Below, one piece after another: positions 1-38,344 of a stretch of 38,344 nucleotides of DNA (the stretch's first letter is position 1; each line of letters opens with the position of its first letter). The DNA comes from Frankiales bacterium (GTDB taxonomy: Bacteria > Actinomycetota > Actinomycetes > Mycobacteriales > SCTD01). A program made the translations under genes and the position numbers. The notes under the pieces are model-generated. The model did not search any database. It was not told the DNA's origin and saw only the letters and a program-made list of their open reading frames with translations. The DNA is taken from the NCBI GenBank assembly GCA_025965475.1, contig JAOPWV010000078.1, forward strand, positions 1-38,344, in the 5' to 3' direction.

Positions 1-131
1 TCGGCACGCGCGCCCCGTTCCACAGCGTCGCGATCGAGCACGCCCTCGTCGCCGGGACGCGCATGATCCCGGTGCCGCTGCGGACCCGCGTCACCCGCGC
101 CGTGCGCAGCCGGATGCAGACGCAGCACTGA
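1..131 (+). CDS. C-terminal end of an unidentified protein (5' truncated)
   Basis: The reading frame is open from the left edge of the window to a TGA at 129-131 and encodes the last 42 or so residues of a protein that begins outside. The tail is basic, with many Arg residues, and ends QTQH. The codons have the strong GC third-position bias of the neighbouring genes, which supports real coding. I cannot assign a family from this piece; it has no motif I recognise. The next gene begins about 60 bases downstream on the same strand. Confidence 0.5.
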   Translation, partial: GTRAPFHSVAIEHALVAGTRMIPVPLRTRVTRAVRSRMQTQH

Positions 132-192
132 CCGGTTGAGCCCAGAGCGGACAACCTGGCGCCGGTCCCGGCCGGCAGGCAGGGTGCCCGTC

Positions 193-1191
193 ATGAGGCT
201 TCTCGTTCTGGGCGGTACCCGTTTCGTCGGCCGCGCGGTCGTCGCCGAGGCCGTCGGGCGCGGCTGGGAGGTGACCGCCCTCAACCGCGGACTGAGCGGT
301 TCCCTGCCGGGTGCGGTCAGGACGCTGACCGGTGACCGGACGTCGTACGACGGGCTGAAGGCGGCCCTCGGCGACGAGAGCTGGGACCTCGTGGTCGACA
401 CCTGGTCGGGTGCGCCCTCTGCTGTCGCTGACGCGGCCGAGCTGCTCGCCGGCCGAACGGACCGGTACGGCTACGTCTCCAGCCGGTCGGTCTACACGTG
501 GCCGATGACTCCGGGGGCCGGCGAGGACGCATCCGTCGTGGAGGCCGATCCGGAGGCGGGTGAGACCGCGTACCCGGTGGACAAGCGGGGTGGGGAGCTG
601 GCCGCGCTGAAGGCGTACGGCCCGCACCGCGTCCTGCTGGCCCGCGCCGGGCTCATCCTCGGCCCCTACGAGGACGTCGGCCGGCTGCCGTGGTGGCTGG
701 ACCGCATCAGCCGCGGCGGGCGGGTCGTCGCGCCCGGCGACCCCGGGCGTCCGCTGCAGTACGTCGACGCCCGTGACCTCGCCGCGTGGCTGCTCGACGG
801 GCTCGAGGCCGGCCGGTCGGGGGCGGTCGACACGATCAGCCGGCCCGGGCACACGACCACGCAGGCGCTCCTCACGGCCTGCGTGGCCGCGACGGGGTCG
901 CAGGCCGAGCTGGTCTGGGTGCCGGAGAGCGACATCGAGGCGGTGGGTGCGGAGCCCTGGACCCAGCTGCCCTGCTGGGTGCCGCGCAGCGGGGAACTGG
1001 CCGGTCTGATGGAGTCCGACACGTCCCGCGCTGCCGCGACCGGCCTGCGCTGCCGGCCGGTCGAGGAGACGGTCCAGGACACCTGGGCCTGGCTGCGCCG
1101 CGACGGGATGCCCCCGATGAAGCCGGGCCGCCCGGCGAACGGTCTGCCGCCGGAACTCGAGCAGGCCCTGCTCGCTAGGGTCGGGGCGTGA
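193..1191 (+). CDS. NAD-dependent epimerase/dehydratase-like reductase (extended SDR)
   Basis: A 332-residue Rossmann-fold protein. The N-terminus MRLLVLGGTRFVGRAV carries a GGTRFVG dinucleotide-binding loop right at the start, typical of extended SDR or isoflavone-reductase-like proteins. A later SSRSVYTWP stretch is where an SDR active-site Ser/Tyr would lie, but a clear YxxxK is not obvious: YPVDKRGGE, near residue 130, is the likeliest version. A longer in-frame start at 136 exists, but ATG 193 places the glycine motif at the normal position, and a CAGGGT box at 180-185 lies 7 bases before it, as in leaderless actinobacterial genes. The stop overlaps the pyrE start (GTGA), so the two may be cotranscribed. 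The substrate is unknown. Confidence 0.85.
   Translation: MRLLVLGGTRFVGRAVVAEAVGRGWEVTALNRGLSGSLPGAVRTLTGDRTSYDGLKAALGDESWDLVVDTWSGAPSAVADAAELLAGRTDRYGYVSSRSVYTWPMTPGAGEDASVVEADPEAGETAYPVDKRGGELAALKAYGPHRVLLARAGLILGPYEDVGRLPWWLDRISRGGRVVAPGDPGRPLQYVDARDLAAWLLDGLEAGRSGAVDTISRPGHTTTQALLTACVAATGSQAELVWVPESDIEAVGAEPWTQLPCWVPRSGELAGLMESDTSRAAATGLRCRPVEETVQDTWAWLRRDGMPPMKPGRPANGLPPELEQALLARVGA
1176..1181 (+). promoter_or_regulatory. -10 element of a probable leaderless pyrE promoter
   Basis: TAGGGT lies six bases before the GTG start of pyrE, inside the last codons of the upstream reductase gene. A TANNNT box at this distance is the usual sign of a transcript starting at the start codon. No convincing -35 box is visible. 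pyrE could therefore be expressed apart from the gene ahead of it. Confidence 0.5.
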
Positions 1192-1742
1192 CCGACCACG
1201 CCGCGGATCGTGCCGCGCTCCAGGCCCTCGTCCGCGACCTCGCCCTGGTGCACGGCCGCGTGACGCTGTCCTCCGGGCGGGAGGCCGACTACTACGTCGA
1301 CCTGCGCCGGGTGACCCTGTCCGGCCGGGCCGCGCCTCTCGTCGGTCGCGTGATGCTCGAGCTCACCCGCGACCTCGACTACGACGCCGTCGGCGGCCTC
1401 ACGATGGGCGCCGACCCGGTCGCCGCCGCAATGCTGCACGCCGCCGCCGCTGAGGGCCGGCAGCTCGACGCGTTCGTCGTCCGCAAGGAGGCCAAGGCGC
1501 ACGGCATGCAACGCCGGATCGAGGGGCCGGACGTCAGCGGCCGGCGGGTCCTGGTCCTCGAGGACACGAGCACGACCGGCGGCTCACCGATGGCCGCGCT
1601 GCAGGCGGTGCGCGAGGCCGGTGCCACCCCGGTCGCGGTGGCCGTCATCGCGGACCGCGCCACCGGGGCGGCTGCCCGGATCGAGGCCGAGGGTGTGCCC
1701 TACCGCTACGCCTACTCGCTGGAGGATCTCGGACTCGCCTGA
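1188..1742 (+). CDS. pyrE: Orotate phosphoribosyltransferase
   Basis: PyrE joins orotate and PRPP to make orotidine 5'-phosphate in de novo pyrimidine synthesis. The 184-residue length fits bacterial PyrE. The PRPP-binding motif VLVLEDTSTTGGS is seen at about residues 121-133, and the N-terminal LSSGREADYYVDLRR and central VVRKEAKAHG segments (catalytic Lys loop) are typical. The GTG start overlaps the TGA of the upstream gene by 3 bases; a TAGGGT box six bases earlier suggests a leaderless transcript. Directly behind the stop, in the same frame, is a fragment of an unrelated gene. Use of PRPP links it functionally to the purine genes further along. Confidence 0.95.
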   Translation: MTDHAADRAALQALVRDLALVHGRVTLSSGREADYYVDLRRVTLSGRAAPLVGRVMLELTRDLDYDAVGGLTMGADPVAAAMLHAAAAEGRQLDAFVVRKEAKAHGMQRRIEGPDVSGRRVLVLEDTSTTGGSPMAALQAVREAGATPVAVAVIADRATGAAARIEAEGVPYRYAYSLEDLGLA

Positions 1743-1907
1743 CCGGTCGTTGAGGGGGACAGCCGCCGGGCCCGCAACATCCTGTCCGGCTCGTACGCCG
1801 GGCGCGAGATGGTGGCCTTGGACGACAGCTACGTCACGCACACGACCGACGGCAACCGCAGCTCGACGACCCACCGGTTCGTGGTCTGGGCGCGTCGACT
1901 TCCCTAG
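1743..1907 (+). pseudogene. Orphan C-terminal fragment of an actinobacterial hypothetical protein
   Basis: After the pyrE stop the same frame stays open for about 54 codons to TAG 1905-1907. The translation includes RRARNILSGSYAGREMVALD, followed by a short linker and STTHRFVVWARRLP. From memory this resembles the middle of a widespread actinobacterial protein family (DUF3137-like: N-V-L-x-G-x-Y-x-G-R, then F-D-Y-S-Y-V-T, then T-H-R-F). There is no start codon, ribosome-binding site or N-terminal part, so it looks like a remnant. Its stop overlaps, within CTAG, the stop of the convergent aroE-like gene. The family assignment is by recall and needs a search. Confidence 0.5.
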
Positions 1908-2728
1908 TTCTCCCGCAGGGAGAACTCCGAGGCGCGTCGCATCTGGTCGTCGGTCGGCCGCACGCCCGTGTAGAGGACGAACTGCTCGAGCGCCTGCAGG
2001 GCGATGACCTCGGCGCCGGTGATGACGTTCTTGTCCAGCTCCCTGGCGCGGCGGACCAGCGGTGTCAGGGCGGGCAGCGCCACGACGTCGAAGACGGTGT
2101 CCGCGGCGGCGAGGGCGTCCTCGTCCACCGGCAGCTCGTCGGCCGCCGGGCCACCGGTCATCCCCACGGGCGTCGCGTTGACCACGAGTCGCGGGCGGGC
2201 CGCGCCGACCTCCGGCTGCCAGGCGTAGCCGTACTGCTCCGCCAGCGCTCGGCCCGTCTCGGCGTTGCGCGCGACCACGACGCCCGAGCCGAAGCCGCCG
2301 TCGCGCAAGGCGGCCACCACGGCCTTCGCCATTCCGCCGCTGCCCAGTACCGCGAACGGAGTGTCCGGCGACACGTGGTGCTCGGCCAGGAGCCGCGCGA
2401 TCGCCAGGTAGTCGGTGTTGTAGGCGTGCAGGTGGCCGTCGGTGTTCACGATCGTGTTGACCGAGCCGATGGCCCCGGCCGACGCGTCCAGCTCGTCGAC
2501 GTACGCGATGCAGTCCTCCTTGTACGGCATGGAGACGCCGCAGCCGCGAATGCCCAGCGCCCGGATCCCGCCGATGGCCGCCGCGAGGTCGCTGGTCGTG
2601 AAGGCCTTGTAGACGAAGTCGAGGCCGAGCTCGTCGTAGAGGAAGTTGTGGAAGCGGGTGCCGATGTTGCTGGGCCGGGCGGCCAGCGACATGCACAGCC
2701 GGGTGTCCTTGGTGATGCGCCGGGTCAT
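1904..2728 (-). CDS. Shikimate 5-dehydrogenase-like protein (HI0607/SDH-L type)
   Basis: A 274-residue protein of the shikimate/quinate dehydrogenase superfamily, which reduces 3-dehydroshikimate with NADPH in aromatic amino acid synthesis. It shows the catalytic Lys in SMPYKE (about residue 68), the Asp in YNTDY (about 104), the nucleotide loop VLGSGGMAKAVV (about 127) and NATPVGM. The substrate-binding N-terminus reads MSLAARPSNIGTRFHN instead of the usual HSxSPxxHN, matching the HI0607-type SDH-like branch, whose physiological role is less clear than that of AroE. A GGAGG lies 11 bases before ATG 2728. It sits downstream of the broken sigma locus on the same strand. A canonical aroE elsewhere in the genome is likely. 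Confidence 0.85.
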   Translation of the reverse strand: MTRRITKDTRLCMSLAARPSNIGTRFHNFLYDELGLDFVYKAFTTSDLAAAIGGIRALGIRGCGVSMPYKEDCIAYVDELDASAGAIGSVNTIVNTDGHLHAYNTDYLAIARLLAEHHVSPDTPFAVLGSGGMAKAVVAALRDGGFGSGVVVARNAETGRALAEQYGYAWQPEVGAARPRLVVNATPVGMTGGPAADELPVDEDALAAADTVFDVVALPALTPLVRRARELDKNVITGAEVIALQALEQFVLYTGVRPTDDQMRRASEFSLREN

Positions 2729-2761
2729 CCGTGCAGGATCCTCCGGTCGTCGGGGAGCGGC

Positions 2762-3385
2762 TCAGCCCGCCTGGCGCGCGACCTCGGCGCCGCTCGCGTC
2801 GTACCCGGCGTAGTACCGCACCGGGCCCAACTCGTCCTGGACGATGGCCGACCAGACCGGCCGGCGGAACCCGGCGCCGTCGACGCCGCGATCTGCCCGG
2901 ACGCCGCCTGCAGCCCGCGTACCGACGTGGCGACCGACGGGCCGACCACGAGCACCACCATGACCGCGGCCAGGGTGAGCCCCGCAGCCGTCGCGCGTTG
3001 CCGGCGGCGGACCGTAGTACCGCAGGACGACGACGGCCCGTTGTCGCCGCGGGAGGACGGCGAGCGCCTGCAGCACCGACTGCCGTACGGCGTACGCCGT
3101 GGCGCCGTCGTCCGCGGCCACCTCGGGCAGCTCGCCGGTCGGCTCCTCGCGCCACGGCTTGCGGCGCCACCAGTCGATGTGAGCATTGGCCAGGGTGCGG
3201 CGCACGTAACCCTCCGGGTCGTCCGACACGATCCGGTCCCACCGCAGGTAGGCCCGGGTGAGGGCGGTCTGCAGCAGGTCCTCCGCCCGGTGGCGGTCAC
3301 CCGTCAGGAGGTACGCCGTCTGGAGCAGGTGCCGCGACCGGGCGGCCACGAACGCGGTGAACGCGTCGTCGTACTCGATCTTCAC
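2762..3385 (-). pseudogene. Broken SigE-family ECF sigma factor fused to remains of a membrane protein gene
   Basis: From GTG 3385 about 124 codons read as a normal SigE-family ECF sigma factor: region 2 with HLLQTAYLLTGDRHRAEDLL and then the start of region 4, LPRRQRAVVVLRYY, ending near 3014. There the helix-turn-helix should follow but is missing. From 3012 a shifted frame instead encodes RRRQRATAAGLTLAAV and a hydrophobic segment (MVVLVVG), typical of the membrane protein often encoded next to such sigma factors. Near 2870 the plausible frame shifts back, giving VWSAIVQDELGPVRYYAGYD up to TGA 2762. This suggests a deletion joining two neighbouring genes plus a second frameshift. Without region 4 it should not act as a sigma factor. 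DedA lies upstream and the aroE-like gene downstream on the same strand. Confidence 0.65.
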
Positions 3386-3451
3386 GACCCGGTCACCTGC
3401 CCCCCAGGGCTGCAAGGACGAGTGTGACCCCGATCCGGTTGGCGGGGCGGG

Positions 3452-4090
3452 TCAGAGCTGAGAGCGACGCCGGGCGCGCAGCAGCTCGATCGCGATCGGC
3501 AGCACGGAGATGAGGACGATGGCGATCGCGAAGAACTCGATGTTCTTGCCGATGAACGTCACGTTGCCGAGGAAGTAGCCGAGCAGGGTCATGCCGGTGC
3601 CCCACAGCACGCCGCCGACGACGTTCCACTTCGTGAAGGTCGCCACCGGGATGCTGCCGGCGCCCATCAGCGGGTTGAGGAACGTGCGCACGATCGGGAT
3701 GAACCGCGCCAGGACGATCGCCTTGCCCGGGCCGTAGCGCTCGAGGACCTCTTCGGCCTTGGTCACGTAGGAGCGCTTGAACAGCCGCGAGTCCTCGCGC
3801 TGGAACAGGGCCGGCCCGGCCTTGCGGCCGATCAGGAAACCGACCTGCGCACCCACGATCGCCACCAGGCTGACCAGCACGCAGACCAGCACGATGTTGG
3901 GGTGCAGCTTCGGGGACAGGTTGCCGCTCGCGGCGTAGCCGGCCGCGAACAGCAGTGAGTCGCCGGGGAGGAAGAAGCCGAGCAACAGCCCGGTCTCGGC
4001 GAAGACGATGACCAGCAGGCCGATCAGGCCGAAGGTCTCGACCAGATGGGCGCCGTCAAGGATGGCGGGAAGCGCGTAGGCGGTCTGCAC
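3452..4090 (-). CDS. DedA family membrane protein
   Basis: A 212-residue integral membrane protein of the DedA/SNARE-associated family, whose members include undecaprenyl-phosphate and phospholipid flippases. Family features are the FAETGLLLGFFLPGDSLLF re-entrant segment (about residues 30-50), the long amphipathic middle, and ARFIPIVRTFLNPLMG (about 123-140) with the conserved Arg and Pro residues. Four to five hydrophobic segments are visible and the C-terminus is basic (RARRRSQL). A TAACCT box lies six bases before GTG 4090, so the mRNA is probably leaderless. It is divergent from the flavoprotein gene at 4164. The exact substrate cannot be told from sequence. Confidence 0.93.
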   Translation of the reverse strand: MQTAYALPAILDGAHLVETFGLIGLLVIVFAETGLLLGFFLPGDSLLFAAGYAASGNLSPKLHPNIVLVCVLVSLVAIVGAQVGFLIGRKAGPALFQREDSRLFKRSYVTKAEEVLERYGPGKAIVLARFIPIVRTFLNPLMGAGSIPVATFTKWNVVGGVLWGTGMTLLGYFLGNVTFIGKNIEFFAIAIVLISVLPIAIELLRARRRSQL

Positions 4091-4096
4091 CGTCGC

Positions 4097-4102
4097 AGGT
4101 TA
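4097..4102 (-). promoter_or_regulatory. -10 element for the DedA gene (leaderless type)
   Basis: On the minus strand TAACCT lies six bases before the GTG start of the DedA gene. The position matches the leaderless pattern seen at pyrE, purS and purQ. No strong -35 box is visible. Confidence 0.45.
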
Positions 4103-4151
4103 GTCCGGGCGGCTGAGCTTTGGCTGTGGCGCCTTGTACCGCTCGACACGC

Positions 4152-4157
4152 TACGGT
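4152..4157 (+). promoter_or_regulatory. -10 element for the flavoprotein gene (leaderless type)
   Basis: TACGGT lies six bases before GTG 4164. It supports that start and a leaderless mRNA. The divergent DedA -10 box lies about 50 bases away, so the two promoters share a compact intergenic region. Confidence 0.45.
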
Positions 4158-4163
4158 CCCGCC

Positions 4164-5561
4164 GTGGTGGAGCGACTGGTCGTCATCGGTGGTGATGCCG
4201 CGGGGATGAGCGCGGCCTCGCAGGCGCGCAAGCGCCGGGACGGCGACGACCTGTCGATCGTCGCGTTCGAGCGCGGGCGCTCGACGTCGTACTCGGCCTG
4301 CGGGATCCCGTACTGGATCGCCGGCACGGTCACGCGCGAGGCCGACCTGATCAGCCGGTCGCCCGAACAGCACCGGGCCAACGGCATCGACGTGCGCACG
4401 CGGCACGAGGTGGTCGGCATCGACCTCGACGCGCGGGTGGTGCACGTCCGTGACCTGGACGCGGGCGCGGACGTCACCGAGCCGTTCGACCAGCTCGTGT
4501 ACGCCGCCGGTTCCACCCCGATGCGCCCGCCGGTCGAGGGCATCGACGCCCCGGGCGTGTACGGCGTGCAGGTGCTCGACGACGGGGCCGACCTGATCCG
4601 CGAGCTCGACAGTGGCGGCGTACGCCGGGTCGTCGTGGTGGGCGGCGGCTACATCGGCCTGGAGATCGCGGAGGCCTGCCGGGTGCGCAAGCTCGACGTG
4701 ACGGTCGTCGACCGCTCGGAGACGCCGGTCGGCACGTTCGACCCGGACATCGGCCGGTTCGTGGCGGACGCGCTGCGCGACCTCGGCATAGAGCTCGTGC
4801 TCGGCGACGGTGTGGCGGCGGTGGAGACCGGGCCGGACGGCCGCGCCTCGAGGGTCCGTACGGCGAGCGGGCGGCCGCTGCCGGCGGACCTCGTCGTCCT
4901 CGGGCTCGGCGTACGGCCCAACGTGCAGCTCGCCCGTGCGGCGGGCCTGCCCATCGGCCCGTCCGGCGGCCTGGTCGTCGACCGGCGGATGCGGACCCCC
5001 GTCGACGGGGTCTGGGCGGCCGGCGACTGCGTCGAGAGCGTCCACCGGCTGTCCGGCCAGCGCCTGGTGGTGGCCCTCGGCACGCACGCGAACAAGCAGG
5101 GGCGGGTTGCCGGGGTCAACCTCGGCGGCGGGTACGCGACGTTCCCCGGTGTGATCGGCACGGCCGTGACCAAGATCTGCGACCTCGAGGTGGCCCGCAC
5201 CGGGCTGTCGATGCAGGAGGCGGACGCGGCCGGGTACCGCTACGTCACCGCCTTCGTGGACTCCACGACGCGGGCCGGCTACTTCCCCGGCGCCAAGCCG
5301 ATCCGCGTGAAGCTGCTCGCCGAGAAGCGGACCGGCCGGCTGCTCGGGGCGCAGGTCGTCGGCCGGGAGGGCGCGGCGAAGCGCATCGATGTCCTCGCCA
5401 CGGCCATCTGGAACGAGATGAGCGTCGACGAGGTGCTGTCGCTGGACCTGTCGTACGCCCCGCCGTTCGCGCCGGTCTGGGACCCGGTGCTCATCGCGGC
5501 CCGCAAGGCGTTCGAGGCGGTCGAGGCCGACGTGCGGGCAGACGTGCGCGCCGAGGACTGA
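4164..5561 (+). CDS. FAD-dependent pyridine nucleotide-disulfide oxidoreductase (CoA-disulfide reductase/NADH oxidase-like)
   Basis: A flavoprotein of about 465 residues in the single-cysteine branch of the disulfide reductase superfamily (CoA-disulfide reductase, NADH oxidase, NADH peroxidase). It shows the FAD loop VVIGGDAAGMSAA at the N-terminus, the redox Cys in YSACGIPYW (about residue 46), the NAD(P)H loop VVVVGGGYIGLEIAE (about 158-172), and the second FAD motif WAAGDC (about 285). A C-terminal dimerisation domain contains LLGAQVVGREGAAKRID. Those enzymes reduce CoA disulfide, or O2/peroxide, with NAD(P)H; which applies here is not decidable. GTG 4164 is chosen from the TACGGT box six bases upstream; GTG 4167 is equally close. 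It is convergent with the AbiEi/DUF559 gene. Confidence 0.88.
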   Translation: MVERLVVIGGDAAGMSAASQARKRRDGDDLSIVAFERGRSTSYSACGIPYWIAGTVTREADLISRSPEQHRANGIDVRTRHEVVGIDLDARVVHVRDLDAGADVTEPFDQLVYAAGSTPMRPPVEGIDAPGVYGVQVLDDGADLIRELDSGGVRRVVVVGGGYIGLEIAEACRVRKLDVTVVDRSETPVGTFDPDIGRFVADALRDLGIELVLGDGVAAVETGPDGRASRVRTASGRPLPADLVVLGLGVRPNVQLARAAGLPIGPSGGLVVDRRMRTPVDGVWAAGDCVESVHRLSGQRLVVALGTHANKQGRVAGVNLGGGYATFPGVIGTAVTKICDLEVARTGLSMQEADAAGYRYVTAFVDSTTRAGYFPGAKPIRVKLLAEKRTGRLLGAQVVGREGAAKRIDVLATAIWNEMSVDEVLSLDLSYAPPFAPVWDPVLIAARKAFEAVEADVRADVRAED

Positions 5562-5602
5562 GCCGGGCGTCCCCGCGCCGGAATCCCCGTCCCTCCCTCG
5601 AC

Positions 5603-5646
5603 GCGTCCGGGCAGGTGTGGCTCCCGAGCCACGATCACCCGGACGC
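5603..5646. repeat. Palindromic repeat, copy A
   Basis: Outer arms GCGTCCGGG (5603-5611) and CCCGGACGC (5638-5646) enclose an inner palindrome, GTGGCTCCCGAGCCAC (5617-5632). It lies between two convergent genes and covers the last codons and stop of the minus-strand AbiEi/DUF559 gene. It may serve as a bidirectional transcription stop. Two further copies lie about 1 kb away, on the other side of that gene. Confidence 0.75.
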
Positions 5647-6606
5647 AGCAGCGGCGCTGGTGCTGGACGACGGAGAGCGCGCAGCGCGCCAGCCGCGGGC
5701 CCGGAACACCGTCTCGATCCGGTCGAGGACCGCCTCTTCGTCGATCCGCAGCGCCAGCAGCGGAATCCGTAGAACCGTCGTCCCTGTCGCGGCCACATCG
5801 AGGTCGCGCAACGTGTCCGCCAGCCGGTCTGCCGGACGGTCGTGCTGACTCCCGTCGACCTCCAGGCTCAGTCCCCAGCCGGGCCAGTCGGCATCGAGGT
5901 AGACCTTGCCGGCCGTGAGTACCCGGACCGCCTGCCGGACAGGCGGGGGCAGAGCCCGTCTCCGCAGCCCACGGCCGAGGTCTAACTCCCCCAGGGCGTG
6001 AGCCCCGTCGATCACGTCCGCCGCCAGCCGTCCGAGCAGCCGGCGCCGCGGGTGCCGGCGGACCTCGTCCAAGGCGAGCAGGAGGTCTGCCCCGTTCACG
6101 ATCCGCTGCTGCACGGTGGCCGCGACGTAGAGCGCTGCGGCCCGGTCGGACCGCGCCCAGAGGGCTGCATGTACAAGCGCGACAGGCGGTCGCATCCGGC
6201 GTACGTCGGTCTGCACGACGTCCTCTTCGCGAAACCGCCGGCTCTCGTGGACGGTCACCCCGCGCGGACGAAGCGGCGTCGAGGACTTGGGCACGATGAC
6301 GTGGACCGCCGCCTCGTCGATCGTGCGGAGACCGACTGCCTGCAAGGCTGAGAGCCCGTCGAGGGACGCGCGCGGCCCCACCTCGAGAACAGCCCGCCAA
6401 TGGCTCCCGGACAGGGACAGCGGGCCGGAGCACACGGACACCGTCTGCCGGCCCGAGGAGCGCCATCTCCCGGCCACGATCATGGCGCGCACCTGCCATC
6501 GGGTGAGTCCCAGGTGGTACAGCTGCCGCCTGGAGATCACGCCGCCTTGTTCGCGCGCCTGCCGCTCGGCGTCCGCCAGGAGCCGGTACCTGCTGCTGCG
6601 TGTCAT
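5635..6606 (-). CDS. AbiEi-antitoxin-like winged helix protein with C-terminal DUF559 domain
   Basis: A 323-residue protein of a type abundant in actinobacteria. The N-terminus, GGVISRRQLYHLGLTRWQV, followed by AGRW, looks like the AbiEi-type antitoxin winged helix (about residues 20-65). The middle is helical with a paired-Arg stretch. The C-terminus has LEVDGSQHDRPADRLADTLR and TGTTVLRIP, resembling the DUF559 domain, a Vsr-like endonuclease relative with acidic residues near the core. The function of these proteins is not established; no toxin gene is adjacent. ATG 6606 is preferred over an upstream start at 6639 because it begins at MTRSSRYRLL, close to the domain start. The 3' end lies inside palindromic repeat A, and copies B and C lie upstream. 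Confidence 0.75.
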   Translation of the reverse strand: MTRSSRYRLLADAERQAREQGGVISRRQLYHLGLTRWQVRAMIVAGRWRSSGRQTVSVCSGPLSLSGSHWRAVLEVGPRASLDGLSALQAVGLRTIDEAAVHVIVPKSSTPLRPRGVTVHESRRFREEDVVQTDVRRMRPPVALVHAALWARSDRAAALYVAATVQQRIVNGADLLLALDEVRRHPRRRLLGRLAADVIDGAHALGELDLGRGLRRRALPPPVRQAVRVLTAGKVYLDADWPGWGLSLEVDGSQHDRPADRLADTLRDLDVAATGTTVLRIPLLALRIDEEAVLDRIETVFRARGWRAARSPSSSTSAAAASG

Positions 6607-6662
6607 GCGCCGACGATGCAGCCGGCCTCCCGGGCGCACGGCTCCCGACGGCCGACTGTGGA

Positions 6663-6706
6663 GCGTCCGGCCACTTGTGGGTCAGGAGCCACAAGCAGCC
6701 GGACGC
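6663..6706. repeat. Palindromic repeat, copy B
   Basis: Arms GCGTCCGG (6663-6670) and CCGGACGC (6699-6706) enclose an inner stem, CTTGTGG (6674-6680) with CCACAAG (6689-6695). The core GTGGGTCAGGAGCCAC is shared with copy C. It lies upstream of the AbiEi/DUF559 gene. I see no coding sequence between 6607 and 6924; this 318-bp gap holds only this element, copy C and the 17-bp tandem array. Confidence 0.75.
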
Positions 6707-6736
6707 AACGGGCTCCCCGCTGGGATGGAGTGCTTC

Positions 6737-6778
6737 CGTCCGGCCGACTGTGGGTCAGGAGCCACGATCGCCCGGACG
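6737..6778. repeat. Palindromic repeat, copy C
   Basis: Arms CGTCCGG (6737-6743) and CCGGACG (6772-6778) enclose the same core as copy B, GTGGGTCAGGAGCCAC (6750-6765). Its right arm runs straight into the 17-bp tandem array, whose units start from the same CCGGA(C/T)GCA bases. Confidence 0.75.
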
Positions 6779-6871
6779 CAAGCGTGGGCCGGATGCAAGC
6801 GTGAGCCGGATGCAAGCGTGAGCCGGATGCAAGCGTGGGCCGGATGCAAGCGTGGGCCGGAAGCAGGGGTG
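6770..6871. repeat. 17-bp tandem repeat array, six units
   Basis: The unit is (A/G)GCCGGATGCAAGCGTG. Four near-identical units cover 6787-6854; a first variant (6770-6786, with CCCGGACGC) and a last variant (6855-6871) are diverged. There are no spacers, so this is not a CRISPR. The first unit overlaps the right arm of palindromic repeat C, so the array probably grew from that element. It lies between the 3' end of the secreted propeller protein gene and the 5' end of the AbiEi/DUF559 gene. Confidence 0.85.
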
Positions 6872-6924
6872 CAGCCGGACGCGACAGCCGTCCAGCCACC
6901 CGGCCAGCGGGCGATCCGGAGGGA

Positions 6925-9165
6925 TCAGCCGGTGACGAAGTAGCCGGCGAGGTCGCCGACGAGGTCGAGCTGCCCCGCCCGGTTGAGCACCCGCACGCGG
7001 CCGTCGGCCCCCGGCTTGACGATCGCCAGGTTGGCCCGGGTCGCGCCGGGCTGCAGGTTCAGGTTGCTCACCCGCGGCGGGGTCGCCGAGCCAGCGCCCG
7101 TGGGCTCCGGGAACGCGCGGACATCCGTCACGGCCGTCGTCCCGGTGGCGGTCAGGTTGAGCACCGCCGCCAGCGCGTTCGCGGGCACACCGCGGGCGCC
7201 GGCCACCTTGAGGTCGCTGTAGCCGTTCGCGGTCACCGGCGTCGGTGCGGCGCCGATCGCCGAGCGCGTGTCGAGGAAGCGCACCGGTACGACGGGGACG
7301 TACGTGCCGGTGCTCGACGCGGAGTAGTAGCCCGCGATGTCGGCGATGAGGTCGACCGAACCGGCGGCGTTGCGGAAGCGGATCTTGCCGCCGGAGCCGA
7401 CCGCCACCGTGACGAGGTTGGGTGCGGTCTCTCCGGCGCGCAGGTTGAGGTTGCTGACCCGCGGCGTCGTGGGACTGGCCGGGGCGGGGTAGACGCGGAC
7501 GTCGGTGGCGCTGGTGGCGCCGGCCCCCGTGACGTTCAGGACGACGGCGGTGGCGTCGGAGGGAACCGACACGGTGCCGCCGTCGGCGGTGGGGAGTGCC
7601 GAGCCCGTCACCTGTACGTCGAGGGTGCCGCCGGTGCCGACGCGGCGGGCGGGTGCGCCGACCGCGGGGCTGCGGGTGTCGAGGATGCGGGCGGGGGCGA
7701 GCGCGGTGAACCCGGACCCGGTGGCGTCGGGCGCGTACCAGCCCGCGAGATCCGCGACGAGGTCCACGCTGCCGGCACTGCTGAGCAGGGTGACCCGCCC
7801 GTCGGCTCCGACGGTGGCGGTCACGAGATTGGGGACCGTCTGCCCGGCCGCCGCGTTGAGGTTGCTCGCCCGCGGGATGCCGGCGTCGCTCGGGTAGACA
7901 CGCACGTCGGTCGCCCGGGTCGGGCCGGTGACCGTGACGTTGAGGACCACTGCACTGGCGTTCGCCGGCACGGGGCCCTTGTCGGTCGGTGTTCCGCGGA
8001 CCGTCAGGACCAGCGGCGTGTTGGCCGGCACCTTCGCCCGGCCCGTGCCCACGCCCTCGCGGGTGTCGAGGATGCGCGTCGGCGTCACGGACGTGTAGCG
8101 GGAGGCGGCTCCGGCGGTGACGGGGGCCGGCTTCGGTCCCTGCAGGTAGGCCTGCACCTCGTCGCCCGCCGTGGCGAGGAGTTTGCCGGCGCGTACGCCG
8201 TCGCGGTCGACGGCGTACAGGTCCGCGTCCGTGGGGACGCCGCTGGCGTCGAACCCGGACAGGTCGTAGATCAGGCTCTCCCCGTCGGCGGACCAGGCGG
8301 GGTACTCCGCGGCCGTACGGGCGGTGCTCGGCCGGGTTGCCGGCAGCCGCTTCTCGGTACCTCCGGCGGCGGGCACCGTCGCGATCATCAGGACGTCCCG
8401 GCCGAGGCCGGTCGGGTCGGGGTCCGTCACCGTCGCGTACGCGATGGTGCTGCCATCAGGGGACCAGGCGGGCAGGGTGCCGCTCACGCCCAGCGGGGTC
8501 CGGCCGGATCCGTCGGTCGCCATGACCATCAACGGTCCGGTGCCCTGGCCGGCCGACGCGTCGGCGAAGACGATCTTGCTTCCGGTGGGGTCGTAGTCCG
8601 CCGAGAGGCCGCCGTTTCCACCGGGGACCGCGGTCTCGGTGCCCGCGGCGGTCGCTGCCGCGCTCACGGTCATCAACGACGTCGTGAGGCTCGACGGGTC
8701 GGCTGTCGTGGCGCCCTTGGTGGTCACGACCCGGCTGAACAGGATGGTCGAGCCGTCCGGAGACCAGGCGGGCAGGACGTCGTCAACGTGCACGGTGTCG
8801 GTCGGCGCCGGGGCGGTCAGGGTCCTGAGTCCGCTGCCGTCGTGGTTCACCACGACCAGACCCCCCGTCAAGGTTCCGGTGCTGTCGGGCTGGAAGCGGG
8901 AGACGACCACCCGCGACCCGTCGGGCGACAGCTCAGGCCGGTCGTAGCCGATGCCCTGCGTGGCGTCGGCAGGCAGGAGCGTCGTGGTGCTCCGGGTCTC
9001 GAGGTCCCGCAGCGCGACGCTGTAGGCGCCGTCGCCGCTGGCGTCCACGGCGTAGACGAGCTCGTTCGTGCTCGCGCTCGCGGACGCGGGGGCGGCCAGA
9101 GCGAGCGATGCGCCGCCGACGGAGACGGCGACGGCGAGGGCGCCGAGACGGCGGGCGGTTGCCAT
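6925..9165 (-). CDS. Secreted TolB-like beta-propeller protein with three C-terminal cell-surface repeats
   Basis: A 746-residue exported protein. ATG 9165 follows GGAAGG and begins MATARRLGALAVAVSVGGAS, a signal peptide ending near APASASA. Residues of about 40-340 contain WD40/PD40-type blades: ELSPDGSRVVVSR, PAWSPDGSTILFS, PAWSPDGSTIAYA and PAWSADGESLIYD. From about 357 there are three repeats of 125-130 residues, each with a P-x-R-(I/F)-L-D-T-R start, an AVVLN(V/L)T centre with T-D-V-R-x-(Y/F)-P, a SNLN segment and a final D-L-(V/I)-(A/G)-D-(L/I)-A-G-(W/Y) block. Such repeats often end secreted actinobacterial proteins and may bind cell wall or sugar, but this is not proven. No catalytic domain is seen. 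A longer frame to 9315 lacks a signal peptide at its start and was rejected. Confidence 0.85.
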   Translation of the reverse strand: MATARRLGALAVAVSVGGASLALAAPASASASTNELVYAVDASGDGAYSVALRDLETRSTTTLLPADATQGIGYDRPELSPDGSRVVVSRFQPDSTGTLTGGLVVVNHDGSGLRTLTAPAPTDTVHVDDVLPAWSPDGSTILFSRVVTTKGATTADPSSLTTSLMTVSAAATAAGTETAVPGGNGGLSADYDPTGSKIVFADASAGQGTGPLMVMATDGSGRTPLGVSGTLPAWSPDGSTIAYATVTDPDPTGLGRDVLMIATVPAAGGTEKRLPATRPSTARTAAEYPAWSADGESLIYDLSGFDASGVPTDADLYAVDRDGVRAGKLLATAGDEVQAYLQGPKPAPVTAGAASRYTSVTPTRILDTREGVGTGRAKVPANTPLVLTVRGTPTDKGPVPANASAVVLNVTVTGPTRATDVRVYPSDAGIPRASNLNAAAGQTVPNLVTATVGADGRVTLLSSAGSVDLVADLAGWYAPDATGSGFTALAPARILDTRSPAVGAPARRVGTGGTLDVQVTGSALPTADGGTVSVPSDATAVVLNVTGAGATSATDVRVYPAPASPTTPRVSNLNLRAGETAPNLVTVAVGSGGKIRFRNAAGSVDLIADIAGYYSASSTGTYVPVVPVRFLDTRSAIGAAPTPVTANGYSDLKVAGARGVPANALAAVLNLTATGTTAVTDVRAFPEPTGAGSATPPRVSNLNLQPGATRANLAIVKPGADGRVRVLNRAGQLDLVGDLAGYFVTG

Positions 9166-9356
9166 TGCGGGGTCCTTCCATGGCGACGCCAGGAAGGCGC
9201 ACCGGTACGTCCTACACCAGAATTCCGGGCGCATCGTGCCATTTGCGACTGCTCCGTGCCGGGCCGCCGGACCCGCGGAACCGCCGCCTCGTACCCGCGC
9301 GGCCTCGTCTGACATGCTCGCCAGCGTCCGTCCACCGTTCGCACGGGAGCCTCGCC

Positions 9357-10379
9357 ATGCCCATCGCCACGCCGGAGACCTACGCCCAGATGCTCGACCG
9401 GGCGAAGGCGGGACGCTTCGCGTACCCGGCCATCAACGTGACCTCCTCCCAGACGCTCAACGCCGCGCTGCAGGGCTTCGCGGATGCCGGCAGCGACGGG
9501 ATCGTGCAGATCAGCACGGGCGGGGCGGAGTTCCTGTCCGGGCAGAAGGTGAAGGACATGGTGACCGGCGCGGTGGCGCTGGCCGAGTTCGCCTGGGTGG
9601 TCGCGGAGAAGTACGACGTGAACATCGCCCTGCACACCGACCACTGTCCGAAGGACAAGCTCGACGCCTACCTGCGCCCGTTGGTCGGGATCAGCCAGGA
9701 GCGGGTGGCCAAGGGGCTCCCGCCGCTGTTCCAGTCGCACATGTGGGACGGGTCGGCGGTGCCACTGGAGGAGAACCTGCAGATCGCGGTCGAGCTGCTC
9801 GAGGAGTGCCGCAAGGCGCAGATCGTGCTCGAGGTGGAGATCGGCGTCGTCGGCGGCGAGGAGGACGGCGTCGAGAACGCCATCAACGAGAAGCTGTACA
9901 CGACGGCCGAGGACGCCCTGCGTACCGCCGAGGTCCTCGGGCTGGGTGAGAAGGGCCACTACATGCTGGCCGCCACCTTCGGCAACGTGCACGGCGTCTA
10001 CAAGCCCGGCAACGTCAAGCTGCGCCCCGAGATCCTCAAGGAGATCCAGGACGCCGTGGGTGCCAAGTACGGCAAGGACAAGCCGTTCGACCTGGTCTTC
10101 CACGGCGGGTCCGGTTCGCTGCTGGAGGAGATCCGCGCGGCTCTGGACTACGGCGTCGTGAAGATGAACGTCGACACCGACACCCAGTACGCGTTCACGC
10201 GCCCGGTGGCCGACCACATGTTCAGGAACTACGACGGCGTCCTGAAGGTCGACGGCGAGGTCGGCAGCAAGAAGCAGTACGACCCGCGAACCTGGGGCAA
10301 GAAGGCCGAGGACGGCGAGGCCGCCCGGGTCGTCCAGGCGTGCGAGGACCTGCGCAGCGCGGGGACGAAGATCTCCTAG
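9357..10379 (+). CDS. fbaA: Class II fructose-bisphosphate aldolase
   Basis: A Zn-dependent aldolase splitting fructose 1,6-bisphosphate into glyceraldehyde 3-phosphate and dihydroxyacetone phosphate in glycolysis and gluconeogenesis. The 340-residue length fits class IIA enzymes. Visible motifs are ALHTDHCPKDKLD (Zn and active-site His/Asp), LEVEIGVVGGEEDG, TFGNVHGVYKPGN (Zn His), and HGGSGS plus MNVDTDTQ for phosphate binding. ATG 9357 follows GGGAG by 6 bases. The gene stands alone, divergent from the secreted propeller gene and followed by a hairpin terminator. Confidence 0.97.
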   Translation: MPIATPETYAQMLDRAKAGRFAYPAINVTSSQTLNAALQGFADAGSDGIVQISTGGAEFLSGQKVKDMVTGAVALAEFAWVVAEKYDVNIALHTDHCPKDKLDAYLRPLVGISQERVAKGLPPLFQSHMWDGSAVPLEENLQIAVELLEECRKAQIVLEVEIGVVGGEEDGVENAINEKLYTTAEDALRTAEVLGLGEKGHYMLAATFGNVHGVYKPGNVKLRPEILKEIQDAVGAKYGKDKPFDLVFHGGSGSLLEEIRAALDYGVVKMNVDTDTQYAFTRPVADHMFRNYDGVLKVDGEVGSKKQYDPRTWGKKAEDGEAARVVQACEDLRSAGTKIS

Positions 10380-10410
10380 TCCGAAGATCACAGATCGGTT
10401 ACTGTCAACC

Positions 10411-10432
10411 CGCCACGCCGAAGGGCGTGGCG
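10411..10432 (+). terminator. Hairpin terminator after fbaA
   Basis: CGCCACGCC, loop GAAG, then GGCGTGGCG form a perfect 9-bp stem 32 bases after the fbaA stop. There is no U-run, which is common for actinobacterial hairpin terminators. It could instead be an upstream part of the riboswitch leader that follows. Confidence 0.6.
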
Positions 10433-10625
10433 CTCGCTTCCGACCGCCGAGTCCTGCCCCGGGGAGCGAGCCGCCGACCGCTGCCAGGGGCAGGAGCGGG
10501 GGACCCACGGTCCACCGGGCGTCCGCGCGCAAGCGTGGCGTCCTCGGGGTGAAGGCGACAGGGACCTCGGTCCCGGCGCCCGGGCTTCCCGGCCCGAACC
10601 CGACAGCTCACCTCGCAGGCGAGAG
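10430..10625 (+). ncRNA. Cyclic-di-AMP riboswitch (ydaO/yuaA class)
   Basis: The leader of the transglycosylase gene carries the conserved ydaO-class blocks in the right order: GCAGGAGCGGGGGACCCA (10490-10507), GGGGTGAAG (10546-10554), and GAACCCGACAGCTCACCTCG followed by CAGGCG near 10595-10622. The 5' part includes a CTCGCT...AGCGAG helix. In actinobacteria this class typically sits before cell-wall hydrolase and Rpf genes, as here, and ligand binding usually lowers expression. Boundaries are good to about 10 bases; I cannot fold the whole RNA by eye. Confidence 0.93.
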
Positions 10626-10642
10626 GGAAGGACCCTGCGCTG

Positions 10643-11401
10643 GTGTCATTGCTCCGTGCCCGCAAGAATGCCCGCCACGCCAAGCCCTCCAAGGCCGCTC
10701 CCGGCATGGTCGCCGCCGGCCTGACCGCGTCCTTCGCCGTCGCCGACGTGGCCGCGTTCGCCTCGTCCGCCTCGGCTGCCAGCGCCGACGATTTCGCCCG
10801 GCTGCGCCAGTGCGAGAGCGGCGGCAACTACGGGATCAACACCGGCAACGGGTTCTACGGCGCCTACCAGTTCGACCGCGGCACGTGGAACGGCCTCGGC
10901 TACGGGGGCCGGGCGCACGAGGCCTCGCCCGCGATCCAGGACGCGGCGGCCCGCCGGCTCCAGGCGCAACGCGGTTGGGGCCCGTGGCCGGCGTGCTCAC
11001 GCATGCTCGGGCTCGGCCGCGACAGCAGCCCGGCCGCCGCGGTCGACGCGGCGCCCGCCTCCGCCGCCGCGCGGCTCGACGACGCCACCCGGGCCAGCCG
11101 CAGCCGGTCCGTCAGCCCTGCCCCGAAGGTGCGCGTCGCCGTCGCGCCGACCCCGCCGCCGGCCCTGCGGGCCGAGGTCCTCTCGGTCGCCGACGTCCGG
11201 ACGCAGCGGGTCGATGTCGCGCAGTGGCAGCGGCGGATGGCCGCCCGCGGCTGGGACCTGGTGGCCGACGGCTACTTCGGGCCGAAGACCGCCGACGTCG
11301 CGAAGCGGTTCGCGGCCGAGAAGCGGCTGAACGTCTCCGCCCTGCCCGGCGAGGTCGACCGGGTCGTGTGGGATGCCGCCTGGCGGCTCGCCGTCACCTG
11401 A
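10643..11401 (+). CDS. Secreted Rpf-like transglycosylase with C-terminal peptidoglycan-binding-like domain
   Basis: A 252-residue exported cell-wall enzyme. A basic N-terminus and hydrophobic stretch (about residues 20-46) form a signal peptide ending near SAASA. Residues 49-120 are a resuscitation-promoting-factor/transglycosylase domain with catalytic Glu58 in LRQCESGGNYGINTGNG, the GAYQFDRGTWNGLG segment, and Cys57 pairing with a Cys in PWPACSRML. An Ala/Pro-rich linker follows, then residues of about 190-250 with WQRRMAARGWDLVADGYFGP and KRFAAEKRL, which match a PG_binding_1 fold. GTG 10643 follows GGAAGGA. It is controlled by the c-di-AMP riboswitch just upstream, coupling wall remodelling to c-di-AMP level. 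Confidence 0.92.
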   Translation: MSLLRARKNARHAKPSKAAPGMVAAGLTASFAVADVAAFASSASAASADDFARLRQCESGGNYGINTGNGFYGAYQFDRGTWNGLGYGGRAHEASPAIQDAAARRLQAQRGWGPWPACSRMLGLGRDSSPAAAVDAAPASAAARLDDATRASRSRSVSPAPKVRVAVAPTPPPALRAEVLSVADVRTQRVDVAQWQRRMAARGWDLVADGYFGPKTADVAKRFAAEKRLNVSALPGEVDRVVWDAAWRLAVT

Positions 11402-11445
11402 GCCCATGATCGCGCCGCCGAGGGGGCCGGGGAGGTCCGCCCGCG

Positions 11446-12138
11446 GTGAGCGAGAATGTGCCGATGCAGGCAGTGCTCTCGCTGGAGGACGTCACGGTCC
11501 GACGGGGTGACGTCACCGTCCTGGACGGGATCTCGGCCCAGTTCCTGGCCGGCCGCTGCACCGCCGTCGCCGGCCCGAGTGGCGCTGGCAAGTCCACCCT
11601 GTTGCGGCTGCTCGACCGGCTGGAGGAGCCGTCCAGCGGCCAGGTGCTGCTGCGCGGCCGGCCGCTCCCGTCGTACGACGTGCTGGAGGTACGCCGCCGG
11701 GTCGGGCTCGTCCAGCAGGCGCCGGTCCTGCTCGGCGCGACGGTGCTGGCGGACCTGCGGGTCGGCCGGCCGAACCTGACGCCCGACGAGGCCCACGAGC
11801 TGCTGGCGCGTGCGGGGCTCGGCGACCAGGCACTCGATCGCGAGACCAACTCGCTGTCCGGTGGCGAGGCGCAGCGGCTCTGCCTGGCGCGAGCGCTCGC
11901 CGTCGGGCCGGAGGTGCTGTTGCTCGACGAGCCGACCAGCGCCCTGGACGCGGTCGCCGCCGTGTCGGTCGAGCGCGTGGTGCGCGCCCTGGTGGCCGAC
12001 GGCCTGACCGCCGTGCTCGTGAGCCACGACCTGCGGCAGGCCAGCCGGATGGCGGACGACGTGGTCGTCCTCCGGGACGGGCGCGTCGAGGAGACCGGCC
12101 CGGCCGCCGACAGCGTGTACCTGGCGGGCGCGTCGTGA
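11446..12138 (+). CDS. ABC transporter ATP-binding protein, FetA (YbbL)-like
   Basis: An ATPase subunit of about 230 residues, partner of the permease encoded next. It has Walker A GPSGAGKST, a Q-loop in LVQQAPVLLG, signature LSGGEAQRL, Walker B VLLLDEPTSALD and switch His in VSHDL. With the FetB-like permease it matches the E. coli FetAB system, reported to export iron and help resist oxidative stress. GTG 11446 has GGAGG ten bases upstream; ATG 11464 is an alternative, with a GAGAAT box six bases before it. The stop overlaps the permease start by 4 bases. Confidence 0.9.
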   Translation: MSENVPMQAVLSLEDVTVRRGDVTVLDGISAQFLAGRCTAVAGPSGAGKSTLLRLLDRLEEPSSGQVLLRGRPLPSYDVLEVRRRVGLVQQAPVLLGATVLADLRVGRPNLTPDEAHELLARAGLGDQALDRETNSLSGGEAQRLCLARALAVGPEVLLLDEPTSALDAVAAVSVERVVRALVADGLTAVLVSHDLRQASRMADDVVVLRDGRVEETGPAADSVYLAGAS

Positions 12139-12902
12139 GTCCCTCGGTGCCGAACTGGTACGGCGTCGCCGCATCGGTCGCGCTCGTTGCGGTCGCGTTC
12201 TTCGTCGTCGTGCGCGAGCGGCTCGGACTGGGTCGGGAGGTCCTGATCGCCTCGGTGCGCGCTGCGGTCCAGCTGGTCGCCGTCGGCGGCCTTCTGCTGC
12301 TGCTGTTCCAGCACACCGGCCTGCCGGGTGCCCTGCTCTGGGTGACCGTGATGATCCTGCTCGCCGGCCGGGTGGCCGGCGGGCGGGCCCGCGGCCTGCC
12401 CGGGGCCACCAGGGTCGCGACGATCGGTATCGCGGTCGGTGCCGGCGCGACCCTCGGACTTCTGATCGTCGCCCGGGTCATCGACAGCTCGGGCCGGGTC
12501 GTGGTCCCGGTCGGCGGCATGGTGGTGACCGGCGCGATGCAGGGCGCGTCCCTGACGTTGCAACGGATGCGCGACGAGGTGGCCTCCGGCCGGCCGGCCG
12601 TCGAGGCCCGGCTGGCGCTGGGGCTGGACGGCCACCGGGCGTTCGACCCCCACCTGCGGACGTCCCTGCGCAACGCGCTGATCCCCGCGATCGACGGGAC
12701 CAAGGTGGTCGGCCTGATCAGCCTGCCCGGCGCCACCGTGGGCCTGCTGCTGGCCGGCGTGTCGCCGCTGACCGCGATCCGCTACCAGGTGGTCGTGATG
12801 TACATGCTGCTCGGCGGCGCCGCTGTGGCCGCGGTGGTGGCCGGCCGGCTGGGTGTGCGCCTGCTCTTCGACGACGCGCACCGGATGCGGCGCGTGGGCT
12901 GA
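12135..12902 (+). CDS. FetB (YbbM/UPF0014)-family ABC transporter permease
   Basis: A 255-residue membrane protein with six or seven hydrophobic segments. UPF0014 features include RAAVQLVAVGGLLLLLF near residue 40, the central PVGGMVVTGAMQGASLTLQR segment, and LIPAIDGTKVVGLISLPGA, followed by IRYQVVVMYMLLG, near the C-terminus. It is the membrane partner of the upstream ATPase, with a 4-base overlap (GTGA), and probably exports iron. The next gene's start codon touches this gene's stop, so all three may be one operon. Confidence 0.9.
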   Translation: MSPSVPNWYGVAASVALVAVAFFVVVRERLGLGREVLIASVRAAVQLVAVGGLLLLLFQHTGLPGALLWVTVMILLAGRVAGGRARGLPGATRVATIGIAVGAGATLGLLIVARVIDSSGRVVVPVGGMVVTGAMQGASLTLQRMRDEVASGRPAVEARLALGLDGHRAFDPHLRTSLRNALIPAIDGTKVVGLISLPGATVGLLLAGVSPLTAIRYQVVVMYMLLGGAAVAAVVAGRLGVRLLFDDAHRMRRVG

Positions 12903-13522
12903 TGCTCCTGCACCCGTGGGACGCCGCCCGGGACGACGGCGAGTGGCAGCGCTGGCTGCTCGACGGCCACGACTTCGGCACCCTCATCGCCGCGGGCCGC
13001 GGTCGGGACGTGCCCGTCGCCGTACCGACCCACTTCGTGTACGACGGCGCGGACACCGTCCTGCTGCACCTCGCCCGGCCCAACCCGGTGTGGAAGGCGC
13101 TGGACGAGAACCCGAAGGTGCTGCTCGCCGTGTCCGGTGACGTCGCCTACGTGCCGGCGGCCTGGAAGGCGGTCGGTGACGAGGACCCGGCGCGCGGCAT
13201 CCCCACGTCGTACTACGCCGCCGTGCTGCTGACCTGCACCGCGCGGGTACTCACCGGCGAGGAGCTGGTCGAGGTGCTGCGGGCCCAGCTCGGGCACTTC
13301 GAGCCCGGCTCGGGCGTGGCCGATCCCTCGGTGCACGCGCGTGAACTGCCGGGCATCCGCGGCCTGCGGCTGGCGATCGAGCACGTGCAGGCCAAGTTCA
13401 AGTACGGCGGCAACGCCGACGACGCGCACCGGGCGCGGGTCGCGGCCGCCCTGGCCGAGCGGGGCCGACCCGGCGACGCCGCATCGCTGGGGCACCTGCT
13501 GCGTCGTACGCCGCCTGCCTGA
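12902..13522 (+). CDS. FMN-binding negative transcriptional regulator, PaiB-like
   Basis: A 206-residue split-barrel flavin-binding protein. It opens with MLLHPWDAARDDGEW and continues with the family pattern: VPTHFVYDGADTVLLHLARP (substrate/flavin barrel), VLLAVSGDVAYVPAAWK, IPTSYYAAVLLTC, and a helical segment near EHVQAKFKYGGN (PaiB proteins have the K-x-S-(Q/Y)N-type motif here). PaiB was named for repression in Bacillus, but most members are probably flavin- or heme-binding enzymes of unknown substrate. ATG 12902 shares one base with the permease stop. Confidence 0.82.
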   Translation: MLLHPWDAARDDGEWQRWLLDGHDFGTLIAAGRGRDVPVAVPTHFVYDGADTVLLHLARPNPVWKALDENPKVLLAVSGDVAYVPAAWKAVGDEDPARGIPTSYYAAVLLTCTARVLTGEELVEVLRAQLGHFEPGSGVADPSVHARELPGIRGLRLAIEHVQAKFKYGGNADDAHRARVAAALAERGRPGDAASLGHLLRRTPPA

Positions 13523-13530
13523 CGACGCGG

Positions 13531-14409
13531 TCAGCCGGTGGCGCGATCCAGGAACGACCCGACGACGGCGACGTACTCCTCCGGCTGCTCGACGAACGTC
13601 ATGTGCCCGCTCTGCTCGAACACGTGCAGCTCGCCCCTCGGCGCCAGAGCGGCGATCCGCTCGGACGCGGCCGGCACGCAGGTGCGGTCGAAGCGCCCGG
13701 TGCAGGCGAGCAGGGGCTGCGGCACGTGGGGCAGCTGCTGTTCGACGTCGATCGACAGCCCGCCGCCCTCCAGCGAGGTCGCCCGCAGCACGGCCGGCGC
13801 GTAGCGCATGTGCTCGGTCTTCGCGGCGTACTCGCCGATCCGCGGGTCCCGGGGGTCGGCGAAGTGCCACGGCATCTGGTCGGCGAGCAGCTGCCGGCAC
13901 TCCCCCTCCGTCTGCACGCTCGCCTCCCGCTCCCACGAGGCGGTGACCTGCGCGCGCAGGTCCTCCGGCTCGAAGACGGCGAGTCCCTTCTCGACCTCGT
14001 CGAGGAACCGGTCGTCCGGCACCCCGCTGCTGACGACGGTGGCGACGGCCGCGCCCGGGGCGTCGGCCGCGTGCTGCAGCGCGACGAACGCGCCGAACGA
14101 GTGCCCGAGGACGGCGTACCGCTCCATGCCCAGGGCGGCGGCGACAGCGCTGACGTCGCTCGCGTGCTGCTCCAGGGTCCAGCTGTGCGGGTCGCTGTCG
14201 CGGTCGCTGCGGCCCTGCGCCCGACCGTCGATGAGGACCAGCCGGTAGCGGTCGGCCAGCGGGTCGAGGTAGTCGCCGAACATGGTGTGGTCGAGCCCGG
14301 GACCGCCGTGCAGCACGAGCACGGGGAACCCGTCCGCCGGGCCGCGCTCGACGACGAACAGATGCGTGTCGTGCACGGGCAGGAGGCGGCCGGAAGGCTC
14401 AGCGGTCAT
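13531..14409 (-). CDS. Alpha/beta hydrolase, proline-iminopeptidase-like
   Basis: A 292-residue alpha/beta hydrolase. The oxyanion motif LVLHGGPGLDH is near residue 30, the nucleophile is in VLGHSFGAFV, the acid is in GRFDRTCVP and the catalytic His is in FEQSGHMTF. The HGGPG motif and helical lid (about residues 130-210) are typical of the peptidase S33/proline iminopeptidase group, but substrates vary. ATG 14409 is chosen because a CAGAAT box lies five bases upstream; an in-frame extension to 14607 would run through the divergent DUF3151 gene. It is convergent with the PaiB-like gene and has only 16 bp to the divergent neighbour. Confidence 0.87.
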   Translation of the reverse strand: MTAEPSGRLLPVHDTHLFVVERGPADGFPVLVLHGGPGLDHTMFGDYLDPLADRYRLVLIDGRAQGRSDRDSDPHSWTLEQHASDVSAVAAALGMERYAVLGHSFGAFVALQHAADAPGAAVATVVSSGVPDDRFLDEVEKGLAVFEPEDLRAQVTASWEREASVQTEGECRQLLADQMPWHFADPRDPRIGEYAAKTEHMRYAPAVLRATSLEGGGLSIDVEQQLPHVPQPLLACTGRFDRTCVPAASERIAALAPRGELHVFEQSGHMTFVEQPEEYVAVVGSFLDRATG

Positions 14410-14425
14410 ACGGCATTCTGCCCAC
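14410..14425. promoter_or_regulatory. 16-bp divergent promoter region with a shared -10 element
   Basis: Two divergent start codons are separated by only 16 bases. Read rightward, CATTCT (14414-14419) lies six bases before the DUF3151 ATG. Read leftward, CAGAAT (14415-14420) lies five bases before the hydrolase ATG. The two -10-like boxes are nearly the same bases on opposite strands, so both mRNAs would be leaderless and the promoters could exclude one another. Confidence 0.45.
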
Positions 14426-14845
14426 ATGACCCTTTCCGGTAAGGACCTGCTCGGCGGACCTCCGCCGACCCTGCTACCCGACGAGTCCGGACCGCGCGCA
14501 CTGCTCGAGGCCGGCACCGACCCTGCCGAGGTGGCGGCGACGCACCCCACCCACAGTGCCGCCTGGGCCGCGCTCGCCGATGCGGCGTACGCGCGGGGCG
14601 CGGTCATCGAGTCCTACGCGTACGCCCGCGTCGGCTACCACCGCGGGCTGGACGCCCTGCGCCGCAACGGATGGAAGGGCTACGGCCCGGTGCCGTGGGC
14701 GCACGCCCCGAACCAGGGCTTCCTCCGGGCCCTCAACGCGCTGGGCCGCGCCGCCGACACGATCGGCGAGACCGACGAGGCGCAGCGGATCGCGCAGTTC
14801 CTCGACGAGAGCGACCCGGCCGCCCGGCAGGCCCTCCAGCCCTGA
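14426..14845 (+). CDS. DUF3151 family protein
   Basis: A 139-residue protein of a small actinobacterial family of unknown function, often found near fructose-bisphosphate aldolase and purA, as here. Conserved-looking segments are [56 protein letters not shown] and [19 protein letters not shown]; they suggest an all-helical TPR-like fold. There is no signal peptide or membrane segment. ATG 14426 leaves no room for a ribosome-binding site distinct from the divergent gene, consistent with a leaderless mRNA. Confidence 0.9.
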
Positions 14846-14851
14846 CGGCCC

Positions 14852-15361
14852 TTACGCCCCGTGCGCCTCGGGTGGCAGCACGATCTTCGGCGTGGTCCGG
14901 CGCCGTCCGAGCAGGGCGGCGCCGGGCAGCCCGGCCAGCGTCCGGCTGGTCTCGTCGACGAAGGTCATGATCCGCTCGGTCGACCCGGCGATCACAGCCA
15001 CCCGCTCGTGGGTGTCGGCCAGCGTGCGCAGCACCGGCAGGATGTCCGCCTGGATCTGCCGGATGGTCGCGGGCAGCTCCTCGACCACCGGGTCGTCGAG
15101 GACCGCCGCGAGCCGGGTCATGCCGGGAGCCAGGGCACGCAGCGGCTCCTCGAGCTCCTCGACCAGCCCGTCCAGCCGGGTGGCCAGGCGGTTCACCGTC
15201 ACGATCGCCTCCCGCGCCGAGGACACGGTGTCGGCCAGGCCCCGGACGGCGTTGGTGAGCGCGGTGACGGTGCCGGGGAGCGCGGCGAGGGCTTCGGTCT
15301 GCGCCTGCAGCAGTGCCGTCACCCCGCCGAGGACGCCGTCCAGACCCGGGAACTTGGCCAT
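14852..15361 (-). CDS. Conserved helical hypothetical protein next to purA
   Basis: A 169-residue protein I do not recognise by name. ATG 15361 begins [20 protein letters not shown]. Long heptad-like helices follow ([20 protein letters not shown], then [20 protein letters not shown] and [20 protein letters not shown]), and the basic C-terminal tail has [10 protein letters not shown]. The pattern resembles the polyhydroxyalkanoate-associated or phasin-like coiled-coil proteins of actinobacteria, but this is only shape. It is convergent with DUF3151 (6-bp gap) and divergent from purA. The longer in-frame start at 15415 would run into the purA promoter. Confidence 0.72.
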
Positions 15362-15399
15362 TCGGGCAGGGTACGTCCACCCTGCGGTTGCCTGGCCGT

Positions 15400-15405
15400 T
15401 AGACT
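15400..15405 (+). promoter_or_regulatory. -10 element of purA
   Basis: TAGACT fits the actinobacterial TANNNT consensus and would start a leader of about 65-70 bases ahead of purA ATG 15480. A convincing -35 box is not visible at 17-18 bp. Confidence 0.4.
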
Positions 15406-15419
15406 TGCTCCGCAAGAAG

Positions 15420-15445
15420 CCCCGTCGCGTCCTGCACGGGGTTTT
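15420..15445 (+). terminator. Terminator-like hairpin inside the purA leader (possible attenuator)
   Basis: CCCCGT (15420-15425) and ACGGGG (15436-15441) form a six-pair GC stem with a ten-base loop, directly followed by TTTT. No gene ends here: the gene to the left is on the other strand and starts at 15361. The hairpin lies between the purA -10 box and its start codon, so it could stop purA transcription early under some condition. A competing antiterminator fold was not identified by eye. Confidence 0.45.
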
Positions 15446-15479
15446 CGTACGTCACGCGACGGAATCTGAGAGGGCTGCG

Positions 15480-16766
15480 ATGCCCGCACTCGTCCTGATC
15501 GGCGCCCAGTGGGGCGACGAAGGCAAGGGCAAGGCCACCGACCAGCTCGGCGGGTCGGTCGACTATGTCGTGAAGTTCAACGGCGGCAACAACGCCGGTC
15601 ACACGGTCGTCATCGGCGACGAGACCTACGCGCTGCACCTGCTGCCCAGCGGCATCCTCAGCCCCGGCTGCACGCCGATCATCGGCAACGGTGTCGTCGT
15701 CGACCTGGGCGTGCTGTTCCAGGAGATCGACGCACTGGAGGCGCGCGGCTTCAGCTGCGAGCGACTGCTCATCAGTGCGGACGCCCACGTCATCCCGTCG
15801 TACAACAGCACGCTGGACCGGGTCGCCGAGCGTTTCCTCGGCAACCGCAGGATCGGCACGACCGGTCGCGGCATCGGCCCGACGTACGCCGACAAGATGA
15901 ACCGGATCGGCATCCGCGTGCAGGACCTGTTCGACGAGAACATCCTGCGGCAGAAGGTCGAAGGCGCACTGGCGCAGAAGAACCAGCTGCTGGTCAAGGT
16001 CTACAACCGCAAGGCCGTCACCGTCGACGCGGTGGTCGAGGAGCTGCTGTCGTACGTCGACCGGTTGCGCCCGATGGTCGCGGACACGGGGCTGCTGCTG
16101 TCGCAGGCGCTCGACGCCGGCAAGACGGTGCTCCTCGAAGGCGGCCAGGCGACCCTGCTCGACGTCGACCATGGCACGTACCCGTTCGTCACCTCCTCGT
16201 CAGCCACGGCCGGCGGCGCGTGCACCGGCTCGGGCATCCCCCCGAACCGCGTCGACAAGGTGATCGCCGTCGTCAAGGCGTACACGACCCGCGTCGGCGA
16301 GGGGCCGTTCCCGACCGAGCTGCTCGACGACGACGGTGAGCGGCTGCGGACCAACGGCCACGAGTTCGGTACGACGACCGGCCGCCCGCGCCGGTGCGGC
16401 TGGTACGACGCGGTCATCGCCCGCTACGCCGCGCGCGTCAACGGGGTCACCGACTTCGTGCTCACCAAGCTCGACGTACTGACCGGCTGGGAGCAGATCC
16501 CGGTGTGCGTCGCGTACGAGGTCGACGGCAAGCGGCTCGACGAGATGCCGATGACGCAGACCGAGTTCCACCACGCCGTCCCGGTCTACGAGTACCTCCC
16601 CGGCTGGACCGAGGACATCACGACGGCCCGGACGTTCGAGGACCTGCCGGTCAACGCGCAGAACTACGTGCGGACGCTGGAGAAGATGAGCGGCGCGCCG
16701 TTCAGCTCGATCGGCGTGGGCCCGGACCGCGAGCAGACCCTCGAGCTGCGCTCGCTGCTGCCGTAG
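15480..16766 (+). CDS. purA: Adenylosuccinate synthetase
   Basis: PurA makes adenylosuccinate from IMP, aspartate and GTP, the first step from IMP to AMP. The 428 residues match the family. The GTP-binding loop [11 protein letters not shown] holds catalytic Asp13 and Lys16; NNAGHT holds catalytic His41. [13 protein letters not shown] (IMP loop), [20 protein letters not shown] and [11 protein letters not shown], plus LTKLDVL for guanine recognition, follow in order. ATG 15480 follows GAGAGGG. A possible attenuator hairpin lies in the leader, and a perfect palindrome lies 17 bases past the stop. Confidence 0.98.
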
Positions 16767-16783
16767 GCCAGCCGGGCTGGGCC

Positions 16784-16829
16784 TTTTCGGAACTTCCACA
16801 GCACCCGGGTGCTGTGGAAGTTCCGAAAA
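16784..16829. repeat. Perfect 46-bp palindrome between purA and the convergent 2H phosphoesterase gene
   Basis: Two 23-base arms (16784-16806 and 16807-16829) are exact reverse complements with no spacer. The left arm begins TTTTCGGAACTTCC and the right arm ends GGAAGTTCCGAAAA. It sits between two convergent genes, so a role as a bidirectional terminator is natural. However, the base order is T-run, stem, A-run on either strand, opposite to an intrinsic terminator, which needs a U-run after the stem. It may therefore act as a plain hairpin or be a repeat element. No second copy occurs in the window. Confidence 0.8.
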
Positions 16830-16837
16830 CCGGTGGG

Positions 16838-17362
16838 CTACTCGGGCGGGCCGAACGGGAACGTCGCGAGCTCGGTCCAGTCGCCGTCGTCGTCACACAC
16901 CCACAGCGCCGCCTGGACGGCCGTCGTCCGCAGCGGCAGCCGGGCGCTCACCGCGTTGCCGGCCGACTGGCGCAGCCCGCGGTCCTCGCTGTGCACGATC
17001 GTCAGGTGCGGGACGACCTCGCCGGCCGGGATCTGCCCGGCGTACGGCGGGCACTCCGGCCAGCGGCGGGTGATGGCCCGGGTCAGCTCGACCAGGGTGT
17101 CGCTCTCAGGGGCGAGGAACACGATCCCGGCGTGCTCGAACCGGCCGACGCGGCCGAAGCGCAGCGGGAATGCATCGATGCCCGAGAAGAACCACTCGAG
17201 CTCGCCGAGGACGCCGGCGTCGATCCGCTCGCGGGGCAGGAACGGGTAGAGCAGCGTCACGTGGGCCGGGACACCGTGTGCGGCGGAGGGGTCGCCCTTC
17301 TCGCGCCACCCGTGCACCAGCGGCTCGGCATCCGGCACGCACAGCAGGATCGCGCTCTCCAC
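16838..17362 (-). CDS. 2'-5' RNA ligase family protein (2H phosphoesterase)
   Basis: A 174-residue 2H phosphoesterase. The two His-x-Thr-x motifs that define the family are present: HVTLLYPF (about residue 34) and HLTIVHSE (about residue 118). Family members act on 2',3'-cyclic or 2'-5' phosphodiester bonds in RNA or small nucleotides; the substrate here is not known. GTG 17362 follows GGAGG by a short spacer. It is convergent with purA and divergent from purD, so the link to purine metabolism is positional only. Confidence 0.87.
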   Translation of the reverse strand: MESAILLCVPDAEPLVHGWREKGDPSAAHGVPAHVTLLYPFLPRERIDAGVLGELEWFFSGIDAFPLRFGRVGRFEHAGIVFLAPESDTLVELTRAITRRWPECPPYAGQIPAGEVVPHLTIVHSEDRGLRQSAGNAVSARLPLRTTAVQAALWVCDDDGDWTELATFPFGPPE

Positions 17363-17399
17363 GGCACCTCCGTCTGTTCGAGGGGTTGAGGCGAGACGC

Positions 17400-17405
17400 T
17401 AGCGT
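17400..17405 (+). promoter_or_regulatory. -10 element of purD
   Basis: TAGCGT lies eight bases before GTG 17414, so purD mRNA is probably leaderless or nearly so. Confidence 0.4.
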
Positions 17406-17413
17406 CGGACCCC

Positions 17414-18712
17414 GTGAAGATCCTCGTGGTGGGCTCCGGTGCTCGTGAGCATGCCCTCGTCCTGGCCCTGTCCCGCGACCCGTCCGTGACGGGAATCGTC
17501 TGTGCCCCGGGCAACGCGGGCACGGCGGCCCTCGCCGAAACCCGCGCGCTCGACGCGACCGACCCCGCCGCCGTCGTCGCCCTGGCCCGCGAAGTGGCCG
17601 CGGACCTCGTGGTCGTCGGGGCGGAGGGCCCCCTTGTGGCGGGGGTCGCTGACGCGGTGCGCGGGGCCGGCATCGCCTGCTTCGGTCCCTCGGCGGCCGC
17701 CGCACGGCTCGAGGGCAGCAAGTCGTTCGCGAAGGACGTCATGCAGGCGGCGGGGGTGCCGACCGCCGCGGCGATGGTGTTCGAGGACGACAACGACTGC
17801 GCCGCGTACCTCGCGGGCGCCACCCCGCCGTACGTCATCAAGGCCGACGGGCTCGCCGCCGGCAAGGGCGTCCACGTCGGGCTGGACCTGCCGACCGCCG
17901 TCGACTTCGCGCGGGACGCCCTGCGCAGCCTCGGCGGGCGGGTCGTCGTCGAGGAGTTCCTGGACGGACCCGAGGTGTCGCTGTTCGCGCTGACCGACGG
18001 CGCGGCCGTCGTACCGCTGCTGCCGGCCCAGGACTTCAAGCGGGCGTACGACGACGACGAGGGGCCGAACACCGGCGGCATGGGCGCGTACGCCCCGCTG
18101 CCCTGGCTGCCGGCCGGCCTGGTGGACGACGTGCTCGAGCGGGTGCTCCAGCCCGTCGTCGACGAGATGGCCGCGCGCGGGACGCCGTTCTCCGGGCTGC
18201 TGTACGCCGGTCTGGCGATCACCTCCCGAGGCCCCGAGGTCATCGAGTTCAACTGCCGGTTCGGCGACCCCGAGACCCAGGTCGTCCTGGCGATGCTGGA
18301 GACGCCGCTCGCCGGTCTCCTGCACGCGAGCGCGACCGGCGGGCTCGCCGACGTCGGGCCGCTGCGGTGGCGCGAGGGCGCGGCCGTCACGGTGGTCGTG
18401 GCCGCGGAGAACTACCCGGGGACCCCGGTCACCGGCGACGAGGTCACGGTGGGTGTACTGCCGAACGGCGTCGACGTTCTGCATGCCGGCACCCGGCTGG
18501 ACGGCGAACGGGTCCTCAGCAGCGGCGGCCGGGTGCTGTCGGTGACCGCGGCCGGGACTTCCCTCGAGGCCGCGCGTGATCTTGCGTACCAAGGGGTCGC
18601 CGCGGTGACGTTGCGAGGAGCACACTCCCGGTCTGACGTCGCGCTGCGCGCCGTCCGCGGAGAGGTCCGCGCACCGGAAGGGGAAGCGGGTGGTCGAACC
18701 CCTGCTCGATGA
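17414..18712 (+). CDS. purD: Phosphoribosylamine-glycine ligase (GAR synthetase)
   Basis: PurD couples phosphoribosylamine and glycine with ATP to give GAR, the second step of purine synthesis. It has 432 residues with an ATP-grasp fold: N-terminal MKILVVGSGAREHAL, GPSAAAARLEGSKSFAK, the ATP-binding lysine segment PYVIKADGLAAGKGV (about residues 137-151), NTGGMGAYAP, and the Mg-ligand segment EFNCRFGDPETQ. Its last 23 bases overlap the purE-like gene, so the two are translationally coupled. It stands divergent from the 2H phosphoesterase gene. Confidence 0.97.
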   Translation: MKILVVGSGAREHALVLALSRDPSVTGIVCAPGNAGTAALAETRALDATDPAAVVALAREVAADLVVVGAEGPLVAGVADAVRGAGIACFGPSAAAARLEGSKSFAKDVMQAAGVPTAAAMVFEDDNDCAAYLAGATPPYVIKADGLAAGKGVHVGLDLPTAVDFARDALRSLGGRVVVEEFLDGPEVSLFALTDGAAVVPLLPAQDFKRAYDDDEGPNTGGMGAYAPLPWLPAGLVDDVLERVLQPVVDEMAARGTPFSGLLYAGLAITSRGPEVIEFNCRFGDPETQVVLAMLETPLAGLLHASATGGLADVGPLRWREGAAVTVVVAAENYPGTPVTGDEVTVGVLPNGVDVLHAGTRLDGERVLSSGGRVLSVTAAGTSLEAARDLAYQGVAAVTLRGAHSRSDVALRAVRGEVRAPEGEAGGRTPAR

Positions 18713-19184
18713 GGACGGCCGGCGGCCACGTGTCGCCGTCATCTACAGCAGCCCTGCCGACCACGACACCATGGCGCAGGCCGGGGCGCTGCTGTCCCGC
18801 TTCGGGCTGGCGTACGACGAGCAGTCGCTGTCGCCCCACCGCGCCCCCAGGGCCCTGGCCGACTGGATCGCGGAACTCGAGCCGCGCGGCGTCGAGGTCG
18901 TCATCGCGGGTTCGGCCGGTGCCGCCGCCCTGGCCGGAATCGTCGCCGCGCACACGATCCTGCCGGTCATCGGCGTACCGCTGTCGACCGGCGGACTCGA
19001 CGGCCGGGACGCCCTGCTCGGCCTCACCCAGCTGCCGCCCGGCGTGCCCGTCGCGGCGGTCGGGATCGACAACGCGCTGAACGCCGCCGTACTCGCCGTG
19101 CAGGTGCTCGCCGTGGCCGACCCGGAGCTGCGGACCCGGCTGTGGCGGTTCAAGGACGACTTCGAGAAGGCCGCACGCCACTGA
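18690..19184 (+). CDS. Divergent PurE-like protein (N5-CAIR mutase homologue)
   Basis: A 164-residue member of the PurE family, which converts N5-CAIR to CAIR. Family landmarks are present but altered: VAVIYSSPADHDTM (usually MGSxSD), LSPHRAP (usually SAHRTP; the catalytic His is kept), VVIAGSAGAAALAGI (usually IAGAGGAAHLPGM; the second conserved His and the HLPG turn are lost), LPVIGVPLSTGGLDGRDALL and NALNAAVLAVQVLA. It may be a non-canonical mutase, or a paralogue with another role while a standard purE/purK pair sits elsewhere; purK is not in this window. GTG 18690 has GGAAGGGG upstream and lies inside purD. Confidence 0.8.
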   Translation: MVEPLLDEDGRRPRVAVIYSSPADHDTMAQAGALLSRFGLAYDEQSLSPHRAPRALADWIAELEPRGVEVVIAGSAGAAALAGIVAAHTILPVIGVPLSTGGLDGRDALLGLTQLPPGVPVAAVGIDNALNAAVLAVQVLAVADPELRTRLWRFKDDFEKAARH

Positions 19185-19209
19185 TCGGCGGCCGAGGCGC
19201 GCGGTCTGG

Positions 19210-19215
19210 GAGAAT
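19210..19215 (+). promoter_or_regulatory. Possible -10 element of purB
   Basis: GAGAAT sits about 45 bases before purB and would give a leader of about 35-40 bases that includes the GAGGAG ribosome-binding site. It is a weak match to consensus, and read-through from purD-purE is also possible. Confidence 0.3.
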
Positions 19216-19260
19216 GGAGCGACCGCCCGCCTGTACGTCAGCACCGCGAGGAGCTTTCCC

Positions 19261-20568
19261 GTGATCGAGCGCTACACCCTGCCCGAGATGGGGCGGGTCT
19301 GGAGCGAGGCCCGCAAGTACGAGCTGTGGTGCCAGGTCGAGGTGCTCGTCCTCGAGGCCCACGCCGCGGCCGGCGTCGTACCCGCCGACAGCGTCGAGCC
19401 GGTACGCCGGGCGGCGCCGCCGACCCCGGAGGCCGTCGCGGAGATCGAGGCGGTGACCCAGCACGACGTCATCGCGTTCCTGTCGGCCTGGGCCGACAAC
19501 ACCGAACCGCGCGAGGCGGCGGCGTACGTGCACTTCGGCATGACGTCTTCCGACCTGCTCGACACGGCGCTGGCCCTGCAGCTCGTCGAGGCCACCGACA
19601 TCCTGCTGGCCAAGGCCGACACCCTGGTCGCCGCGCTGCGCGACCTCGGACTGAAGCACAAGGACACCGTCAAGGTCGGCCGTACGCACGGCATCCACGC
19701 CGAGCCGACGACGTGGGGGCACCGGGTCGCCGACCTGGCGTTCGCCATGGCCCGCTCGCGGGACCGGCTCACGCGCGCCCGTGACGCGGTCGCCGTCTGC
19801 AAGATCAGCGGCGCGGTCGGCACGTACTCCAACATCGACCCCTCCGTGGAGCAGACCGTCGCGGCGCGGCTCGGCCTCACCCCGTCCCCGGCCGCGACCC
19901 AGGTCGTCATCCGCGACGGCGTCAGCGAGTGGGTGTCGGCGCTGGCCGTCATCGCCACCGTCTGCGAGGCGTTCGCCCTCGAGGTGCGGCACGGGCAGCG
20001 CACCGAGGTCCGCGAGCTGTGGGAGCCGTTCGGCAAGGGCCAGAAGGGTTCCTCGGCCATGCCGCACAAGAAGAACCCGATCGCGTCGGAGCGGATCGCC
20101 GGGCTCGCCCGCGTCGTACGCGCCCAGGTCGTGCCGGTCATGGAGGGCATCCCGCTCTGGCACGAGCGCGACATCAGCCACTCCTCGACCGAGCGGGTCG
20201 CCCTGCCTGACGCCGCGATCGGCACCGACTACCTGCTCAACCTGACCACGCGGCTCGTCACCGGGCTCGTCGTCGACGCCGACCGGATGCGGGTGAACCT
20301 CGAGTCCTCCGGCGGCCTGATCTACACCTCGACCGTCCTGCTCGAACTGGTCGAGGGCGGCCTGTCGCGCGAGGACGCGTACTCCTTCGTCCAGCAGGCC
20401 GCCATGCGCACCTGGGAGACCGGCGTGCCGTTCCGGCAGACGCTGACCGAGCAGGCCGAGGCTGCCGGGCAGAAGCTGGACGAGGCGCGCCTCGACGAGG
20501 TCTGCCGCCCGGAGCGCTACCTCGAGCGGCTGGCCCCGGTCTTCGAGCGGCTCGCGGCGCTCACGTGA
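19261..20568 (+). CDS. purB: Adenylosuccinate lyase
   Basis: PurB removes fumarate from SAICAR and from adenylosuccinate, so it serves both the common purine pathway and the AMP branch. It has 435 residues of the aspartase/fumarase superfamily. Visible are HFGMTSSDLLDTALALQL, VKVGRTHGIHAEPTTWGH with the conserved His, and the signature loop GSSAMPHKKNP (about residues 263-273) carrying the catalytic Ser. GTG 19261 follows GAGGAG. The stop overlaps the purC start by 4 bases. Confidence 0.97.
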   Translation: MIERYTLPEMGRVWSEARKYELWCQVEVLVLEAHAAAGVVPADSVEPVRRAAPPTPEAVAEIEAVTQHDVIAFLSAWADNTEPREAAAYVHFGMTSSDLLDTALALQLVEATDILLAKADTLVAALRDLGLKHKDTVKVGRTHGIHAEPTTWGHRVADLAFAMARSRDRLTRARDAVAVCKISGAVGTYSNIDPSVEQTVAARLGLTPSPAATQVVIRDGVSEWVSALAVIATVCEAFALEVRHGQRTEVRELWEPFGKGQKGSSAMPHKKNPIASERIAGLARVVRAQVVPVMEGIPLWHERDISHSSTERVALPDAAIGTDYLLNLTTRLVTGLVVDADRMRVNLESSGGLIYTSTVLLELVEGGLSREDAYSFVQQAAMRTWETGVPFRQTLTEQAEAAGQKLDEARLDEVCRPERYLERLAPVFERLAALT

Positions 20569-21452
20569 TCCCCCTCCCGCTGGTCGCGCGCGGCAAGGTG
20601 CGCGACCTCTACGCGGTCGGGGACGACCAGCTGCTGCTCGTCGCGAGCGACCGCCTGTCGGCGTACGACGTCGTGCTGCCCAGCGGGATCCCCGACAAGG
20701 GCGCGGTGCTGACCGGGCTGTCGGTGTGGTGGTTCGAGCAGCTCGCCGACGTGGTGCCCAACCACCTGGTGACGGCGCGGGTGTCCGAGCTGCCCGAGGT
20801 GCTGCACCCGTACGCCGAGGAGCTGCGCGGCCGGTCGATGCTCTGCCGTCGGCTCGACATGGTGCAGGTCGAGTGCGTGGCCCGCGGCTACCTCACCGGC
20901 GGCGGCCTGACGGAGTACCAGGCGTCGGGCTCGGTCTGCGGCGTACCGCTGCCGGCCGGGCTGGTGGACGGCTCGCGGCTGCCCGAGCCCATCTTCACGC
21001 CGACGTCCAAGGCGCCGGTCGGCGAGCACGACCTGCCGATGACGTACGACGAGGTGGTGGCCCAGCTCGGCCCCGAGCTGTCCGAGGAGGTGCGGGCGAC
21101 CACGCTCGACATCTACCGGCGCGGTGCGGCGGTGGCCGAGAAGGCCGGCATCCTGCTCGCCGACACCAAGGTCGAGCTCGGTCTGGAGAACGGCCGGCTC
21201 GTGCTGGGCGACGAGGTGCTCACCCCGGACAGCAGCCGGTTCTGGCCGGCCTCGTCGTGGGAGCCGGGTCACGCGCAGCCGTCGTACGACAAGCAGTTCG
21301 TCCGCGACTGGCTGACCGCGTCCGGCTGGGACCGCACCCCGCCGGGACCCGAGCTGCCCGCCTCGGTGCTGGAGCAGACCCGCGACAAGTACGTCGAGGC
21401 CTACGAGCGGCTGACCGGCTCGTCGTTCGACTCCTGGCTCCGCGAGAGCTGA
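20565..21452 (+). CDS. purC: SAICAR synthase
   Basis: PurC joins CAIR and aspartate with ATP to make SAICAR. It has 295 residues, the long form common in actinobacteria. The glycine-rich start RGKVRDLYAVGD, SDRLSAYDVVLPSGIPDKG, VECVARGYLTGGGL and the signature LADTKVELGLENGRLVLGDE are all present. The GTG start overlaps the purB stop (GTGA), indicating translational coupling. Its product is the substrate of PurB encoded just upstream. Confidence 0.97.
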   Translation: MIPLPLVARGKVRDLYAVGDDQLLLVASDRLSAYDVVLPSGIPDKGAVLTGLSVWWFEQLADVVPNHLVTARVSELPEVLHPYAEELRGRSMLCRRLDMVQVECVARGYLTGGGLTEYQASGSVCGVPLPAGLVDGSRLPEPIFTPTSKAPVGEHDLPMTYDEVVAQLGPELSEEVRATTLDIYRRGAAVAEKAGILLADTKVELGLENGRLVLGDEVLTPDSSRFWPASSWEPGHAQPSYDKQFVRDWLTASGWDRTPPGPELPASVLEQTRDKYVEAYERLTGSSFDSWLRES

Positions 21453-21477
21453 CCCCTCGGCCGCGGTGCGGCGTCGG

Positions 21478-21483
21478 TAGGCT
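21478..21483 (+). promoter_or_regulatory. -10 element of a probable leaderless purS promoter
   Basis: TAGGCT lies seven bases before GTG 21491 in the short gap after purC. It would give purS and the genes behind it their own transcript start. Confidence 0.5.
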
Positions 21484-21490
21484 GCCTGCC

Positions 21491-21739
21491 GTGGCCGCCG
21501 TGAAGATCGTCGTGGACGTGATGCTCAAGCCGGAGATCCTGGATCCGCAGGGGCAGGCGGTGTCCAACGCCCTGCCGAACCTCGGGTTCGCGACCGCGGG
21601 CAGCCTGCGCATCGGCAAGCACGTCGAGCTCGAGCTCGAGGCGGACACCGACCGGGCCGCGCTCGACCAGGCCACCCGGATCGCCGAGACGCTGCTGGCC
21701 AATCCTGTGATCGAGGACTTCACCGTCCGCCTGGCCTGA
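21491..21739 (+). CDS. purS: FGAM synthase subunit PurS
   Basis: An 82-residue small subunit of the PurS-PurQ-PurL FGAM synthase, thought to help ammonia pass from PurQ to PurL. It has the family's opening VVVDVMLKPEILDPQGQAV, then NLGFATAGSLRIGKHVELEL, and ends LLANPVIEDFTVRLA. GTG 21491 is fixed by the TAGGCT box seven bases before it. An unrelated RsbW-like gene separates it from purQ. Confidence 0.95.
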   Translation: MAAVKIVVDVMLKPEILDPQGQAVSNALPNLGFATAGSLRIGKHVELELEADTDRAALDQATRIAETLLANPVIEDFTVRLA

Positions 21740-21793
21740 ACGGGCCTAACCCTCTGATCATCGGGTACGTGGGCCTCCGACGAGGAGGTGTCC

Positions 21794-22294
21794 GTGGAGA
21801 TCAAACTGACGCTCGCCCTGCCGCGGGACGAGCTGTCCGTGCCTGTCGTACGCCGCATCCTCAAGAACTCGATGCAGACCCTCGGGGTGCGCCGGGACGT
21901 GATCTCCGACATCGAGCTGGCCCTCACCGAGGCGGCGACCAACGCCCTCGACCATGCGCAGAACGGCGGCGAGTACGAGGTCTCGGCCGGCATCGACGGC
22001 CACCGCTGCATCATCGAGGTGCTCGACCGCGGCAACGGCTTCGACGGCGAGGCCCTCGGGCACCTGGAGGCGGACGTCAGGGCCGAGGACGGCCGCGGCA
22101 TCCAGCTGATGCGTGCATCGGTCGACAAGGTCACCTTCGACAGCCGCCCGACGGTCGGCACCGTCGTGCATCTCGAGAAGATCCTCGAGTGGGACGAGGG
22201 CTCGGTCATCAAGCAGCTGACCGAGAACCACCCCGCGATCGAGCACGGCCCCTGGCATTCGGACGACACTCAGGACGTGCCAGCCCCGCCCTGA
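21794..22294 (+). CDS. RsbW-like anti-sigma/serine-protein kinase (GHKL ATPase)
   Basis: A 166-residue protein with the HATPase_c fold of RsbW/SpoIIAB-type regulators, which bind a sigma factor and phosphorylate an anti-anti-sigma protein. The N box ELALTEAATNALDHAQ, G1 motif VLDRGNGFD and G2 motif EDGRGIQLMRASVD are all clear. GTG 21794 is chosen because AGGAGG (21783-21788) lies five bases before it; GTG 21788 would overlap that site. No partner sigma factor or STAS gene is adjacent. It sits within the purine cluster, between purS and purQ, suggesting shared expression. Confidence 0.88.
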   Translation: MEIKLTLALPRDELSVPVVRRILKNSMQTLGVRRDVISDIELALTEAATNALDHAQNGGEYEVSAGIDGHRCIIEVLDRGNGFDGEALGHLEADVRAEDGRGIQLMRASVDKVTFDSRPTVGTVVHLEKILEWDEGSVIKQLTENHPAIEHGPWHSDDTQDVPAPP

Positions 22295-22302
22295 GCCGCC
22301 GG

Positions 22303-22308
22303 TAGGCT
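22303..22308 (+). promoter_or_regulatory. -10 element of a probable leaderless purQ promoter
   Basis: TAGGCT, identical to the purS box, lies six bases before ATG 22315 in the 20-bp gap after the RsbW-like gene. Confidence 0.5.
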
Positions 22309-22314
22309 GGACGC

Positions 22315-22992
22315 ATGTCCGCTCGGATCGGCGTCGTCACGTTCCCCGGCAGTCTCGACGACCGCGACGCGCAGCGCGCGGTCCGTCTCTCGGGTGCCGA
22401 ACCCGTCCCCCTCTGGCACGGTGACGGGGATCTGCACGGCGTCGACGCCGTGGTCCTGCCGGGCGGTTTCTCGTACGGCGACTACCTGCGGTGCGGCGCC
22501 ATCGCGCGGTTCGCCCCGGTCATGAACGCGATCGTCGAGCAGGCCGCCGAGGGGCTGCCGGTCCTCGGGATCTGCAACGGGTTCCAGGTGCTGTGCGAGT
22601 CGCACCTGCTCCCCGGCGCCCTCACCCGCAACCAGAACCTCCACTTCGTCAACCGCGACCAGCGGCTGCGCGTCGACTCCACGGCCACGCTCTGGACCGG
22701 CGGTTACGACCAGGGCCAGGAGATCGTCATCCCCGTCAAGAACGGTGAAGGCTGCTATGTCGCCGACGAACGCACCCTCGACCAGCTCGAGGCCGAGGGC
22801 CGGATCGTCGCGCGGTACGTCGGCGGCAACCCTAACGGCAGCGCCCGGGACATCGCCGGCATTGCGAACGAGCGCGGCAACGTGGTCGGTCTCATGCCGC
22901 ACCCGGAGCACGCGGTGGAGCACCTCACCGGTCCCGGCACCGACGGCCTGGGCTTCTTCACGAGCGTCCTGAAGGCGCTGGTGTCCGCGTGA
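22315..22992 (+). CDS. purQ: FGAM synthase subunit PurQ (glutaminase)
   Basis: PurQ releases ammonia from glutamine for FGAM synthase. It is a class I glutamine amidotransferase of 225 residues: [18 protein letters not shown] (oxyanion strand), nucleophile Cys in [13 protein letters not shown] (about residue 85), and the His/Glu pair in [11 protein letters not shown] near the C-terminus. The N-terminus [19 protein letters not shown] is typical. Its stop overlaps the purL start by 4 bases. Confidence 0.97.
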
Positions 22993-25289
22993 GCCTCGAC
23001 AGCGTCGACCGCGCGGCCGGGACCCCCGACGAGGAGCAGCCCTACCTCGAGCTCGGGCTGAAGGACGACGAGTACGCCCGGGTCCGCGAGATCCTCGGCC
23101 GTCGTCCCACGCAGACCGAGCTCGCGATGTACTCGATCATGTGGAGCGAGCACTGCTCCTACAAGAGCAGCAAGGTGCACCTGCGCCAGTTCGCTGACAT
23201 GCCCGAGAACGAGCGGCTCCTCGTCGGGATGGGTGAGAACGCCGGCGTCGTCGACGTCGGCGAGGGGCTCGCCGTCACGTTCAAGGTGGAGAGCCACAAC
23301 CACCCGTCGTACGTCGAGCCGTACCAGGGCGCGGCGACCGGCGTCGGCGGCATCGTGCGCGACATCCTCACGATGGGCGCCCGCCCGGTGCTGGTGATGG
23401 ACCCGCTGCGGTTCGGCGACATCGACCACCCGGACACCCAGCGGGTGCTGCCCGGGATCGTGGCCGGCATCGGTGGCTACGGGAACTGCCTCGGTCTGCC
23501 CAACATCGGCGGCGAGGTCGTCTTCGACCCGACCTACCAGGGCAACCCGCTCGTCAACGCCCTCTGCCTCGGCGTCATGCCCAAGGACCGGATCCAGCTG
23601 TCCGCGGCCACGGGCGTCGGCAACGTCGTCGTCCTGCTCGGGGCGAAGACCGGCCGGGACGGCATCGGCGGCGTGTCCGTCCTCGCCTCCGCCACCTTCG
23701 ACGACGACGGCCCCGCCAACCGGCCCGCCGTGCAGGTCGGCGACCCGTTCACCGAGAAGTTGCTCATCGAGGCCTGCCTCGAGATGTACGACGCCAAGCT
23801 CGTGCAGGGCATCCAGGACCTCGGCGGAGCCGGCCTGACCTGCGCCCTCACCGAGACGTCAGCGGCCGGCAAGAGCGGGATGCACGCGCACCTCGAGCGG
23901 GTCCCGCTGCGCGAGGCGAGCATGGAGCCGCACGAGATCCTCGCGAGCGAGTCGCAGGAGCGGATGCTGGCCATCGTCACGCCCGAGGACCTGCCCGCCG
24001 TGCTGGCCATCGCCGAGAAGTGGGGCGTGCTCGCCACCGACATCGGCGAGGTCACCGACGGCGACCGCCTCGTCATCAGCTGGCACGACGAGGTCGTCGT
24101 GGACGTGCCGCCCGGCTCGCTCGCCGACGACGGACCGGTCTACACCCGGCCCATCGAGCGTCCGGCGGACCAGGACGAGCTGGCCGCGAACGCGCTGCCC
24201 GCCTACCCGGACGCCGCCGGCCTGCGCGCGCTGCTGCTCCGCATGATCGCCAGCCCCAACCTGTGCAGCCGCCGCTGGGTCGTCGAGCAGTTCGACCGCG
24301 TCGTGCTCGGCGACACCGTGCTGGCCTGGCCGGAGGACGCCGGCGTCGTACGGCTGTCCGAGGAGACCGGCCTGGGGATCGCGCTGGCCACCGACGGCAA
24401 CGGCCGGTACACCCGGTTGGACCCGTACGCCGGCGCCCAGCTGGCCCTGGCTGAGGCCTACCGCAACGTCGTCGCGACCGGTGCCGTCCCGATCGCGGTG
24501 ACCAACTGCCTCAACTTCGGCTCGCCCGAGGACCCGGCCGTGATGTGGCAGTTCGCCGAGGCCACCCGCGGGCTGGCCGAGGCGTGCCGCGAGCTGGGCA
24601 CCCCGGTCACCGGCGGCAACGTCAGCTTCTACAACCAGACGGGCAGCACCCCGATCAACCCCACCCCGGTCGTCGGTGTCCTCGGCCTGTTCGACGACGT
24701 GGCCCGGCGGACGCCGATGGGTTTCCGCGACGAGGGCGAGACCCTGCTGCTCCTCGGCGACACCCGCGACGAGCTCGGCGGCTCGGAGTGGGCCTGGGCC
24801 GAGCACCGCCACCTCGGTGGCCGCCCGCCGGCCGTCGACCTGGCGCGGGAGAAGCTGCTCGGCGAGGTGCTGGTCTCCGGCAGCCGCGACGGCATGCTGT
24901 CCGCCGCGCACGACCTGTCCGACGGCGGGCTCGCGCAGGCGCTGGTCGAGTCGGCGCTGCGGTTCGGCACCGGCGCGCGGGTCGTCCTGCCCCAGGGCCA
25001 GGGCCAGGACCCGTTCGTGCAACTGTTCAGTGAGTCCGCGGGGCGCGCGCTCGTCGCCGTACCGCGCTCGGAGGAGCTGCGCTTCACCGAGATGTGCGCC
25101 GCCCGCGGCCTGCCGTGCACCCGTATCGGTGTGACCGACGGCCAGGGCGACGGCGCGACGCTCGAGGTCCAGGACCTGTTCACGGTGCCGCTGGCCGAGC
25201 TGCGCGAGGCCTACGAGAGCACCCTGCCCCGGATGTTCGGGCCGCTGGCCGGCGCGACGGCGGACGCCCCGGCGGCGCCCGCCCTCTGA
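22989..25289 (+). CDS. purL: FGAM synthase subunit PurL
   Basis: The large catalytic subunit, converting FGAR to FGAM with ATP and ammonia. It has 766 residues, the small-PurL form that needs separate PurS and PurQ, both encoded just upstream. Features are [16 protein letters not shown] (substrate His), [49 protein letters not shown], and in the second half [12 protein letters not shown] and [17 protein letters not shown] 22989 overlaps the purQ stop. The next gene starts one base after the stop. Confidence 0.98.
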
Positions 25290-25290
25290 C

Positions 25291-26025
25291 GTGGCCAAGG
25301 GTCCGTCGTACGACGTCCTCCGCGCGGCCCTCGACGCCCAGTGGGAGCTGCTCGTCGCGGCGCTGACGGCGGCCGACCCGGCGGCGCCGACCCGCTGCGC
25401 CGGGTGGGCGGTACGCGACGTCGACGCCCACCTGGGCTCGATCACCGCCGGACTCGGGCGGCTCGCTGCCCTGGCCGGCCCCGGCCGGCCGGACACCGAC
25501 GTCGCGGGGTGGGCCGCCGCGCTACCCGCGCTGGCCGGCCTCATCGCCGAGGACGCCCGTGGTGCGGACACGAGGCTGGCGGATGCTGTGCCGGCGACTC
25601 AGGCAGCCCTCGCGGGTGTGGATCCGGAGTACGTCGTGGAGCAGCGGACCGGGTCGCACCGGCTCGCCGACGCCGTGCTGTTCCGGCTGATCGAGGCGGT
25701 CGTCCACGGGCTCGACCTGCCCGAACCCGTGGCGCCCGACCGGCGGGCCCTGCAGATCGCGGTCCGCGCGCTGGCCCAGATCCTGGCCGCGCGCGCCCCC
25801 GGGCGCAGCGTCGAGGTCCGCATCCCGCCGCACGCCGCGGTGCAGGCCGTCGAGGGGCCCCGGCACACCCGCGGCACCCCGCCGAACGTCGTGGAGTGCG
25901 ACCCGGTGGCGTTCGTCGAGCTGGCCACCGGACGACTGGCCTGGGCCGACGCCGTGGCGGACGGGCGGGTGCGGGCCAGCGGCGAACGGGCCGACCTGTC
26001 GCCGTGGCTCCCGCTGCTGTCCTGA
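25291..26025 (+). CDS. Sterol-carrier/maleylpyruvate isomerase-like family protein
   Basis: A 244-residue protein of a family commonly found between purL and purF in actinobacteria. The N-terminal half has the DinB/mycothiol-dependent maleylpyruvate isomerase shape: [17 protein letters not shown] (about residues 33-51) and an [15 protein letters not shown] helix with the His. The C-terminal half, with [36 protein letters not shown] and [19 protein letters not shown], resembles the sterol-carrier-like domain. The true activity is unknown; a thiol-dependent role is only a family-level guess. GTG 25291 follows the purL stop with a one-base gap. Confidence 0.82.
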
Positions 26026-26046
26026 CCATCTGCTCCAGGCCGTCGT

Positions 26047-26077
26047 ATCAGGTCAACTACACTCGATCAGGTCGACT
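26047..26077 (+). promoter_or_regulatory. purF promoter with a 12-bp direct repeat around its -10 element
   Basis: ATCAGGTCAACT (26047-26058) and ATCAGGTCGACT (26066-26077) differ at one base and are 19 bp apart. Between them lies TACACT (26058-26063), a good -10 box that would give a leader of about 40 bases ahead of purF, with GAGGAG as ribosome-binding site. The repeats flank and overlap the -10 box, a position suited to repressor binding. No known regulator motif is recognised. Confidence 0.5.
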
Positions 26078-26109
26078 CCCCCGTCTCCGCCTTTGAGGAG
26101 CTCCCCCGC

Positions 26110-27714
26110 GTGCCTGCTGCACACGGCCTGACGGAAGACCTCTACGCACCCGAGCCGCCCGTCGGCGAGGAGTGCGGTGTCTTCGGCGTATGGGCTCCCG
26201 GTGAGGACGTCGCCAAGCTGACGTACTACGGCCTCTACGCCCTGCAGCACCGCGGCCAGGAGGCCGCGGGTATCGCGGTCTCCGATGGCAGCGCGGTGCT
26301 CGTCTACAAGGATCTCGGCCTGGTCGCCCAGGTCTTCGACGAGCCGACCCTGTCCAGTCTCAAGGGCCACCTGGCCATCGGGCACTGCCGGTACAGCACG
26401 ACCGGCAGCGGTACCTGGGAGAACGCGCAGCCGTCGTTCCGCACCCTGTCCACCGGCGGCAGCCTGGCGCTGAGCCACAACGGCAACCTCACCAACACCA
26501 GCGAGCTGGCCCGGCAGGTCGCGCAGATCGACCACCGCGACGGCATGGGCGCGACGACCGACTCGGACCTCATCACCACCCTGCTCGCGGCGAAGCCGGA
26601 CGTGCCGCTCGACGTGGCCGCGCTCGAGGTCCTGCCCCTGCTCAAGGGCGCGTTCTCCCTCGTCTTCATGGACGAGCACACGCTCTATGCCGCCCGCGAC
26701 CCGCACGGCGTCCGCCCGCTGGTCCTCGGCCTGCTCGAGCGGGGCTGGGTCGTGGCCAGCGAGACTGCCGCGCTGGACATCGTCGGCGCCTCCTTCGTCC
26801 GGGAGATCGAACCCGGCGAGCTGCTGGCGATCGACGAGCACGGCGTGCGCAGCCAGCGCTTCGCCGAGGCGAACCGCAAGGGCTGCCTCTTCGAGTACGT
26901 CTACCTCGCCCGGCCGGACACGACGATCGCCGGCCAGTCGGTCAACACCACGCGCGTGCAGACCGGCCGGACCCTCGCCTTCGAGGCCCCGGTGGACGCC
27001 GACCTCGTCATCCCGGTCCCCGAGTCCGGTACGCCGGCCGCGATCGGTTACGCCGAGCAGAGCGGCATCCCGTACGGGCAGGGCCTGGTGAAGAACGGGT
27101 ACGTGGGGCGCACGTTCATCCAGCCGTCGCAGACGATCCGGCAGCTCGGCATCCGGCTCAAGCTCAACCCGCTGCGCGACGTCATCAAGGGCAAGCGGCT
27201 GGTCGTCGTCGACGACTCGATCGTGCGCGGCAACACCCAGCGTGCCCTGGTGCGGATGCTGCGCGAGGCGGGCGCCGCGGAGGTGCACGTGCGCATCTCC
27301 AGCCCGCCCGTCATGTGGCCGTGCTTCTACGGCATCGACTTCGCGAGCCGGGCCGAACTCATCGCCAGCGGGCTCGGCGTGGAGCAGATCCGCGCGAGCA
27401 TCGGCGCCGACTCGCTGGCCTTCGTCAGCCTGGAGGGCCTGACGGCGGCGAGCAACCAGCGGGCGAGCGAGCTCTGCCGCGCCTGCTTCACCGGCGAGTA
27501 CCCCATCGAGATCCCGCAGCCGGACCTCATCGGCAAGCACGTTCTGGAAGGCCTCACGCGCAATGCTGTCACCGACCTCGAGGCCGAGCACATCGTCGAC
27601 CACACCCACGCGGACAACGGGATGACCGTCGTGCACAACGGCGGCGACGGCGTCGACGAGTTCGACGCGCTGCTGGCCACCGCCGCCGCCCCCGACGACG
27701 CGGGCCGGTCGTGA
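26110..27714 (+). CDS. purF: Amidophosphoribosyltransferase
   Basis: PurF makes phosphoribosylamine from PRPP and glutamine, the first committed step of purine synthesis. It has 534 residues. A short propeptide precedes the nucleophile Cys22 in GEECGVFGVWAP, followed by YGLYALQHRGQEAAG, the GHCRYSTTGS segment and SHNGNLTN. The PRPP loop is VVVDDSIVRGNT. Cysteines in RKGCLFEY, WPCFYG and LCRACF match the four ligands of the Bacillus-type 4Fe-4S cluster, so it is an oxygen-sensitive form. GTG 26110 has GAGGAG upstream. The stop overlaps purM (GTGA). A possible operator lies in its promoter. Confidence 0.97.
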   Translation: MPAAHGLTEDLYAPEPPVGEECGVFGVWAPGEDVAKLTYYGLYALQHRGQEAAGIAVSDGSAVLVYKDLGLVAQVFDEPTLSSLKGHLAIGHCRYSTTGSGTWENAQPSFRTLSTGGSLALSHNGNLTNTSELARQVAQIDHRDGMGATTDSDLITTLLAAKPDVPLDVAALEVLPLLKGAFSLVFMDEHTLYAARDPHGVRPLVLGLLERGWVVASETAALDIVGASFVREIEPGELLAIDEHGVRSQRFAEANRKGCLFEYVYLARPDTTIAGQSVNTTRVQTGRTLAFEAPVDADLVIPVPESGTPAAIGYAEQSGIPYGQGLVKNGYVGRTFIQPSQTIRQLGIRLKLNPLRDVIKGKRLVVVDDSIVRGNTQRALVRMLREAGAAEVHVRISSPPVMWPCFYGIDFASRAELIASGLGVEQIRASIGADSLAFVSLEGLTAASNQRASELCRACFTGEYPIEIPQPDLIGKHVLEGLTRNAVTDLEAEHIVDHTHADNGMTVVHNGGDGVDEFDALLATAAAPDDAGRS

Positions 27715-28790
27715 GCCGCCGTACGCCCGAGGGCATGGATCCCGCGGTCCGGTCGTCGTACGCCGCCGCGGGCGTCGACATCGAGGCGGGTGACCGCGCG
27801 GTCGAGCTGATGAAGAGCCAGGTCGCGCGGGCGACCCGGCCCGAGGTTGTCGGCGGCCTCGGCGGGTTCGCCGGGCTGTTCCGCCTCGACACCTCGAAGT
27901 ACAAGCAGCCGCTGCTCGCCAGCAGCACCGACGGCGTCGGGACCAAGCTGGCCATCGCCCAGGCGATGGACCGGCACGACACCGTCGGCATCGACCTGGT
28001 CGGCATGGTCGTCGACGACCTGGTCGTGTGCGGCGCCGAGCCGCTGTTCCTGCAGGACTACATAGCCTGCGGTCAGGTGGTCCCGGAGCGGATCGCCCAG
28101 ATCGTCGGCGGCATCGCGGCCGGGTGCGAGCTGGCCGGCTGCGCGCTGGTCGGCGGCGAGACCGCCGAGCACCCGGGCCTGATGAGCCCCGAGCACTACG
28201 ACATCGCCGGCACCGGCGTCGGCGTCGTCGAGGCCGATCTGGCGCTCGGACCGGAGCGCGTGCAGGCCGGCGACGTGGTCATCGCGATGGGCTCGAGCGG
28301 CCTGCACAGCAACGGCTACTCGCTGGTGCGGCACGTGCTCCTGCAGGGCGCCCGGCTGCGGCTGGACGCCGTCGTCGACGAGCTGGACCGCCCGCTGGGC
28401 GAGGAACTGCTCGTCCCGACGCGGATCTACGCGAAGGACTGTCTGTCTCTCATCGAGGAGACCGACGTCCACGCGTTCGCGCACATCACGGGCGGTGGCC
28501 TCGCGGCCAACCTCGCCCGGGTGCTGCCGCAGCACCTGTCGGCGACCATCGACCGCGGTACCTGGACCCCGGCCCCGGTGTTCTCCCTGGTGGCCGGCCG
28601 CGGCCGCGTCGAGCAGGCCGAGATGGACCGGACGTTCAACATGGGCGTCGGTATGGTCGCGCTGGTCCCGCCGGCGGACGTGGACCGCGCGCTGGCGCTG
28701 CTGACGGCCCGGCACGTGCCCGCGTGGGTGGCCGGGACGGTCACGGCCGGCAACGGCGACGTCGAGATGGCCGGCACCCACCCCGCCTGA
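27711..28790 (+). CDS. purM: AIR synthase
   Basis: PurM closes FGAM to AIR with ATP. It has 359 residues of the PurM/SelD fold: SYAAAGVDIEAGDRAVELMK, ASSTDGVGTKLAIA (nucleotide loop, about residues 66-79), DLVVCGAEPLFLQDYIACG, ALVGGETAEHPGLM, and GSSGLHSNGYSLVR. ITGGGLAANLARVLP and TFNMGVGMVALVP complete the second domain. GTG 27711 overlaps the purF stop by 4 bases. It is the last purine gene in the window. Confidence 0.97.
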   Translation: MSRRTPEGMDPAVRSSYAAAGVDIEAGDRAVELMKSQVARATRPEVVGGLGGFAGLFRLDTSKYKQPLLASSTDGVGTKLAIAQAMDRHDTVGIDLVGMVVDDLVVCGAEPLFLQDYIACGQVVPERIAQIVGGIAAGCELAGCALVGGETAEHPGLMSPEHYDIAGTGVGVVEADLALGPERVQAGDVVIAMGSSGLHSNGYSLVRHVLLQGARLRLDAVVDELDRPLGEELLVPTRIYAKDCLSLIEETDVHAFAHITGGGLAANLARVLPQHLSATIDRGTWTPAPVFSLVAGRGRVEQAEMDRTFNMGVGMVALVPPADVDRALALLTARHVPAWVAGTVTAGNGDVEMAGTHPA

Positions 28791-28933
28791 GTCGACTGCG
28801 CTCCGCGTCGCCCCTGTGGCGGACCCTTCTTCAGGGGCAGCCAGGCGCGAGGCCGGGGAACGGCCGGGGCCGCGGGGCGGCCGTGACCACGTAGCCCCGG
28901 GTGGGGAGACGTCGCCGGGCCGGCACGCGCGGA

Positions 28934-28963
28934 CACCGGCAGGACCGCGGGGTCCTACCGGTG
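28934..28963 (-). terminator. Hairpin terminator of the DUF3073 gene
   Basis: CACCGGCAGGACC, loop GCGG, then GGTCCTACCGGTG form a 13-position stem with one mismatch, 18 bases beyond the minus-strand DUF3073 stop. It also lies 144 bases after purM and could end that transcript from the other side. There is no U-run. The rest of 28791-28981 shows nothing coding. Confidence 0.6.
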
Positions 28964-28981
28964 CGCAGAGCTCCGACGCGC

Positions 28982-29203
28982 CTACTTGGCGGCGCGGTGG
29001 TCCTCGTCGTCCGCGTCGTGGGCGTACGGGTCGGCGAACCCGTCGTCGTCCTCGTCGTCCGAGTCCACGGCGGCCGCGGGCGCGCTCGGCGCCCCGCCAC
29101 CGGCGAGTTCGGCCTTCAGACGCTCGAGGTCGGTTCCGCCGCTGTTGTACTTCAGCTCGCGTGCGACCTTGGTCTGCTTGGCCTTGGCACGGCCGCGCCC
29201 CAT
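28982..29203 (-). CDS. DUF3073 family small protein
   Basis: A 73-residue protein of a conserved actinobacterial family usually located next to purM, as here. The N-terminus MGRGRAKAKQTKVARELKYN is basic and strongly conserved; the C-terminal half is acidic (DSDDEDDDGFADPY). There is no known function. A nucleic-acid-binding basic head with an acidic tail is a guess from charge. ATG 29203 is clear; the in-frame extension upstream to 29239 lacks the conserved start. The 200 bp upstream (29204-29403) hold no gene that I can see. Confidence 0.92.
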   Translation of the reverse strand: MGRGRAKAKQTKVARELKYNSGGTDLERLKAELAGGGAPSAPAAAVDSDDEDDDGFADPYAHDADDEDHRAAK

Positions 29204-29403
29204 GGCTCGACCCCCTCGATCCTCGATCCGACGGGGCAAGACCCCGCAGCGTGTGTGACCGGCAGCGGGCCGCCACCGGGGATCCCTCGGGGCTGCTCCG
29301 CAGGGACACCACGTTACAGGGTCGGCGGCTCGGGGACACGTCGGGACGCCCGGGACCGGACAGACCGGAACGACTCGGGCGCCCGGCCAGGGACCTGGCG
29401 GCC

Positions 29404-30492
29404 CTAGCTGCGGCCGGGCACCAGCAGTGTGCGCAGGCGCCCCACGTCGGCCATCCGGCGCTCGGCCACCCGGTCGGCGGCCACGGCCGGGGGCACCCCC
29501 TCCGCCTCCGCCGTCCGGAAGATCGCCAGCGTCGTGTCGTAGATCTCGGCTGCCTTCGCCTTGGCCCGTTCGAAGCGGAAGCCCTCGATCTCGTCCGCCA
29601 CCTGGACCAGGCCGCCCGCGTTCGCGACGTAGTCGGGCGCGTAGAGGATCCCGCGGTCGGCGAGCACCTTCTCCAGGCCGGGGTGGGCGAGCTGGTTGTT
29701 CGCGGCGCCACAGACGATCCGGGCCTGCAGTTGCTGGGCGAGCTGGTCGGTCACCGACCCGCCGAGGGCGCAGGGGGCGTAGACGTCGCAGGCGCTCGCC
29801 GGCAGCTCGGCCACCGACGCCGCCCGCACCATCGGGAACGCGCTGCGCACCCGGTCCACCGCGCGCTCGTCCACGTCGCTGGCCACGACCTGCGCGCCGT
29901 CCTCGACGAGGTGCTCCACCAGCTGGCGGCCGACCTTGCCGACGCCCTCCACGGCGACGGTCCGGCCGTCCAGGGTCGGGGTACCCCAGGCGTGCTGGGC
30001 GGCGGCGCGCATCGCCTGGAAGACGCCGTACGCCGTCAGGACCGCGCTGTCACCGGCACCGCCGTGCTCCGGCGAGCGCCCGGTGACGAACTGCGACTCC
30101 TTGGCGACCACGTCCATGTCCTGCACGTAGGTTCCGACGTCGCAGGCCGTGTAGTAGCGGCCGCCGAGGGCCTGCACGAACCGGCCGAAGGCCCGCAGCT
30201 TGGCCTCGGTCTTGTCGCGCTCGGGGTCGCCCAGGATGACCGCCTTGCCGCCCCCGAGGTCGAGCCCGGCGCAGGCCGCCTTGTAGGCCATCGCCTTGGA
30301 CAGCTTGAGTACGTCGTCGACGGCGGCGTCCTCGTCGGCGTACGGGTAGAAGCGCGTGCCGCCCAGCGCGGGTCCCAGGGCGGTGGAGTACACGGCGATG
30401 ATCGCCTTGAGGCCGCTCGCGCGGTCCTGGCAGAAGACGACCTGCTCGTGGCCTGCGTCCTTCAGGTGGTCGGTCCGGTCGAAGACGCCCAC
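29404..30492 (-). CDS. Valine/leucine dehydrogenase (Glu/Leu/Phe/Val dehydrogenase family)
   Basis: A 362-residue NAD-dependent branched-chain amino acid dehydrogenase, interconverting valine or leucine and its 2-oxo acid. The substrate domain holds [12 protein letters not shown] and [18 protein letters not shown], with Lys71 and Lys83 as binding and catalytic lysines. The Rossmann loop is [17 protein letters not shown] (about residues 180-196), and ANNQLAHPG and [12 protein letters not shown] follow. Its size and place next to bldC match valine dehydrogenase (vdh) of Streptomyces, but specificity for Val or Leu is not certain. GTG 30492 begins [10 protein letters not shown]. Confidence 0.93.
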
Positions 30493-30676
30493 GGGGTCTC
30501 CCGTTCCTGTGTGGCCCCGGCTCGGGTCGAGCCGCCCGGGGCGGAGGTCGCCGGTGCCGTCGTGAGGCGCCGTGCGGGTACCGGAGGAGGTGTGCCCCGG
30601 CTCGCGCAGCGTAGCGAGATCGGCCCGTCGTCGCTGTGCGCGCTCACCTGTGGGGGGCGCGTGCGACGATGCCGAG

Positions 30677-31531
30677 GTGACGGCGTACGCGGCGCACCTG
30701 CGGGTCTACGAGCCGCTGGCCGCCTTCGAGGGCGAGCAGCGCCGGCAGTGGGAGCAGTACCTGCGGGCCGGCAACATCCCGTCCGTCCAGGGCGGTACCG
30801 AGATGGAGCACGCCGCCGGCATCCGCGCGCTGATCGGCCGGCCGCCCAGCGTCGTGCCGGTCCTCGGTGACCACGCGTTCGTCACCGAACTCGACGGCGT
30901 CTCGCTGCTGTGCCCGTGGCGGACGCGGATCCGGGCCTGGGAGGCCATCGGGGACTTCCGCGACGAGCTGCCGGACGAGCTCGCCGACATGTTCCTGCCC
31001 CGCACGGCCGCCGACAGCGCCGAGGACGAGCTGGAGCGGTGGCGGATCGCGGACCCCGACCAGCACACCCACATCCTGACCAGTACCTGGCAGGTGCCGC
31101 TGCGCTGGTTCGTCCTCGTCGACGCCGACGAGCGCGAGGTCAGCCTCGGTACGCCGGTCGGCGGCACCGCCCCGGCCCGGGTCACCGGGCGCTCGCTGGT
31201 CTACCGGACGGCGATGTCACGGGCCCGCCGGCGTACCGCCCGCGCCCTGGCCGTCCTGCGGCGCACGGTCGAGGACGGCATGGTGACGGCCGCCGTCGAG
31301 GACCTCGGCCGGTGGCTCGAGGAGTTCCACCCGCGGTCGCTCGTCGAACTCGACTACGGCGGGCTCGTACACCTCCTGGACGACGCCGAGCTGCGGCAGG
31401 ACGAGTCGGCGCGTGACGTCGCCGAGGCACTGGCGGCCCTCACCGAGGGCGATGCGGACCGGGCCGGCGCGGCGTACGGGCGCGTGACCGCGCGGATGAA
31501 GGCGCTGCAGGGCGTCGAGTCGGCCAATTAG
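30677..31531 (+). CDS. Conserved actinobacterial hypothetical protein upstream of bldC
   Basis: A 284-residue soluble protein seen next to bldC in related genomes (from recall), function unknown. Notable segments are [60 protein letters not shown] and [17 protein letters not shown]; the C-terminus has a long helix ([20 protein letters not shown]) rich in Ala/Glu. There is no signal peptide, membrane segment or catalytic motif. GTG 30677 ([13 protein letters not shown]) is preferred to an earlier in-frame start at 30572 because the intervening residues look non-coding and the vdh promoter lies there. Confidence 0.8.
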
Positions 31532-31576
31532 TGGGCAAGCGGCCCGGAAGTTGCGTTTGCCTGCGGCAAGTCGCCG

Positions 31577-31600
31577 TTTGGGGTACGGACTACTCCCAAA
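31577..31600. promoter_or_regulatory. Inverted repeat upstream of bldC
   Basis: TTTGGG (31577-31582) and CCCAAA (31595-31600) are separated by 12 bases, about 105 bases before the bldC start. A related GCGTTTGCC lies 21 bp upstream (31554-31562), one helical-turn multiple from the left arm. In this GC-rich region such T/A-rich arms stand out. It may be an operator or a -35/-10 region of bldC; the binding protein is unknown. Confidence 0.35.
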
Positions 31601-31705
31601 GATGACCCGCTCGGGCCATACCGGAGAAAGCGGGCATCGCAGACCATCATCGTCTGGAGTGGGCGAGCCGCCGGTTCACCGTGTTCCATACGAGAGGACC
31701 CTGTC

Positions 31706-31912
31706 ATGAGCACCCGTACTCCCGACACCGAGGCGCTGCTGACCCCGGCTGAGGTCGCCACGATGTTCCGTGTCGACCCCAAGACGGTCACCCGCTGGGC
31801 GAAGAGCGGCAAGCTCACCTCGATCCGCACCCTGGGTGGCCACCGCCGCTACCGCGAGGCCGAGGTCCGGTCGCTGCTTGCGGGCATCCCGCAGCCCCGC
31901 CCGCAGAGCTAG
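31706..31912 (+). CDS. bldC: Developmental transcriptional regulator BldC
   Basis: A 68-residue MerR-like winged helix DNA-binding protein. LLTPAEVATMFRVDPKTVTR and WAKSGKLTSIRTLGGHRRYR cover nearly the whole protein and match BldC of Streptomyces closely. There it binds DNA as head-to-tail oligomers and controls entry into development; in non-sporulating relatives its role is less known. ATG 31706 follows GAGAGGA. It follows the hypothetical gene by 174 bp, a gap that holds a candidate operator. The 227 bases downstream to the tRNA operon show no supported gene. Confidence 0.96.
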   Translation: MSTRTPDTEALLTPAEVATMFRVDPKTVTRWAKSGKLTSIRTLGGHRRYREAEVRSLLAGIPQPRPQS

Positions 31913-32092
31913 CCACCGCGACGGCCGCGCCCACCCGCAGCGCGCGCCCGATCACCGGACGGCGTCGTACCCGCATAGGGGTGCCGCGCCGTTCTCGCAT
32001 GTCCGGGGCCGGTCCGTGATACATCCGGGCGGCTTCATGGGCACCCGGGCGACCCGCCTGCCGCCGTCGACACTGCCCGGGGCGGAAACGAC

Positions 32093-32123
32093 AACGCTCC
32101 CGACCCAACGGGCCGGGAGCGTT
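32093..32123 (-). terminator. Terminator of the tRNA operon
   Basis: AACGCTCCCG (32093-32102) and CGGGAGCGTT (32114-32123) form a perfect 10-bp stem with an 11-base loop, 16 bases beyond the encoded CCA end of tRNA-Phe on the minus strand. A partly T-rich run (GTCGTTT) follows in that direction. Confidence 0.75.
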
Positions 32124-32139
32124 CGTGATGTTCGTGACG

Positions 32140-32215
32140 TGGTGGTCAGGGACGGGATCGAACCGCCGACCCCGCGCTTTTCAGGCGCGTGCTCTACCAG
32201 CTGAGCTACCTGACC
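32140..32215 (-). tRNA. tRNA-Phe (GAA), CCA encoded
   Basis: Acceptor arms GGTCAGG and CCTGACC pair fully. The anticodon stem CGCGC/GCGCG carries loop CTGAAAA, so the anticodon is GAA. The T loop is TTCGATC. Discriminator A at 32143 is followed by an encoded CCA (32140-32142 on the plus strand as TGG). It is the last of three tRNAs on this strand. Confidence 0.97.
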
Positions 32216-32221
32216 GGGTCT

Positions 32222-32244
32222 GTGCAGTGGGCCGGCCCCTGCAC
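32222..32244. other. Hairpin in the spacer between tRNA-Phe and tRNA-Asp
   Basis: GTGCAG (32222-32227) and CTGCAC (32239-32244) enclose GGGCC and GGCCC, giving a nearly continuous stem with one bulged base. It lies in the precursor of the tRNA operon and may guide processing or help separate the tRNAs. Confidence 0.45.
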
Positions 32245-32263
32245 GAAGCAGGGGGTGATGCAG

Positions 32264-32337
32264 CGACCCCGACGGGACTCGAACCCGCGACCTCCGCCGT
32301 GACAGGGCGGCGCGCTAACCAACTGCGCTACGGGGCC
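32264..32337 (-). tRNA. tRNA-Asp (GTC)
   Basis: Acceptor arms GGCCCCG and CGGGGTC (one G-U pair); anticodon stem CCGCC/GGCGG with loop CTGTCAC gives anticodon GTC. The T arm has GGGTTCGAGTCCC. Discriminator G is followed by CTG, so CCA is not encoded and must be added. Confidence 0.97.
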
Positions 32338-32388
32338 TGGAAGGTTCCAAGCCGTTCTTGCTGTCGTGCTTACCGACACTACTTGCCG

Positions 32389-32461
32389 TGCCCCCAACGG
32401 GATTCGAACCCGCGTAGCCACCTTGAAAGGGTGGAGTCCTAGGCCGCTAGACGATGGGGAC
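32389..32461 (-). tRNA. tRNA-Glu (TTC)
   Basis: Acceptor arms GTCCCCA and TGGGGGC; anticodon stem CCACC/GGTGG with loop CTTTCAA gives anticodon TTC. The T arm is GCGGGTTCGAATCCCGT. Discriminator A is followed by CGG, so CCA is not encoded. It is the first tRNA of the Glu-Asp-Phe operon; the PadR-type gene upstream on the same strand ends 86 bases earlier. Confidence 0.97.
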
Positions 32462-32547
32462 CACGGCCCCGTGGAGTGGGGCGCGCCCACGCCGTCTGGC
32501 CGTCGGGGACCGGGAAAGCATAGCGGACGCCCGCCGCGGCCTGCTGG

Positions 32548-33084
32548 TCAACCGGTGTTCTCCGCTTCGAACTCGACCCAGAACTGCAGTGCCGCCCGCT
32601 CCAGCTGCAGCCCCAGGCGCAGGGGCACCATCCGGGTGGCCACGCCGGGCACGCCGGCGAACCGGAGCTGCATCTGCTCGTACACCGCGATCCGCTGCTG
32701 GTGCTGCCGGACCTGCTCGCGGGCCAGCTCGAGCATGTCCTTGGCGTCGGCCAGCTCCCCGAAGAACAGCTTGAGCTCGGCGACGTCGCGGACCTGCAGC
32801 TGCTCGGTGGTGGGCTCGCCCAGCCACAGCCGCAGCTCGGACAGGCCTTCCTCGGTGATCGTGTACGTCTGCTTGCGCCGGCCGTGCTCCTCGGCGATGA
32901 CGTCCAGCAGCCCCAGCTCGACCAGCCGCTTGGGCTCGGAGTACAGCTGCGCGTGCGGGAAGGGCCAGAAGTACCCGACCGAGTGGCCCACGGCCCGCTT
33001 GAGTTCGTACGACGTGGACGGGCCACGCATGGCGACCATGCCGAGGACGACGTACGAGGTCGTCGTGAGACGTGCGGTTGACAC
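32548..33084 (-). CDS. PadR family transcriptional regulator
   Basis: A 178-residue PadR-type repressor. The N-terminal winged helix (about residues 5-85) has TTTSYVVLGMVAMRGPSTSY, FWPFPHAQLYSEPKRLVELG and RRKQTYTITEEGLSEL, all typical of the family. The C-terminal half is a long helical dimerisation domain (KDMLELAREQVRQHQQRIAV). PadR proteins often sense phenolic or other aromatic acids. It is divergent from the acyl-CoA ligase operon across 69 bp that contain a short palindrome, so it is the likely regulator of that operon. GTG 33084 is the only sensible start. Confidence 0.9.
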   Translation of the reverse strand: MSTARLTTTSYVVLGMVAMRGPSTSYELKRAVGHSVGYFWPFPHAQLYSEPKRLVELGLLDVIAEEHGRRKQTYTITEEGLSELRLWLGEPTTEQLQVRDVAELKLFFGELADAKDMLELAREQVRQHQQRIAVYEQMQLRFAGVPGVATRMVPLRLGLQLERAALQFWVEFEAENTG

Positions 33085-33127
33085 GCTCCGAACCGTACCG
33101 TTACCGTCCTGACCTCCACAATGGATC

Positions 33128-33140
33128 GTCTGTTTCAGAC
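33128..33140. promoter_or_regulatory. Candidate operator palindrome ahead of the acyl-CoA ligase operon
   Basis: GTCTGTTTCAGAC is a perfect 5+3+5 palindrome 14 bases before ATG 33154 and 44 bases from the divergent regulator start. Three ACCGT copies lie close to the regulator start (about 33091-33108). Binding of the PadR-like protein here is an inference from position. Confidence 0.4.
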
Positions 33141-33153
33141 TATTGAGGACGAC

Positions 33154-34740
33154 ATGGACCTGGCCACCACGCTGAGCTGGACCGCAGAGCGCTACCCCCA
33201 CCGGCGTGCCGTCGGGGGACCCGCGCCTCTCACCTACCGCGAGTGGGATGCCCGGACGAACCAGGTCGCCCGCGCGCTGGCCCGCGCCGGTGCGCGCCCG
33301 GCGGACCGGGTCGTCCTCCTCATGCAGGGCGGGGAGCCGCTCGCGACGTTGCACCTGGCCGCCCAGAAGCTCGGCGTCGCCTCGGTTCCGCTCTCCATCC
33401 GGTTCGCCCCGGCAGAGGCCTTCCGCTGCATCGAGGACTGCGGTCCCACGCTGGTCGTGGTGGACGTGACGACCGCGGACCGGGTCCCGGCCGAGCTCGA
33501 GATCGCCGGCCGGCGCATCCCGGTGCTCTTCCAGGGCCCGCTGGAGCAGACCCCGCCGGGCATGGTGTGCCTGCCCGAGCTGGTCGCCCTCGAGAGCGAG
33601 GCGTCGCCGGAGGCGGCACCAGCGACCGATGCCATCAGCGTCATGCTGTACACGTCCGGCACGACCGGCCGCCCGAAGGGTGTCCCGCGGACGCACGCCG
33701 CCGAGCACGCGGCCGCGGTCGCCCACGTCATGCAGTCCGGTCACCGACCCGGCGAGGTGACGCTCGGGGTGATGCCGCTGTTCCACACCATGGGGCTGCG
33801 TTCGCTGCTGGCCAGCATCGTGACGGCCGGCACCTGGGTCCCGCAGGCCAGGTTCGACGCGGAGCAGTCCCTGGAGCTGATCACCCGCGAGCAGGTCAGC
33901 GCCCTCTACCTGGTGCCCACCATCTACTGGAGCCTGCTGCGCACCGGCCGGCTCGCCGACGCCACGTCGGTACGCCGGTTGGGCTACGCCGGCGCGGCGA
34001 TGACGCCGGCGCTCGCCGAGCAGCTCGTGGCGGCGGTGCAGCCCGAGCGGTTCATCAACCACTTCGGCAGCACCGAGATCTACACGTTCACCATCGGCCC
34101 GGACGTGGCGGCCAAGCCCGGCTGCGCGGGCCGCGCGGGCATGTTCTCGCGGGTGCGGCTCGTCGACCCGACCCCCGGGGCCTCTCCGGACCTCCTCGTC
34201 GCGGCCGGTGAGCAGGGCCAGGTCGCCGTGTCGATGAGCAGCCCTGAGGCGTTCGCCGGCTACTGGAACCGGCCGGACGCCGACGCCGCGGCCATCCGGG
34301 ACGGCTGGTACTTCACGGGTGACCTGGCCACCGCGGACGAGGACGGCGACCTGTGGGTCAGCGGCCGCGTGGACGACATGATCAACTCCGGCGGTGAGAA
34401 CATCTACCCGGACGAGATCGAGGACGCGCTGGTGCGCTGCCCCGCCGTCGACGAGGTGATCGTCGTCGGGCTCCCGGACGACCGGTGGGGTTCGGCGGTC
34501 ACCGCGTTCGTGGTCCCGCGGACCGGCGCCGACCCGGACAAGACCCTGGCCGAGCTGGACCGCTACCTGCGGACCGAGTCCGGTCTGCCGTCGCTCAAGC
34601 GCCCGAAGCGGCTCGTGGCAGTCGACGTGATCCCCAAGTCGGCCGTCGGCAAGATCCTGCGCCGCGAGCTCGCGGACGGGAAGTTCGTCCCGCTCGCCGA
34701 AGCCGCGGTCACCTCGAGCAGTCAGGAGCCGCAATCGTGA
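33154..34740 (+). CDS. AMP-forming acyl-CoA ligase (candidate 2-furoyl-CoA synthetase)
   Basis: A 528-residue ANL-superfamily ligase activating a carboxylic acid to its CoA thioester through an acyl-AMP. The P-loop is LYTSGTTGRPKGVPRTH (about residues 164-180); FGSTE, GWYFTGD, GRVDDMINSGGENIYPDEIE and the final Lys motif PKSAVGKILRREL are all in place. The next genes encode a molybdenum hydroxylase and an enoyl-CoA-hydratase-like protein, the same set as hmfD, hmfA and hmfE for 2-furoate breakdown, so furoate is a plausible substrate; benzoate-like acids are the alternative. ATG 33154 follows GAGG; the in-frame ATG 33121 would put the palindrome inside the gene. Confidence 0.88.
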   Translation: MDLATTLSWTAERYPHRRAVGGPAPLTYREWDARTNQVARALARAGARPADRVVLLMQGGEPLATLHLAAQKLGVASVPLSIRFAPAEAFRCIEDCGPTLVVVDVTTADRVPAELEIAGRRIPVLFQGPLEQTPPGMVCLPELVALESEASPEAAPATDAISVMLYTSGTTGRPKGVPRTHAAEHAAAVAHVMQSGHRPGEVTLGVMPLFHTMGLRSLLASIVTAGTWVPQARFDAEQSLELITREQVSALYLVPTIYWSLLRTGRLADATSVRRLGYAGAAMTPALAEQLVAAVQPERFINHFGSTEIYTFTIGPDVAAKPGCAGRAGMFSRVRLVDPTPGASPDLLVAAGEQGQVAVSMSSPEAFAGYWNRPDADAAAIRDGWYFTGDLATADEDGDLWVSGRVDDMINSGGENIYPDEIEDALVRCPAVDEVIVVGLPDDRWGSAVTAFVVPRTGADPDKTLAELDRYLRTESGLPSLKRPKRLVAVDVIPKSAVGKILRRELADGKFVPLAEAAVTSSSQEPQS

Positions 34741-37214
34741 GCATCATCGGACGGTCTCCGGGTTTCGTCGGTAGCTCCGTCGCGCGCGTCGAGGACCCCG
34801 CGCTGCTGTGCGGTCAGGGCCGCTTCCTCGATGACCTCGACCCCGTGCCGGGGACCCTCGTCGCCGCCGTCGTACGCAGCCCGCACGCGCACGCCCGGAT
34901 CCGCTCGGTCGACCTGAGCCGGGCCCGCGCCCACCCGGGTGTCGCCGCCGTGATCGGGCCGGACGAGGTGCGCGAGACGCTGCGCCCGTTCCCGCTCGCC
35001 GTCAAGACGGACATGCCGTACTACCCGACCGCCGTGGACAAGGTGCGGTACGTCGGCGAGCCGGTGGCCGTGGTGATCGCGAGCGACCGTTACATCGCCG
35101 AGGACGCCGCCGAGCTGGTCCGGGTCGACTACGAGCCGCTGCCCGCCGTCGTACGGACCGATGCCGCGCTGGCTCCCGAGGCGCCCGTGCTGCACGAGGG
35201 CGTCGGCAACAACGTCGCCACCGACCGGACCTTCACGTTCGGTGACGTGGACGCGGCGTTCGCCGGCGCGGACCGCGTGGTGCGCGGTTCGTACTCGTTC
35301 CCGCGCTACTCCTCGACGCCGATGGAGTGCTACGCGGTCGTCGCCGAGTGGCGGCAGGAGGTCGACGGGCCGGCGGTCAACGCCTGGGCCAACTTCCACG
35401 GGCCGTTCTCGATGGTCCCGGTGGTCGCCGGTTCGCTGGGCATCCCCACGTCGCGGCTGCGCCTCGTCGTTCCCGCCGACATCGGCGGCAGCTTCGGCAT
35501 CAAGGCCGGCATCTACCCGTACGTCGCCCTCATGGCGGTCGCCAGCAAGTACGCCGGCCGGCCGGTGCGGTGGACCGAGGACCGCGTCGAGCACCTGCTG
35601 TCCAGCTCGTCCGGTTCTGACCGGTTGATGAACATGGAGGCGGCCGTCGACGCCGACGGCACCATCCAGGCGCTGCGCGTCGACCTGATGGACAACGTCG
35701 GTGCCTACCTGCGGCCGCCCGAGCCCAGCACGCTCTACCGCTGCTTCGGCAACATCACCGGCGCCTACCGGGTGGACACGGTCGAGATCCGGGCCCGTGC
35801 GGTGGTGAGCAACAAGGCGCCGACCGGCCTCAACCGCGGCTTCGGCGGGCAGCAGCTGTACTTCGGCCTCGAGCGGCTGGTCGACCAGATCGCCACCGAG
35901 TGCGACATCGACCCCGCGGAGCTCCGCCGGCGCAACCTCGTCGCCGCGGACGCGTTCCCGTACGCGACGCCGACCGGCGGCATCTACGACTCCGGCAACT
36001 ACCAGGCGGCGTTCGAGCTGGCGCTGGCGAACGCCGACTACCCGAAGCTCCGGGAGGAGCAGCGGGCGGCCCGCGAACGCGGCGAGATGTTCGGCATCGG
36101 CATGGCCGTGATCGTCGACCCGTCCGCCACCAACATCGGGTACGTCGGGCTGGCCACGCCGTCCGAGGACCGCCCACCCGGCCGCGGCAAGTCGGGCTCG
36201 ACGGAGCACGTGCGCATCAGCGTGGACGTGCAGGGCATCGTGTCCGTGCTGCTCGGCACGGTCCCGCAGGGCCAGGGGCACGCGACGATCGCCCGTCAGG
36301 TGGTCGCCGACCAGCTCGGCCTGCCGATGGAGCAGGTCCGGGCCGTCGTCGAGATGGACACCGCCTCGACCCCCTGGACGATCAGCTCCGGCAGCTACTC
36401 CTCGCGGTTCGCGCCGCTGGTCACCAGCGCGCTGGTCGAGGCCGCCGAGGCGATCGCCCGTACGGTCCGGCTCGTTGCCGCCTCGATGCTCGGCGCCCAC
36501 CCCGACTCGCTCGAGCTGGTCGACGGCCTGGTGCGCGTGCGGGAGGAGCCGGCGCGGTCGGTGCAGTTCCGGCACGTCGCCGGGCTCGTCCACTGGGATC
36601 CGGGTTCGCTGCCCGACGGCCTGCCGGCCCGGCTCTACGAGGAGGCGGCGTTCACCCCGCCGCAGTCGACGGCCGCCTCGCGGACCGACCAGATCAACTC
36701 CAGCCTCTGCTACGGCTTCGTCGCCGAGGTCGTGACCTGCCGGATCGACCCGGACACCCTGCAGATCAAGCTCGAGGGTGTCTCCAGCGTCCACGACGCC
36801 GGGACGGTCCTGAACCCGATGCTGCTCGAGGGCCAGGTGCACGGGGCACTCGTCCAGGCGCTGGGCGGCGCGATGTACGAGGAGATGCGCTACAGCGACT
36901 CCGGGCAGCCGACGGCGGCGACCTTCATGGACTACCTGTGCCCGACCACGGCGGAGTCCGACTTCCCGCTGATCAGCGACCACCTCTCGACGCCGTCCCC
37001 GCTGACCCGTCTCGGCGCGAAGGGCTCGGGCGAGGGCAGCTCGATGAGCTTCCCCGTCGCCGTGGCCAACGCCGTCGCCGACGCCCTCGCGCCGGCCGGG
37101 GTGGAGATCACCGCACTGCCGGTCCACGGCAGCGTGCTGCACGAACTGCTCGCGGCCGCCCAGGCCGACCCCGACGTACGGCCCACTGTTCACACCTCGA
37201 AGGGACACCACTGA
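34737..37214 (+). CDS. Xanthine dehydrogenase family molybdopterin-binding subunit (candidate furoyl-CoA dehydrogenase large subunit)
   Basis: An 825-residue catalytic subunit of a molybdenum hydroxylase of the xanthine oxidase family. The N-terminal domain opens VARVEDPALLCGQGRFLDDL and has FVRSPHAHA-like VVRSPHAHARI. Molybdopterin-binding segments are IGGSFGIKAG, GLNRGFGGQQ, QGQGHATIARQVV and, near the C-terminus, the catalytic Glu in LGAKGSGEGSSM. Such enzymes need a FAD subunit and a 2Fe-2S subunit; the FAD subunit starts at 38000. With the CoA ligase upstream, hydroxylation of an acyl-CoA such as 2-furoyl-CoA is suggested. CO dehydrogenase, nicotinate or caffeine-type enzymes are alternatives. 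It overlaps the ligase stop by 4 bases. Confidence 0.9.
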   Translation: MSIIGRSPGFVGSSVARVEDPALLCGQGRFLDDLDPVPGTLVAAVVRSPHAHARIRSVDLSRARAHPGVAAVIGPDEVRETLRPFPLAVKTDMPYYPTAVDKVRYVGEPVAVVIASDRYIAEDAAELVRVDYEPLPAVVRTDAALAPEAPVLHEGVGNNVATDRTFTFGDVDAAFAGADRVVRGSYSFPRYSSTPMECYAVVAEWRQEVDGPAVNAWANFHGPFSMVPVVAGSLGIPTSRLRLVVPADIGGSFGIKAGIYPYVALMAVASKYAGRPVRWTEDRVEHLLSSSSGSDRLMNMEAAVDADGTIQALRVDLMDNVGAYLRPPEPSTLYRCFGNITGAYRVDTVEIRARAVVSNKAPTGLNRGFGGQQLYFGLERLVDQIATECDIDPAELRRRNLVAADAFPYATPTGGIYDSGNYQAAFELALANADYPKLREEQRAARERGEMFGIGMAVIVDPSATNIGYVGLATPSEDRPPGRGKSGSTEHVRISVDVQGIVSVLLGTVPQGQGHATIARQVVADQLGLPMEQVRAVVEMDTASTPWTISSGSYSSRFAPLVTSALVEAAEAIARTVRLVAASMLGAHPDSLELVDGLVRVREEPARSVQFRHVAGLVHWDPGSLPDGLPARLYEEAAFTPPQSTAASRTDQINSSLCYGFVAEVVTCRIDPDTLQIKLEGVSSVHDAGTVLNPMLLEGQVHGALVQALGGAMYEEMRYSDSGQPTAATFMDYLCPTTAESDFPLISDHLSTPSPLTRLGAKGSGEGSSMSFPVAVANAVADALAPAGVEITALPVHGSVLHELLAAAQADPDVRPTVHTSKGHH

Positions 37215-37215
37215 C

Positions 37216-37995
37216 ATGCCGCTGACCGGAGGCGACATCCGGCTCGACCGCAGCCACGACGGACGGGTCGCGACCCTGACCCTCGAGAACGGCCGCTTCT
37301 CGATCGTCACGTTCGAGACCCGCCGGCTGATGGCTGAGCGCTTCGCCGAGATCGACGCCGACAAGGACGTCGCGGTCGTGGTGATCCGGTCCGCCGGGGA
37401 GCACTTCAGCTCCGGCGGCGACATCGCCGGGTTCATGGAGGTCGACCCGATCGACCTGACCGACCTGGGCCACGACATCACTGCCGCGTCCCGCAGCCCC
37501 AAGCCGGTGATCATCGCGATCGACGGCTACTGCTTCGGTGTCGGCCTGGAGCTCGCGCTGTCCTGCGACATCCGGCTGGCCACCGCCCGCAGCGAGTTCG
37601 CCCTGCCGGAGATGAAGCTCGGCATGATCCCGGGCAGCGGCGGTACGCAGCGGCTGGCCCGCCTCATCGGCCTGTCCCGCGCCAAGTACCACGTCCTGAC
37701 CGGCGAGCGGATCCACGCCAAGGAGGCCGGCGACTGGGGTCTGGTCGCCAAGGTCGTCGACGACGCGGCGGCGCTGGACGAGGCCGTCGAGAAGCTCGTC
37801 ACGACGATGCTGGCCCAGTCGCCGATCGCGATGCGGACGGCCAAGGAGGTCCTCGACCGTGGCGTCGACGGGCCCCTCTACACGGGTATCGAACTGGAGC
37901 GCAAGGCGTACTCGATGCTGCGCGCCAGCCATGACTTCGCCGAGGGTGTCGCTGCGTTCGGCGAGAAGCGCCGCCCGGTGTTCACGGGCCGGTGA
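37216..37995 (+). CDS. Enoyl-CoA hydratase/isomerase family protein lacking one catalytic Glu
   Basis: A 259-residue crotonase-fold protein. The oxyanion-hole segments HFSSGGDIAGF and IDGYCFGVGLELALSCDIR are present, as is the first catalytic Glu in FALPEMKLGMIPGSGGTQRL. At the place of the second hydratase Glu (the M-E-M-V-L-T-G of rat hydratase) this protein has AKYHVLTG, a Tyr. It is thus probably not a plain hydratase; a thioesterase, isomerase or hydrolase role fits, as for HmfE, described as acting late in furoate breakdown. ATG 37216 has AAGGGA upstream and follows the large subunit stop by one base, in the same operon. Confidence 0.88.
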   Translation: MPLTGGDIRLDRSHDGRVATLTLENGRFSIVTFETRRLMAERFAEIDADKDVAVVVIRSAGEHFSSGGDIAGFMEVDPIDLTDLGHDITAASRSPKPVIIAIDGYCFGVGLELALSCDIRLATARSEFALPEMKLGMIPGSGGTQRLARLIGLSRAKYHVLTGERIHAKEAGDWGLVAKVVDDAAALDEAVEKLVTTMLAQSPIAMRTAKEVLDRGVDGPLYTGIELERKAYSMLRASHDFAEGVAAFGEKRRPVFTGR

Positions 37996-37999
37996 TCAG

Positions 38000-38344
38000 G
38001 TGAAAGCCGCCCCGTTCGCCTACGTGCGTCCGTCCACCGTGGACGACGTACTGGCCGAGCTGGGCGCCGGCGAGGGTGCGAAGGTCCTCGCCGGCGGCCA
38101 GTCGCTCGTGCCTGTCCTGGCGATGCGGCTGGGGCGTCCGTCGACCCTCGTCGACATCAACGCCGTCGGGGCGCTCGGCTCGCTCGAGCGCCGCGACGGC
38201 GTGCTGACCGTCGGCGCGACCGTGCGCCAGCGGCAGGTCGAGCGCGACCTCGCCGGCGGTGGGACCACCGGCGGCGACGTACCACTGCTGCGGCTCGCGC
38301 TGCCGTGGGTGGGTCACCGCGAGCTGCGCAGCCGCGGCACGGTG
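38000..38344 (+). CDS. FAD-binding subunit of a molybdenum hydroxylase (3' truncated by the window edge)
   Basis: The first 115 codons of a CoxM/XdhB-like FAD subunit. It opens MKAAPFAYVRPSTVDDVLAE; the FAD pyrophosphate-binding motif KVLAGGQSLVPVLAMRLGRP and then TLVDINAVGAL follow, and the visible part ends in VGHRELRSRGTV, which normally precedes the second FAD motif. It should pass electrons from the large subunit at 34737 to an acceptor; the 2Fe-2S subunit is expected just outside the window. GTG 38000 lies five bases after the previous stop. Confidence 0.9.
   Translation, partial: MKAAPFAYVRPSTVDDVLAELGAGEGAKVLAGGQSLVPVLAMRLGRPSTLVDINAVGALGSLERRDGVLTVGATVRQRQVERDLAGGGTTGGDVPLLRLALPWVGHRELRSRGTV

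Follow-up and report, generated by a model that had tools for sequence, protein, structure and literature searches.

The window analysed in this study is an entire contig (C193) of 38,344 bases, from a 3.89-Mb genome of 215 contigs that is 98% complete with 3.1% contamination. A compact gene cluster lies at its end. A PadR-family regulator (PF03551, PF10400) is encoded on the minus strand at 32548..33084, divergent from four plus-strand genes. The first of these, at 33154..34740, encodes an AMP-forming acyl-CoA ligase of the HmfD type (PF00501, PF13193), a predicted 2-furoyl-CoA synthetase, and its ATG at 33154 has GAGG upstream. It is followed at 34737..37214 by a molybdopterin large subunit of the HmfA type (PF01315, PF02738, PF20256), a predicted 2-furoyl-CoA dehydrogenase, the start of which overlaps the ligase stop by 4 bases. 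A crotonase-fold protein of the HmfE type (PF00378) occupies 37216..37995, and an FAD subunit of the HmfB type (PF00941) begins at 38000 and is truncated at 38344, where the contig stops. The ends of the plus-strand genes thus overlap or are at most 5 bases apart. A predicted PadR operator, the palindrome ATCGTCTGTTTCAGACTAT, is located at 33125..33143, 10 bases before the ligase ATG; with the alternative, longer ligase start at 33121 it would fall within the gene. No foreign composition of the operon was seen. All five genes are where the preliminary description had placed them, with PadR divergent and the ligase, large subunit, crotonase and FAD genes tightly packed. The contig ends inside the FAD gene, so the window does not reach a 2Fe-2S gene.

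Distribution among Actinomycetota

When GTDB genome contigs were searched with the large subunit, 56 loci were identified, 53 of them actinobacterial, at 70-78% identity. ORF calling and clustering recovered a shared block consisting of a divergent PadR gene followed by the ligase, large subunit, crotonase, FAD and 2Fe-2S genes; the ORF caller is based on codon usage, so the gene starts in the loci are approximate. The crotonase gene is present in all 51 loci compared, the FAD gene in 48, the ligase and 2Fe-2S genes in 46 each, and PadR in 45, at the same place as in the window. Several of these shortfalls are contig ends. The operon is not a chance arrangement, since the same order was found again in about 50 other actinobacterial genomes.

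No orthologue was detected at E<=1e-200 in 40 nearby genomes (3 of the same genus, 20 more of the same family and 17 of the same order), so that within this lineage it appears to be accessory. Insertion at a conserved site linked to a tRNA found no support, as the orthologous loci are not beside tRNAs.

Relationship of the enzymes to the Hmf proteins

In a maximum-likelihood tree, the large subunit and 15 actinobacterial orthologues form one group (100/100), which is nested in a clade with the reference HmfA proteins (100/100); the references were named by homology and operon content, their own records carrying no Hmf names, and they are homologues and not the exact tested HmfA-HmfE proteins of Cupriavidus basilensis HMF14, which are ADE20399-ADE20403 (PMC6678421). 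The true CoxL of the genome (L003, 1370 bits to TIGR02416) and the other paralogs fall outside the HmfA clade. The ligase belongs to an HmfD clade of 19 proteins (100/100), and the ligase paralogs from its own genome, several on long branches, are placed outside. The preliminary description had proposed trees of both enzymes, and these group the ligase with HmfD and the large subunit with HmfA, not with CO dehydrogenase.

The large subunit is 46-49% identical to HmfA, and the ligase is 44-47% identical to proteobacterial and Bacillota HmfD. By identity, without a tree, the crotonase-fold protein is 43-49% identical to HmfE and at most 36% identical to the nearest paralog in its genome. The FAD subunit, compared over its N-terminal 115 residues only, is 41-45% identical to HmfB and 65-76% identical to its best orthologues. 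The exact pattern NKxPTGLxRGFGGxQxY is common to the window protein, proteobacterial HmfA and 34 of 51 actinobacterial proteins, the other 17 being without an exact match. The large subunit also contains GAKGSGE with the active-site Glu. No HmfA-HmfE model is among the NCBIfam matches listed, so there was no curated Hmf cut-off for these proteins to reach.

The 2Fe-2S subunit and its CoxG domain

A 2Fe-2S gene follows the FAD gene in 46 of the 51 orthologous loci. The expectation that this subunit comes after the FAD gene held for the orthologous loci; in the window, the contig ends first. The 46 proteins are 383-441 residues long. Pfam searches identified Fer2, Fer2_2 and a C-terminal CoxG domain in all six orthologous 2Fe-2S proteins checked and in a protein encoded on contig C128 of the window's genome. 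The CoxG domain is carried by the 2Fe-2S subunit in Actinomycetota, whereas in Pseudomonadota it is found at the C-terminus of HmfA (about residues 823-989), where the window large subunit lacks it, and in Geobacillus a gene of its own encodes it. Membrane anchoring of a dehydrogenase by CoxG homologues has been shown, and the same is cited for CO dehydrogenase (PMC11962113). The furoyl-CoA dehydrogenase is probably likewise docked at the membrane. Since each of the three phyla has CoxG on a different carrier, membrane or quinone docking may well be essential to the enzyme, which bears on the physiological electron acceptor of furoyl-CoA dehydrogenase.

Contig C128 holds the only good 2Fe-2S match in the genome of the window, directly after an FAD fragment that starts at the first base of the contig. 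The 2Fe-2S protein is 63% identical to a Saccharopolyspora protein and 70% to a Nocardioides one. Up to about residue 118, the FAD fragment lies outside the family (36-37% versus 54-58% over residues 58-97). From that residue onward, the fragment and the whole 2Fe-2S-CoxG gene are at the ordinary in-family distance, and the composition of C128 is that of the window, in which the FAD subunit ends at residue 115. For these reasons, C128 would be either the likely continuation of the window operon, with a chimeric contig start, or a second copy. It was not accepted as a proven simple continuation, because about 52 residues of the FAD fragment and the window FAD subunit overlap, with 42% identity, and the two contigs share no 15-base overlap that would join them.

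Genes with a probable link to furan metabolism

Within the sequence stretches examined, a UbiD-family decarboxylase is encoded in 14 of 51 loci and is missing from 37, and UbiX, ALDH, SDR and symporter genes are found in 10-13 of the 51. The UbiD proteins of these loci are 53-60% identical to the UbiD beside the proteobacterial and Geobacillus operons. Their nearest solved relative is 6h6v (447 bits), the structure of HmfF (PMC8988006), from Pelotomaculum thermopropionicum; the next enzyme scores 219 bits and the pyrrole decarboxylase HudA/PA0254 (4ip2) scores 75. His297 is a key residue for the furan specificity of HmfF, and its counterpart in HudA/PA0254 is Asn318 (PMC7976604). All 15 UbiD proteins beside orthologous operons, as well as three reference UbiDs, have a His at the aligned residue (296 by the chain count of 6h6v). 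In addition, an MFS carrier is encoded in 23 of 51 loci and is 49-51% identical to the carrier adjoining proteobacterial hmfE; the preliminary description had called for a search for transporters beyond position 38344.

In the genome of the window, the HmfF-type gene lies outside the window on a separate contig (C175), where SDR, ALDH, UbiD and UbiX genes occur in a row, UbiD-UbiX corresponding to HmfF-HmfG. These are 74% (SDR), 58-62% (ALDH), 54% (UbiD) and 67% (UbiX) identical to the orthologous genes. The C175 UbiD is also closest to 6h6v (363 bits versus 155 for the next enzyme), and its aligned specificity His is kept within the stretch SGGREHFLIGG. Therefore, besides genes for furoate degradation, the genome has a gene set suited to the oxidation of HMF acids and the decarboxylation of FDCA.

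Comparison with known operons

The 2-furoate pathway has been described in bacteria (PMC6678421, PMC12064950). A search of plasmid records provided reference operons with the order A-B-C-D-E from Cupriavidus pinatubonensis, Dinoroseobacter shibae, Paraburkholderia aromaticivorans and Paracoccus yeei, of which those of Dinoroseobacter and Paraburkholderia are adjoined by UbiD and UbiX. The hmfABCDE operon of C. basilensis HMF14 and other Pseudomonadota shares all five functions, with best matches pointing to orthology for each, and likewise has HmfF/HmfG, ALDH and SDR or MFS neighbours. However, the actinobacterial order is D-A-E-B-C, with the ligase first, and the regulator is PadR rather than the AraC or LysR type of the Pseudomonadota. 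Outside Actinomycetota, the closest large subunit and crotonase (49%) are those of an hmf-like operon on the Geobacillus kaustophilus plasmid pHTA426, which has a UbiD nearby, as do some actinobacterial loci, but differs in its A-CoxG-B-C-D-E order and in an HTH regulator that is not annotated as PadR.

Proposed function and alternatives

The locus is very probably the hmf operon in its actinobacterial form and would serve growth on 2-furoate, a substrate predicted here from gene content and orthology. The preliminary description had suggested an hmf-like furan pathway, and that reading gains support from the grouping of the large subunit with HmfA and the ligase with HmfD, from the HmfF-type decarboxylases and from the MFS carrier. 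The CoxG fusion, the operator and the genes of the upper pathway go beyond what that description contained. One alternative is that the same CoA-dependent chemistry serves pyrrole-2-carboxylate or thiophene-2-carboxylate, with furoate as a side substrate. Such acids would be compatible with the scaffolds of the ligase and the dehydrogenase, and 37 of the 51 loci have no HmfF nearby in the stretches examined, but the UbiD beside 14 loci carries the furan-linked His in place of the Asn of HudA and is far closer to 6h6v than to 4ip2. An HmfE partner also suits the release of 2-oxoglutaryl-CoA, and a substrate of this kind is unlikely.

The remaining alternatives concern other molybdenum hydroxylases. 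An N-heterocycle or aromatic-acid hydroxylase unrelated to furans (of the quinoline, nicotinate or 4-hydroxybenzoyl-CoA type) would share the same enzyme superfamily, and the quinoline oxidoreductase 1t3q matches at 390 bits. The large subunit, however, scores 656-782 bits with its HmfA relatives and at most 458 with the other relatives compared, and it reaches 386 bits with the 4-hydroxybenzoyl-CoA reductase model TIGR03194, for which the cut-off is 995. Every partner gene matches the hmf partners, so that such an activity appears very improbable. An aerobic CO dehydrogenase or CoxL-like operon has the least probability of all and is hardly credible. CO dehydrogenase (CoxSML, CoxG) has the same fold, three-subunit plan and CoxG partner, and the top solved-structure match of the large subunit is the CoxL 8uem. 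In contrast, the AYxCSFR active-site motif with its Cys is absent, the TIGR02416 score is 476 bits against a cut-off of 991, the true CoxL paralog lies in another part of the tree, and the ligase and crotonase are dedicated partners. Tree position, motif and curated cut-offs thus led to the rejection of CO dehydrogenase, 4-hydroxybenzoyl-CoA reductase and N-heterocycle hydroxylase.

Under the hmf assignment, the ligase would convert 2-furoate to 2-furoyl-CoA, and the Mo/FAD/2Fe-2S enzyme would hydroxylate C5 of furoyl-CoA with water. The product would tautomerise to a lactone, which would be hydrolysed. The crotonase-fold protein is predicted to act as a 2-oxoglutaryl-CoA hydrolase, releasing 2-oxoglutarate, and/or in lactone hydrolysis. 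Docking at the membrane is the probable role of the CoxG domain on the 2Fe-2S subunit, and it would let the electrons of the enzyme pass into the respiratory chain. 2,5-Furandicarboxylate could feed in through the HmfF/HmfG pair encoded elsewhere in the genome.

2-Furoic acid arises when plant sugars are heated. In the literature searched, which covered few subscription papers, no account of an hmf operon from Actinomycetota was found, and furoate and FDCA catabolism was detailed only for Pseudomonadota. The present results would extend it to many Actinomycetota, including culturable Saccharopolyspora, Amycolatopsis, Streptomyces, Nocardioides and Pseudonocardia. It is tentatively proposed, at slightly less than even probability, that these operons encode an actinobacterial furoyl-CoA dehydrogenase of a distinct class, in which a membrane- or quinone-docking CoxG domain on the 2Fe-2S subunit lets furan oxidation pass electrons directly to the respiratory chain, and that they are controlled by a dedicated PadR sensor of furan acids with a newly defined palindromic operator.

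Predicted PadR operator

The 19-bp palindrome ATCGTCTG-TTT-CAGACGAT was first read in Saccharopolyspora loci, and the window copy has one mismatch to it. This copy is the only site with three or fewer mismatches in the 3.89-Mb genome, and a reversed control gave none. Among 37 loci, which exclude the Saccharopolyspora-type loci from which the palindrome was taken, the best match in the locus falls in the gap between PadR and the operon in 29, and this gap averages 1.7% of the sequence; the 29 loci are not 29 independent events, because related loci share ancestry. For comparison, 100 permuted palindromes had their best match in the gap in a mean of 0.67 and a maximum of 10 loci. From its position and conservation, the palindrome is presumably bound by PadR, which would probably repress the operon from this site just before the ligase start and be released in the presence of a furan acid or the corresponding CoA ester. 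The predicted operator could be useful as a biosensor for furan acids from biomass hydrolysates. In one locus (L034), a further copy of the palindrome with 3 mismatches is located 95 bases before a sodium-symporter gene.

Predicted regulation and genomic setting of the operon

The PadR palindrome, the predicted 19-bp operator between the PadR and ligase genes (33125-33143), has no site with three or fewer mismatches in the window's genome beyond the window. At the orthologous locus L034, a second copy with 3 mismatches (4617-4635) lies 95 bases upstream of a sodium:solute symporter gene, which is likely a further member of the PadR regulon.

Three minus-strand tRNA genes (Phe, Asp and Glu; window 32140-32461) end directly next to the PadR gene. 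Because the predicted 2-furoate operon was not found in 40 near relatives of the window's genome, a tRNA-linked insertion is possible; however, no tRNA linkage was seen in the orthologous loci.

Related genes in the same genome

Apart from the window operon, an SDR-ALDH-UbiD-UbiX set on contig C175 (about 9130-13440; L099 5131-9441) likely represents an HMF/FDCA upper pathway. A FAD-subunit fragment at the start of contig C128 (L079 1-738) has its first ~60 residues out of family and the remainder in family, and is either an assembly chimera or a second copy produced by recombination. The genome is rich in Mo hydroxylase large subunits for its 3.9 Mb, with 16 matches (L002-L010 and others), some of which are pieces of one gene; among them are L003, a true form I CoxL, and L008, a grp5 CoxL.

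Other observations

An archaeal operon on a Halorussus vallis plasmid (L083) has an HmfA-clade large subunit, two ligases, a BenE carrier and a PaaI thioesterase, with no crotonase listed, and is possibly an archaeal furoate pathway using a different thioesterase. On the Geobacillus plasmid pHTA426, the UbiD and MFS genes are separated from the hmf-like operon by a gene for an R2-like ligand-binding oxidase (L080 3465-4343).

The purine biosynthesis genes at window 15480-28787 (adenylosuccinate synthetase and lyase, SAICAR synthetase, FGAM synthetase parts, amidophosphoribosyltransferase-like and AIR synthetase) form an ordinary set.
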